Below are positions 1-64,000 of a stretch of 64,000 bases of DNA, piece by piece. Origin of the DNA: Capitulum mitella. Taxonomy: Eukaryota; Arthropoda; Thecostraca; Pollicipedomorpha; Pollicipedidae. Where the stretch lies: assembly GCA_030062745.1 (NCBI GenBank), contig CP099841.1, positions 3,720,001 through 3,784,000 of the forward strand, read 5' to 3'. Below the pieces are notes generated by a model, which worked only from the letters and a program-made list of their open reading frames with translations, was not told the DNA's origin and did no database searches. The translations under genes and the position numbers were made by a program. Within the stretch, counting starts at the first letter, position 1. Every line of letters starts with the position of its first letter.

Positions 1-3000
1 TGACGCGCCGCCGAGGGCCGAGCCTGCGCGGTCTGGCGGGGGAGAGTGAGGGGGCCGTCCACGGGACGGCCGGCGCCAGATTCCGCGGCCGACAGCGGCT
101 CGAGTTGCGATGCTCCCTCGCGACATCGGGCGGCGAACAGTGGCCGTTCTCAGAATTTGGCGCAGCCGGGACTTCCGGCCGCCGGGAAGCTGAGTAGGGC
201 GTCTGGCGCCGGCAGACGCTGAGCGACAGCTGCGCCGACGTTCCCACAGGATCGGCGGGTCGTCCGCGAAGTTACGATCGTCGTCACGACGTGTGGAGAC
301 AATGAGGCCTTGTCAGACGTTCGTCGTTCGTCGTTTGTCTCGGTTCCGAATTTCCGGACGGCGGAGTCGGCTCTCAGCTGACGGAACACCGGCTGGCTGC
401 TGCCGTGATGTGATGTGGTATTCCGCCCTACCGAAGGCACTGATGAGGCTCCCACGCTCTCCAGTCTGTCACCGGCTGGTAAGGCTTTCTCGTCGCGCGG
501 TCCCATGTCCAAGAACTGTCTACGCCGGATTGATCATGCATTTGGTATAACTACACGCGACTTCGCGCAGATGACGTGTGAATTTTTTCTGTCAGAGCGA
601 GTGCCGCACTTCGTCGTGGTGGGCAGATCGTTCAACATTTTTAGAGCAACTCAGTACGGCACACGAGGAATTATCATCGCCATTCGTCACGACTGAGTCA
701 GTGGTTTTCTGAACGGAATCACCCAACCTGTGACTCGGCAAATCTTTCCACAATGATCCCTTAAAAAAAAAAAAGTTAATTCATACACTTGGTCATGTAA
801 AGCACATCATGGGTACGTGCAGACCATGTCAAGTGCATGCATAAAAATTTGGGTATTCTCAGGTGGATTTGATTTATCATTTATCATTTAACCCTGTTCT
901 GTGCTGGAGGGAGGGGAGATTCTGCCCCCTCCAGTGTTTGTTTTTTGCTCGCCATTCCCGGGCTTTTGGGAGCTGCTTCACGAAGCTTTTGTGACTTTTC
1001 CTAAATGCTTTGTTTTACATGTTGTGACGAAGTAAAAAAATTGCCTGCTCCAGAAGCGGATCCCCAACACTTTTTTGAGAGGCATGTTTGATTAACATCG
1101 CGCTTTCTGGAGATCTCGCACTTCGACGTGGTCATGTATCATTTTGATCGCATTGATAATATCACAGACAGTCCAAATGACCAAAATATTTATAACCTAT
1201 TTGAAACGAAATGAAAAACGTTAGCCAATGGTGGGTCCAGGAGATTACAAACTGGATACTTATATCTTGTTATTCCGAAGACTTAATGGCTCATTGTAGG
1301 AACCACGTAACTGTGATATAGGCGCATCTGCCCTAATTTACGAACGTTAGATATCTATATTCAGAATCAGAGGCGTCTCTAGGCATCTCTAGGCATTTTG
1401 GGGTGCATATTCCGTCCAACAACATGTTCATTGGGCCAAATAGACATTTGGATCTGTGTGACTGGCTTTGTGAATTCCATATGTATTAGGATCATATGTC
1501 ATACATTTCAGTTCAGTTAATTCAGAGGCGACTTCAGGAACTTAAGGAGTGTGTTAAAGTATGTATTTTACTTGTTCTTATTCCTGAACCCGATTTTCGG
1601 AATAAAACACAGCTATCACCATGTTGTTCTTAACCCTTCTTTTTACTGAAGCTTGAATTCGCCTGTGAGCACTTGAAACAGGTGCATAAATGGCATCTAA
1701 CACATAAGGAAATGTTTTCTTGTCGTAAATAAGCTCACCCGATTCAAAATATATCACGAAAACTTAATATTTTCCAAAAATTACCCCTTTTATGTCTTCT
1801 GCTTACGCCTATGACTTAATGACTGAAAAATGTTGTTTATGATGTCAAAATGCAAACTTTAAGCATAATACGAAATGGTGTTCGCAATATGTTTGAATAT
1901 GATAGTCAATCACCAATAGTTCACCATGTACAAAATTACCCCACATTTTTGGTAACTGGATCCGCCAATGGCCGTTTGCCACATGTGTATGATATAGCAT
2001 GCGACACGCCTAGAAATGTGTTGCGAACACAAATCAGCTCACCAGACCCAAGATATAATGCGGAAGTAGTCAGCATCTCCCAAAAACTTATATCCCTTTT
2101 TATGTGCCCTGGATACGCCTATGAATCTGAAAATCGACTTCTTCCTAAGATATGTGGTAGACCTTTTTATTGTCGGTAGAACGACATGAAGGAGAACAAA
2201 ATCGGAAATGAAATGTGGTCAGGAAGCTCTTAGTGGTAAACCCTTCTTTGTATCTGCATTCTGACCCCTTTATCCCCCTTCTCAAAATCTTCGACATTTT
2301 TTTTTAGAAATGTAGGCTTTGCTACAGGCTATCGAACGCTTTTTTCTCCTAGGAACTCCGACCAATACTTCCCGAGATTACAGGGGAATGGGCGGAATCG
2401 ATCTCTCCCCGCATGGAATCGTATATACCGGGCAGGAGTACGGAATAGGGTTAACAGTTTCCATGCGCCAAATGGTCTATCATGTGTAAACGACGAACTA
2501 GACACCCACATAGCGGAAAAGGTCAATCCGCTGCTTGGATTCCAGAGCTGGTGTGACGTGGCCCTGCTGAAACTGGGCGCTTCTAGGGCACGATCAAGGA
2601 AAAATTACAGCTGACTTCATGCTGATGGAAATCTGAAGTCATTTACGGGCAAAAAAACACCGGAAAGAAAACGTAAGTAGCCCAAATCACGACAGGAAAA
2701 TAAGTGTAAGGCGAGGTTAGGTTGACGTATGTTTTTTCATGTTCCAGACCATTTCTGTTCGATATTATGAACTTCCTTGCCCTCCTGCACCTGTGGCTAG
2801 CAGCTGCAAAGAAACGCGCACTTCGACGGATTCTAGCACAGCATATCGAAAAGTGACTGACCCCATATTGACTAACCCCATCCTTACCTGTTATTCTACA
2901 CCTATAGCTAACATTAGCTGTAGACGAAACTTGCTAACCAGCTGAATGTAGTACAGATCATTATATATTGATACGGAATGTTAATATTGGCTTGCAGAGG

Positions 3001-3554
3001 TGTTTGACCATGCTGAGCCAAATTTGCGATTTTCAGAACCCATTCGAAAATCCTTCCGGAGCCTATAACGACATCACGAAGGTGCGGAGTAGACCCGGCA
3101 ACGGCTGGGATGCACAAGAGAGCGGTGCACGACGGCACCTTCACAGACCGAGTGCTCATCAGTATGAGTTCCGAGCGGCGTCCGCGCCAACGCTCACAAT
3201 TCAGCGCCCTCACCTCCTCCTTGATCCGAACGGCTCGAGTGCTCTTTCCGATGAGAGATACCCGCTTATCTGGTAATTACGCTCCTATCTTATCGCTTTC
3301 TCGTATAATTTATTGCTCGGTCAACACTTGCGGCAAGCCCGTAAAGTCGGCGCCTTTGCGGCTTATCGCTGCGCGGCGGCGGCGAGCGCGGCGCGGTATC
3401 TAAACAGAGCGGCACGGTGCGGTCCGGCCGCCGCTAACCGGCGCCGCAGCGGCGTCCGAGCAGGCTGTGGCACCGGCCTGGCGGCCGACTGGACCGGTCA
3501 GCGTGACGCCCACCAGCCGAGCGGCCGTCTCGGAGCCGGCTGAACGACCACCGG
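1..3554. other. Intergenic stretch, no supported gene
   Basis: Bases 1-560 are CpG-rich with short overlapping open frames on both strands that match nothing I recognise. From about 700 to 3000 the DNA is AT-rich with frequent stops. Two stretches of it, about 1641-1835 and 1945-2135, are diverged direct copies of each other. From 3330 the composition turns GC-rich and leads into the minisatellite. No exon, RNA gene or promoter can be supported. The end of a gene lying to the left of the window could be hidden in bases 1-560, but nothing shows it. Confidence 0.5.
1641..2135. repeat. Degenerate direct duplication, two ~190-bp copies about 300 bp apart
   Basis: Bases 1641-1835 and 1945-2135 share an ordered series of matching blocks: AAGCTCACCCGA against CAGCTCACCAGA, then a shared ATATA-containing block, then CCAAAAATTACCCC against CCAAAAACTTATATCCC, and finally TTACGCCTATGA against ATACGCCTATGA. 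Many substitutions and small indels separate them, so this is an old tandem-type duplication or two copies of one dispersed repeat. It has no coding content. Confidence 0.45.
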
Positions 3555-4330
3555 GCCGTCAGGTTACCGGCCGACCGACTACCAGGCCGTCAGGTTACCG
3601 GCCGACCGACTATTGGCCGTCAGGTTACCGGCCGACCGACTATTGGCCGTCAGGTTACCGGCCGACCGACTATTGGCCGTCAGGTTACCGGCCGACCGAC
3701 TACCAGCCGTCAGGTTACCGGCCGACCGACTATTGGCCGTCAGGTTACTGGCCGACCGACTGCTGGGCCGTCAGGTTACCGGCCGACCGACTATTGGCCG
3801 TCAGGTTACTGGCCGACCGACTGCCGGGTCGTCAGGTTACCGGCCGACCGACTATTGGCCGTCAGGTTACCGGCCGACCGACTATTGGCCGTCAGGTTAC
3901 TGGCCGACCGACTATTGGCCGTCAGGTTACCGGCCGACCGACTATTGGCCGTCAGGTTACTGGCCGACCGACTGCCGGGTCGTCAGGTTACCGGCCGACC
4001 GACCACCTGGCAGCCAGATTACCGTCCAACCGCTTACCAGGCTTTCAGGTTACCGGCTAACCGATTACCCAGCCGTCAGGTTACCATCCCACCGTTTACC
4101 GGGCTGTCAGGTTACCGCCCGACCGATAACCGGGCCGTCAGGTTACCGGCCGACCCATTAACGGGCCGTCAGGTTACCGGCCAACCGCTTACAGAGCCGT
4201 CAGGTTACCGCCCGACCGATTACCGGGCTGTCACGTTGCCGCCCGGCACATTAGCGGGACGTCAGGTTACCTGCCGACCGAATACCGGGCCGTCAGGTTA
4301 CCGATCGGCTGATTCCCGAGGCTCCGAGAC
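3555..4330. repeat. GC-rich minisatellite, ~30-nt unit, about 25 copies
   Basis: The unit begins CAGGTTACCGGCCGACCGAC and ends TATTGGCCGT. It is repeated head to tail from about 3558. The central units (3590-4000) are nearly identical, and units after about 4010 are progressively diverged. Most units are 30 nt, but the variants ending TGCTGGGCCGT or TGCCGGGTCGT are 31 nt. The reading frame therefore rotates along the array, and each frame stays open only because the unit contains no stop codon. Long overlapping frames here (for example 3467-4060 and 3613-4161), which read as a repeated Pro/Tyr/Trp-rich decapeptide, are therefore best seen as by-products. The array lies about 2.3 kb beyond the 3' end of the Frizzled gene. 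Confidence 0.93.
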
Positions 4331-4363
4331 GAAAGGCCGACTGGTTACTGGCCTATGAGCAGA

Positions 4364-4560
4364 CTTGTGCTTGATTCCATTTCGGGGGAAGTCGCTTCCG
4401 AATTAAACCCGTGGCTTGCTGAATAGATTCTGATTTTGGTTCAACGAGGTTTGCAAAACTCAAACGATTCCGATTCCGACTCAACATGAAATCTGTAGAT
4501 TCCAGAATCGGTTCCACTAATGTCCACTGGAACTGATCATAGGCGGCATTTAAGATGACC
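4364..4560. repeat. GATTCC-rich dispersed repeat, copy 1
   Basis: This segment is dense in GATTCC, GAATCG and related words. It opens with CTTGATTCCATTTCGGGGGA followed by GTCGCTTCCGAATTAA. The same order is seen at 59625-59985 (CTCGATTCCATTAGGAATCA, then AGCGACTTTAGAATTAATTCC). The two are diverged members of one dispersed family. I see no promoter boxes or target duplication and cannot name the family. Confidence 0.5.
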
Positions 4561-6652
4561 GGCACAGCGGAATTTTACCGAGATACAAATTACCAGCCGG
4601 TTGACTGCCGGCCACATTGTCGTCAGACCAGTTACCGGACCGAGCGGTTAGTGGCGGACGTTCTGTGCACGCGCCATCAGCTGCTGGTCGGTGTTCGGGT
4701 TCACTAGTTGGCCAGCAACACGGTAATGGAATGGGACGACGAGGTAGACCGCACTCCCTGAGTAGCCGCAGCCAACTGACGTAGGATGCAGGCAGACGTC
4801 GTCTCCCATCTACAGAGCCCTCACAGCGACGCTTTTGACCACTGCTGATCAGTCTCGGAACACATCAACCACTGCGTGGTCTCAGGGCGGGGAGGGGACG
4901 CAGGAAATGCATCGCTAATGGTCAGCGCGGTTGTCAGCAGCCGCTCATCGCGGCAGTTGCGTCGTCTTCTCAGAGCCTAAGCAAGATCCTCGGATCTACG
5001 TCGTTTCCAGTCCCCGGCCCGGCTCACGTGCGTCACGTGACGCCGATCCCCGCCGGCCGGGAGCGCTGGCAGCGGCTCACAGGGCGGTTAGTCAAACACG
5101 GCCGGTCGTCGCGGCCGGCGGTCGGCCGTGTTTGCAGTGAGATCACCCGGCGGACGGCACCGGGACGCCGTCACGCTCGCGACGGACACGCGAGGTCGAG
5201 ACGGGCCCGCAGGCCGTAGGACGTTCCGCCGCGGAGGTGGCGGGTTCCGACGCCGTTTTTCTACTACAGCTGCGGCAGGTGCAGCCAAACGTGTCGGCGG
5301 AACTCGTCCCGGCGGTGACGGAGGTCAGCGCGTGATCTAGTGGCCTCCGACACTGGGACAACAGCCGCTGCAAGGCGTGCCAGCCGGCGGGTTCGGATCG
5401 CGCGCCGCTCCAGAATCCGGCGCGTGCGCTGGTCAGTTACCGCCGCGATCACGGCACGATTCCGGGAGCGGCCTTCGCGGGCGCTGGCTGCGTGCCGCGC
5501 GCCAACCGGCCGACCACCTGCTCCAGGCGTGTCTCCGGCGGCGCAAACGACCGACCGCCCAAACACCCGCCGGGGTAAGCGGCGGCGGCGAGCCGGCTGG
5601 CGGCCGCCGGAGCTGACGCGGCCTCCGGCGGCCGCACCTGCTGCCAGCCCGGCCCGGCTCACGGGCCGCGTCCCAGGACCGGGTCGTGTTTGCCGGGTGC
5701 CGTGTTTGTACAGGGCCCGGGGCCGGAGGCATGCCGCGGCTTCAACGCGATCGATTTCGCCGGTACGCCTCTGAAGTGGGAACGAGTGCCGTTCGGCATG
5801 TGAACTTGTATTACACTGTTTAAAGTGAATGATGTATAACACGTCAGGGCCGGTGCAAGTGAAGCAACACAACGATAAACCACAGGAACGATCAATGGCA
5901 GGGCAACGAGGCCAAAATAAATAAGCTGTCTTCCAGTACAAACGCGCCGATACCAAACAGAAAACTTACTTCTCGATAACTTTCAAAAACAGCGGACGCG
6001 TCACACGCTCACTGTTGACAACGGGCAAACAGCTCTCACGTGAAAGCGGAACACCAACAAAACACAACGCGGAGTCATCTGACCAGTGCGCGCGCTCGGC
6101 CCCGTCACGCGCACGTCAGCGAGCGTGACGCTAACCTCAGCCGCTCGATACCGGACGCGGACGCACTTCACGCGTGTTGACTGGCCCGTGCGATGTGCGT
6201 GACGGCTGGCGGCGCAGCGCTCGTGCAGCTCCGGACCACACCGCGCTGAGGCCCGGGAGGGGAGTGGTGGGTCGGCCGATGCGGGCCTACCTCTGAGTTC
6301 GCAGTTCCCCCACCCCCGCGCGGCCGGAGCCTCGCTCACGTTACGCCGTCCCAGAGACATGAGCCCGTCACGGTCTTCTCGGGCTCTCACGCGCCGGCGG
6401 TCAGGCGCCGCATTTCGTCCTGCCGAACGGCTCTCATCGGCCTCACCCACGGAGCCCGGCCGGCCGGTACCTTTCAAACGCCACCCATTGTACTGTCGGA
6501 CCACGGCCGACCGCGCACCGGCCCACAGTCCGCTCCAGGCGCCGGGCCGAGCCGCGAACGGTCGCCTCTCCCGCCGGAAGGTCCTGCCGCGCCGCCGGCC
6601 GCGGCGGCGGCAGCAGCGGCGGCAGCGGCGGCGGCGGCGGCGGCGGCGGAGG
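4561..6652. other. Region 3' of the Frizzled gene, GC-rich, no supported gene
   Basis: Bases 5000-5760 and 6000-6650 are very GC-rich and open in several frames on both strands at once, as high-GC DNA lacking stop codons would be. The translations are Arg/Ala/Pro-rich and match no family. The part next to 6652 should contain the Frizzled 3' UTR. I found no AATAAA or ATTAAA on the minus strand in 5700-6652, so the 3' end is undefined. Confidence 0.4.
6596..6652. repeat. GCC/GCG trinucleotide repeat abutting the Frizzled stop codon
   Basis: An imperfect CGG/CAG-type trinucleotide run sits directly after the predicted TAG stop (minus strand), in what would be the 3' UTR. In the frame that the uncorrected second exon would use, this run reads as a polyalanine tract. 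That is a by-product of the frameshift described for the Frizzled gene. Confidence 0.7.
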
Positions 6653-8222
6653 CTAGGCGGTCCGCGCCAGCGCCAGCGCCGGCGCTGTCGGCGCCGGCGC
6701 ATAGTTGACGCTCTTGGCGCCGTGGCGGCGGCGGCCGCAGCACAGGTCCACGCAGAACCGGTGCCAGCTGTTGCCCGTCTTGGACGTCCAGATCCACATG
6801 CCGCTGACCACGCCGACCACCAGCGACATGAACAGCTTCAGCATGAAGACGGAGACGAGCGGGATGCTGGCCTCCAATGGGCAGGGGCCGGCCGCCGGGC
6901 AGCGGGAGGCCTCGGCGCGGCCGCGAGCCTCCCACGCCTCCCAGTGCACCAGCTCGTACACGTAGCAGGCGACCACGCAGGCCGCCGGCACCATGTACAG
7001 CAGGCCGTAGACGCCGATGCGTACCATCAACGTCTCCAGCTTGTGCGTGTTGGTGCCGTCCCGGCGCATGCGGCGGCGAATGCGCACGAGCGCCGCGTGA
7101 CCGAGCGTCAGAAAGAGCGCGCCGGCCAGCAGGAGCAGCGCCAGCGGCGCGATCACCAGCCCCATCAGCGGCAGCCGTCGGCTGGAGACGTAGCAAAGCC
7201 CGGTCAGCTGGTCGCCGGCGATCGTCTGCGCCGTGATGATGACCAGCGTCAGCACGGCCGGCACGCCCCACGCCACGACGTGCAGGTGGGTGGCGTAGCG
7301 CTGGATGGCCTCCGAGCTCCACTTGCGGCCGGCGCTCAGGTACCAGGTGAAGGTGAGCACCACCCACCAGAGGCCCCGACGCCAGGCCGAAGTAATAGAG
7401 CAGCAGGAAGGTGACGATGCAGCCGGCGCTGTCCAGCCCGCCCGAGATCAGGAAGCGCTCGCCCTCGGGCGTGACGTCGCAGATCACGTGGTCGGCGCCC
7501 AGCACCATGCGCAGGAGGAAGCCGAGCGAGTAGATGTTGTAGCACATGCTGATGAAAACGATGGGCCGCTCCGGGTACTTGAAGCGCGCCGTGTCGATCC
7601 AGAACGTCAGCACCGTGAACAGGGTGGAGAGGAAGCAGAGCGTGGCCCACACGGTCATCCAGAGCTCGGCCAGCTGCCGGTCGCCGGCCGTGAAGAGCAC
7701 GTCGGCGCCGCAGGCCGGCCGGCAGCCGCTCTCCAGCGGGCCCTGCAGCCGCACGAAGCGGCGCGGACAGGCGGCCGGCGGCGGCGAAGGCCGGCCGGGC
7801 GCGCCGCCGCCGCCGCCGGTGCCGCCCGTGCCGCCGCCGGTGCCGCCGTTCTGCAGGAGGCCGGCCCAGTCCAGGTGCGGGTACTTGGCCACCAAGTGCC
7901 GGGCGTCGAGCGGCGCGGGCGGCGCGCGGCCGGCCGCCGCCGCCGGCCGCGTCTCCGAGCCGGTCGGGTAGGCCATGCACAGACTGCCGCCCTTCTCGCG
8001 CCCGTCGGCCGGCAGCCGGGAGCAGTTGAGAACGTGCGGCCACTCGAGGTTGATGGTGCGCAGCAGCGGCAGGCACTTGGCCTTCACCTCGTAGCAGAGC
8101 GGCTGGCAGCTGGGGATGGGCGCGTCCACCATCTCGGAGCACATGGGCGCGAACAGCGAGCACAGGAAGAAGCGCAGGTCGCTGCTGCAGTTGGAGTCGA
8201 TCAGCAGCGTGAACTGGCGCAG
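6653..8222 (-). CDS. Frizzled-4-class Wnt receptor, exon 2 (most of CRD plus seven-pass domain), frameshifted
   Basis: The predicted full protein is about 582 residues: 60 from exon 1 and 522 from this exon. Frizzled proteins sit in the plasma membrane, bind Wnt ligands through an extracellular cysteine-rich domain (CRD) and signal through Dishevelled. Residues 61-142 complete the CRD and supply eight of its ten cysteines (blocks NCSSDLRFFLC, PMCSE, CQPLCYEVKAKC, LNCSR, LCMAYP). A Gly/Pro/Ala-rich linker follows. The seven membrane segments run from about 248 to 537, and the Dishevelled-contact motif KTxxxW is present as KTGNSW (541-546). The tail is short, about 36 residues, without the PDZ-ligand ending known for vertebrate FZD4. 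The blocks RDGTNTHKLETLMVRIGV and MLKLFMSLVVGVVSGMW point to the FZD4 class. The frame is broken by one surplus base in the C run at 7374-7377: upstream reads LLYYFGLAS, and the next frame continues LWWVVLTFTWYLSAGRKW. Exon length is 3n+1, as this predicts. The acceptor at 8223 is a pyrimidine tract ending TTGCAG. Sequencing error is the simplest cause, with a recent pseudogene as the alternative. Confidence 0.93.
7374..7377 (-). other. Single-base frameshift in Frizzled exon 2
   Basis: A run of four C on the plus strand (GGGG on the coding strand). Reading three instead of four joins the TM3 segment ending YYFGLAS to the conserved LWWVVLTFTW block with no residue lost. Exon 2 as assembled is 1570 nt, one more than a multiple of three. 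Confidence 0.85.
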
Positions 8223-9291
8223 CTGCAAGGCAGAAATGCGGCCGTTAACGGGGTTGTTTGAGGTCGGCGACGGCGGCGGCGGCACGCGAAGTCTGACTCA
8301 CGCTCGACAGAGTTTAAAACACGGGCGATCGCGCGTCCTTGGTGCTGAAAACCGTCTTCCTCCACAGATGGTCAAATTGTTTTTGCTGTGGGTGAACACA
8401 CAAGAAAAATTGTACTGTGAACTCGATATTGCGGTCTCATTTCAACTCACAGCGCACTGTCAAAGAGGGAAAATAGCCGGTGAGACCACATCAGACGATA
8501 CCGCATGGCGACCTTTCTCTATAACGAAAACAACTGGTGCCACGAGTTTCAGACGAATGGTCACTGGTGGATGCACTGTCACGTGAGGCAAGGAAAAACC
8601 TTTTTCAAAGACGGTACTGAAACTGACCACAGTTCACAAATGCATACATACAGCAGCTTTATCCTGACGCCCAGAGCACCGACAAGGTACCGACAAGATC
8701 AGCAAGTAAGCTACTGTTGCCCGTCCACCAATGACAGTTCACTTAGCATAGTCCGCCACCATAATTCTCCTGATCACTGGCGGGATTTTACGCACGTGGT
8801 CCGAAGAGGCACGGAGTGCTAGTCTCAGCGTCGCAGCCCACCACGCTGGCGGTCGCCGGAAGAAACAAGACGGCAAAAATGTTCACCAGCCGGAGTCCAC
8901 GAACCACAGTCCACCAGTCCGACCCGCCAGCTCCACCCCGCCAGAGCAGAGCGGGCATTCCCGACGCCGCGCCGCCCGTTCAGCGGTGCCGCCGTGCCCG
9001 CCGGTCCCAGTTTACCGGACGCGGCAGTGTTTAGCGGACGGCGCGCTGTCAAAACACGGCCGGTGGGGGCGCCGTGTGGAGCGGCCGCCGCCGCCCGGTC
9101 GCACTCTGCCCATTAGCACCGGCCGCCGGCCTCCGCTGGTCGCGGCCGACCGGCGCCTGACACCGACCGGACCCCGCCATCGGACCATCGGCGCCGCCGA
9201 ACGGGCCAAACTGTGGGCCAGGCGGGCGCGCTTACGCCGTCGGAAAGGCCTTTTCTCGCAGTTTGTGGCGCTGCAGCGCCGCAACTGCCTG

Positions 9292-9450
9292 TATAAAAGA
9301 CAGTGTATACAGCGCGCGTTGTATATACTTCCTTCTGACAGACGGTTCTGCGTCCAGTCTAACCGCACTGCAGACCATCTCCACACACGCAATGGTAGCC
9401 GCAGAGCTTCCGTGTAACTACTGCTGGTCTGGTGCTGGTAGAATATAATT
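9292..9450 (+). promoter_or_regulatory. Candidate TATA promoter inside the Frizzled intron
   Basis: TATAAAAG at 9292 follows a GC-rich stretch on the plus strand, opposite to Frizzled. Downstream, an ATG at about 9391 opens a short frame (MVAAELPCNYCWSGAG) that could run into a GTAGAA donor-like site. No continuation exon was found. This may be chance, a short non-coding transcript, or a promoter for an unseen gene. Confidence 0.2.
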
Positions 9451-11547
9451 ATACAAGATACGACAACCCGACGTAATAATAAAATTTTGCAATACTTAGC
9501 TGTAAAATGCAATGCAGAAATACTTTAATACGAATACGACGGCAAAACACTACCATAATACTACACCAGATGCAGGGAGTCCGTTATTTTACCCGCCGTT
9601 GTCCCGGAAGGTTGCGGGCATGGTATGGGACATGCATGAACCAGCCGCCCACGCGCTCCCGGCCGGTACAGAGAGCACTTTCTCCAGTGCAGGCAGCGCA
9701 TCCTCTGGCACCGACACGGCATGGATACAGCGTACACACTGAAATAACACGACACGGACCGTGGCATAACACGGAGAACACAGCCGGGAATCTGTACAGT
9801 GCGGATCGGCACAATGTCAACACGACAGAAAAAAGACAACCACAGCGTGCGCGACACAGCACTGCCGGGCCGCCGACACTGCTGCACTGCTGACACCGCA
9901 GCTCGGCCACGCCGGAACTGCGCAGGAGCACACGGCGAGGGCCGAAACAATGACCAAAGAGCGCCCAGATGGCTGCAGCAGCGACTGACCCGTCCGTGAT
10001 GGATGTGTCACAGCGGGAATAAATCTAGCGCCGAGGAACACGACTCGGGCGGTCAAGAGCAGGCCCAGGAGGAACGCAGTCCAAACGGACACGGACGCGC
10101 CCGCCAGGGACACAGTTCAGACGGATACGGCCATGCCCGCGATGGCCGCGGCCCAGACGGAGGACGGCGCGGTGGCCACGGCCGTGGCGACACAGGGCCA
10201 GGCCGGCGCGGTTCGCGGAAGCGGCCTTTGTTGCGGTGGCCGCCTGCAGCCGCCCCGGCGGCAGGGGCGGCCGGGGCGGCCGCGGCGGCGGCGAAAAAAC
10301 GCGCGCCGGCTGGCGGCGGGCGCGGCTCTGCTGGTGAAACGGTCCGGGCTGCCGGCCGCGCCACCGACGCCGCCGCCGGGTCTGGCACAGAAGGCTGGCT
10401 GGGCACACTCCAGCAGCAGCGGCGGCACGCAGTTGCAGAAACGGAAACCTTCAGACTGCCCGACAGAAAGATACGCTGTACAACAGCTGTTGTCCGGGAC
10501 GAACAGGGATGGACAAGGGGTGCACCGAGACAAAGCATCTCAAGCGGCAGCGAGAGCTTCGACACACACCGGTTGAGACGCTGCTTGCTGAGAGAGCCGG
10601 CAAAGCTCAGACCTGTCCCGAGGGTAAGCCAGAACTCCTCCCAAGTTCATCGGCAGGTATCGTGTCTCATAGGTCGGTATGACATACAAAACAAAATGCT
10701 GTATCGTATGGTATCCTCTGCAAGATGGCATACGACAGAACTCAGTCGAATTCCGCCGCCGCCAGCCTACTACGCTGGACTGTTTGACGCCTGTCCAGTG
10801 CGCCAGAACGTTGCCACGATCAGTGCGGATCGCCAATATCATATCCTCATCCCAGCCGCGGGCAGAGCGGCACTTCTGAAACTCCCGGACCTCCCACATG
10901 CTTCAGCAGGTTCGAGCTCCAGACACTATGACAGAAATGCATAATACGTGAATGGTGAGGCTTTGTCCCCGGACGCCCACGTCTTCGCAAGCATTGACGC
11001 AAATCCTGTTGGTATGCAAGCACATTGTGTGTCCTCCACAATGTCTCGCTCCTGACACAGACAACGAGCGACTTCGGTGCCGGGCGACAGAAAAGGCACC
11101 GGACGTCGGCAGCAGCAGAGGCGGTCGACCTCGCAACAGCCCTCTCGTTCGCAACGGCGGAGACGACCGACCTCGCTCGGACCTCCTGTCGGCGGCCTCC
11201 TCAGATCTGGATCACAACGCAGCCGACTCGCCGTCAACGCCACCCACCACGCCCACTGCACACGGTCACGTGGTACCAACAGGTGTCAACACGGGCCGAC
11301 CCTGCAAACCCGCCGCCAGCTGACGGGCCGAGCCGCCGCACCGCTGCAGAGGGGCGGGGGGGGGGGGCGGCAGGGGGGAGCGGCCACTGGCCGCCAGCCG
11401 GCCGAACCGGTCCCACATGTCAAACAGGCTGATAACAAAGCGCCGAACAATGTAATACCCACTAATGGCAGATCCGCGGGCCGATAGACGAAAGCAAATT
11501 GTTCGGGGCAGTGACATGGTAAAAAGCCGGCTGCGATCGGGCCGCCG

Positions 11548-12165
11548 GCAGCTACCGTGCCCCGCACAAACAGATCAGACGCAGCCGTGGCCGGCACAAA
11601 CGGATCAGACACTACCGCGGCCAGCACAAACAGATCAGACAGTGCCGTGGCCGGCACAAACAGATCGCAGGCTACCGCGCTGAACACAAACAGATCTGGG
11701 CTACCGTGCCTGGCGCAAACAGATCGGAGGTTATCGTGCTGAACACTAACAGATCGAGACTACCGAATCGCTACTGTGTTGAACAAGGACAGATCGGAGG
11801 CTACCGTGCCAACCACGGAAGGGTCCGGTGCTACCGCACCGAATGCAGACGGGCCTGAGGCTACTGTACGGAGCGGACATAGAGCCAACACTATCTTGGA
11901 GAACGCAAATAGATCTGAGATACACGCAAATAGATCTGAAATGGATCTGAGGCTATCCTGCCAAACGCAAACAGATCCGAGGCTACCGTGCCGCACACAA
12001 ACGGAGCGGAAGCTATCGTGCAGAATGCAAATGGATCGAAAGCTACTGTGCCCAGCATAAACAGATGGAAGGTTACATAACAGAGCACAAAGGGACCCAG
12101 GGCCACCCTGCCAAACGTAAACGAATCGGCGGCTACCGCCCCAACACAAGACGCAGTTACCATTT
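11548..12165. repeat. Minisatellite, ~30-nt unit, about 20 degenerate copies, in the Frizzled intron
   Basis: The unit contains ACAAACAGATC followed by a variable block ending GCTACCGTGCC. It is repeated at about 30-nt spacing and the copies become more diverged towards 12165. Because the period is a multiple of three, several frames stay open on both strands (for example plus 11465-11683 and minus 11760-12440) and read as decapeptide repeats. Their place inside an intron and the unit divergence argue against coding. Confidence 0.88.
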
Positions 12166-12679
12166 CGAACACAGACAAGTCTGACTGACAGTTGACAGTT
12201 GACAGTTACCAACTGAGATCCGGAGACCGGAAGTTTCATTGTAGTCACAGATCCAGAATCATATCTGGACAACCCGTGCAGAGATTCGCAAGTTTCGCAA
12301 CAACTGCTAGGTTCGGATACCATCGCGAAGATCAGAGTGAATGGTTGATTACCACACACCGCTGGGTGAATGATGAAAAGAAGATTAAAAGGGCAATGAC
12401 AGTAGTGAACATCGATCTTCCAAGTCAAAGGCTCATTCACTAGATATTAGGAAATGGCGTCACTTGAACCCTCCAAAATGATCCCGATGTGAGACATCGC
12501 TGTCAGAGAATGGCTAATTTGCTCAAAGGTCCCGACCGCAGATGAACCTGGCCGCCAGAGGGCTACCAAACGCTCTCGGCCCCCGCCTGGACGTCAGCGG
12601 CTCGAGCCTGAACGCCAGCGCCCCACCAGCCGACGGGAGGCTGATGGAGACACTGGCACCCACGGCAGCACAACATCCG

Positions 12680-12895
12680 GACCGCCCACACATGCCAGCA
12701 GGACCGGACCGTCCACACAGGCCGGAAGGACCGGACCGTCCACACAGGCCGGTAGGACCAGACCGTCTGCACAGGGCGGTAGGACCGGACCATCCACACA
12801 GGCCGGTAGGACCGGACCGTCCGCACAGGCCGGCAGGACCGGACCGTCCGCACAGACCGGCAGGACCGGACCGTCCGCACAGGCCGGCCGGCGCG
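12680..12895. repeat. Minisatellite, 27-nt unit, about 8 copies, in the Frizzled intron
   Basis: The unit starts ACCGGACCGTCCGCACAGGC and ends CGGCAGG (or CGGTAGG). It is 27 nt long, so it is open in all frames, and one of them reads as a GPDRPHRPA nonapeptide repeat. The copies differ mainly by transitions. I take it as non-coding tandem repeat DNA. Confidence 0.88.
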
Positions 12896-13128
12896 GTAAT
12901 CGCCTCCGTCCGGTCGGCCCCACCCTGAGCCCCGTCAGCGGGCAGCGCCGGGCCAGAGCCGGCCGTGCGGCGAAAAAGCGGCGCCGATGCCGGCCGGCCG
13001 TCACGACTCCGGCCGTAAATCACCGGGCGGCGACGGCCGGACGGCGGCCGCCGCTCCGTACCAGCCCGGGCAGCTCGGCCCGGCAGCCGCCGATACAGCC
13101 CCGCCGCAGGCCGAGGCACGACCGCCCC

Positions 13129-13322
13129 GCTGACAGGCGCACCGTCAGACGGGGCAGGGCCGTCCGACTGACAGGCGCACCGTCAGGCGACGCAGCGCCG
13201 TCCGACTGACAGGCGCACCGTCAGGCGACGCAGCGCCGTCCGGGTGACAGGCGCACCGTCAGGCGACGCAGCGCCGTCCGGGTGACAGGCGCACCGTCAG
13301 GCGAGGCAGAAGGCCGTCAGGT
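13129..13322. repeat. Minisatellite, 38-nt unit, 5 copies, in the Frizzled intron
   Basis: CTGACAGGCGCACCGTCAG or its GTGACAGG variant starts at about 13130, 13168, 13206, 13244 and 13282, an exact 38-nt spacing. The second to fourth units are almost identical. A period that is not a multiple of three rules out a repeated peptide. Confidence 0.93.
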
Positions 13323-15715
13323 AGTACAGCACGGCAGGGACCGTAGGCGTTTCGTCAGGCGGGGCAGGATGGACGTAACGTTGGGCAGACAGCGGCGCAG
13401 ACGGCAGCAGAGGCAGACAGCCGCACACGCTGGACAGGCACTCGATGAATGGACAAACAGTAGACTGGACAGACAGCGGTACCGCTGACAACACAGCGGT
13501 ACGGACAGGACACACAGCTGCACGGACCGGACAGACGGCCGTGCAGTACGTCAGGCCAGCATGGCCGTGCACGTACGTCACACGGACCTGGGACGGACGA
13601 AACCCGGACAGAAAGGCACCGGAAGCGATAGCCGCCCAACGAAAGCAGAAGCCCCTTTCCGCTCAGGCCACAGCCCGTGATGCCAGACGGTGTAGAAAGT
13701 CAGACAAACAGAGAGACAAACGGCGGTCCGATCAGATTTACAACGCCGTCTGTTACTCCACCCCACTTTGTAAACGGCGACTGAAGAATGACGCTGAGCA
13801 GCTTTGGTATGGCTGCATACCTGGGGTCAAGCATGTTATGGCATGCCTGACTAAGCGGGTTTGCGCTCGAAGAGTAAACAGCTTCACGATCGCACCAGTT
13901 AAGCCGTTTTCGTCCCAGGTACCATCACGCTCGTGGATCGTTGGGAGAGAGAAGCGGAATTCCCACAGGCAGCTCCTTCACGATGAGCAGAGCACGGATG
14001 CGAGAACCGTACTACCATGGAGAAACTGCAATTTATTTGCCAGTCTCTACGCTACGCTAGCTCCTTAACTGCTAAATGTCTGTGAGTGCCCGCCTGAGGT
14101 CGCGTACACAGCGCAAGGCAACGATTTTAGGACTCTGTAGCGTTCCACACCCCTGCAAAGAAACCTGATCAAAAGTTTCTGTGAACAGTATTGCTATTAA
14201 GCAGACGTCATGCAAAACAATGACGAAGCCCCCTTCGATCGAGTGCACGGTGCCTTTAGCGGCGAGCATTCGCTGCCACCCCGTAATCTGGCTCCACCTG
14301 AAGCGCTCAGGAAGGTCCGGTTTGCTCATCAGACCGGCTTAGCGTATACAAGTCCAGCTTACTTGTGAATGCGTCATAGATAGTCGTGTAGGGAGACTAT
14401 CCATTATTATTTCCATTGCATACATCCTTCACAAACCCATGCTGAGAACGATCAGCTGACATGCGAACGAGATGGATGGAAAGGAGTTTAAAAATGCGGC
14501 ATGGATTAAAATTGAGAACGTCTTCCCCGATGTTTAAAAACTGAGATGATGCATTGCAAGCAAGCTACATCATTAAGAACTCTAAGATGTCCTAACTTTT
14601 GCATCAATCCATCGTTCCCTGATCAAAATTACTTCACATTCAGTCAAAATGGCATCCAGCTTTGAAGGCTTTGCTGTAGAGTTGTCATTTCTACAAGTCT
14701 GGCATTGCCCAGGCCCAATACTAACTGGAACGCTACCAACGCTCGTCTTAACCCTACCAATGTTTTTATAAAAAGTATTTGATCACAAATGTACGTAAAA
14801 CGCAGACGCAACACAAAAAAATAGAACCAAGAATCGGGAACTTCACATAACACAATGATAGTACGGTCGAACTTCGGCCAAAATGAAGTGGATTAAATCT
14901 CCTGAGAACCTCACATTTGAGGGGAGGCTGGGCTGGCATGACCTTGGCTCCGTCACACCAATCATTTGCATCAAACGATACCACTGGTTCACCGTGCGTA
15001 GTTTACATAAATACATAATAATACGTGAATGGTATACACGCACCTTCGTATGCACACACTGCTTTTGGAGGAAATCACAAGCGTGAAACACACAATTCTC
15101 TACAAAACGCGCTAGACCCGTTCACGTAAAGGTAAGTGTGTGTCTTCCGGTTGGGAAACAAACGAAGTCAACTGAAAGTGGGCAACGCCTTTACTGTTGT
15201 TCAAAGCACGTTCCATCGAGGATATTCTGTACGTGGATTTGCTGCGGACCATAAGCCGTCTTAATGCAAGCTCAACTGCAGCAGACAATGCCAAAACATG
15301 TGACTAAAAAATGACACCACGCCACTGACGAAGGCACGGCGGACGGACTGGAATTATTGCGAATCTGCCTTCAGCTCTGATATTAAGCGTGTTCCGCTGA
15401 GTGGAATAAAAGGCCTCAAAATCTCCCGGTGGTGCCCACATTTTCACATTCCTCCACCTGAGGAACACAAGCTCGATTACATCATCTAGCGACACCTGCA
15501 GCACAACCACGCAACAAAGCGGTACATCAGGGGGTCGATTCAACATTTATGAGCAAAAGAAATCTCACACCGCCTCGTCTTCGCCGTGTGAATCCATGCT
15601 GCGGACTACATCTCGCGTGCCATGTAAGACCCAGCGCAGTTCTGAACGAAGCAGAACTCATTCGAACACGTTGCTCGCGTCCACGTGCAGCTGCGACGGT
15701 TGGAGGCCGACTCAC

Positions 15716-15896
15716 CAGCACGGCAGCCTCCTCCTGCGTCTCGTGGTCCACGATGTTGGGCATGCGCGTCACGTTGTAAGGCATGTCCTGGCACAGCGGG
15801 ATCGTAATGGGCTCGCACCTGCCCGGCTTGCGCGGCGCGTACTCCTTCCCGCTTCACCACGGCCACGAGGGCGGCCAACAAGGGTAGCACGTTCAT
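15716..15896 (-). CDS. Frizzled-4-class Wnt receptor, exon 1 (signal peptide and CRD start), frameshifted
   Basis: The ATG at 15896 opens a short hydrophobic signal peptide, MNVLPLLAALVAV. About 15-30 codons later another frame carries an unmistakable CRD start: EYAPRKPGRCEPITIPLC, then QDMPYNVTRMPNIVDHET, supplying cysteines 1 and 2 of the CRD. That frame has a stop (TGA) immediately upstream of SGKEYAP, so neither frame alone encodes the N-terminus. One surplus base around 15850-15856 (coding GTGAAGCGGGAAG) separates them. The exon is 181 nt, one more than the 180 needed for the phase-0 donor CTG|GTGAGT. Joined to exon 2 the CRD has all ten cysteines. The start is chosen because it is the only ATG that precedes a hydrophobic leader. 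Confidence 0.9.
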
Positions 15897-16250
15897 GATC
15901 ACACACCAAACGCAGTCCGGACGCCGGCAAGCACTCGCGAACTGCTCCGCATGCCACGGACGAGCGTAAAAATTGGCAGCACACGCGCGTGTCGCCCCCC
16001 CCCCACCGTCACCACGCTCCGACTGAGGACGCGCGCGGCCGGGGCGCAGCCGTCCGCGCGCCAGGATCCGCACAAGGTCAAAGACGGAAGATGGCGCCAG
16101 CGTGCTGGACGCAGGATCGGCCGCCGTGACGTCACACGGCTGCCTCGCGCTCTCGCGGGGGTCGCCCCGGCTGCGGCGTGCCAGAGCGACAGGTGGGTCG
16201 CCGCGCGGGAGTTCGGCAGGATCAAAGTCGTGCCAGGTAAAATTCACGTC
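15897..16250 (-). promoter_or_regulatory. CpG-rich 5' region and candidate Frizzled promoter
   Basis: Upstream of the Frizzled ATG (minus strand) lies CpG-rich DNA. It holds a full palindromic CRE, TGACGTCA, at 16127-16134 and an arthropod-type initiator, CCTCAGTCGG, whose +1 would be near 16024. That gives a 5' UTR of about 128 nt. There is no TATA box. On the opposite strand AAGATGGCGCC (near 16087-16097) resembles a YY1 site, so the promoter may be bidirectional. The positions are inferred from motifs only. Confidence 0.4.
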
Positions 16251-17242
16251 CAGGAAACACTTGGCTATCGAGACGGTCGAATGCCTTTTTCCTCAGAAGT
16301 ATCGGGGTGTTAGCAATTTTCCGTTGGTGTGTCGAAGAGCTGCGTGCCCAGCGAGTAACTTTGCTACCCTTTGTATCTTTCAGAGCCGGAGGACCCAGGG
16401 GGTGGGTGCGTCTTGACCAACAATTCATAGACTGGAGCACTGGGCCTGTGGCCATGGTTGAGAAGAATCGGTCTGAAACCCAGGTCAGACCTGGAGCAAT
16501 TTTCAAAGCCTTCATCCATGCCGCCCGTGCATGCCTGTTCCCCGGTTTCGAACCACATTATTTTGTCGTCTGTACTATGTATATGTATTCCCGTCCGTAT
16601 CCATAGCGACGGGAACATTGGGGCCAAGGGTGCTTCTGCTCCCCAACTTTTTTTTTTAAATTGAACATTAACCCTATGGGCGTTAACTGGAAAAAAACTG
16701 ACCCAAGATGCTTTTCCCCCTCTCAAATGAAGATGAGTTCCCGTGCCCCTGACTATATCTCAGTATTTTGAATGACAAAAGTAAAATTCTGCTCTTTTTT
16801 AGTGCTGTATTATCCATGAATCTGTATTTCTATATTCAGCCAAAATCTAGGAGCACCGAATCATCTCTTCAGAGACATGAAGCTCCGAATGTGAGTCTGT
16901 TAATTGTTATTGAATCCATGTATATGTATATATAAGTGCGTGATCATATATAGGCATACAGTTATTATATTTTGTGGTAACTTATACATATAGTTGTTAG
17001 CAATATGCGTCCATACCATATATTGGGTCCATATAGTCCATATATCCATATCCAGTCCATGGACCCATATCTTTATCTGGGTCTATATCCAAATAGTACA
17101 AATCTCAGTCGAAATGTTGTTGTACATTTTGGCTTCCGCCGGGTTCGCATCTCTATCCGTTTTTGGTTTCCAAGAGCGAGCATCTTAACTGATCACCCTA
17201 TCATCCAATGCAAATGATAAACGTGCATTTTTGTGCGCTGGA

Positions 17243-17264
17243 ATGATGATGATGATGATGATGA
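17243..17264. repeat. (GAT)n microsatellite
   Basis: Seven consecutive GAT/ATG units within 17243-17264. Confidence 0.85.
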
Positions 17265-17303
17265 CCCACAAAAGAATCTCAGTCAGAAAGGTTTTGGTCA
17301 CGT

Positions 17304-17565
17304 CAGGGGCGGATCTAGACCGCGCGCTGAGGGGAACCCAAATCTCCATCCGTGTAACTTGATCTGTCCCCAAATGTTGATTTTTCTCCGGATTTTTGGC
17401 ACTTTGTTTTGCCATTTTTTAATGAACACTTATTAAAAAAATGTTTCTTAAACAAACTAATATCCCTTCCAAAAATATTTCCGCCCGAGAAGGGAGGGGG
17501 CAGAACACATGCTGGCCCCCTTTTTCCAACGAAAGAGGAGCCATCCCCCCCGTGGATCCGCCAGC
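17304..17565. mobile_element. Short hAT-like MITE
   Basis: The left end CAGGGGCGGATCTAGA (17304) and the right end TGGATCCGCC (17553-17562) are inverted, as in the CAGGGGCGGATCCAG end family seen on non-autonomous hAT-like elements. The interior of about 230 bp has G-runs near one end and C-runs near the other and no coding capacity. The right end is incomplete and I could not read a clear 8-bp target duplication. Confidence 0.5.
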
Positions 17566-18449
17566 CGGCCAGTCGATCAGGCAGTCCGTGAATTTTCGTC
17601 ATAGCTGTCACGTCATGTCATGCATCTTGTCATGTCACGCAGCTGGCGGATAATGTGGGCGCTATTGGCACAACGCCGAACCACCTCCGAATTTGTTTCT
17701 CCCAACAACACCATAGCGCCTCCCCCTCCCTCAAAAAATAAACAAGCATTACTGACACATAATTCACATGGCAAGTCCGACCAGCGAGGCCCAAATATTA
17801 CTTGATTTTTAACCCAGTTGTGACGACTGGCGGTCTGCCTCAGCTTTCAAGCAGGGGTGAAACCATATTGTAAAAGGATTGCGGGATATGCATACAGTTA
17901 TGCATATGTTTTTTGTGGTCATATATATGCTCAAAATATATATGCATCATATATGTATATATAAAATGAATGGTATACATGTGTATATATGTACATATAA
18001 GTAATTACATGTTCACATTTAGCCATACAGTTATCATATCATGTGATAACGTATGCATTAAGTTGTTAACAATATGCGTATTGACGACTGCTGTTGCATG
18101 GAAAGAATGGACTTCACAATGGCGCCAGAGAGCGAGAGAGGGATTTTTAAGAATTTAGGAAAGAAAATAGGAACGGATTGAAAAATGGCAGAAAATGAGC
18201 GCGGAGAGAAGAAATCGGGAAGATGAAGAAAGAACAAAGTAGGTGCGAGGAGTTCGCAGATAAATATACCAGCCGATGTCGACGGTAAACGTTTACATCT
18301 CTGCACCATGGAAGGTCACTGGTGTGGTTTCCACGGCCAAATTGTTGACTTGCTAAATGGCTGGGAGCTGGACGCTGCCAGCGAGCCATATCAACAAAGC
18401 TACGCCGCTGTTAGTATGACTGTTAACAGTCTTATTCCCCCTCCTAAAC

Positions 18450-19660
18450 TAGTCGTGAGCCGGGCTTCCACATGTAGCGACGGCAAACCGAAGTCAGCGC
18501 AAAGCTCCACACAGGGAGCAACACGCTATGGGGGCTTGGGTCACAGCTTCGGGCCGGGAGTCCGCCACCGGCCGATGAGCGCAGAGGGGACGGAGGGGCC
18601 GGCCGAACCGTCCGCTTCCAGTGGGGTCGCGTCATCTGGGGACACAGCAGACGCGACACGGAGAGGAGAGCGACAGTCGTTCGTCAGCGCGCACGACGGG
18701 CGAGGACGCGAATCTTCCCCGGGATGACGCGTGGGTCGTGGGTCTCGTCACGGCGTGACGCCTGCTGGCGGCCGGCCAGTTCGTGGGCGCACTGAGCTCC
18801 TGTGTCAGTTCGTGGCCAGGTGCCCAGCGTCACATTCGAATCAGCGTGTCGCCTCGCTACCGGGTGTCTGTGCTGTATCCTCGGGGCTGTTCGGTGCGTC
18901 CGGGTTGCGTACCGTGCCCCTCGCCATGCTAGGGTCGCTTCACACGCCGCCGCTGGATCGTGGCTGGGTCGTGCCAAACGCCGGGGTCGGGTCGGCCCCC
19001 GGCAGGCGGAGCTGTGTCATCCAGCCCGGGTGGGTGTGTCCCACGCCGTGCTTGGACTGCGTGGCACGTCTTGACCGGGCAGTGTCACAGTCCCTGGAGG
19101 GGGCGGGCGGGGGGAGGTGAACTGCTTGTCTGGAGGACGACGGTGACGGTTCGTTCCCCGGGCCTCTGGTCGGTCGCGTGGTACCGGCTGGATTCCGGGG
19201 GCCGCGGTGGGCCGCCTGGGGTGCGCGACGGTGAAGCTGACACCCGGTGGCCACAGGCCGATGCCTTGGCGTCTCGCGATCGCAGATGAGGACGCAGCTG
19301 GTGCTGCGGCGGCGGCGGCAGCCTTCGTGTTTATTGGCGGCGGATTGAGCTGGGAGGCCGGGACCGGAACACTGCTAGATCCATTCAGCGCCGGCGGCCA
19401 GTGCGCGTTTCTCCCCGGTGTCGCGCCGGCGCGCGAGGACGACAGTTTCGGGCGGTTGACGGGGCCGGTGCAGGTGTACCCCGCGTATCGCGCTGCTGGG
19501 CGGATGATACGGGACCTGCAGACAGTCGCAGGTCATGGGGGGCAGAACGACAACCGCTCGCAAGCGCGTGACGGGCGAGGGCGGGAAAGCCCACCCACCC
19601 GCCAAGTCGGAGGTAACAAGACCCCGTCAGTCCTAATCCCATCCTCCCCCTGACACCTGT
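18450..19660. other. CpG-rich island, no recognisable gene
   Basis: A sharp CpG-rich island in otherwise AT-rich DNA. Open frames exist on both strands (the longest, plus 18308-18727 and 19207-19653, are 139 and 148 codons), but none has a known domain. A GACGGGCGAGG-containing block occurs near both 18693 and 19571. It could be a promoter or first exon of an unrecognised gene; nothing decides this. Confidence 0.3.
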
Positions 19661-22600
19661 CGTGCTCATGATAGAAGGCGGCGGACGGTTTAGTTTCTAG
19701 AAACCCCGAAGTGCGCTTATCTATGTGGACGTTTCTTTGATTTCCCAAAACGACAGTATGAATGGTGTTAACTATACGATAGGAAGCGGCGAATGGGATC
19801 TCAGAGCCATTTTTTTCGGAACTAGTTTTCCTAAATATGTCCCCTCTTCTTCATTTCTGAGGCTTCTAAATTGCCGGCCATTTTAAAACCAGTCAGGAAA
19901 TTAAAACAGGTCTGGAAACGACGAAACGTAGTTTTTTCCTTGTGAGTTACTGACGGCAGTAGCTGTCTACGTTGAACAGATATAGGCTTTGGGCCCTACT
20001 TTATGGCTGAGAGGGACCTGAAAGATACGTCGTCTGAAAATTCAGGAAACCCAAAGACTCTCGTCGTTCACAATTTTCTCTGTCCACCACAGTTTTGGGC
20101 ACGAAAGTTAAAAGGCATGTTTTCCCGCTTTCTACGACGAAAGGTTTGCAACCAGAATCTTAAGGCATGACTGTTATTTAAGCCTTCAAGAAAGCTCCGC
20201 ATTCAGTTGAAAGAAGCTTTCCTGAATGTTGATGGATGTTTGAAAACGCCTCAGAAAACCTCAGGAGTTCTCATCGGTCCTGATCGGTGGCCCTTACAAA
20301 TATCCGAATGGCCCCAAGAAGATATGAAGATTTTATTCCAGTTATATAAGAGCTCTTTTCGGGATCTGTTTATTGGCCGCGGTCTTTTGGGACTTCAGCG
20401 TTTTTTTTTGGGGGGGGGAGGGTGGAGGCAGGGCTGTCATGGATTATGTACATGGCGTCCATCTCAACATTTTAGGGGTCTCAAGTAATCATTGGCCGAG
20501 TCGCTATGCCCAGCTCCTTCGAAAGAAATCAGATTTGCACCCTAGCTTTTGGGAATGCATGGCAGAGAGCTTATTTCCACAGCGTTGGAACCAGATTACG
20601 TACTGGCACTGGATTTGTCAGCATCTTGCAGTCACGCAGAGCTTTGCACATGCATGCAAAAAAGTCCATCTTAACGGATGCATTTTCAATGACTTGTTAA
20701 CCCGGTATCGCATGGGGTCTTCCGCCATTCGTAACAACCTGGAGGGTGGGTTAAAATCAACCCTCCTCGTATCTCAGGAACTAAGGGTGCGGTCCAAATG
20801 ATTCCATCGGCAATCGACAGGGTGTGTCTTCCTCATCTCGAGACGTGGCAACTGGCCTATTTCGCTGAACGAGACGGCACTAGTCACGAAAACGTCAGAA
20901 TTTACGGCCGAAAAATGTGCGATGCTCTTAAGAGAATCCGTCAGTGATGTCAGTGTATCAGTTCAGTGAAAACCTCAAGAATGATATCGAACAAAAGATC
21001 GTTGTTTCGTGTGTCTAGTGTGAAGGAAGAGGCATTGTAAAAGCTATCCTGAATCAGCCTGGAAGAGTTTTGAAACTTACGGTTGTGAAGTTACGGCCCA
21101 GCCGGGCGGCAGTGCTGGCCGGACGCTGTAAATGTTCTCGTAACCCTGGCCGCTCTCCTCGGAGTCGGCTCTTCCCCTCTCTCCTTGTGCTGTCTCAGTT
21201 GATGGTCACACGCTCATCGCGTGACTCGTTTTCCGTACCGTGGTCTCATCGTTTACAGTTCGGCCACAATTATCGGAAAACGAGGGGAGTTGTTTACTTT
21301 TAAATCTCCAGGCGGTCGCGGGTTAATCCCCCCCCCCCCCCACTAGGCGGTCTGGTGGTCTGATCGGCCGAAGGTGTTCGGCTCGAGTCTGGGTGGTGGC
21401 AAACAGCCGTCTGCGCCACGATGACCGGCGCCAGAGTCGGCGACGCCAAAGCAGCCCTGACAATCGAGAGCGTCGATAAGAAACGCGACGAGCAGGCTAC
21501 CCAGTTCCAGTCTCGTTCAAAGCGACACCCAGTTGCCGACATTTTGACTCGATGGAGAGACCTGCTTGAGAAAAAGTCAGTATTCTGTTGCGCTGTTTTG
21601 ACCTTTGCTGATTTCGTTTGCGGGTTTCGTCTCCATGAAACATTTTTTTGTAGAAGCAAGTCCTTTGCCACGGCGAGTGTGCATATATATGTATTAGCCC
21701 ATGCGTTCGGTCTCCTGGAAATTTTGTTGACCTCTGTATTTGGTCACTTGACGAAAGGGAGCCAGACGTGGTTGGAGTTTATTCTTCCGACGTCCAGTTA
21801 AACAGTGCAGATGTTTGGCGTATTTAAGGTTAGACGCCTACCAACAACAGAGGCAAATGCAACCGAAGAGCTGGGACGGACCAGAGCGCTTGGACAGCGG
21901 TGTGGATAGTGATGTGGGTACCAAAGCTGTTTAAAATACGACTTAAAACATGCCCAGTACTGCATGTATTTGCTTCATGAATATTATGATTAACGTAAAA
22001 CTCAGTATAAAAATATAAGCAAATGTGGAAAAGGGAAGCATCTGACCCACATTCGGTCATTTTGGGAGGGTTCATGACTCATCCAGCCTTCTCCTGGATA
22101 TCCTAGTCTTAATATCCAGCCGATAAAAACTATAGCAGTAGTAGAGCAGAGGGCGCGGTAGGAGCAATTTAACGGTTTTGTTGGTTAGGACGAAATGAAA
22201 GTTCCCGCTTTACCTCTGGAACAGCTAACCACCGGACTTGTGCCACGGTCATCGCAACCAGTATTGCTTTAAATGAAGGACGGGAGTGCATTAGAAGTGT
22301 TGCAGTTTCTACGTATTATATGCACACCCAGCCCGGCTTGAATGATTATGTAGGCAAAACGTCTCATCGTTAGACCAAAAGCAGGACGGAGGTCGGTGCA
22401 CCTTCCTCTCTCCTGTCGTATAGGCTTCTTTCTCATGCTGGCTCCCGATGCAAAACATGCTGCAAAACAAGTAGTACTGAAACGATGGTACAGTCGGGGA
22501 CAAAGTCGTGGCAAGTCGCGGGCAGCTCGGGAGCGAGAAGAACAGGCACCTGACGAGAAGAATAGGCACCCAACTTGATCGGATTCACTCGTGAAATCAT

Positions 22601-22851
22601 TGTGAGGTAAACTCCCGAAGCGATCTGACTATAAGTGCAAAAACAAATTGGTCCGTTGGTAGCGCCATATAATTGCAGAACATCGTTGCAAGCCAAATCA
22701 TGTGCCAGTGGGGCACCGGCGCAGCCAAAAGAGAGGCACAGGGGCCCACCCTCTCCCTTTAGGTCTGCATTTTTTGCGAAAAACATTGCACATGGTCTTC
22801 CCAGCAGACATTTTTCGTATGATTTTAGTTCACATTGAGCGCTGGGCCCCC
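19661..22851. other. Repeat-rich intergenic DNA, no supported gene
   Basis: I see no gene. The frame at plus 21421-21801 (126 codons) begins with a hydrophilic, exon-like stretch (DEQATQFQSRSKRHPVADIL) but matches no family I know. Bases 22740-22851 belong to a dispersed element whose related, inverted copy is at 29375-29480. Confidence 0.35.
22740..22851. mobile_element. hAT-like element fragment, left part, split by the TTAA element
   Basis: The segment running from CTGCATTTTTTGCG to CATTGAGCGCTGGG matches, inverted, the DNA just after 29375 (CGCATTTTTTGTG to CACTGAGTTCCTGG on the minus strand). It is cut at 22852 by the TTAA transposon and resumes after 24040 with ATCCCTGCCGCGCCC, equivalent to ATCCTGACTACGCCC of the uninterrupted copy. 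Confidence 0.6.
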
Positions 22852-23164
22852 TTAATCCGCCCCCGACTGGTGGGGCGGTTGGCCGCCCCCTTGAGGTTTT
22901 TCTAGGATTGCGTGAGAATGAACAGACAAAGCGCCATGAAACTTCGACTGCCTTTTGCTTGATCATTTTTACACCTTGTGTCAAAATTTCGACTTCAGGT
23001 CAAGCCAGGTGTCTGACCTAGGTCGGGCCAAACGGGCCTATCTCCAAAAAAGTTTAGCGCCCTGTAACTTTTTCGTAAAACAAGATATCACAATAATACT
23101 GTCAGGGATTAGTCATCTTGATAGATGTAACAAAAATGCTATCTCAGATTTTTCGGAATTTTCT

Positions 23165-23177
23165 GGGTCATTGACCT
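23165..23177. promoter_or_regulatory. Nuclear-receptor IR-1 site (EcRE-like) in TTAA element copy A
   Basis: GGGTCATTGACCT fits the ecdysone-receptor/USP consensus RGGTCANTGACCY exactly. The same site is preserved at the matching place in copy B (27002-27014). Binding is inferred from the motif only. Confidence 0.45.
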
Positions 23178-23312
23178 AAACTCAAGCCCATTTTGAAGAC
23201 ACGTCGTCGTATTTTTGGGGAATCGGCGGAATTTTTCATAACATTTTTAGTGTGGAGTGAAACAGACATCTAGTTACCGTCATTTGGCAAAGTATCAATG
23301 ACTTCCAGCCAT

Positions 23313-23330
23313 TGACCTGAGTTCAGGTCA
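23313..23330. promoter_or_regulatory. Everted AGGTCA pair in TTAA element copy A
   Basis: TGACCTGAGTTCAGGTCA has two half-sites pointing outward with 6 nt between them. It is preserved in copy B at 26850-26867 as TGACCTGACCTCAGGTCA. A nuclear-receptor role is inference. Confidence 0.35.
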
Positions 23331-24040
23331 CGAATAACTGTTGTGAGCCAAAATGTACCGCCGTCAAAATCAGCGATGAATTACTCAGAATGGGCGGAAA
23401 ATGGCAGAACTAGCTTGCACAGACGTAAGTAATATCAAGAACCTCAAAAAGATCCAAGAACTGCATGTCTTGGAAATAAACAGTTGTCGCGAATAAAGCT
23501 CCGCCAATTGTGTAAACTGGTAACTAATGAATTTTTCCAAATTTAAGCATCAGAAGCCATCACAAGAACGACTTAGATTAACGAAATTTACATGGATTGG
23601 GTTATGTCGGAAAAGTAAATGAACGCTAAAATTAGTCCCCGTTAATTTCTTACTGCGTAAAGCTGCGGCGCCCGCCTGCAACCGGCGTGAAAATTACTGT
23701 GTCTTAAACTCAACGTTCCGGCGTATATGTTAAACCAACCTGAGAAAGCATACGTGTATCGGCATCTGCAGACCTTTACCTGTGCGTCGATGCCTTTGCC
23801 TATGCGTGATTAGTCACATCCCTTGAGGTTGAGGCCGTTTCTCGGTCTCATGCAGTGGGCTATGAGAAAACATATACAGGACGTGAATTGTTTACATGTT
23901 ATATAAAACTAAAAATGAGACCAGTTACCGTGCGGCCAACCGTTCGTGAGTTAGAGGGGGGCGTGATCATCGGATCACGCCCCGATCACGCCCCCCAGTC
24001 GGGCGTGATCGTTGCCGACCGACGGTCGTGCGCGGGTTAA

Positions 24041-24492
24041 GAACATCCCTGCCGCGCCCTTGCAGTTGGGTCTCCGAGAAAAAAACTAAGAAGCCAACGC
24101 ATGGAACGCACCGCCTCGCGACTGGCTCTGTCCACACGAGTACATGGTACTTAAACTGTTTCAGATGCTCCAAGCTTCCTCACTTTGACGTTTATGCCTT
24201 CTTTTCTTCGGTAGCAGAGTAATGTATACGGCCACTTCATTTGGAATTTCTTCGGTTCTTTCAAGAACAAATTTCTAAACCACTGCGGACTTTTAGCGTC
24301 AGAAATAAAAACAGAAGTTTCAGGTATCTCTCATAGATGGCAGGCATATGTTGTTGCCGCCCGACCCATATTTCCGGTCGGGCGAAAAGTGACAACGCGG
24401 CGATCTGCAATGCGTATAGGGGCGTAGCCGGGATTCCACCCGGGGGGGGGGGGAATCGGATCAAGGGTGCCCTCATAACCAATGGGGGCCCT
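24041..24492. other. Spacer between TTAA element A and the 21-nt-unit element
   Basis: It holds the continuation of the element split by copy A, then unassigned DNA. Near 24420 there is a GGGGCGTAGCCGGGATT end-like sequence followed by a G-run, resembling a hAT-type terminus of the GGCGTAGCC class. I see no gene. Confidence 0.35.
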
Positions 24493-24943
24493 TGCCAATG
24501 ATGGATCCAGGATTTCGCCAAGGCGAGGGGGGTGGAGGCAAATGGTCAGCGCGGGACCCCCGTTTTTTGTCCTTCAGATACGAAAAATGATGTAATTTTG
24601 CTTTTTTATGTAGAAAAATAACGGAAAAAGATGCAAACGAGTCATGTTTTTCCAGAAAATTCCGCGTTTTGTTACCGAACAAAGTGGCCGAAATACGACA
24701 AAAACGACGAAATTTTGGGCGGTTCCGTCCCTCCGCCCGTTTGAAACGTCGTGAAATGTCGTATCTGGTGCAGGAGCCCGTCTGTACCCGCCCGCATCCC
24801 ATAGCTTCTGGGGATTTTTTTGTCAGCCTGGTTTAGGTTCCCTCTTTCAGTTACAGGAGCACTTTTGGTGGCCTCGGGGCGTCTGCCGTGCCAGGACCCT
24901 GTAGTGGTCTTAGGTTCCTTTTACAGTTTCACGTGTCCCGCGG

Positions 24944-25084
24944 GACTTTTTGTCTTGACATAATTGCGCTATATTGCGCCGTCGGAATATTGATCGTTGT
25001 GACTTGTTAATGGAGCTACTTAAACAAGTTATGCGCGCTGAATGACCTTGCAGTCGGTGCGCCCCATTAACTAACCAACCAACC
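24944..25084 (+). mobile_element. 5'-truncated LINE-like (or SINE) insertion with (CCAA)n tail and 13-bp target duplication
   Basis: The insert ends in a short AACC/CCAA tail (near 25072-25084). It is flanked by near-identical ACGTGTCCCGCGG (24931-24943) and ACGTGTCTCGCGG (25085-25097). The related locus in copy 2 has a single ACGTGTCCATCGG at 46435-46447 and no insert. A tailed, short-duplication insertion is what target-primed reverse transcription leaves. The element family is not identifiable from 141 bp. Confidence 0.7.
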
Positions 25085-26849
25085 AACGTGTCTCGCGGAA
25101 TGTCTCAGTCGCTCCTTTGGCAGTTTCAGGGCGCCTCGGACAGTCTAAGGGACCTATCTGGCAGTTTCAGGGACGCTTAAGCCACCTCGGGTTTCCTCCC
25201 ATCGTTTCTGGGACGTTTTTGCCGTCTAAGGAGCCCTTCAGGCACCCGCTACTAGTCTCTCTCTGTCGTAACACAGGCGCCTCTGGCAATCCTCTAGGGC
25301 CTTTGGCCGTTTCAGGAGCAGTTTGGACGTCTTAAGGTCTAGCAGTTTCAGGGGTCCCTCTGGTCGTCTCCAGGGGCCCCTATTGCTAGAGACTTCTAGT
25401 AAGCAGTCTCAAAGGTCCCTCTCTGGCAATCTCAGTCGACCCCTGTGGCCCTGGGTACCCCTCTTATCGTCTCTGGGAAGCATTTTTGCCATCTCAGGGG
25501 CCCTCTGGCAATTACAAAGACCTTTTGGCAATTTCAGGGCCCCTGTGCAGTGTCAAAGGCCTTCTGAACGCCTCCGCCTCCGGACCATGGCTGTACCAGG
25601 GGTCTTCCTCTGTCACATGAGGCATATCTGGCAGTCTTTTAGAGCCCCTCTGGCCGTAACAAGGGTCTTTTGTTGGCGCTTTAGTGGCCTGACTGGCAAT
25701 CTCAGTGGGACCTTGCCCGTGCCAGGAGCCCGCTTATTACACTCGGGGACCCTCTGGCCGTCCAGCGCCTCCAGAAAACGTCTTTGCCTCGGAGGAGCCC
25801 TGCGACCTTTTGGCGGTCTCAGGGGCCATCTGCGGTGTACGGGCCCATCTTGCCGTCTCAGAAACCATATGATCTTCCCGGGGGCCCACAACAGTACCAA
25901 AAACCCCTCAAGGTTTCAAAAAGGCCAGTGTAGACCATTTGTGGCTCCTCTCGAGGTTGAGAAGGGCACCGACGAATTCCCGTTCAGGGGGCCCCTCTGG
26001 CTAGCCAGGGTGTCTCTTTACGCCGTCTTAGTCTTAAGTTCTCTTAAGACTATGACTCTTATAAATACTTATATATGTATACTCTTATATCTCTTAAGTC
26101 CTCTTAACCCGCGCACGACCGTCGGTCCGTCCCGAACACCGTCGACTGGGGGGGGCAGTTGACTGCCCCCCCCCTCTAACTCACGAACGGTTGGTCGCAC
26201 GATAAAAATAAGCATACCGTTGGAAAGCCCGTCACGAGTAGAGCTCGAAACTGGTCTCATTTTTAGTTTTAGATAATATGTAAGCCAATTTACGCCCTAT
26301 ATATGTTTTCTCATAGCCGACTGCATGAGACCGAGAAATGGCCTGAATCTCAAGGGCTGTGACTAATAACGCATAGGTAAAGGCACCAGCGCACAAGTAA
26401 ATGTCCGCGGATGCCGATACACATCTAATTTCCTAAGATTTGTTCAATATATGCGCCGAAACGTTGAGTTAAAGACACCGTAATTCTCCCGTTAGGCGTC
26501 ACTGTGCGCCGCTGCCTTATGCGGTACCAAATTGACGGGAACTAATTTTAGCGTTTCTTTATTTTTGCGAAAAAAGACAATCTATGTAAATTTTATTGAT
26601 CTTTGTGGTTCTTGTGATGGTTTTTCATGCTTAAATTTTGGAAAAATTGATTAGTTGTCAATCTACAAAATTGGCGGAGCTTTATTCGCGAGAGCCTGTG
26701 TATTTCCAAAATATGCTACTTTTTCAAACTTTTTGAGGTTCCTGGTATTACTTACGTCTGTGCAAGCTAGTTCTGCCATTTTCTTCCCATTCTGAGTAAT
26801 TCATCGTCGATTTTGACGGTGGTACATTTTGGCCCACTTCAGTTATTCG

Positions 26850-26867
26850 TGACCTGACCTCAGGTCA
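26850..26867. promoter_or_regulatory. Everted AGGTCA pair in TTAA element copy B
   Basis: TGACCTGACCTCAGGTCA, the counterpart of 23313-23330 in copy A, keeps both half-sites although the spacer has changed. Confidence 0.35.
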
Positions 26868-27001
26868 ATGGCTGGAAGTCACTGATACTTTGCCCAATGA
26901 CGGTAACTAGATGTCTGCTTCACTCCACACTAAAAATGTGATGAAATATTCCGTCAATTTCAGAAAAAACGGCGATATGTCTTAAAAATGGACTTGACCT
27001 T

Positions 27002-27014
27002 AGGTCAATGACCC
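27002..27014. promoter_or_regulatory. Nuclear-receptor IR-1 site (EcRE-like) in TTAA element copy B
   Basis: AGGTCAATGACCC is the counterpart of 23165-23177 in copy A and fits RGGTCANTGACCY exactly. The two copies differ at many flanking positions, yet both hold a perfect site. Confidence 0.45.
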
Positions 27015-27834
27015 GGAAAATTCCGAAAAATCCGAGATAGCAGATTTGTTGCATCTATCACGATCACTAATCCCTGAAAGTATTATTGAGATATCTTGTT
27101 TTGCGAAAAAGTTAGAGGGCGCTAAACTTTTTTGGACTTAGGTCTATTTGACCTGGTCTAGGTCAGGCACCTGACCTGACCTGGGGTCAAAATTTTGACA
27201 CGAGACGTAAAATTGATGAAGCAAAAGGTATACAAAGTTTTGTGACTCTGTGTTTGTTGGTTCTCTCGCAATCTTAGAAAAACCTCAGGGGGGGCAGTCA
27301 ACTGCCCCCTCCAGTCGGGGACGGGTTAAGTTCTTGCTGTCTCAGGTGCCTTTTTAGCGATTTCAGCTGTGTCATGAACTCTTTGCCGTGTTGTGGGCCC
27401 TGAAAAGTTTCAGGGGCCCTTCTTTCCAGTTTAGGGGTCATCTTTCCGTGTCAGGGTCTCATTAACCCGGCCGGGGGCCCTCTGACTACATCAAGAACCT
27501 TCAGCTTTTCACTCACAGGGACCCCTAGAGACTCAGTCGTCATTTTGGCCGTCTCAGGGGCTCTATGAGCCATCTGGCGGTCTCAGGGACACTCTGGAAA
27601 AATGTGTTGGGGTCCTTTGGGAGCTTCAGGGGCTCTCTTTGCGTATCAGGGGTCATCTAACCCTCCAGGAGGCCTCCCTGATTGCATCAAGAGCCCGTCA
27701 GGTTCTGTAGAGGCCCTGTGAAGCTCATACGGGGCCCCTTCGGTACTCCTTTTAAGTCTGACAAGGGCCCCTTCTCAGGCCTCAGGGGGGAGGGAGCGAT
27801 CGCTTCAATTGCTCCCTTTTGGATCCGCGCCTGG

Positions 27835-28789
27835 CCCTCGTAATCAGTGGAGCCCCATGTGTTTAAATTTACTGTTGGTTTGTAAAGGGGCCCCGCTGAA
27901 ATGTAAAGGGGCCATGCTCGCCTGTAAAATGTTCCTGCTGACCTGGCGGGTGACTCTTACAGGTCGGTAGGGATATTTTTACAGGAAATCAGGGGCCCTT
28001 GAATGATCGTTTAGGGTCTCCTGTTGGCCAGGGGGTTCACTGCCTGTCTGTAGAGGGCACCCTATCCACCTGCAAAGGGCCCCTGTCGACCTCTGGAGGC
28101 AGGGGCAGGGACCTCCTTCCAGAACGAAAGGAGGTCCCTTCAGAGGCTGACAGGGGGCCTTTATGGGCCAAAAGGGGGCCCTCCCCAGACAAGCAGTGAA
28201 CTCCCCCTCAAGCTAGCAGGGGCCCCCAACGCTCATTCGGACCACGGGCCTCTTTTCATAGTGCACAAAGCCTTCTTGTGTATTCGAAGTACGCTCTCTT
28301 TAGGTTCGTAAGCATTCTTCCATGCTTAAAATATTCTTGTTTTGCTTTCATTGTTTGTTTCGGACACTGTAAGACGTCTTGCGGGCGCCTCACGTTATCC
28401 AAATAACTGGGGCCTTCGGCCCCAGGGGACCCGCTCGGTCGCCAGGGGACCCGCTTAGCCTCGGGAGGGGGGGGGGGCGTGGCCCCTTTGGACCTCTTGG
28501 CTACGCCACTGAATGCGTATGTGTATCGTATGACAGTCTGCCCGAAGCAATTGCGATGCAGGATGTCATTTGTCTCATTTGTGCAGAATGGGCCATAGAA
28601 GGGAGATATAGTGTTCGATGTCTGCGAATTCACCACACAGCGGCCTTTTTCTCATCAAAATACACCTACTTCGTGTACGAAACAGAGAGTTACAGTTTGT
28701 TCATAATGTGCACAATATTAAAGAGACAAGCAAGAAAAGATAAAGAAAAAATATTGCACATCTCCACTCTATAAACCACCCTTAATATA
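27835..28789. other. Intergenic, low-complexity GC-rich blocks, no gene
   Basis: Bases 27850-28250 continue with AGGGGCCC-type words. Bases 28400-28516 end in GGCTACGCCACTG, which resembles the terminus of hAT-like elements of the CAGTGGCGTAGCC class, but its partner end was not found. No gene is supported. Confidence 0.3.
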
Positions 28790-29160
28790 CTAGTAAACAA
28801 TGTATTGCTGCATAAATCAGTTCCACATCACACGAACAAATCAGAGTACTGGATTCAGTGTTTTGGCCGGGAACATCAGAAATAATCTAGAGCATGAAGT
28901 CAAAATTTAAACGTACATGGAAAAAGGCGAATGAGGAACAGGAAAGCCATCTCATCACAGCAGACACTCAAAAAAATAACAACAACGAATACAATATCAC
29001 ACAACTATTCACTGCGAGCAATAAAAAGGGCTCAACTTTATTCAAGTCAGAAACAATGACAGGTCCTCTAAAGCGAAAGCTCACGAGAGACACGAAGAAC
29101 CAGATATATGGTGACGAATTTTACAGTTAACGAACAACGACCCAAACGTTGAGTTTAATA
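28790..29160 (-). mobile_element. Penelope-like element 3' remnant, copy 1
   Basis: This segment aligns along its length with 49885-50220, the region downstream of the GIY-YIG frame of the second Penelope copy (shared ATAATCTAGAGCATGAAGTC, then GCAATAAAAAGGG, then GAGACACGAAGAACCAGA). It keeps a degenerate hammerhead-like core at 28860-28879 (minus strand CTGATG, stem with GGCC, then AAAAC). No endonuclease or reverse transcriptase remains. Confidence 0.55.
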
Positions 29161-29344
29161 TTCTCTTTGATTTGTTACCAATTTAAATAACAACGCAGTG
29201 TCTTATTGTATACTGAAGAACATCAGTATTGTTGATATTGTTGATTAATTGATATATTCAAGTATACGATATCTCAAACCCAGGAGCATTTAAGAACCAT
29301 TCTTCAATATATTAGACGATGGAATAAAATTATTCAACTACTTT

Positions 29345-29910
29345 CGCATGGGGGCGTAGTCAGGATTTCCTTTAAGGGGGGCCAGGAACTCAGTGTGGAT
29401 TGAAATTATACAAAAACCGCCTGCAGGTGAGACGATGTGTCATGGCTTTCACAAAAAATGCGGGCGGGGGGGGGAGCGGGCCCCCTTTGGCTGCATCGAT
29501 GCTTTTGCACACTTTCCCAGAACGGCATGTGCAAGTCCAGTGTGTACACAACGCTGCTGTAAATGCTGCTGGATAGAGCATCGTGATAGTGTGGTTCAAC
29601 TGGAGAATCCCGTGGGGGGACATCATGGCCATGTCTCCTTTTACTGGAAAATCCGGGGCCAGTATGTCTTTCGCCCCATCCCTTTTTGGACGGAAATGGT
29701 GGAAATTTTGTTCTCGAAAAGAAAAATTGTTGATGTGTATGGTAATTTTCGAAAATGGCGAAACAACGTGGCCCAAATCCGAGGAGAAATTGGCATTTTG
29801 GTGTAGGTTGGATTGCATGGATGGAGACTGTCCTTTGACCCCTACTTCCATTAGCACATGGTCTGGACCCACCCTTGCATGGTCCTTCTTCCATGTCAAA
29901 AAGGAAAGAA
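29345..29910 (-). mobile_element. hAT-like element fragment with the uninvaded TTAA site
   Basis: On the minus strand this stretch contains the same series of blocks as 22740-22851 plus the DNA right after 24040, but uninterrupted: GGCCCCCC, TTAA (29372-29375), then ATCCTGACTACGCCCC. The GGGGGCGTAGTCAGGATT end belongs to the GGCGTAGCCAGG class of termini. Long frames on both strands (for example minus 29390-30085) carry no known domain and appear to be chance. Confidence 0.55.
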
Positions 29911-31743
29911 AATACTGATACTGAAAATAATCACGTAACTGCAATACGTTCAGTATCTTACGGATTCTTCCGCTTGCTTGCTCGTATTTCAGCAGCGTGA
30001 CAGTTCCATTCCATGTGCATGAAGTTGATCTCATTTGGACTAAAATGTCTGCACATGTTGCTAATGTCTGCACATGTCTGCACATGTTGTTGCTCTGAGT
30101 TCTGATTCACCCTTCGGACGTTAACGAATGAATGAGTTCAGATCTTGCTGTTTTCCTTGTTTTCACAAGTAGCAAATACAAAATGGGTAAAGCTCGAGGG
30201 AACGCAGAAATTCCCCTCCATCGTCCAAATTATTTCTTAACTAACGGATGAATCTCAGTCATTCAAACACCAGTCTATAACCCTGAAGCCTGACATCTCA
30301 GGATGATCGTGGCCACATCGGGCATGATAAACTGCTATCGCATTTCATCCACACCCCATCACAAATAACTTAGATACTGCAAGCTTATCATGCACGTTAA
30401 CATTACTAACATTTGCTCAGGTTCACTTCACAGGTCAGGGGCAAGTAAGGTCGATAGCCAACGTCTTATTATGCCAAGAAGTTCTGGACTGACCTGGCCA
30501 AACAGAACTTAAATGGACAATCACGTAATTCCACAATCTCGTCAAACATATCACGCAGCTCTCAAAGAGCTTGCTTAATTCAGATTGTGTCGTACATGGA
30601 CACCACCTTTTGAAAATTACAAAACTTGCTATTCAGCCTTTGAGAACCTAGTATCCGGCTAAGAGTGTTCGACAGTTTTCTTATGACAGTATATAGCGTC
30701 TACCGCAAAATGCCAAAATATCACAAGTTACTCATGTAAGCAAAGAACAAGTGAATTCGAATCGGATGAAAAAAATCGTTGACATGTTGCTTATCACTTC
30801 ATTTTGACGTGATCTCGGACCATCTTGATAAGAAAGCCCGTACCAAGATTCGCGAAATTGACAGAAGAAAAGGTGCTGCAATTTTCATGTCATTGTCATT
30901 GCTTTTTAAGGTGTTGTGAAAATCCGCCAGGTGAGAGGGGGTGACAATGCCTGCTCCCTCAGTCAGTTGCAAGTTAACGAAACAACATAGACGAATGTAT
31001 GAACATAATTAATGTGCGTAGTTGTTTCTCCATAAAATGATGTCGGTTATTTCACAAGCTATCGCCATTCATCTGTATTCATATACGATATGGAATGATT
31101 CCAGTTATGGGCGCAAGTCAACTTCAACTGATATTAACATTAGCTTCATGAAATGGCATGTTAAGAGACCATCCCAACATTGGCATACCCCTACTACCCT
31201 TAAAAACGTTTTTGTGCCTGGGTTCCAGTGGTCTACTAGATGCCGGTGGCAGGTTTTTTGTTGAAGAAATGCGGTTTGGTTTGTTTTGTAATTCTCAGCT
31301 TCTGTCTCCGTGCGCTGCTCGCCGTTCCGCGACCGCATTCGCAGTTCTTAGAGCCCTTGTTTGTTCGTTTGTGAGTTAGGATGCACAGCGCCTTGGGCTC
31401 AGGCCCTCGTGTATCGAGAGAAGCCCTGTGTTTCGCCAGGCATCAGTCGATCGTTTGCCGGGGGCACTGGTATGCGGGATGTGTGCCGATCGAGGCCGCA
31501 GCGACGGGGGCACCTGTACGTGAACTGAGGCGAACTCTTCCTGTGCTCTCCGGCTGGCGGGCGTGGCGCTGCTGGTTCTCCACGGAGGATACAGCTGGAC
31601 GTTACGTGGCACCAGAACGACGGTCGTCAAGAGCTCACCCAGAGAAAGCAGCATCAAAAAAGCATGCATGTATTCACAGCTCAATGCACCATACAAGAAC
31701 GGTAAATACCTTTCCCCTGATAAACAACGCGCGACCGGACGGC
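29911..31743. other. AT-rich intergenic DNA 3' of the cuticle-type gene
   Basis: No gene, tRNA or strong repeat is seen. Bases near 31743 should contain the 3' UTR of the cuticle-type gene, but I found no AATAAA or ATTAAA on the minus strand within about 700 bp. The frame at plus 31381-31893 runs antisense into that gene and is not credible. Confidence 0.35.
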
Positions 31744-32940
31744 TCAGTTCTCGGGCTTGTCGGCCATCTTCATCTTGGCCATCATGGCGTCGTCCAGCTT
31801 GGTGGTGAGGGCCTCGACGGCGATGGTCTTCACCTTGGCGCCGTCCACCTTGGCATCCTTGATCTCCAGCCCCTTCAGGGTGGTGCCCTCTAGGCCCATC
31901 ACGGGGTGGCCGATGGCAAGGCCGTGCGCGGCGTAGCTCACGGGAGCGGCCAGGCCGATGGCGGCGGGGGCAGCCACACCGATGGCGCCGGTCCTCAGGC
32001 CGGTGACGTAGCCGAGGTTGCCGGCGTAGCCGACGGCAGCGGGGGCGGCGATGCCGACGGCGGCGGGGGCGGCGACGCCGATGGCGGCGGTCCTCAGACC
32101 GATGGCGGCGGGAGCAGCGGCCACGCCGATGGCAGGCGCAGCGTGGACCGGGGCGGCGTAGGCGGCCGGGGCGTACACGCGCTTCCTCACCTCCACGGGG
32201 GCGGTCTGGACGGGGGTGGGCACGGCGTACGGCTCAGGCACGTCGTAGGGCACGCTGTAAGGGACAGCCACCTTGTTGATGGTCTTGACCTCGGCGGGAT
32301 ACTTGGAGATGCTGAGGGTGGCCGGGTTGGTGATGGTCTTTCCGATGAGGGTCCTGGGGGCGGCGATGGCCGGGGCGGCGATGGCCGGCTTGTTGATGGT
32401 GGTGGTGTGTCCGGTGACGACGGGCTGGTCGGCGTAGTGGACCGTCTTGGTGATGGGGATTTCCACATTCTGGCGGATGACGGCGGGGGCGGCAGCGGTG
32501 TATCTCACAGCGGGAGCGGCCACAGCCACGGCAGGGGCGGCCTTCACAGCAATGGCAGCAGGGGCGGCCACAGCCATGGCGGGGGCGGCCAGCGCCACGG
32601 GGGCGGCCTTAACGGCGAGGGCGGGGGCGGCGATGCCCACCGCGCGGGTGGCGGCGATGCCGAGGGGGGCGGCGATGGCGGCGTGGCCGGCGAGGCCGAT
32701 GGTGCGCGTGGCGGCCAGCCCGACCGGGTGGGCCAGCCCGACGGCAGCCGGGGCGGCGATGCCCACCGCCCGCGTGGCGGCGATGCCGACAGGGTGGGCG
32801 ACGCCCACGGCGTGGGTGCCGGTCATCATGCCCAGGCCATGCGCGTAGCCGAGCCCCCGGGCGTAGCCGAGGCCGCCGTGGTGGAGGCCGATCGTGTTCC
32901 AGGGAGCCGCGGAGGCGGCCGCGGCCAGCGCCAGCACCAG
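31744..32940 (-). CDS. Ala/Val/Pro-rich secreted cuticle-type structural protein, exon 2
   Basis: This exon encodes 398 of about 402 residues. It opens LVLALAAAASAAPW, which completes a signal peptide begun in exon 1, with likely cleavage before APW. The mature chain lacks cysteine. Its N-terminal part is Gly/His/Leu-rich (GLGYARGLGYAHGLGMM). Then come many short repeats of the type AAPAAVGIA, AATRAVGIAAPA and AHPVG. A non-repetitive middle follows (about residues 160-280, with TKTVHYADQPVVTGHTTTI and PYSVPYDVPEPYAVP), then more AAPA repeats. The C-terminus is charged and repeat-free (LKGLEIKDAKVDGAKVKTIA). Such AAPA/V-rich low-complexity proteins are typical of arthropod cuticle and related secreted matrices; no chitin-binding Rebers-Riddiford motif is visible. 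The acceptor is CCGTTTCAG at 32941. The upstream in-frame ATG at 32967 lies inside the intron model and would give a worse leader. An antisense frame of 372 codons is a composition by-product. Confidence 0.9.
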   Translation of the reverse strand: MVLALAAAASAAPWNTIGLHHGGLGYARGLGYAHGLGMMTGTHAVGVAHPVGIAATRAVGIAAPAAVGLAHPVGLAATRTIGLAGHAAIAAPLGIAATRAVGIAAPALAVKAAPVALAAPAMAVAAPAAIAVKAAPAVAVAAPAVRYTAAAPAVIRQNVEIPITKTVHYADQPVVTGHTTTINKPAIAAPAIAAPRTLIGKTITNPATLSISKYPAEVKTINKVAVPYSVPYDVPEPYAVPTPVQTAPVEVRKRVYAPAAYAAPVHAAPAIGVAAAPAAIGLRTAAIGVAAPAAVGIAAPAAVGYAGNLGYVTGLRTGAIGVAAPAAIGLAAPVSYAAHGLAIGHPVMGLEGTTLKGLEIKDAKVDGAKVKTIAVEALTTKLDDAMMAKMKMADKPEN

Positions 32941-33357
32941 CTGAAACGGACGGCACGGCGCGGTCACGGGGAGCCCCTGCGGCCGCTGCGTGGCGTGCCG
33001 TTATGCGAGGGGTCAGCGGCGTGACGCACCAGGCGGGGCTCAGAGAGCGACGCACCGCCCAGTTGTTCGAGCTGGGCCCTATGGGGGCAGTTCGACACAG
33101 CACCCATCGTGGTCATCTTGGCTACAAGTATAGGCATGCCTTGACTTGCTTGAACGAAAATCTCTTACTTTGCTGATAATTCGCAAAAATTTGTGCTGAG
33201 TCATGTTTTGAAATGCGCTAACTACAACAAAGCAAACCAACAATTACATGTCGTTGCTTTTATCAACATTTTACACGCCGTAAAACTATGAATAAGTTTA
33301 GGATCAGCTGTAACCATACGTAAAGCTCGTTGAAACTCGCGAGTTATCGTTGCTTAC
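32941..33357 (-). other. Intron of the cuticle-type gene (417 bp, phase 0)
   Basis: On the minus strand the donor is CTC|GTAAGC at 33357 and the acceptor is CCGTTTCAG|CTG at 32941. Both are canonical. A short phase-0 intron right after the first few codons of the signal peptide is the usual layout of arthropod cuticular protein genes. Confidence 0.85.
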
Positions 33358-33369
33358 GAGAGCGTTCAT
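33358..33369 (-). CDS. Cuticle-type structural protein, exon 1 (four codons)
   Basis: ATGAACGCTCTC encodes MNAL and is followed directly by a GTAAGC donor. Joined to exon 2 it gives MNALLVLALAAAASA, a textbook signal peptide. The ATG has a good context (ATCAACATG) and lies 34 nt after the predicted initiator. The exon is far too short for ORF scanning. Confidence 0.87.
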
Positions 33370-33396
33370 GTTGATGACTTTTGTTCAGACGCCAAA

Positions 33397-33430
33397 TGTG
33401 CTTGACCGGTTGTCATTGGCCGCTTATATA
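33397..33430 (-). promoter_or_regulatory. Core promoter of the cuticle-type gene (TATA box and initiator)
   Basis: TATATAAG lies at 33423-33430 on the minus strand. An initiator-like GTCAAGC would place +1 near 33403, 27 nt from the start of the TATA box, giving a 5' UTR of about 34 nt. A TATA promoter with a very short 5' UTR is common for strongly and stage-specifically expressed cuticle genes. The start site is inferred. Confidence 0.72.
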
Positions 33431-34500
33431 CGAGCGTGGGCTGGGCCCAGTCAACTTCGTTCACCCCAAGGCAGTGGGGCGCGTGTAAACAAGTCTCGTG
33501 CCCGTCACCCGTCAGCCGTGACAAAAAGCCACCTCCAGCCCTAGGTTACCGAAACGCTCCTGGCAACTAACTCTGGACGGCTAATTGTTTCCATGTGATA
33601 TTAAGGACAACGCTACGGGAAATTGTGAGTTGCTTTCATTGTTTTCAGTGCAGCAATCCGGGGAAGTCAGAGATGTCCGAAGGCCATGCCAGCTGAATCC
33701 GTGGATGAGAAGCGAGCAACGATCACCGTTCGTACTTAGTGCAGGTGTGGGGAAAGGTGTCGGAACCCGCTGACGTCCAGCCACGATTAAGTAAAGACCC
33801 ACGTAAGAAAACGGACCGTATCGACCTAAATGTACTTCAACACTCACTGAGGAAGGCGCTGGAGCAACGAGTGGGGAAGAAGTTTAGTGGTTTTTAAGCG
33901 GTCGATGCCATTTGCGCAGACAGGCGTCCGTTGCGCTGTGCAGTAAGCATCCGGGGCCCTAAGCGCGTACTCCCTTGATTTTCCGGTCTTGATGTCGACC
34001 AGCGGCTTCCCGTAGCAGCAGAGGCCTTCATTTCTTTTAATCCTTTTCCGTTATGGAGAGGGGGCTTCAGAAGCCACAATTCCATTTTTTCTCGCCTTTT
34101 CCTGCGTTGTTAAACAGGTCCACAAAACTTGACTTTTCCTGGCCATTCTCCTCACGTATCATGCCAGATCTTCATATTTTTTTAACCAGGGGCAAAGCCA
34201 GATCAAGTTTTTTGGGAGGCACTTCATGCCATATTGGCACTCTTTAAGGTAAATGGAAAACGGCTGCCAAACACAGATTTTGTAGACATGTACATTGAAC
34301 TTAAAACGTTATATGGGAGTATGAATAAATAACTGGACAAACATACAAAAATATTTTGCTGATCTGAGATCACTTGACAATGTAAGATCAAGGTGAAAAG
34401 TTAAAATCTGGTTTCATGTAAATATTTTGACGGTAATGTTTAAAATCCATGATTCGGAAGATATAAATATAAGAAAAAGACACTTAATAGAACGTCCTCT
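33431..34500. other. Upstream region of the cuticle-type gene, no gene
   Basis: Regulatory DNA for the cuticle-type gene is expected here but no specific site stands out. At 34187 CAGGGGCAAAGCCAG resembles a hAT-type terminus. At 34767-34785 CATGCCCCTGGCGCCGCC resembles another. They are probably ends of two different decayed elements. Confidence 0.3.
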
Positions 34501-35860
34501 ACTTGTGTTTCAAGTTTTAGGTCGATATTAGGTCAGGCCACGGAGATAGGATCTAAAATGTCCTCCCGCCTACCCTCTATCACGGCGGCTATAAACTGGA
34601 CTTTTAGGAAATATACTCAATTCAAATGACAGGAAACGTTTTCGAGCACTATAAAATGAAATCAAGGACATTCCGCGCGACTCTGAGATCATTTGAAGCC
34701 ATTTAAGGTCAAAGGTCGTAAGATGGCCTGATGAACGTACGACCGCGACAGTTGCCGCTTTTTCATGCCCCTGGCGCCGCCTATGATGACATTTTACAAG
34801 CAATGTAATACGACTGGGACGTCCTGAGCATCTTTCATCACATTCACTGGTCACGCTTTGGTTCTGGCCGCTTCAGTGGCGGTCGGATGAGGTGCAGAGT
34901 TGTTTGTCGGGCGTACATTGAGGCAGGTGTTTCCGGAATCAACGTCTAACCAATATTGTCGTGTTTCAGGTGCATTAACAAAAATGCCCGGTTGCATATA
35001 GTAGTTTTTGAGCATTAATGCCCTGTAGATATGAACACAAAGCTTTGATTTCGCCCCTACGACGTACCATAAACGTGACATTTTTTTCAGAGCAGGCAAC
35101 AGTACAGCGAGATGGGAAAACGTGGCTAGCTTTGCTAGTTATCTATCTGTCTTTTAGCAAATCATTTGTATACCAACTGCATTACACGGATGTTCATTAT
35201 ATAGCCCGTAGTTGACTATGTACTCAGCACACCTTAATTTTATTCCTGTACCCATACTGCATGGCCACGAAAAAGGGGAACTGTAATGGTCGCAGTTTCA
35301 TGAGGTCAACTTATGATCCTTGACCTCAAATGACCTGGAAATGACCTCAAAGGCACACAGTACGGTCCTTGGATTCGCTTCATAGCGTTTGAAAGCGATT
35401 CCTGTTGGTTACTGGGCTATTTAACAATGCTCTCGACTGCCAGGATCATTTTTCGTCACAACCTCTCACGCCGCTTGTCACGAGGGACGGCGAAATGGTG
35501 CTGTTACCCGGGCTTGAACCGGGGACCTTTTGGTCACAATGCGAGCACGGTAACCATTACGTTACGCCGCCTCCCTTGAAAGCGATTCCCGTCATTTGAA
35601 TTGACTATCTTCTTCAGTGCCCTGTTTGTGGCCGTCGTGATATGGGGTACGCCCGAGGACATTTTAGGTCATAGTTCCATTACCTGGCCTAATATTGACC
35701 TGAAACGTGAAACACAAGTAGAGATTATTCTTCTAAGTCATATGAATTTGGTTTTTCCTTTATGAATATTATCGTCAAAAAAGTGCATAAAACCATATTT
35801 TGACTTTTGACCTTGACCTGATCTGATCAAATTACTTCTGGACAGCAAAGGTATTTTTAT
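34500..35860. repeat. AGGTCA/TGACCT-rich segment
   Basis: Half-sites are unusually dense: TTAGGTCAGG near 34531, a direct pair AGGTCAAAGGTCG near 34706 (DR-1 type), then GAGGTCAACTT, TTGACCTCAAATGACCTGG and AATGACCTCAAAGG near 35305-35352, and TTTGACCTTGACCTG near 35805. The SINE at 35403-35575 interrupts the segment. The words resemble the interior of the TTAA elements, so the segment may derive from a relative, but I could not align it end to end. Confidence 0.4.
35389..35589 (-). mobile_element. tRNA-derived SINE with 14-bp target-site duplications
   Basis: TTGAAAGCGATTCC occurs perfectly at 35389-35402 and 35576-35589, flanking 173 bp. On the minus strand the body starts with a tRNA-like head: an A-box-like TAACGTAATGG (35554-35564) and a B box GGTTCAAGCCC (35510-35520) that fits GGTTCRANYCC. 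The spacing is as in a tRNA promoter. The tail beyond the tRNA-like part is about 90 bp, unrelated to tRNA, and ends AACCAACAG. The acceptor-stem partner is missing, so it is not a functional tRNA gene. Confidence 0.85.
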
Positions 35861-36223
35861 TGTGGTCCATATGCTTACACACACAATTTCGATTCCAAAT
35901 TGTATCTAAAAACAACTATTTTTGGCAGAATTTTTTTTTCTAATTCCAACAACAGCGTCAAAATGGCCTGAGATTCCTACCAAAAAATTTGGCCTGGCTC
36001 CATCACTGGAAAAATAAAATTATTCAGATTTGAAATAATCAGAAGAAGGAATATACGGGAAACGCGGCCAAGTTCCGTGAGGCTGCTTTAAAACCCCTGG
36101 AAATGGAGAGCAGAAAACCAAGAGTTTCTTAAGCTCTGCTCTCCCCCTGGAGTGAAATAGGATTAAGCTGACCTAGGTCTAGGTACAGGGTACATCAGCA
36201 GCGGCAGCAGCGTGCTAGTTTAA

Positions 36224-36715
36224 TTGGCTCTGTTCTGTCTGTTCGTTCAGCTTGCTCCGAGTGTATGCACCGTTACAATGGACAAGTCAGATAACCCTGA
36301 AAACTACAATTTTATTTTCCTAGATGTTCGTCAACAGACGACGTTGCACCACTTTTCCGCTTTTCCGTGGCACTTGTGCTTGCGACATAATGACCGTTTT
36401 CATGACTGCGAAGTTACAAATTTCACCTCACATGTGACCCGAAATGATTTAGTGATACAGTTTAACGTTGAATTGGCGTACAAGCAGCTTCAACCTGTTA
36501 CGTGCCACATTGGGTTACGTCTTAGCTTTATGGTCGTAACAAGGGCAGATTTCATGGTGTTCTTGATCTTAAGCAGACCTTCGCTGACCCTCAACTTTAG
36601 GATTGCTCGTGTTGGGAAAGGGAGCGGGGAGGGAGCATGGCGCCTTAATGGACACCCTGGGGACACTAAGGAACGTTATTTATTGTCCTCCTCCCCCTCC
36701 CGTTGTGTGGATTAG
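36224..36715 (+). other. Unrecognised open frame, 163 codons
   Basis: A frame with an internal ATG at about 36279 (MDKSDNPENYNFIFLDVRQQ). It encodes an ordinary-looking composition with no motif I recognise and no splice or promoter support. It may be chance or a remnant of a mobile element. Confidence 0.15.
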
Positions 36716-37198
36716 CATGTCGTCCTACTACTTCATATTAGGATACTGCTGTTTCTGGACACAGAATGCCCCAGAATCGTTGATGGAAGACACAGCCATT
36801 CGCTGTTATCGTTGGACGATCATAGAACACGAAATCGTTGAGCAATATGAGGGAATGATACAAACTGAAATCATATACCTAACGGAATTGCTCCTCAGCA
36901 TCATTTCAGCGACGCTTTGCCTCAGGTGAAAAAGGGTATTGGATATAGCGAACTGGCAACAGCGCGCCGCTTCTCGTCTCCTCGAGTCACGTCGCGCCGT
37001 CGTCGCGTGTTATCCTGTCCAGGATGTGGTGACGTCATCCACTCATCCTATGCACACTTACACATTCAGCGGCTCTCTAACCCTGTCTGACGCTTCCTTT
37101 CCTTCCTCCCTTTCTCTTTCGTATTCTTTTACGCCACGGGAAATACGGAAGTCAGAAGTTGCATGTGTTCTGTTTCGCCCTTCCATTTCCCTGCCACA

Positions 37199-37325
37199 TT
37201 CGCCTCATTTCTGTCTCTCTCTCCCTCTCATTTCTCTCTCTCCCCCTCTCTCTCCCTTTTTCTCTCTCTCTCTTTCTCTCTCTCTCCTCTCTCTCTTTTT
37301 CTCTCCCTCTTTTTCCCTCTCGTTG
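37199..37325. repeat. (CT)n microsatellite
   Basis: A long pyrimidine tract of CTCTCT and CTTT units with CCC interruptions. It forces Ser/Leu-rich frames that are not genes. Confidence 0.95.
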
Positions 37326-37797
37326 TAAGTCACATCAGGTCACAGTTAGAAGTAGCATCCGTAATATTTTATGGAGAAGTTGAAAACAATTAGACTCTCG
37401 TGGCGTACCGACACTTTCAACGTGGCCACCGAGACAGATAACAGCACTGACCGATATACCGTTATCGCTCAGCGCTCAAGGTGTGCGGGTTGTTTTTACA
37501 TCAGTTACGGCCCGAAAGTAGCTCTAATTGACCGAACCTCGTTGCTAAGACAAAAACCCATGCGACAACAGTAAAATAATGTCATTGGGTCTGGAAACGG
37601 ATCAAGTGGAAAGGGGCGTCGATTCTTGTGAATGACTGGGAGGGGGCAGAGCCGAGGGCCCGACAACCTCACCTCTGCCAGATGTGGGTTTCTCAAAGGA
37701 TTTAGCCCGCTTTATTTTGACCAACGGAGATTTATAAGTTTTTTGTTACAATCTGTCAAAAAATTGCAGTTACCCCAATGTATATAGGTGTATATAC

Positions 37798-37798
<1 letters not shown>

Positions 37799-37833
<35 letters not shown>
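37799..37833. repeat. (TA)n microsatellite
   Basis: A TATATA tract interrupted by two G at its ends. Confidence 0.95.
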
Positions 37834-37840
<7 letters not shown>

Positions 37841-38965
37841 AACATAGAAGACACTTCTTTACTTTCTGCCTATTTCCTATCTATTGCGGCTGTCCTTCTC
37901 GTAATTTTTACTCATTTCCCTTTAAACACGACAGAAAATATTGGGGAGCCCAAACCAACATTAGGTGGGCCAAGGGCCTCTCGAAAGAATACAAATCGAC
38001 ACCCCTGTCCAGTGGAAAGGGATACCGTCAAAGAGCCTCGAGGTTGGGCAAAAAATATTACAGTTAAACATGAGCTTTTTGCATTAAGAACAAGACAATT
38101 TGTTAATGTCTTATCCTATAATGCCCTAGTGTCCTATGGACAGGACGGGTAGAAATCTTTAAGTGTGTGGCTTCTGCATGCGTCCGTGAAGCCGGTGATA
38201 CTGCCAAAGCACGGTGATGGGCAGTCAGTTGTTGGCTGAACTCTGATGTCTCAGCATTCTTCACAAGAATGCTGGATTGAAGCCGTAATTAACTTTGACG
38301 ACAGCGATAAAAGTCGTGTTACATTCTAATGTCTGTATCACATCTGGGCGTGAATGAGTGGAAAGCATATACGCAGCATATGACATGTTATATCGTTCAC
38401 TTCAAAGCCGATGGCAGCCATCTGACCGACTGCATCCCCGTGCGATTCGGTTCCTCCCAAGTTCGTTCGCCGGATCCGTCCCTGCTGGGATTATTCAGGC
38501 CGTTTTCGATGTCGTGGAACGCACATGAACGGGTGTATTGGCAGCAGGTTCATCGGTTGGCAATTCTGCCTTACTTAGTCAAAATAGTATTGGTGCTGTG
38601 ATAGGAAAACTTGCGTGATGGCGCGAACTATCGAAGAATAGAAATTAAAACCTAGCTTTTTATGAACAACGTCCTTATACAATCACTTGGCCGCGAACCA
38701 TTTAGGCATATTGCAACGGAATGGAGCAAATTAACTTTCAGTAATCAGGCATACGTTTGTAGAAACGTTGAAACGCAATAGTTATCTTCCAGTAACGGGT
38801 GCACGCTCGAATATCTTAAGTAAACATGTTTGGAAAATAGATGAAAAAATGAGCCAGCACTAAATTAATGTGAAACAATGGTCTTCGAATTATCGAATGA
38901 GGGAAAATGAGCTTGAACCCCTTTTTTAATGTCATATCGTAAGTTTTGATATATGGTCGAACAAC

Positions 38966-39241
38966 CTATGACCTGGACTGTGATTTGCCTGTGATTTGGT
39001 TGACTTGTATTGATTGAGCTCTTACCCGCCAGCTGTTGAAAAGTCGTAAAATCTGCTTTTTCGCCATATAAACACAAATTGGCAAGATTGAGCTGTCTGG
39101 TCTAACGGCTCTATTTTCCTGATCTGCTATGACCGGCAAGTATTCCGAAGAAGGCGATTCGACGACACTGTTCTTTTCTTGACTGTCGGGCAAGTAAACC
39201 GACGAAGGCGATTCGACGACACCGTTCTTTTTTGAATTCAC
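38966..39241 (-). other. Unrecognised frame with a duplicated VVESPSS peptide
   Basis: The frame holds two near-identical peptide units, KNGVVESPSSVYLPDSQE and KNSVVESPSSEYLP. They come from a ~57-nt direct duplication at 39130-39235 (shared GGCGATTCGACGACAC). The phase is kept between units. No domain is known, and neither a promoter nor splice sites support expression. Confidence 0.2.
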
Positions 39242-40936
39242 AGTTCAGTGAAAAAAGGAACACGCTGGACGCGGAGCCGCGCGCAGCCGGGGTGGCTTTT
39301 TACCACCCCACCAGCCACGCCCGGAGTGGCCTCTCGTGGTCTGTGCCGGCCGCGACTTGACCGGGCCGGCCGGCAGGGGTGTCCCGGTCGGTGCCACGTG
39401 CTCCGCGCCGCGGCGTCGGTCAAGGCCGCCCAGCCGCGGCAGACACGGCGCACCGGCCGACCGCCGCCGGACACCGAGAGCGAGTGACCTGAAGCCCAGC
39501 TGCGGTCCCAGCCGGCCGGCGGCGCGGCGGGGTGGCGCGGCGGGCTGCACGGCACGCACAGGTCCGACGCGGACGACGTCAGCACCTGCTGTCATCGGCG
39601 TCACGGGCCCTCGGGCTTTCGGTGGTGGTGTTGTTGTATTTCATCACAGAGAGGATGTCCCATAGGCCTGTAAACTGCGATCATGGCGGAATTCGGTGCA
39701 CATACGTTTTGTGGATACCCTTGCCCCACGAAGTTGAAGCGGACCACGAGTAAAATTGCCCCATTTGTAACAATTGCGTAACTAGCTGCCTTGTACGCTC
39801 AAGCTGCTCACAGCTTTCGGTGAACAGTGACGTTTTGTGGCTGTGACTAGGAAATAATGCAGCCTTCTTTATACGAGAAGAAGCTGTTTTTTTTATAAAT
39901 ATCCTGCATTTGAAACCATCATTTAGGGAGCTAGTATGCACTAGAGAAAACTAGAAGCAACAAACAGCTTTTGTTGTACCTGACATTTACTATGCAACTG
40001 CCCCGGCCGGCGAAGGCTAACAATGGACGAATATGAAATATTTTTCTCCTATGCAGATATGTAAAAATAATGTTATGTAACACTGCTGCGTTCCATGAAC
40101 GGAGCACACCACATATTCTTGGCCGTCACCTGAAAACATGTTTCGAAATGCATTGTTTCCCTTGTTAGTCCGAGAACACTTTTCGTACCTTTCCTTACAC
40201 TGTACGAAGGAACTGGACCTGCATTCTTACGTGTGAGTAACATGGTGAAGTTTAGTAGGAATGCTACGTTTAAGCAAACTCCGCTGAAAGTATAAGAACA
40301 ACTGCTTTAAGTCTCAGTCACCAGCATGCACACAATTAGCACAGTTTGTTACAAACTGTAACAAAACACGCCAACTCAGACACGTCAATTATATTAAGCC
40401 ACACATCACACCAGTATGGTTTAACGTCCTGTGTAAGTTTCTGCACGACCGATTTCCATGCCAAAATTGTGTCATACCTGTTAGGAAGACAATGACTGAT
40501 ATGCCACTTACTTAGGCAGTTTACCATTTCCATTATAACGTTTGCTTCTCGCAGTTCTTCGAAGTACCAGGTAATCGAAATTGAGAAATGCCCAACCTTA
40601 ACACGTGCTTTGAACTGAGTTTGCCAAGCTGCAGACTACAGTCTTTGAAGCCGGTCTGTTATATCTATTTTGTCCCAAAACTCTACACTCGCGGAGGTTC
40701 AAAGCAATTTCCCGCGGATTTTCTTTGTGTCCTATTCGGCCGTGTCCTATTTTCGGCCGTTGCGCGACGTCATGAGCAGGCGCCGGCTAAAGTACGCCTG
40801 CATTCATTCATCGGCGCCGCCATCTCTTGCATCGTATTGGCGTATGACTACGAAATAAAGTTTTTCATGAATCGTATTTTCTGCAGTTTCGAGGTATTTC
40901 TTGGAAAACTGAGCATTGAAAATGCTATCAGCGGCA

Positions 40937-42135
40937 TACAGGGTGGTCATTATTAACTGATATAAACAACCATCATAGAAATAAAAGTTCCAATTTTCCT
41001 CATTTACAAGGCATAATTGGAAGGCATTATATTGGACACTTGATCAAAGGTTGATGACAGAGTCATTTCTAGTCCTTCTTCGTGATCAGCAGCTCGAAGT
41101 GGGCGCTCCTTCTCAGACGAAAGAGCTCCGCCCTGTACCTGGTGTGTGTGGCCATCTTCCGCAGCGTTTGCTCCTTCATGTTGGCAACAAAGTCCTCCAT
41201 CACCATCTTCAGCTCGGGGATGGTCTTTGGCTCACACCCCGACCACGTGTGTAATGGCCTGTGGCCAAGCTGAAGTCCAGGCAGGAAAGACCCGAGCTGT
41301 GTGGGGGGGGGGAGCAGTGGTGCTGAGAGTCGCGAGAGATGACTCTGTCTCCGAACTTGGAGCGTAGGAACTCCGTAACTGGTCCTGTCACATGAAGTGA
41401 TGCACCATCTTATTGGAACCAGTGCTGGCGGCGGCATGGCCAGTCCCTGCATAGCTGGCTACATCTCCGACAGCAACATCCAAATGGTACGCTGGACCGT
41501 TCACCGATCCCTTCGACCAGTGCACCGGAAGACACTTGCCATTCACGATGTTCACCCAGGCCATCACCTTCTTTCCGGGCGCCTTTCTTACATTCCACCC
41601 CAGTGCGCGGGCTCTCCGGGGCCCATGCTCTATAGGACTGTCTCGAACTATTCCATAATATGCACACTGCCAGCCTGGACTTCTTGTTGGCAGATGAGAG
41701 GATGTGGGCGAGGAGGAGGCTGATACGGCTTCCAGTTGAGCTTCTTTCTCAGGACCCTGCAGATTTTTCCGAAAGGCATTCCGAGCTGTTCTGAGGCCAG
41801 CCTGATGTGGGTCTTGGATTGTTGCCTGAAAAATCCTTAACCCTCTGGACTTCAGAAGACACGGCAGGGCGCACCGAAGTTTCGGTTTTGAACCTGTTGT
41901 ATAGCGTGTGGAAGGCCACCAGCCTGGGTACAGTTCTGGGCTTGGTCGAGAAAAATTGCCGCCTGAAGGCTAATGAGGATCGAGTTTTGCAGCTCACGAT
42001 ACTGCTTTGGTAAAGGAGCCACTGTTTTGTTTGAACCGCCGAAGGGAGGCTGGTGGGAAACAATATCTGCAGAACATGAAATGCTAAATTTTCAGTTAAG
42101 ATGAAACACGAAATGTCCCCATGTGTACACCGCAT
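40937..42135 (-). pseudogene. Decayed mariner-like transposase element
   Basis: On the minus strand this reads, in broken frames, as a mariner-like transposase. An N-terminal DUF4817/HTH-like part (42135-41749) shows FSTKPRTVPRLVAFHTLYNR and FKTETSVRPAVSSEVQRV. Further on come VLRKKLNWKPYQP, then KKVMAWVNIVNGKCLPVHW, then LRSKFGDRVISR and a LDF remnant. The C-terminal part EPKTIPELKMVMEDFVAN ends at a stop at 41071, after HFELLITKKD. At least three frame changes and internal stops break it. One end is a CAGGGTGGTCATTATTAAC terminus at 40939 after a TA dinucleotide, the expected mariner target. The other terminus was not found. Confidence 0.85.
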
Positions 42136-45100
42136 ACCTAGCAGAAACTCTTGTTCGTTTGCTTATGTCACAATGACAACCATACTTTGTATCAGCTGAG
42201 CACCCTCTGTTAGGGTGCTCAGCTCGGCAAACGATGTCTACTTATCAGCAATCAATCAAGGTGGAACGTTCCTTTGACATCCCGAGACACTGCCAACAAC
42301 TTTTCACGCTGGGAATGAAGAACTTAACACCTGTATATCATGGAAGTCCACGAACGTTTCACCCTAAACACGCGATACATGCTGTTCGGTTGAACGGCAA
42401 TGGATAGCGACTTCCCATACCTTCACAGTCACTCTGCAGGGGGCACTAATTTTTAAGCCATTACGGAAAACGGTGATGGTGCCTTTCGAGGAAAGTCAGC
42501 ACTAGACAGATGACATGCCTGTCGCGACCTTTGTTGTTTGCAGAGCCGAAGGTCAGCACGTCCCGGCAGGCTGACGAAGGTGGTCATCGCTCGGCCAGTG
42601 AGGCCGCCATTCCGATATACTTCACCCTTGCTGTGTTCTTTATAATTGCACCGGGCGTAGTCAAGTTGATCGTGGCGTGCGTGAAAAAGCATTTATCTAC
42701 ACCTCAACATCAGGAACATGGAGGTGGCGCAGGACGTTGTTCAAACGTACCTGACACGCATGCGGTTGACGGTGGGTCACATTTGTGCAGCGTTTGGGAA
42801 ATTACAGGTAATTGCACGTAACTACCTAGGGCCAATTCAAGACCCCCATTAGCAGAATCTGTCGTGAATAAGGTGCCAAAACCTCCTTGCTGGACAAGGG
42901 ACACAAATGAATGACGTGACTCCTGGAAACTTTGGGAGGGTACGGCTTTGACCCAATTTTAGCGGTCTTTTCTTCGGTGACACTCCGGCACGTCACCTGG
43001 GAAAAGTTTGGAGTATCAACCCCGGCTAGAAAAAAAAACAAAGCCGCTGGATGGATGAACTTGAATACACCGAGACACGGTATTTGCCATCCCCGGACGG
43101 CCATTAATTGCTTACGCTGCTATGATGAATAAAAATGGTCACACTGGTTGTTCTCAGCCTTCATGGAACTCTAAATGAACTGCGTTTTTTCCCCGGTTAC
43201 TTTCCGTTTTAACAAGACATCAAGCCGAATAAGATATAAGACAAAAGTAAACCAAAGAAGCCATTGTCTAAATTCGAAGATTATGAGGTCTTGGGTTTTT
43301 TTTTATAACAAGCCAACATTTGCCGTTTCTGCCGTATTCGGTCCCACCAGCGGCCGACCCAGGCGGACACGGAGGACAGCTCGGGTCATCAACAGAGAGA
43401 TGAACCCTGTGACGACTTCACAGCGCTCGTTCTCCCGTGCCAAGACGAAGGCATCACGTCACTTCGGTCGTTGCTGACGTCATACGTCGACAGCCAGAGA
43501 GCGTGCGATGACAGGTACGCCCTTGCTACGGCCATCATGATGAACACCATCACCGTGCAACACACTGGCGTGAGGAGGCAACAAAGACGCAACCCGGGTT
43601 ACGTTATGAAACCAAAAGTTCCAAAAAATGAAGAAGGACATTGCCGTGTTATGCCCATCGCTCCCCAAGATATTCATCGTGTTAATTCCATGACTGAAAT
43701 TTGACAACGTTTCCGTGCCGCGTGCTCCGTACTCCGTAAAATGGTCATGTGCTCTGCACAGAGGTGCACAAATTATCAAAACTGTCTCCTACACGGACGA
43801 AACGAGTCATTCAAACTGTTCCACATGGATGCTTTACCTTGAAACTTGCAATTCTTATATCCACATCGAGCATGCCTTCTTGAAGGGGTAGCCATGCTTA
43901 CACTTCAGCTACGTGACCTTCTACGATCAGAATTCAAAATAAAACTTGTTTCGATGCCGGTGCCCTATAGCATCTCGACACGGCATTCAATAGATCTCAA
44001 CGCCTTCAAAGTTGTGGCCTTCGCCTGTAATTTACATGATAAATAGGGTGCGTTGCGTTTGAAATATGTCCTCCAGGTTCGTCGTTCCGCTGGCTTCGCG
44101 CTGTTTACGGACTGTCTCGCAAGAGAAGGGAAATCCAATGGGGAAACCTCAGGAGACAGCCAATGTAGGCAGCCGAGGACCAGAATGTGCGAATGTCCGA
44201 ACAGAATGACCAATGGAGTGCAGCCTATGAGGTTTAAGAAGAGGAAAATTGGGTTGGTACTATTAAAATGTGTCTGGTATCCGCGAGAAATAAACGAATT
44301 TGAAGACAAAATGTGACGAATATTGTACTCTTTGGGATATCAGGAGCTTTCGGACATCTTTAAATATTCGAACGAACGGAAAGCCTGTCTCGTGAGGTTA
44401 CAATACGGCCCGATTTCTGTCGCGTACACTGAAGGTAAATAAGCAGCTTTGTGCACCAACTGCTCGGCATTTTCACTGACCGGTTGGTTGCAGCCTGGGT
44501 TGCAGTACATTCACAATGTTACGTTTTCACTTTAATATATTGGAAGGGATATTAATATAGCACACATGTTAACGTAAGCGCTATGGGCGTTGGCTAGAAA
44601 GAATGGGTCCCAAAACCCCACTGAACCTCCCCTCCAAATCATTTGCGAAAAGTCCCATCCTTGATTGCAGCATTGATATTGCCGAGGTACCACGCTGAAT
44701 GCTTTATTCCGACTGGTTGGTGGGGTGATTTTTCCCGCAGAGATCTTTTAACCCAAGTGACCATTAAGATAATTTCAAAATATGGGGCATGCTTTCACTG
44801 TTGCGTATGGATGTAAGACGAATAATACACTAGAAATTTAGTCATGGGAGGGATTACGGGTACTGCCATCTAGCGACGGTATTACGAAATACTAGTTGGA
44901 ATGTTCATATGAAGTGCTTTCCTGATCAATGATACGTCATTCATGTTTGAACATCCTGCAGCGGGGCTTTCATGGCGGTACGTGGCTGTTTAAATATCTA
45001 ATACGCGAAGGGGTGTTGCAGAATGCCCCTAGCGTTCGATATTCCTTTTTTTACTTTTGGAATGAAAAAGCCAGGGGCACGGGAACTCTTCATTTGGGGG

Positions 45101-45897
45101 GAGCAGGGGTTGGGGGTCGAGAAGCATTTTGGGTCAGTTCTGTCCTTCTTTCCTCATAAGGTCAATGTCAGATTTCGAAAAAAACTTGGGATCTGAGGCC
45201 TCCCTTGGTCCCATGATTCCCGGGCCTATGTACATAGCTGAGATTGCACCACATGGCGCACTGCCGAACAATCTAAATGAAACAGCATAAATTTTTGGTA
45301 TTTGTGTAAAGTTACACTTTTTGGGCATGAGACTGATTAAGATGAAGCTGAGTAAAATGAAACGAAAAAATGAGAATGATGTCACAAGAGAAAATTAATG
45401 GCCTTGTACGAGTGACTTCATCATGCCACTTCACCTTTTCGCCTTTTTATTGCTTTACTTTACATTTCCACGACTTCTACCAGAGAACCTTGGACAGAAT
45501 TCCCCTGAGACTGCCTAACGTGGCTAGAACATTAATGTAAGTTGGGATGCAGGTGCATTTCTAACTTCACGAAAGTTAACATTATGGCTATGTTGGCGTA
45601 TATGGCCTCCATTACGCCTGTATGGCGTCGAACGAAAAGAATTGGGCTCAGACTGGGGTATGTATCCCCAATAATTTTAAAAAAGTTTCGCTCCTGCTGT
45701 GTAATGCATCTGATGAAAGGTGTTATTGGGTCCAAAGAAAAACATGGGCCTGTTTGTTTACAGCTGGCTGGCAGCGTGCGCAGAATTAAAGAAACACTTC
45801 AAATGTTACCTACTAGATGTCGCAAGTGAATACAGAGGACATTCTCCCTGATTTCGGCATGAAACGATGACAGACATACGTAAGCGCTAGACACGAT
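42136..45897. other. Intergenic DNA, no supported gene
   Basis: It includes a perfect 13-bp hairpin at 42194-42224. Frames such as plus 42510-42821 (with one hydrophobic segment) and plus 43471-43704 are short and unrecognised. The rest is AT-rich with nothing I can name. Confidence 0.3.
42194..42224. repeat. Perfect 13-bp hairpin
   Basis: AGCTGAGCACCCT (42194-42206) and AGGGTGCTCAGCT (42212-42224) are exact reverse complements around CTGTT. Its function is unknown. It is close to the missing terminus of the mariner-like element but does not match the CAGGGTGG end. Confidence 0.6.
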
Positions 45898-47992
45898 CAG
45901 GGGCGCATCCAGGATTTCACCAAAGGAGGGGATGGTCAGCATGGGCCCTTCCCTGCCGCCCCCGTCTTCTTTTGCTTTTCAGATATGAAAAACGTCGATT
46001 TGGTCGGGGCGGGAAATATTTAATGTAACTTTGCATTTCTACCGTATAAACAACCGAAAAATTCAATTGCGCCACCCTTTCTCAGAAAATTTTGCGTTTT
46101 CTTCCCCACAAAGTGACCGAAATATGACAAAAAAGGCTATTGTGTTTTTATATATATATTATATATTTATATATATAAACATATTTCAATGTATACACAT
46201 ATTAAAATCTACAACAACGGTGGGATGTTGAGCGGATACATCCCTTCCTCCATATGAAATGTCGTGTCTGTATCTGGTCCAGGAGCCCCTCTGCCCCCCC
46301 GTAGTTCCTGGAGATTTTTTTTGTCGCTAACTTAGGTTAGGTTCTCTCTTGCACTTACAGAGGCAGTTTTGGTGGTTTCGGCCCGTCTGCTGTGTCAGGG
46401 CTCTCTAGTGGTCTCAGGTCCGTTTTACCGTACCACGTGTCCATCGGGACGTCTTAGAACTGCTCTGGCAGTTTCAGGGGCACCTCGGGCAGTTTCATGG
46501 ACCAATTTGACAGTTTCAGGGACACTTAAACCTTCCCAGGTTCCCACCTGTCGTCCTTGGGGGATTTTTTTCCACCGAAAGAGCCCCTTTCATGCAGTAA
46601 CTAGGGCGACTCTATAAGTCTCTCTCTGCTGTGACAGAGGCGCCTCTGGTAGTCCTCTAGGTCCTTTGGCTTTTTCAGAAACTGTCTGGACGTCTCAAGA
46701 TTTAATAACTTCATGGACCCTCTGAACGTCTCAGGGGCCCCTGTTGCTAGAGGCTGATAGCTATCAGTCTCAAAGGTCCTCTCTAGCAGTTTCAGTGGAC
46801 CTCCTGTTGTCCTAAGTGCCCATCTTGTCGTCTCTGGGAAACATTTTTGTCGTCTGAGGGGCCCTCTGGCAGCTACAAAAGACCTTTTGGCGATTTCAGG
46901 GCCCCTGTGCAGTGTCATGGGCCCATTGAACATCTCCGGTGGTCTCCATGGATTTATCAGATATCTTCCCCTATTACACGAGGCATACCTGGCAGTCTTA
47001 GGGCCTCTCTAGCCGTATCAGGGGCCTTTGGTGGCGCTTCAGGGGCCTCGCTGGCAATCTCAGGGGGACCTTTTCCGTGCCTGGAGCCCGTCTAACACAC
47101 TTGGGGGCCTTCTGGCCGTCCAGGGCCCCATGTCGTCTTAGAAGTCCTCTAATCGTCTTTGCCTGGCAGGGGCCCTCAGGCCTTTTTGGCGATCTCTGGG
47201 GTCATCTGCCTTGTAGGGGCCCATATTTCCTTCCCAGGACCACCTAACCTTTCCCTGGCTTTCCCGGGTTCCCTGACTGCATCAAGAGCACCTCAGGTTA
47301 AAAAAATCAGTGAAGTCCATTTGGTTTGTTTGTAGCCTTCTCGAGGTTTGTTCCTTGTTCAGCGGGCCCCTCTGGCTGGCCAGGGTCTTCTTATGCCTTA
47401 TGCTAGGCAGCCCCTTAAGTTCTTGCCATCTCAGGGACTTATCTGGAACTTTTAGCGTTCTCATGGATTCTTCGCTGTGTTGGGACCTCTCTTGCAGTCC
47501 CAGGGATCCAATTGGATCCCAGGGATCCTATTGGTCCTATTGGAGAGTTTCAGGGGCCTTTCTTTCCACCTTGCCGAGTCAGGGTCCCATTGACGCCCAG
47601 AAGCCCTCTGACTGCATCAGGAACTTTCAGCTTTTCACAAAAGTCCGTGAAACGCATTCGGGGCCACTACGGCATTCCAGGGTCTCCTATGGCCTCAGTC
47701 CTCATCTTTGCCGTGTCAGGTTCCCTGTGACTCTTCCGGCGGTCTTGGGGGCAATCTGCCGCGTTGGGGCCCTTTGGGAGCTTCAGGGATGCTTCTATGC
47801 ATCTCAGGGGTCAACTAACCCATGTGACCTAATCGTGACTGCATCAAGAACCCATCACGTCTTCACAGAGACCCCGTTAAGCTCATACGGGGCCCCTTCT
47901 GAGACCCTTTCGTGTGGCCCCTTCTCAGGGTTCAGGGGGGAGGGGCGACTGCCCCCATGGCCCCCTTCCTTGGATCCGCGCCTGGAGACGAG
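45890..47992. mobile_element. ~2-kb element built of degenerate ~21-nt units, copy 2 (uninvaded)
   Basis: It starts CAGGGGCGCATCCAGG at 45898 and ends TGGATCCGCGCCTG at 47984, inverted termini. The flanking octamers GACACGAT (45890-45897) and GAGACGAG (47985-47992) agree at 6 of 8 positions, consistent with a decayed 8-bp target duplication and a hAT-type element. The interior is a chain of ~21-nt units of the form TTTGGTGGCGCTTCAGGGGCC with many substitutions, plus an AT microsatellite at 46144-46185. It is colinear with copy 1 and keeps the empty sites for both of that copy's insertions (46435-46447 and TTAA at 47415-47418). There is no transposase. Confidence 0.7.
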
Positions 47993-49884
47993 GAGAGCAC
48001 TGAATAGAAATGATTGTCATGAATAGAAATGATTGATTTTTGCGTTCTTTTTTGGAACGGAGTGACCGTTTTACGGGCATTCAGTCTCGTATTTCGTCAG
48101 GCAGGTCCACCAAGACGCATGTCAGCAATGTTTCCTAGGGACCATCCAGCATCTGACACGTGTCTTCTCACATATGAACCGGAATCTTCACCATTTTCAC
48201 CAGAAGCTCTTCTTTGGCCAGCCACATAGTCGTATCTGTCGTTTGCCCGTACAGCGCGGACACAGACAGCGCAGACTCTAAGCAGACAGTGAGGTTGCGA
48301 GGCTGAGCACATACTGGACATCTGGTGCCGTCTCGGAGCACTGGGACGGGAGCAGTACAGCTAATTATGGCTTCGGAGCTGACAGCACCTAGACGTCCCT
48401 CTCCGATGCTTTGCAGCCAACAGCTGCAACATAATTCCTGAGAATGAGAAACGGATTCGCGCGCGCCGCAAGTCGGCATTTGCTATATCGGTCGCCGGAC
48501 TAGGGCGTTACCGGAAGTGTGCGAGTGCGGGTGTGCCGGCCAGTCTGCTCTTGTATGTTTGCATATGAGTGCTATGTACGTGTGGATGGCTGCATGCTTT
48601 ATTCATTTTCCTGCGACTCGGGATTTTAATAGCCATTGAAACTGTGGATAATCTTACGACGTAGATAAACAAAAAACAAAAATAGATAAATAACGGCCTT
48701 CAGTTTTTTTGAATGCAAGGCATTTGCGTTATGATATACTTTTTAACTATGTATCCTTTAGCCGCGTCGAACTGTGGGAAAAGAAAAACGCAGTGTGTGG
48801 CAAGGGTGAAAGGCGATATGTTTTCGTTTTTCACTATTATTGAGCTCGGGATCCGACCTAAAGGGAACTTTCCACAGTTGCTTTGTTAGCCAGGGATGCC
48901 GTGTTTTTAAGGAGCTCGTACAATATAGCATTAACATCACGTTTGATAAGTCTGGTGAGGTGCCCTGCTTGTGTATTTATTCGAAGCTCTTCAGGCTGAT
49001 CGGCCTTTGTCACGAAAACATTTTCGGAAACGCCATGACTTATCAGTCATTATACTCAAAAAAGTTACTTGGAGGTAAGATTTTGACTTGGGATGATGCT
49101 TTTTAAAAATGCAGCGTCCAACAGGTGCACTTATTGACGGAGGGCAGGTTGGCAGAAATATCTTGGAAGGCGGCGCCACACCCGACGATTTAACTTCGAG
49201 AAGAGATGGGAAGGGACCGCGGAGGTTGACGGACATCTGGTTTCCTGGTACATTACCATATCCAAATGAGAGCCTCTAAATTTCAAGGAAAATCCAGTCA
49301 TAATGTACTAACAGTTGCTGTAAAAAGGATTTCTTATGCATAAGTACACGACTGGGTAAAATGCAGGGCGTAGAAATGTAGCAAAAAATTCTGTATTAAG
49401 GACGGAAAACAAACAAAGACAGTTTCTCGGAAGGCGGAGCGATGTCGGCAAGTTAATCATGTGCGTCCTGCACCTTTTCTCTCTAATCTTACACAAAGTG
49501 CTCGATTTTGTAGGTGGATCTGGAAAGGGTGGAAACCCGACTAGTAAGGTGCCATGCAGTTCTCCAGGTGCAGCCTTCCTCGGGCGAAGACATGCAGCTA
49601 ATGTAATGTAATTTTGCAGGATTTTAGTTTAATGGCGGCATGCTTCTGTGATGCTATCAGTACCTAATAAATGTTGCTGCCGCTTCGCCCAGCCATTAAC
49701 GGACTATCATGGTAGCAAAGCCTGGAGTGGGTTCCTGTTTATTTCAACGTTGTCAGAACCGAAAACTCACCGTCGCCGCAACATCTATGCCACGCGGTGT
49801 CTGGCTATGTTCGGCAATATCACAGTAATGGTAAGGAGGTATGGCGAGTTCAGAAAATCTATACATTCAATTAATAAGCGACCT
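47993..49884. other. Intergenic DNA, no supported gene
   Basis: The frame at plus 48840-49106 runs into a strong donor-like GGAGGTAAGATT near 49072, but its translation is unrecognised and no partner exon was found. Nothing else stands out. Confidence 0.3.
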
Positions 49885-50757
49885 TCAGTATACCATGAGA
49901 CATTGTATTGTTATATAAATCAGTTACAGATGAAAAATGTATTGAGCTCAACATTGCGGCCAGGGGCCATCGTCAGGAGTTGGTCAGGAATAATCTAGAG
50001 CACGAAGTCAGAATTCAAACGTACATTGAAAAAAGGCGCGCAGCAAACAGAAAAGCTACCTCGACACTGCAGACACTCAAAAACAACGAATACAGTGTCA
50101 CACATCAAGGCACTGCGAGCAATAAAAAGGGTCCAGCTTTATTCATGCTCAAACAATGAGTGATCCCCTGGAACGAAAGCCTATGAGAGACACGAAGAAC
50201 CAGAGATATATTTGCGGTTCACGAATTGCGCAGCTAACGAATAAGTCAACTATGATAGAACCCCCCCCCCAAAAAAAAAAACATTTACACACCAGCAACA
50301 GCAAATCATCATATCCTAAAAGGATAAGACAAACCAGATATATATTAGTGGTTCTCCAAATTAACGAAAACCCAGCTCCAGGTGATACAAACCAAGCTCC
50401 TCGTGTTGTGTACCAAGATGTTGTCTGTGTGTCTGGCTGCCGCCGGAGATTTCTGATGTGTAGACATTCCAGAACTTTCAGGTCGGGGTTGTCTCTCGCT
50501 GTTGCCAAAATTTTGACTGCCAAGTTGGTGTTAGTGTTTCTGTGTTCCCTGGCAGGATGTTTGTCAATCATGTGCTCACCTAGGGCTGTGTTTGCCCTCC
50601 GGGGTCTGACATCCACCAGGTGCTCGTTGTATCGATCCCTGATGGTACGCTTTGTTTCTCCGATATAAAAAGGGCTTTGCTTGTTTTGTGCTTCTCTCCT
50701 CAGGGGAAATTTATACTTAATATGTTGTTTGCAAATTTGTATATGCATATTTAACAT
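49885..50757 (-). mobile_element. Penelope-like retroelement, 5'-truncated (GIY-YIG endonuclease end and 3' region)
   Basis: The frame from 50757 encodes the C-terminal GIY-YIG endonuclease typical of Penelope-like elements: FYIGETKRTIRDRYNEHL (residues 30-47), ALGEHMIDKHP and LKVLECLHIRNLRRQPDT, which supplies the expected catalytic Glu. Such endonucleases nick the target for reverse transcription. No reverse transcriptase is found upstream (50758-51210), so the copy is 5'-truncated. Past about residue 125 the frame is probably non-native. The downstream region to 49885 is repeated at 28790-29160 and contains a hammerhead-like core. The element is dead as it stands. Confidence 0.82.
49953..49976 (-). 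ncRNA. Degenerate hammerhead-ribozyme-like core in the Penelope 3' region
   Basis: On the minus strand CTGACGA is followed by a short stem TGGCC/GGCC and then GCAAT, where the active hammerhead core would read CTGATGA, stem II, GAAA. The related copy at 28860-28879 keeps CTGATG and AAAAC. Penelope-like elements are known to carry hammerhead motifs. Substitutions in the core make activity unlikely here. Confidence 0.4.
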
Positions 50758-51449
50758 GCCAGTACATTAAGATCTCACATAGAAGCTACAGGCATGCAGT
50801 TCTCAGTCCTTGTATTTTGCATCACCTGGCACCGTCTGCTGATTGCTGATGGAGGGAACCAGTGGCAGCCACAAACCGCAGCCATGTGTGTTTGTGTGCG
50901 TGGGAGTGACGGGGCGGACTGGGCGGGTCAAGACATAATCCCTCGGCGTGGGACGCCCCGCTGAGCCATCAACCGAGACCAGTTTTTGTGGCTGACGAGC
51001 TGCGCTGTTGTTTTTCGCCCGGCAGCCTTGGCAGTCCAGGCATAATAACACACTTTTATCACCGGTGCAACGCCAACTACTGCCATTGAGCTGATAACTG
51101 CCGAGGTACCGATGCTGACTGCCACGGCTGGTTGACCCGAGTATCCGCAGGAACTGGAGCAGTAGAATGCGAACAATGACGAGCCACTACCAGTCACGTC
51201 CAAGACCATTTGTCTTTACGACGACATTGGGACGGGCTTCCGCTGCCGTGGCCGTTAGAAACGGCTCTTACGTAATGTCGCTGGTCGCGTTGCGCTTGAC
51301 GAGGACATCATTCCAATCATGACGAGCAGTGGTCAAGCACACCTTGCCAGTCTTTCCGTAAGAGAAAAGTATACCATTTTGTGTGCACAAAACTTTGCTG
51401 CCAAACGTGAAAGGGCAGAGGCGGAGCACATTTATCCATGGATACCTAC

Positions 51450-51560
51450 GATCATTTGTCGTGTGGGTGGCCCAGTCGGTAGGGTGCCTGTCACCGCCCC
51501 CACCCAGGCAAGGTGGTTTCGAGTCGTCTCGGCGCTCGCTATTCTCCCGCAGATCATTTG
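51450..51560 (+). mobile_element. tRNA-like SINE fragment with 9-bp flanking duplication
   Basis: An A box TGGCCCAGTCGG (51468-51479) and a B box GGTTTCGAGTC (51515-51525) lie at tRNA-promoter spacing. GATCATTTG at 51450-51458 and 51552-51560 flanks a body of 93 bp. The short body suggests only the tRNA-like head remains. The 9-bp duplication could be chance. Confidence 0.5.
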
Positions 51561-54500
51561 GCAACCGCCATACGTAGGAAGATACCGGCTTCCGCAGCAC
51601 CGTGTCGTTCATGTCGCCACGTTAAGCTTGCGTCCGAAAACTGTGCCGTTACCCTGAAACTGCTCGAACGGGTGTAGGGGTCAGAAGTCCGTGCACCAAG
51701 CATTGTTTCCGCGGGGTCTGATCGCAAAGCACCCTAGTAAATCATCTGGACCAAAATCCTCAAAAATGTGTGATCTTAATATCCGGTTACATTTTCCATG
51801 ATACCTTTCTACCCATCATTCAGAATAAAGTGGCCAGGATTGGTCCGACCTTATTCCCCCCCTGTGCAGAGACCCTAGGTCAAGTCCCAGAACAGTAGGT
51901 TATCAAAAGAAGGTAGAAATATTGGCTTCCAATGGCTGGGCAGAGCTCACTGACATGCTGGTAAGCTTGTCATAAACGCGAACCGCGTTGAGAATGACGT
52001 CATCAGCTGCGTCGCAATAGGACGTTGCGAGAGCGAACTTTTCAGCTCCACCTAGAAAAAACTCGACACATGCAGTCGTCCCTATACAGAGTTTCTATCC
52101 GCCTAACTAGGCCATTCCCGCCGGCTGAAGAGAAGAACGATGAGGCCGCGAACTGGCGTCACGACGCCAATATGGCGGCGCTGACGTGGCGCTGACGTCG
52201 CGTCCCTCGGATCTGGCCCGAAGGGCGCCGCTCACGGGACGTAGTTATCACACAGACCCGTCGGCCGCGCCATTACCGGACAGTATTTACCGCCGGCCGC
52301 GCCGTCGCCGGCGGCGATACACGCTATCTGCGAAGACCATAGGCCGGCGGCTCTGTGGTAGTGGCGTTTGCCCCCGCCTGAGGCCCGCCCGGCGGCGCCG
52401 GCGCCGCGCGCGGCTATCTCCAGAGTGGTGTTACCACAGCATGGAGAGACGAGCGCAGACGGAGGGTAATGCGGTGGAAGCGGGACGGACGTGGGGACTG
52501 TATGGTCCCAGGCGGTGGCCGTATGGGTGTCACGGCTGAGCTGGCGAAGGAGGAAGTGCGGAGACGTGACTGCGACACCAATGGGATCTGCCGCAAGCCG
52601 CTAGCGGGAGGAGGGATTTAGGGATTTGTTGCTTTCGTTGTCTATCACACTGGCACCGCATAAAATACCGCAGAAACTGGGAGGAAGTTCCGAAAAAAAC
52701 AAACAGATGGAGCCGTAACAGCACATCAGTACGTTCGTAAGTTGGGCATGGAAGTATGTCAATGACTTATTCATGCAGCACCAACAACTATGACTGAATT
52801 GTGCCAAACAAGTCGTCAGAACTCAGTTGACGAGTCAAGCACCTGCTTACGTCCTCTCGAGTAACGTGCTTTCCGCTAAACGTTGTTTCCACCGCGGATT
52901 TGAGACGGACGGTTGAGGCAAGCATCAAACTTGACATCAGCGTTAATTCAAGGACGTTGGCATGGCGGTGTGAAAATGTCCGATTTCTGGCCGTTGTCAG
53001 GGCTGAACCATCCAGAAACGACCCAAGGCCACAGAATGAGGCTGCCAGGAGGGAAAAGATTAGGTGTTTGTAGTTAACGGATCCCAGTCATGAAGCCAGT
53101 ACACGCAATGTCAGTGCACTTTGCCTCTCATACGCTTATTGACAGCTGCTGAGAACGAGAGGTACACTGCTTGGGCAATTTTTCGGCGGCGCACTTAAGC
53201 ATGTTGTCTCCATGAAACCCCTGAAGCCATGCGATGCGAAGTGCGCCGATGAGAACCACGTCTACCGCGCTCTTCAGGACGTGCAAATCCAGCGAGAGTC
53301 CGGAGATGTTCCGGGCGTTACGCCGACGACCAGAGCCAGGGCGAGCGGAGTTTCCGTCCCGCCCACTGCCGGAAGCCCGGGCCTTCTGAGGACAGAGAGG
53401 AGAGCGGCGCGGGCAGAGGGGCTGGAAGACGATGGGGGGGGGGGAACGAGGCCGTGACGGCGACCGCCTGAGTCGCTCGGCGGTAGCCACGCCCGTTCAC
53501 GACGCGTCACAACCTGACGGCCTCGTCAAATTAACCAGAGTGCACTCGTGAAGAACAGAAAGCATCGTGAGACATTTCCAGTCGTTACCCACGCATTTCA
53601 TGCGGAAGTAGGCTCCCCGGGAGCGGTGCTCGTTTGTGGCCTTCATCGGCTTCTCTGTCAACCCATGGACCGGAAAACCCCCTGAACACCCTGAGATTCC
53701 TGTCCAGCGGACGGGGGCGCACAGGCGTGCTTGAAGTTTTGTAAAGAAAGTGCCAGCGTGGGGGAGTTCGATTCGATTGAGCACCCGCCCCAAATGACGC
53801 TGCAGAGATCTGCGCAAGATTCCGGCATGTTTCGCGTTGGCTTCTCGCTATGGTGGCACAACGCTCCGTTGGACAAGCAAGACGCAAAGAACGCGACTGG
53901 ACTTGCACGGGTCACCAGTTCAGCCCGCTGGAGAGGCCGTCACATTTGAAGTTCGGCAGCCGCGTGGGCGAAAAAGCAGCGAGCGAAAAAGTGGCCCGAC
54001 AATGTATCCGCAGCGCAGCCTTCATCGCGCGTCTCTCGGCAATACCTTTCGAAGCCGTCGCGGACCGGGCCGGCCCAACCCCGACCCAGATCACAGCAGA
54101 ACCGCTACCCGGCAGCCGGCGCCAGCTGACCGGCCGATCGGCCCGCAGACGGCGGGCCGGCCGCCGGCCGGCTCGCTCCCAAGGCCGCATAGCATCCGCC
54201 CCATCCGCGCCAAGGTCGGAGCCAGGACCCGCCTTAGCCGCGGGCGGCGACGCGCCCGACGCCCCCCCCCCCTCGTACATCTGGGCGGCGGGCGGCCTTC
54301 CCGGATGCGAAGCTGTCCGGTACCCCACCCAGCGGCGGCGGCCGGTACGGCCGGCCGGCCCCGCCCGGCCGCCGTCTCCGCAGGCGGAGGTGGCCGAGAG
54401 ACGGGAGCAGCCGCACGGCCAGGAACCAGACTGTGTCTAGACTAGATCTGGGATCTCAGTGGATCTCTGGAAAAAATGGCACGTTGCTCTTGGTTCAGAT
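51561..54500. other. Mostly GC-rich DNA with two CpG islands, no recognised gene
   Basis: CpG islands lie at 52130-52600 and 53980-54440, with a smaller one at 53200-53500. Overlapping frames on both strands encode Arg/Ala/Pro-rich products with no domain. The first island has promoter motifs and is listed separately. A gene with a first exon here and the rest outside my recognition is possible. Confidence 0.3.
52150..52460 (+). promoter_or_regulatory. CpG-island promoter candidate with YY1 and CRE sites
   Basis: AATATGGCGGC (52169-52179) fits the YY1 consensus AANATGGCGGC in the orientation usually found just after a start site. TGACGTGG and TGACGTCG (52193-52200) follow as CRE-like sites. 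There is no TATA box. The first good ATG downstream (about 52441) opens MERRAQTEGNAVEAG, possibly cut by a GTAATG donor-like site near 52466. The gene it would serve is not recognised. Confidence 0.35.
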
Positions 54501-54511
54501 TTGGATTTCTG

Positions 54512-54558
54512 GCGTATCAAATCAGGGCCCCAGATAATGGGGCCCTGATTTAATACGC
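54512..54558. repeat. Long hairpin, 21-bp stem with 5-nt loop
   Basis: Bases 54512-54532 (GCGTATCAAATCAGGGCCCC plus A) and 54538-54558 are reverse complements at 20 of 21 positions around GATAA. The single mismatch would be a G-U or A-C pair depending on strand. It may be a foldback transposon remnant or a structured RNA. Confidence 0.7.
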
Positions 54559-55443
54559 CCTGATTTGATCTCTCAACGAAACTTCGGTCGGATTTCGGGC
54601 TAGATCTGGATTTTTGATAAGGCCTACACTTTGACCTCAGATTCCTGAAGATATTCACGCCATAAATTATGTTTTGTTTTCTCAGGTCGAGGTATATAGT
54701 AACTGTTTCATTCAGGCTTTTGAATCCCATCTGAAACCAATAAACAAGATAAAGTTTAAGATTTTTAGGTCGCCTAAATCTCCAGCAAAGAAAAGCATGC
54801 CAGGGCCTCATATGACATGGACCTGGATTTTGGATTCCATTCTTGGGCCTTGCATCTTAGATTCCTCGGTTTTTTCAGTAAACCTCAGGCTGGATTTCTT
54901 TAATTACACGAGAAGAATTGTTATGATGCATATGCATTGAGTGAAAGATTAATGTGGCATATCAGGATATCACTGGATGTTTCAGCACAACAGAAGACAT
55001 GAACCTTGTGTGGGTTCGGGTCTAGGGTCTAAGCTAGGATCACCTTGGGATCCATTTTTGGATGTAGACACATCTTTAAGGGAGGCGGAAATGGCCAAGA
55101 TTGGGTCAACAGAAGTTAAATGTTACCCAAAATATGTTTTAAAGGCGTCGTGTGACAACGACGTCACCTGCATGGACTCAGACTTTACAATGAAATGTTA
55201 AACATTGTTTATTCGGATTTTTCGGAAGAACCCATCTCAGCCTCATTCCAAAAGCCTGGTCACGTTTGTCGTGCACAATGATTTTAATCGCTGTTGATGG
55301 AAGTAAAGGTACGGCGCAGATTAATGAAAGTGACTTTGCACGCACATAAGATATGTCTTCCCGTAATGTCATTAGGGTTTCATAATGACGAGTTTGCACC
55401 GGCTAGTCGTGTCAGCAGAAGAGCCAGCAGAAATGCTCCATCT

Positions 55444-55550
55444 GTCGATCTATTTATCTATCTGTCTATCTATCTATCTACCTATCTATCTATCTATGCA
55501 TCTATCTGTTTGTCTGTCTATCTATCTATCTATCTATCTATCTATCAAAG
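55444..55550. repeat. (TATC)n microsatellite
   Basis: Tetranucleotide TATC/CTAT repeats with CTGT variants. The Ser/Ile/Tyr/Leu frames across it are by-products. Confidence 0.95.
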
Positions 55551-55743
55551 AAACACACAAACATATAAATACATTATAAATGAACAGTGAACTCCAGAAC
55601 TGAGAACGGCAGTGCAACAGCACCAAAAAAAGAGAATTCTTAAATGGCAAAACCATCGCTATCCAGTAACTACAGCATGATTTATTGTCCGATTTTGCAA
55701 AGTCGGAAAAAGATATAGGACATCACATTCTTATGTGTCACCT

Positions 55744-56121
55744 TTATATGTCATGTAGGTATACGGTAGTCACGAATATTGCAGTTAATTCTCCGACAGA
55801 TATCCGCTTGGTACTTCGAAATATTTCTATTAGATCATTTTTTATCTTCTGGTGGGAGCTGGCTCTCAGTTTGTGATACTCACTTCGCATATACGGGAGT
55901 CGTTCGGTTTCAGTTCTTGTGTACACATCGACCAAGAACTTGAATAAGTGCCAGAGCTCACGGTTGCAGTTATGGTCAGAGCGATCCACGAATCGATCTG
56001 AACATCTGCGAAATTTTTCCCCACTAAAACTGTGGATATGAACACATCCTTCGTTCCTACGTATGAGAAGATGATGCTGGAAGGGGTCGTACCACGGGTG
56101 TGCGGTGTTCGGAAATGTCAT
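55744..56121 (-). other. Unrecognised open frame, 125 codons
   Basis: The frame encodes a hydrophilic, normal-composition peptide (for example ELWHLFKFLVDVYTRTETER, then SSHQKIKNDLIEIFRSTK). No family is recognised, and there are no promoter or splice signals I can defend. It is somewhat more protein-like than the surrounding frames. Confidence 0.2.
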
Positions 56122-59100
56122 GCAGAAGATGGGCTCCGCTAGAGGACATCAAGGTTTTCGCTGGATTCAGTTATTTTGTGTGTCTTGGAGGGCATGCACC
56201 ACGCCGCTTTAAAGGGGCTCTCGGCTCGGCCCCTGGATATGTCTTCCGGTCCACAGCTGCGGGATGTTAAAATGGGGCGTTCAAACAAAACTGTCACAGC
56301 CAAATGGCTCTGTATGCCAAAGCCTCGAAAAACTGATTTTCTCATTTATCCACTTCGTACGCTCATCCTCATGCCATGACCGAGATCATCGAGGCTGTTC
56401 TCGAGCCCGAGTCATACGATAAGGGTGAGTCAAGGTGGAGGCGCGCACATAACATACAGCATGTAATGAGAGGCATATATACATCGTTATAAGTCGAGAT
56501 CGGCATGGTGGCAGAAAAATACCACGAGGAGATGTGTTAAATGTGTATCGGTTTTCCATAATGTTATTCAGTTTTTAACTACATACAAAAAAATGATGTT
56601 CTAGTACATCTTTGCAACATTCACCATTATGCACGCGTTTGGGGCAAATGCAGTGCAATGGCTGGGCAAGGGCAATCAGCTCTTGGGACAAATCACCTAC
56701 AGGATCTTTAAAATTGCACGAACAAAAAAAAGATTATCCAGGAACAGCTAGTTTAAACAGACGAGCAGCAACAAATAAGCTTCATTTTTTAAGAATGCCC
56801 ATCCTGATGCATTTCTGAATTCAAATTTTGCTGAACCTTGTGGTATTCGAGTGACAGGAAACTACTTCGACTGTAGAAATCGCGCACTGTGCACCTGAGA
56901 ATTTTCGATGAAATTAATAAAACTTAAAAATTCTCGCCGGATACTTATCATATTGAAATGATGAACGTATAGTTGAATCCTTGGTTGAGTCCATTTATGC
57001 GTCTGTTTGTCAAAATGCGTGATTAATGCGCATCACTTCAACCTTCTGCGCAAAGAAACTCTGACGTCCAGCGCCATCAAACTTTTTCTCCTCATTGATT
57101 ACACAATTTGAAAGCGAAAGTGCAGAGAGTGTTGGCGACAGAGTGGGTTAAATGCCACTAGGAAGCAAGGTTTGTGTGAACAAATCCTTCACACCTTTTT
57201 TATTTCAGTTGTTTGGTCGTGCCGACTCCTCGAGCCATTACATGAAGCAACGGATGTTTGAAGGGAACATTTATATGTCGCGCCAAATGAAACAAAATCT
57301 TCCTGCAGAATTGGACCACACGAAACCAGTCACACAGACATTGCTGAGAGCAGATTGACGCGACTCATTTAACACACGGACGTTAGCAAAAATTTGGTCA
57401 GGTCAGGTTTGGAAATGGTCGCTTTTTGTTAACCTCCTGGACAGTAAGGTCTTATTGGGAAAGACGTCGAGAACCAGGTCACACCGACTGAGCAAAGCGA
57501 GCGAGGTCTATCGGAAGGAAGTTGGCCGAAGGCCAGCGTTTGCCGATGGTTACCAATAACTGTAACGAAAGTTGACCATTTTGTTTCGGAGTATACGTGA
57601 GTAAAATGGGTTTGCTGTTATAACAAGCCCAAATATTTCGGCTCAGACTGATGTCCCTTTGTCAGTGCGATTAACCCTAATCCCACCAACGAAGGTATAT
57701 TAAGTTGTGCTGAAATATTTGTTATTTTTGCACCATCAGACACCTTATACTCAGGCTTACTCTGAAAAATATTTCCGCTTGCCTACTAATGGATAGGCAG
57801 GCGTGCCTTCCTTCCATGCCTCAGTGACTCAATGACTTTAAATGCCAAGGTTCCTACACTACTTCAAGAATCACTTCGGGTTACACCACTCCCGCTACTC
57901 TATTTTTCTAAATATACTCCCGACGCCAATGTTAGTGGGTGATGAACTCGCGAGTCGGGCGAGCGGGCAGCAGGCTGGTCCCGCCACCCGGATGGCGAGG
58001 TACACAATGCCATACCATGCTCGAGTGTAATCGACTTCAGCTATTGAAGAAGAACGTCATAACGGACTCGTTCCTAACGAAAGTTATTCACACAGCAAGG
58101 TCGTTTTGTATCTGTGGTGTAGTAAAATGAATGATGCATGGTTTCGCTAGCGTGAAATTAAGACATTGATCACCCAGGTTCGCTTCGGGCGTCAGTGACG
58201 TATTGGTCATCTTATCCCCTGCTGCTTACGAAACCGTGCATTTTTGTGTTGAGAAACCTGATGCTGCAAATTATTCGCTTCATTCATAACGGACACATCT
58301 TTAGAGCATGGCTTTCACGTACTCCGTCTCAAGAAATAGCCAGCTGTTCATGTTCTTAAAGCAAAGCGTTAACCTTTGCAGTGGTTAGCTTTTACCCCGC
58401 CCTGCTCTTGGTGCCACTCCCCCAGAGCGCTGGCCTCACCGCCAGCAGCCTCCCATAATTTGACTAATGGCTTCGTCATTAGGGCCACGCTTGGCTCCAG
58501 TCCGTCCGAGGCGCTCAAGATGATCAAGACGCCACTCGCCGCTTGAAGCGCGCGCGGCCACCCCGGCCGGGTCCGAGCGGCGACGGCGGACGGTGCCGTG
58601 GTCGACGGTGGCCGCAGTGATGGCCGGATTCCCGACAATTCGCCGCCAGCCGCCGTGAAGGACGCTGCCGCGGCCGCGCTCCGCGCATGACTGGCGTTTG
58701 GCCGCCGCCGCCGAGCGGGAACCGACCACACTGGGATGGGCTCTGACGTCACGCAACCTTTTGTATGCTGGGACGGCCAGTGGTGCTTTTGATCGGGACT
58801 ATTCGGCCCGCTATCGGACAGATTGACGGTGGAAATCTTTGTTTACGTGAAGATGCCTCTAGAACAGCTTTCACGTGTGGAGTGGTTGGTCACAGTTGGC
58901 CAAAAATGAGTGTCACCCACTTTGCGGTCGGCTAATGCAGCCGATGATTTCATGCAACATGTATTTACGAGTTTTATTATTTGGGCTTCCCAACCTTTGG
59001 TGGCCTTGTTTGTGGACTTCGGTCATGAATCGATCAGATCCAGCCTTCGGCAGATAAGCCGTGATTTTTGCAGAACATATTACTGCGATGCGTGATGCAA

Positions 59101-59624
59101 TAAACGGAGATTATAGGATAATTCTACTTAAGAATGTTATGATTTTGGAATGCTTAAAACGGCATTAGTTCAAGTAATATGGGATCTTCAACAGAGCAGA
59201 CAGAGGGAGGAGGGGTTATGACTGCCTCACGTTGTCTTAAAAGTGCGCTCTAACGGGCGACGAAAACCGTATTGTTGAAGAGTTTTGTACTTCATTAAGA
59301 GCACACTAGCAAAGTTACGAAGTGACACTAAAACGCAAAAAGCCGTAAGCTCCGAGCTGTGTTAAGTGATGTCACTGCAGCTTGAATGCAAATATCTCTT
59401 CTATACTCAGGAACTGGGCGGATGAAATTTCGTAGTCCGTACTGCATCAGCAAATGACTTTTGAGACGTTTATGGCGCCGAATTGTTCCAACCTGACTTC
59501 CTGAAGCACTAACTTCATTAGCCCACCTCGATCAAACATTACTGAGAGGAGCCTTCCTACATCTCCGGTAGTCTAGGAGTGGGGCAATGACATGCGATGT
59601 AAAAGGGGCGCTGGGTTTGGGTCT
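56122..59624. other. AT-rich intergenic DNA with one CpG island, no supported gene
   Basis: Nothing is recognisable from 56122 to 58360. A CpG-rich island at 58480-58750 has frames on the minus strand (58369-58756) that match nothing. From 58760 to 59624 there is AT-rich DNA without features. Confidence 0.3.
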
Positions 59625-59985
59625 CAAAACCAGGCTAGTGCTCGATTCCATTAGGAATCAGAAGCGACTTTAGAATTAATTCCGTTCTCGCCAGAGCCCC
59701 AGTCATAGTTACAGGAGGCGATTCCACTGGTAACTGACGGAATCACAGTTGGGGTTGAATCGCGGTTATCCATGGAATCAGATCAGAATTGGAACCAATT
59801 CCATTGCTTTAACTCAATTCAGTGGATTTAAGCGGAATCGTTTCCGCAATCGACTCATCTCATTTTGGTTTGGAATCAGCATCGACTCAGTTTTGGATAA
59901 CCGTGTTGATTCAGAATCCACATCGATTGAGGAAGCCATGAGTCGATTCAGAACTGATTCGCCGAAGTGGAATCTAGCATAAATC
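59625..59985. repeat. GATTCC-rich dispersed repeat, copy 2
   Basis: Nearly every 15-25 bp contains GATTCC, GAATC or a close variant. The opening CTCGATTCCATTAGGAATCA matches the start of the copy at 4364-4560. The frame at 59749-59982 is a by-product of this repetition (Ser/Asp/Arg-rich). Confidence 0.55.
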
Positions 59986-61470
59986 TGCTCAGAACAGGGT
60001 CCGTAAATCTGTTAAGAACGAGCATCTGTATTTGGCTCGAGCCTGAAAAGGACCAGCCGGCCCTCGAAAAGCTGTCTTGCAGTTGCATAGCACGCGAAAG
60101 ATCCTGCAAGAACCTCTGGGCCAGTTCTTACGGTAAATTTTCCGTACATATGTGGGCACTTGGGCCTTGGGGCCAGGGTAAACTGTCACCTAATTGAAGA
60201 AAAACATAGGTAGCGGGGTCAGAGTCAATGCAACAACCTCAGCAGCCTATGCCATTGATTGAAATCTACTTCATTTTACTTGTTGTTTACCTGGCAATCA
60301 GCGAAAGTTTGTACATTTGCCTGAAATTCCGCTGCTCCTCAGAGAAAATGAAAGTTTTTTTAGGGTTGCCCAAAACCTCAAAAAGCTTGAAAATGTCAAC
60401 TTCCTTTTCTAAAGCTATCTAGATCCCTGCGTCGCCGTACCAGCCCACAAAAGAAATAATGAGTTATATTGGAAATTTCGTCGTCACCAAGTGGCCACGA
60501 TTTTCAGCATGTATTTTGTCTAAACACAGAGGCGTTTCCTGACATCTGACGACCTCCTTTACCTCGACGGGGATGTCTCCTGGCCGCGTGCACCCGGGAG
60601 GTCGCATGCCGACGAAAACTCGTGGTACGGCTTCCTCGGGGGCAGGGCCACACCGGACGAGATACATCACGACAGCAGCCGGCGGACGTTAAAGTCGACC
60701 CGTGCGGGCCGCCTCGGCTAGTTTTGTCACGCCCCGAGAGCTGCTGGTGACAGCAGGGTCCAAATGCAAGCTTGTTGCTTATGCAACGGGAACGTGTGGC
60801 TTTCTGGTCCCATATCCAATGCTGGTGTTTGGCCTTTACGAAGGTCACTCCTTCCTGACCAAGGTTTTGATGCCTTCAGTCTCGGCATTTAAGAGCTACA
60901 TACACTGGCCCATGGTGCACCTCCGCTGGGCCCGTACGATCTCCCTGCTGCGATGACTGCGTCCAGGAATACTCTTATATGTTGAAAATGCGGACAAGAC
61001 TTACCTCTGAATTCCGCATGGCTGGGTCATTCATCAGCGGCGAGTCTGGCCGATCGACGGGACCATCGCTTTAAAAACCATAACTCCGTCCGCCTCTTAC
61101 TATACAAACTACGTCTTGGTATACCGTTTAAGTTTCCGGGAGCAGGGGGGGGGGGTGTTATTTCAGCCTACGTGCAGTAACTAAACTTGATCGTGAAGGA
61201 AAGAAATCCGTAAAAGGCCCTAGATTGTGTAAATATGTTGTAAATATGTCGGGGTTCTGTCCTTCTTCGTATGCGTCTTCTAAAACTGCACACAGTCCAT
61301 TTAATTGCGAAGGGTCAAATAAACAAAGGACCCTAGGTCGTTCCCTTAGCATTTAAGGAGGTGATGTCTTTTTGCATTTCCCTATTCATGTTACGTGCAG
61401 TTTAGAGGATGATTTTTTGACCGAAGCGTGATTTAACTTTTTGAATGCTGTATCTTAATTTTTATCACTT
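59986..61470. other. Intergenic DNA, no supported gene
   Basis: The most coding-like part is 60470-60960, open on both strands (minus 60504-60848, plus 60702-60956), with no domain I can name. It could be a mobile-element remnant. Confidence 0.3.
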
Positions 61471-61530
61471 TTGAAGAGAGCCGATAGCTGAAACGTTGGT
61501 CCCAATGATAATATATATTATCATTGGGCT
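61471..61530 (+). ncRNA. Hammerhead-like core followed by a perfect 28-bp palindrome
   Basis: TTGAAGAGAGCCGATAGCTG continues with AAACGTTGG (61471-61499). A short stem AGC/GCT with loop CGATA is followed by GAAAC, the layout of a hammerhead stem II plus GAAA box, with the CTGATGA box altered to TTGAAGA. Bases 61501-61528 are an exact palindrome (half-site CCCAATGATAATAT). Similar motif-plus-foldback blocks occur at Penelope-like element ends, but no Penelope protein is nearby. Activity is not claimed. Confidence 0.35.
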
Positions 61531-61536
61531 GGGATA

Positions 61537-61539
61537 TAA

Positions 61540-61580
<41 letters not shown>
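61537..61580. repeat. (AT)n microsatellite
   Basis: An uninterrupted TATATA run of about 40 bp directly after ATAAATAAA. It may have grown from the tail of the element carrying the hammerhead-like core. Confidence 0.95.
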
Positions 61581-61584
<4 letters not shown>

Positions 61585-63371
61585 GTGAATCCAAGCTTCT
61601 CCTGCTAAAACGAAGGTCATTTATTTCCATGACCACGCCTCAGACTCGGAGCCAATTAAGACATTTTTTACTCTCTTCAGAAACATCTATATTCAAAAAG
61701 GATGTGTGCCGGTGTGATGAGTTTATAGCAACTGAGTATTGCGGTAATGTCTGCACGCATCCCGACCGTCAGTGGAAGTTCCCCACCTCATAAGCGTTCA
61801 CCAAACAATTGTACCATTTAATGACATGGTGAATAAAATGGAAGATTTCCGTCGAGCGCTGGGAATCATGTCAGAGCCATTCGCATCTTACAAAAATTGC
61901 AGATACGAGAGCACCGTCTCGAGACTCTCTTGGCTTGTGTGATCGGACTCCTCTAATGGACCTGCCGAGCGGGTCAGCGTGCGACGAGTTCCAGTCACGG
62001 CCCCGAACAGGTTACAAGGTCTAAAAGTCAAGTATCGATCGAAAAAACATCACGAGGAATGAACCCGAGGTCGGAACTGTTCTCAGTCCACAGGCGTGCT
62101 GCCATATGTCAAATATCACCTGCCATCCACGAGCCATACCAATGAGCGATTCTCAACGCACTCTTGATAACGTTGCGTAGATATTCCGACGGTGACCAAT
62201 ACTGCCGACTTACGGACTCATGCGGATATTTTGCAGACCCTTTTATGCAACGGTTACGTTAAGTTATTCCCAAAAATCCTGCAGCGTTCAGTAAACACTA
62301 CGTATCGTTCACCCTAAACTGAGAAAGCGGAAACGATGTGCCGTGTAAAAGTGGTAGCATGTATGTACATTAGAATTCGTGCCTTGAAAAGGTTGAAAAT
62401 TAATGCTCACCCTGGAAACATGAAGTCCAGTGGCTGTTATCGTTTTCGACTTTTTCACTTTTTGACAGTGACTTCAACGAGTTTTTTTTGCCAGGTTTTG
62501 GCGCCAAGGCCAGTGATAGCGGAAGGAGCGTGATAAAAAGGGTTTGAGTGTAGAGTGATCGCGTCATGATGATCAACCGGTCTTGTCGCAAGCTATGCTG
62601 AGATGTACGAGTTTTATCCGCGCGAGCTTTACACAGGCGCTTCCCCGTTTCCGATATTATGCCAGGCAACAATTACTGGCAGGTCAAGCCAGTCAGCATG
62701 ACCTGACAGAATAACATTATTGCCTCCGAGTAGCGAAGGCCACTGCCTCCCACTGCTGCCTGCAGCCGTCATCTGTGAAATGTAGCGCACAAACAGCAAC
62801 GGTTCCCAAGGCATGCTTTAATGAGGCTGTCAGTCAACCATTTGACCTACGCCTAGTCTGATGAACTCACAGGCGGTTGTGACTCTCAGAGCCATAAGAC
62901 AGTTTCTAATTGGGAATGCTGAATCATCGAAACGTTCTTCATCGAAGAATCAAAATACTCGGGCCTCGTGCGGGACACCGTTAACGTGAAACATTCTATG
63001 AAAATCCTTGTCAGAGTGCATGAAGTAAAAATATATATGCTAGATGTAAACGACATAATTATGTTCACGTTTTTAGTGGAACAGAAGCAGGATCTAGATG
63101 AACCGTGAAGCGAGGTTCATCTAGATCGGGTCAAACAAGGTCACCCCGAGTCAACATTTGAAAATGTTACATTTCGTCGAAAGAGCACATAAGACAAGCT
63201 GATGAGCTGCTGGTAGGAAGGATATCCTTGTATAACCGTACGTACGTTAGGTGACTTACTTAGGTCATCTGAGGCCATGCGAGATCGTCTGAGGTCAAAA
63301 AAATGCATCTTCTGAAAATTCAATTGACTTAGTTTGGTTGTATCCAGAGAAAAATAAGTAGCTTTTATCTG
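61585..63371. other. Intergenic DNA, no supported gene
   Basis: Short frames on both strands, none recognised. From about 63240 AGGTCA-type words appear (TTAGGTCATCTGAGG, CTGAGGTCAAAA). Confidence 0.3.
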
Positions 63372-63455
63372 CACTCATTGACTTTGGATATCGGTGGGCC
63401 TGACCTAGCTTTGTCGTGCTAGGTCAGGTCCACTGATATCCAAGGTCAATGAGTG
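63372..63455. repeat. Long hairpin, 38-bp arms with 8-nt loop
   Basis: Bases 63372-63409 and 63418-63455 are reverse complements at 35 of 38 positions. All three differences are transitions that would still pair as G-U on one strand. Arm ends read CACTCATTGAC and GTCAATGAGTG, and the inner ends TGACCTAGC and GCTAGGTCA. The arms contain AGGTCA words and a shared GATATC. Confidence 0.8.
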
Positions 63456-64000
63456 TAAATAAAAAATTGCTCATTTGTCGTGCATTGAGGTGACTACATT
63501 TATCCTTTAGTCAAGGTCCCCACCACTTTTCCATGTGACCCATTTACAGAATATTGCATTTTTGTACACGAACCCGCTTGACCTCGATTGACCTGACGCA
63601 GGGTACTTAGGCCTTTTGATTGTAAATTTGTCATAAATGCTACCTCCCCTCAAAGTTCTGCAAGGAATTATCGTCTCTACGTTTCCAATTCTTTTTCATG
63701 CACTCCTATTGTTTGTCAGGACATGACGAGAATCATAACAAATCTGCCAGCCCTTACTTTTTTAACCTTCCCCGTACCAGGGGATGTTTGAACACTACCG
63801 TCAGGTTTTTCCGCCGTAGCAGAAAAACGGCAAAACATAGGGCTGCCAAATTTGCCGCGTCTTTTCTATCATTGATTACACGTATTCAGTCAAAGTTTTA
63901 GTCCCGAGTCAGGTCAGACCACTGACCTAGATCAGGTCAAAGAGCTCAACCTTAAATTTTTTGACCACCTGTTACTTTTTGGGGGGTTTGACCGAGTTCG
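63456..64000. repeat. AGGTCA/TGACCT-rich tail of the window
   Basis: Half-sites recur: TTGACCTCGATTGACCTGACG near 63580 and CAGGTCAGACCACTGACCTAGATCAGGTCA (in three half-sites) near 63911-63940. The word use matches the TTAA elements and the 34.5-35.9 kb segment. No frame is credible, and the segment runs off the window. Confidence 0.4.

Follow-up and report, generated by a model that had tools for sequence, protein, structure and literature searches.

Two similar stretches of DNA in the barnacle Capitulum mitella, each bounded by TTAA, raise the question of what kind of mobile element they represent and whether its ends and the order of insertions can be read from a single locus. The window, i.e., the whole stretch of DNA that was analyzed, is 64,000 nucleotides long. 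We consider it very probable that the two stretches, copies A and B below, are old copies of a non-autonomous DNA transposon of about 1.2 kb that belongs to the piggyBac superfamily. The word "family" in this text covers only these two copies. Among transposons the element is an ordinary one.

Extent of the two copies

Copy A occupies positions 22852..24040 on the plus strand, with its left end at 22852. Copy B occupies positions 26104..27329 on the minus strand, with its left end at 27329 and its right end at 26104. Both ranges include the TTAA of each side, and TTAA stands at the start and at the end of both copies, which gives a TTAA target site duplication at all four ends. The copies lie in opposite orientation, 2.06 kb apart. 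A full-length alignment of A with the reverse complement of B runs from TTAA to TTAA, with 985 identical columns out of 1174 ungapped ones (83.9%), 67 gap columns, and a K2P distance of 0.183; both copies are old and decayed.

The likeness ends at the TTAA, and the flanks beyond are unlike. On the left-end side, aligning 200 bp of flank from each copy gives a score of 12.3 against a shuffle mean of 10.4 (44 of 300 shuffles reach this score); on the right-end side the score is 9.3 against 10.3 (222 of 300). A preliminary description, made from the sequence alone, had presented A and B as two inverted TTAA-flanked copies. The full-length inverted alignment confirms this observation, and with 200-bp flanks and shuffle controls no similarity running past the TTAA is found in these two copies. 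The description had also assigned CCCG-type termini to both copies. The inward tip is CCCG at three of the four ends, whereas the left end of A has TCCG. The termini of B read CCC...GGG.

A family profile scan of the 27 stop-free frames of at least 40 amino acids that touch A or B recognized no transposase family. Three matches with E up to 1 were obtained (gliadin, E 0.03; tRNA_Me_trans_C, E 0.14; zf-WIZ, E 0.0046 over 15 residues), each below the curated cut-off and none of them to a transposase. Rfam gave no match at the gathering score in positions 22500-30000. An exact 31-mer of the element is absent from viral contigs, an exact 24-mer is absent from prokaryotic genome contigs, and B is absent from a plasmid collection; animal repeats are not expected in any of these collections. 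A literature search for barnacle or crustacean relatives gave no match to the element among the papers listed, which is no proof of unpublished status, Repbase being outside this search. We also found no paper that joins the ecdysone response element, PAL1, and AGGTCA.

Unoccupied target sites and order of insertion

Each copy lies within another element, and for each of these host elements there is a related copy in the window with no insert. The host of A is a short hAT-like element (22714..24062, about 160 bp without A), and its relative at 29349..29501 has an unoccupied TTAA at 29372-29375. The host of B is a hAT-like element of about 2.1 kb (24496..27833); its relative at 45898..47984, with TTAA at 47415-47418, agrees with it at 72.6% over 1881 columns. 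The tentative label "hAT" is based on CAGGGGCG-type ends and on 8-bp repeats, which would be the target site duplications of such elements.

With the boundaries of the hosts and of their relatives set by eye, the repeats around the host of A (CAGTGGGG at 22706-22713 and CAGTTGGG at 24063-24070) match in 7 of 8 positions and are counted as further support for the site of A. The repeats around its relative (29341-29348 and 29502-29509) also match in 7 of 8 positions. Matches in 6 of 8 positions are seen around the host of B (24488-24495 and 27834-27841) and around its relative (45890-45897 and 47985-47992). Random pairs at fixed positions give at least 7 matches in 8 of 20000 cases and at least 6 in 94 of 20000; with a slide of 3 allowed at either position, the counts rise to 74 and 592 of 5000, respectively. 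The fixed-position sum of 26 for all four pairs, with boundaries by eye, was reached in none of 200000 random draws.

The empty sites were tested by local alignments of flanks of about 200 bp with 500 mononucleotide shuffles each. The flanks were aligned locally one by one; when the joined flanks were aligned globally with MAFFT, the B junction was misplaced. For A, the left flank aligns with the sequence from 29376 onward with a score of 48.8 (shuffle maximum 20.3), and the junction is base-precise. The right flank over 200 bp does not match the empty site (11.5 against a shuffle maximum of 18.0). Only 22 bp of the host remain beyond the right TTAA of A, with the host boundary set by eye. Cut to about 35 bp, the right flank scores 4.2, a value reached by 22 of 5000 shuffles, and this match ranks third of 516 TTAA flanks on both strands, the flank itself being the first. 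For B, the right flank aligns with the sequence from 47419 onward with a score of 42.6 (shuffle maximum 23.5), base-precise at TTAAGTTCTTGC. The left flank aligns with the sequence up to 47414 with a score of 38.7 (shuffle maximum 18.5), but its junction carries 70 bp extra and is not base-precise.

The extra 70 bp left of B (26034..26103) are AT-rich, of a CTCTTA type, begin with TTAAGTTCT, and are absent from the 47-kb copy. On the plus strand of the window TTAAGTTCT occurs at 26034, 27326, and 47415 only. The best reading does not account for this segment, which was counted against it.

Thus the reported empty target of A at 29372-29375 stands on its left side, while on the right only the short flank matches; the empty target of B at 47415-47418 stands on its right side, while the left junction has the additional segment. 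The right flank of A and the left flank of B are the weak spots of the empty-site case. The ends, the TTAA duplication, and the insertion order given in the preliminary description hold, with these two flanks weak. The nested insertions give a relative dating, in which the hosts came earlier and A and B later.

Terminal palindromes and superfamily assignment

Each end of B has a subterminal palindrome: GGGGGCAGT-TG-ACTGCCCCC at the left end (27290..27309, minus strand, bp 17-36 from TTAA; 3 of 2000 shuffles) and GGGGGGGGCAGT-TG-ACTGCCCCCCCC at the right end (26148..26173, plus strand, bp 41-66; 0 of 2000 shuffles). A CGACTGG box lies outside both of them, at bp 9-15 on the left (27311..27317, minus strand) and at bp 36-42 on the right (26143..26149, plus strand), i.e., with an offset of 27. 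The whole block is shifted by the same distance: bp 9-38 of the left end recur as bp 36-65 of the right end with 29 of 30 letters identical, and offset 27 scores 28, with the second-best offset reaching 8.

In A the layout is retained only at the left end and in the outer right block, where left bp 7-19 recur as right bp 34-46 (12 of 13) at the same offset of 27; its two ends differ in palindrome. The left end of A has GGGGCGG-TTGG-CCGCCCC (22872..22889, plus strand, bp 17-34), whose arm length is reached by 62 of 2000 shuffles and is weak alone. The right end has an inner hairpin GGGGCGTGATC-CGAT-GATCACGCCCC (23958..23983, minus strand, bp 54-79) with 11-bp arms (1 of 2000 shuffles), overlapped by a second hairpin CGATCACGCCC...GGGCGTGATCG (23983..24011, plus strand). 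Compared with the right end of B, the left end of A has its best fit at offset 28 (score 14) and its second best at offset 27 (10), because the left palindrome of A is shorter; this counts against the shared layout. When each whole element was shuffled 100 times and loops of up to 12 were allowed, the longest arms were 10 (A) and 12 (B), and those observed are 11 and 12. The argument therefore depends on where the palindromes lie at the two ends, and not on arm length alone.

The reported inner palindromes at both ends are symmetric in both copies, but their letters are common only in part: the palindrome GGGGGCAGTTGACTGCCCCC is exact in B alone, the left end of A has GGGGCGGTTGGCCGCCCC, and the right end of A has quite different hairpins. 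Nor are they "unusual", as they had been called, since such asymmetric positions are known binding sites of the C-terminal domain of piggyBac transposase.

In piggyBac, 19-bp repeats are located 3 bp and 31 bp internal to the terminal repeats, as given in a passage of PMC2533014. Passages of PMC7351741 place the left-end palindrome at bp 17-33, where it is bound by the cysteine-rich domains of the transposase, describe bp 7-16 as contacted by another DNA-binding domain, and state that right-end bp 34-63 are almost identical to left-end bp 7-35. The dyad center is at 25.5 in the piggyBac left end (17-34, from the printed sequence), at 26.5 in B, and at 25.5 in A; this comparison of spacing was chosen after the asymmetry had been noticed, TTAA and CCC...GGG having pointed to piggyBac earlier. 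TTGAC is found at bp 26-30 of piggyBac and at bp 25-29 of B, and besides it none of the listed ungapped matches to the left end of piggyBac scores above 3. As a point against the superfamily, the tip CCCG/TCCG differs at its fourth base from the piggyBac motif CC[C/T]T (in the part of PMC2872659 on termini) and from four terminal motifs of relatives, CACTA, CCCTC, CCCTT, and CCCAT (in the corresponding part of PMC10813416). The fourth base is a frequent and not a strict feature, and we did not treat it as defining for the superfamily. Asymmetric subterminal palindromes of the Trichoplusia ni type are not universal across the superfamily either. The positional fit of the palindromes is the best superfamily evidence here. 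The earlier reading of a piggyBac-like non-autonomous element is supported by TTAA, the CCC...GGG ends, the palindromes with their 27-bp asymmetry, and the frames in which no transposase was recognized.

Two other origins of A and B were considered and rejected. A diverged inverted duplication of a single locus would give two copies in opposite orientation 2.06 kb apart, as observed, but the flanks outside the TTAA are unlike on both sides, and each copy lies in a different host element with a related unoccupied copy of its own; we see hardly any room for it. A non-autonomous element of Kolobok, the other TTAA-duplicating superfamily considered, would fit the TTAA duplication; against it, Kolobok is not known to have a counterpart of the piggyBac-like palindrome asymmetry. 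Kolobok occurs in arthropods and many other animals, according to a section of PMC9587614; the same section gives its termini as 5'-RR...YY-3', while B has CC...GG, and on these termini the Kolobok origin, very unlikely in our estimate, was rejected.

The palindrome at the right end of A looks rebuilt, probably through template switching that used its own spacer. The right-end 80 bp of A contain the 9-mer GGCGTGATC, in direct or complementary form, four times; one of these copies is in the spacer next to the hairpin, and the window has no others. Such a pattern is expected of template switching on a quasi-palindrome. The right palindrome could instead be a selected subfamily trait read by a different transposase. 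The perfect symmetry of the hairpin favors this, as does one pair of the left-end palindrome that is altered on both sides between A and B, from A-T to G-C (read from the alignment and given with no chance figure), but the ends of A are no longer alike in palindrome, and we regard a subfamily trait as unlikely. If all other copies carry CAGTTGACTG, the hairpins of A would be post-insertion template-switch damage; a clade having CGTGATC...GATCACG in common would make them a subfamily trait.

The element would be moved by a transposase encoded elsewhere, which presumably binds the tips and the inner palindromes, excises the element, and joins it into TTAA, so that TTAA becomes duplicated. A dimer of the C-terminal zinc domain of the transposase may land on the palindromes, and the extra 27 bp of the right end may accommodate a second one, in line with the proposal for T. 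ni piggyBac. It is possible, if rather doubtful, that piggyBac end geometry has been conserved in a distant lineage despite nearly all tip and palindrome letters differing, i.e., that the layout is the conserved requirement. In such a case, palindrome sequence and C-terminal domain would co-evolve, and the palindromes of A and B may already have switched sequence and kept symmetry. With equal spacing and mostly other letters, the ends are a natural test case for the two-dimer synapsis model; if genome copies confirm it, spacing would be what selection keeps.

Comparison with known systems

The closest parallel is piggyBac (IFP2) of T. ni, which shares with A and B the TTAA target, CCC...GGG ends, and a left subterminal palindrome from bp 17, and shares with B a right-end repeat of the left-end block, shifted inward by 27-28 bp, as far as the piggyBac sources cover these features. 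A and B differ from it in largely other letters, the CCCG tip, the G/C-run palindrome arms, and the absence of a recognized transposase gene. The piggyBac-related coral MITEs named CMITE are likewise small and TTAA-flanked, with an empty allele seen, but in the sections of PMC2872659 on their structure they are about 100 bp long with inverted repeats of about 14 bp starting with CCC; the word "palindrome" is absent from the main text of this paper. Kolobok shares the TTAA duplication and differs in its RR...YY ends (the same section of PMC9587614). Finally, in the account of piggyBat of Myotis lucifugus within PMC11707139, another member of the piggyBac superfamily also has unlike ends, and its C-terminal domain binds subterminal imperfect palindromes; unlike in A and B, the imperfect palindrome is described there three times on the left end and has no counterpart on the right.

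Copies A and B and their content

The preliminary description took A (22852-24040, plus strand) and B (26104-27329, minus strand) for two copies of one TTAA-flanked element in opposite orientation. The alignment agrees with this: A and the reverse complement of B are identical at 985 of 1174 ungapped columns from TTAA to TTAA (K2P divergence 0.183). The identity varies along the element beyond chance (chi-square 63.8, 22 df, p 6e-6), from 31/50 in the worst 50-column window (columns 801-850) to 48/50 in the best (551-600). Likeness extending past the TTAA, which would speak against this element definition, was sought in both flanks and is absent, the observed scores being reached by 44/300 and 222/300 shuffles.

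None of the 27 stop-free frames (at least 40 aa) touching A or B has a Pfam match at the curated cut-off; three matches below it are all unrelated to transposases. The interval 22500-30000 contains no Rfam family at gathering score. The window is animal DNA: its minus strand encodes, at 6653-7363, a Frizzled membrane region (Pfam E 4.8e-67); three other frames scanned together with this one have no Pfam match at E 0.01.

Several further features were observed. The hexamer AGGTCA/TGACCT, whose letters are those of a nuclear-receptor half-site, occurs five times in A and nine times in B against about 0.5 expected, and 0/1000 dinucleotide shuffles reach either count (post hoc). Its rank by excess is two in B and four in A; for the shorter GGTCA, A shows a weaker enrichment (16/1000 shuffles). 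The palindrome GGGTCATTGACCT, which resembles the ecdysone-receptor element consensus, has its sole two matches in the window at 23165-23177 (A) and 27002-27014 (B). TGACCT/AGGTCA is also carried by the arms of an imperfect hairpin of about 100 bp at 63363-63464, which shares 82% identity with its reverse complement. An inverted repeat pair (34347-34646 and 35575-35858) has 71% identity, and a minisatellite at 3536-4303 (25 copies of a 31-bp unit) is crossed by three open reading frames (167-197 aa) that overlap one another.

Host elements and insertion order

The host of A is a short hAT-like element flanked by an imperfect repeat of 8 bp, CAGTGGGG / CAGTTGGG (7/8 matching); the insert-free relative at 29349-29501 has its own 7/8 repeat. 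B lies in a host of about 2.1 kb (24496-27833, B included), which is 72.6% identical over 1881 columns to an insert-free relative at 45898-47984; each has a 6/8 repeat. These boundaries were placed by eye. At fixed positions, 8 of 20000 random pairs match at 7/8 and 94 at 6/8; with both positions sliding by 3, the counts are 74/5000 and 592/5000, so a single 6/8 repeat is weak. The summed 26 matches over the four pairs were reached in 0/200000 draws at fixed positions.

The interiors of the larger hosts (24800-27780 and 46300-47900) seem to be built from short degenerate units, CTCTGGCAGTTTCAGGGGCCC among them. In the part counted, the most frequent 8-mer is AGGGGCCC, with eight occurrences in each. 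An imperfect palindrome of about 240 bp, with 68% identity between it and its reverse complement, lies at 28001-28238, a little beyond the edge of the 2.1-kb host, and a further dispersed pair, 28876-29137 and 49984-50244, shows 76% identity over 270 columns.

Both empty target sites proposed earlier stand, the weaker flanks being A's right and B's left. The TTAA at 29372 is the position that A would occupy. A's left flank matches there (score 48.8, shuffle maximum 20.3), but its right flank does not over 200 bp (11.5, maximum 18.0). Over about 35 bp the right-flank score is equalled in 22/5000 shuffles and is the third best of 516 TTAA flanks, of which the flank itself comes first. For B, whose counterpart is a plain TTAA at 47415, both right (42.6, maximum 23.5) and left (38.7, maximum 18.5) flanks match. 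Its left side is nevertheless not base-precise because of extra AT-rich sequence at 26034-26103. This stretch starts with TTAAGTTCT, found on the plus strand of the window only at 26034, 27326 (B's right junction) and 47415 (the empty site). The proposed insertion order holds: A and B are nested in elements that have insert-free relatives, and therefore the host elements are older and A and B were inserted later.

Terminal palindromes and how they differ in copy A

Counted inward from the TTAA, a CGACTGG box occupies 9-15 in B's left end and 36-42 in its right end. The palindrome spans 17-36 on the left; on the right it spans 41-66 and has a G run in common with the box. B's left and right blocks match at 29/30 positions at offset 27 (score 28, next offset 8), and 12 of the first 18 bases of its tips are alike. 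Within A, the left block and the right end agree at 12/13 positions at offset 27 (7-19 and 34-46); when A's left block is compared with B's right end, offset 28 is best (score 14) and 27 second (score 10).

In shuffles of the same ends, the palindrome arm length was seldom equalled at three ends, in 3/2000 (B left), 0/2000 (B right) and 1/2000 (A right), but in 62/2000 for A left. The longest arm in 100 whole-element shuffles (loops up to 12) was 10 for A and 12 for B, against 11 and 12 observed. Among 515 TTAA cases in the window (strands counted separately), arms of at least 7, 9 and 11 within 80 bp occur in 22, 11 and 4, counts that include the ends of A and B themselves.

A's left palindrome differs from B's by three substitutions inside the core CAGTTGACTG. 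Two of these together turn one A-T pair into G-C, both of its sides being altered; this can be of chance origin. In A's right end the core is replaced by CGTGATC...GATCACG. This may be a subfamily difference. Template switching on a quasi-palindrome is an established mutational mechanism, and it appears the likelier origin, because the 9-mer GGCGTGATC forms the pattern that such switching would leave: it or its complement occurs four times in the 80 bp of the right end and is absent from the rest of the window, and one copy sits in the spacer, giving an 11-bp hairpin with the next.

Comparison with piggyBac and Kolobok

According to PMC2533014, the T. ni piggyBac has CCC...GGG ends and 19-bp subterminal repeats that lie inward of the terminal repeats by 3 and 31 bp. 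By the published numbers its block offset is 27-28, compared with 27 in B. The dyad centre of the left end is at 25.5 in piggyBac (printed end), 26.5 in B and 25.5 in A. The letters are mostly unrelated; TTGAC, common to both and one base apart, may be chance. The CCCG tip is not among the terminal motifs reported in the accessible parts of PMC2872659 and PMC10813416. Kolobok was considered and set aside: it also targets TTAA, but its ends are RR...YY according to the accessible part of PMC9587614. We therefore file A and B, with the caveat that a transposase gene was not seen in either, as non-autonomous elements of the piggyBac superfamily with T. ni-like end architecture. The preliminary reading is supported. 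A and B are a well-resolved but ordinary case, and the useful point is the end geometry, which may be conserved.
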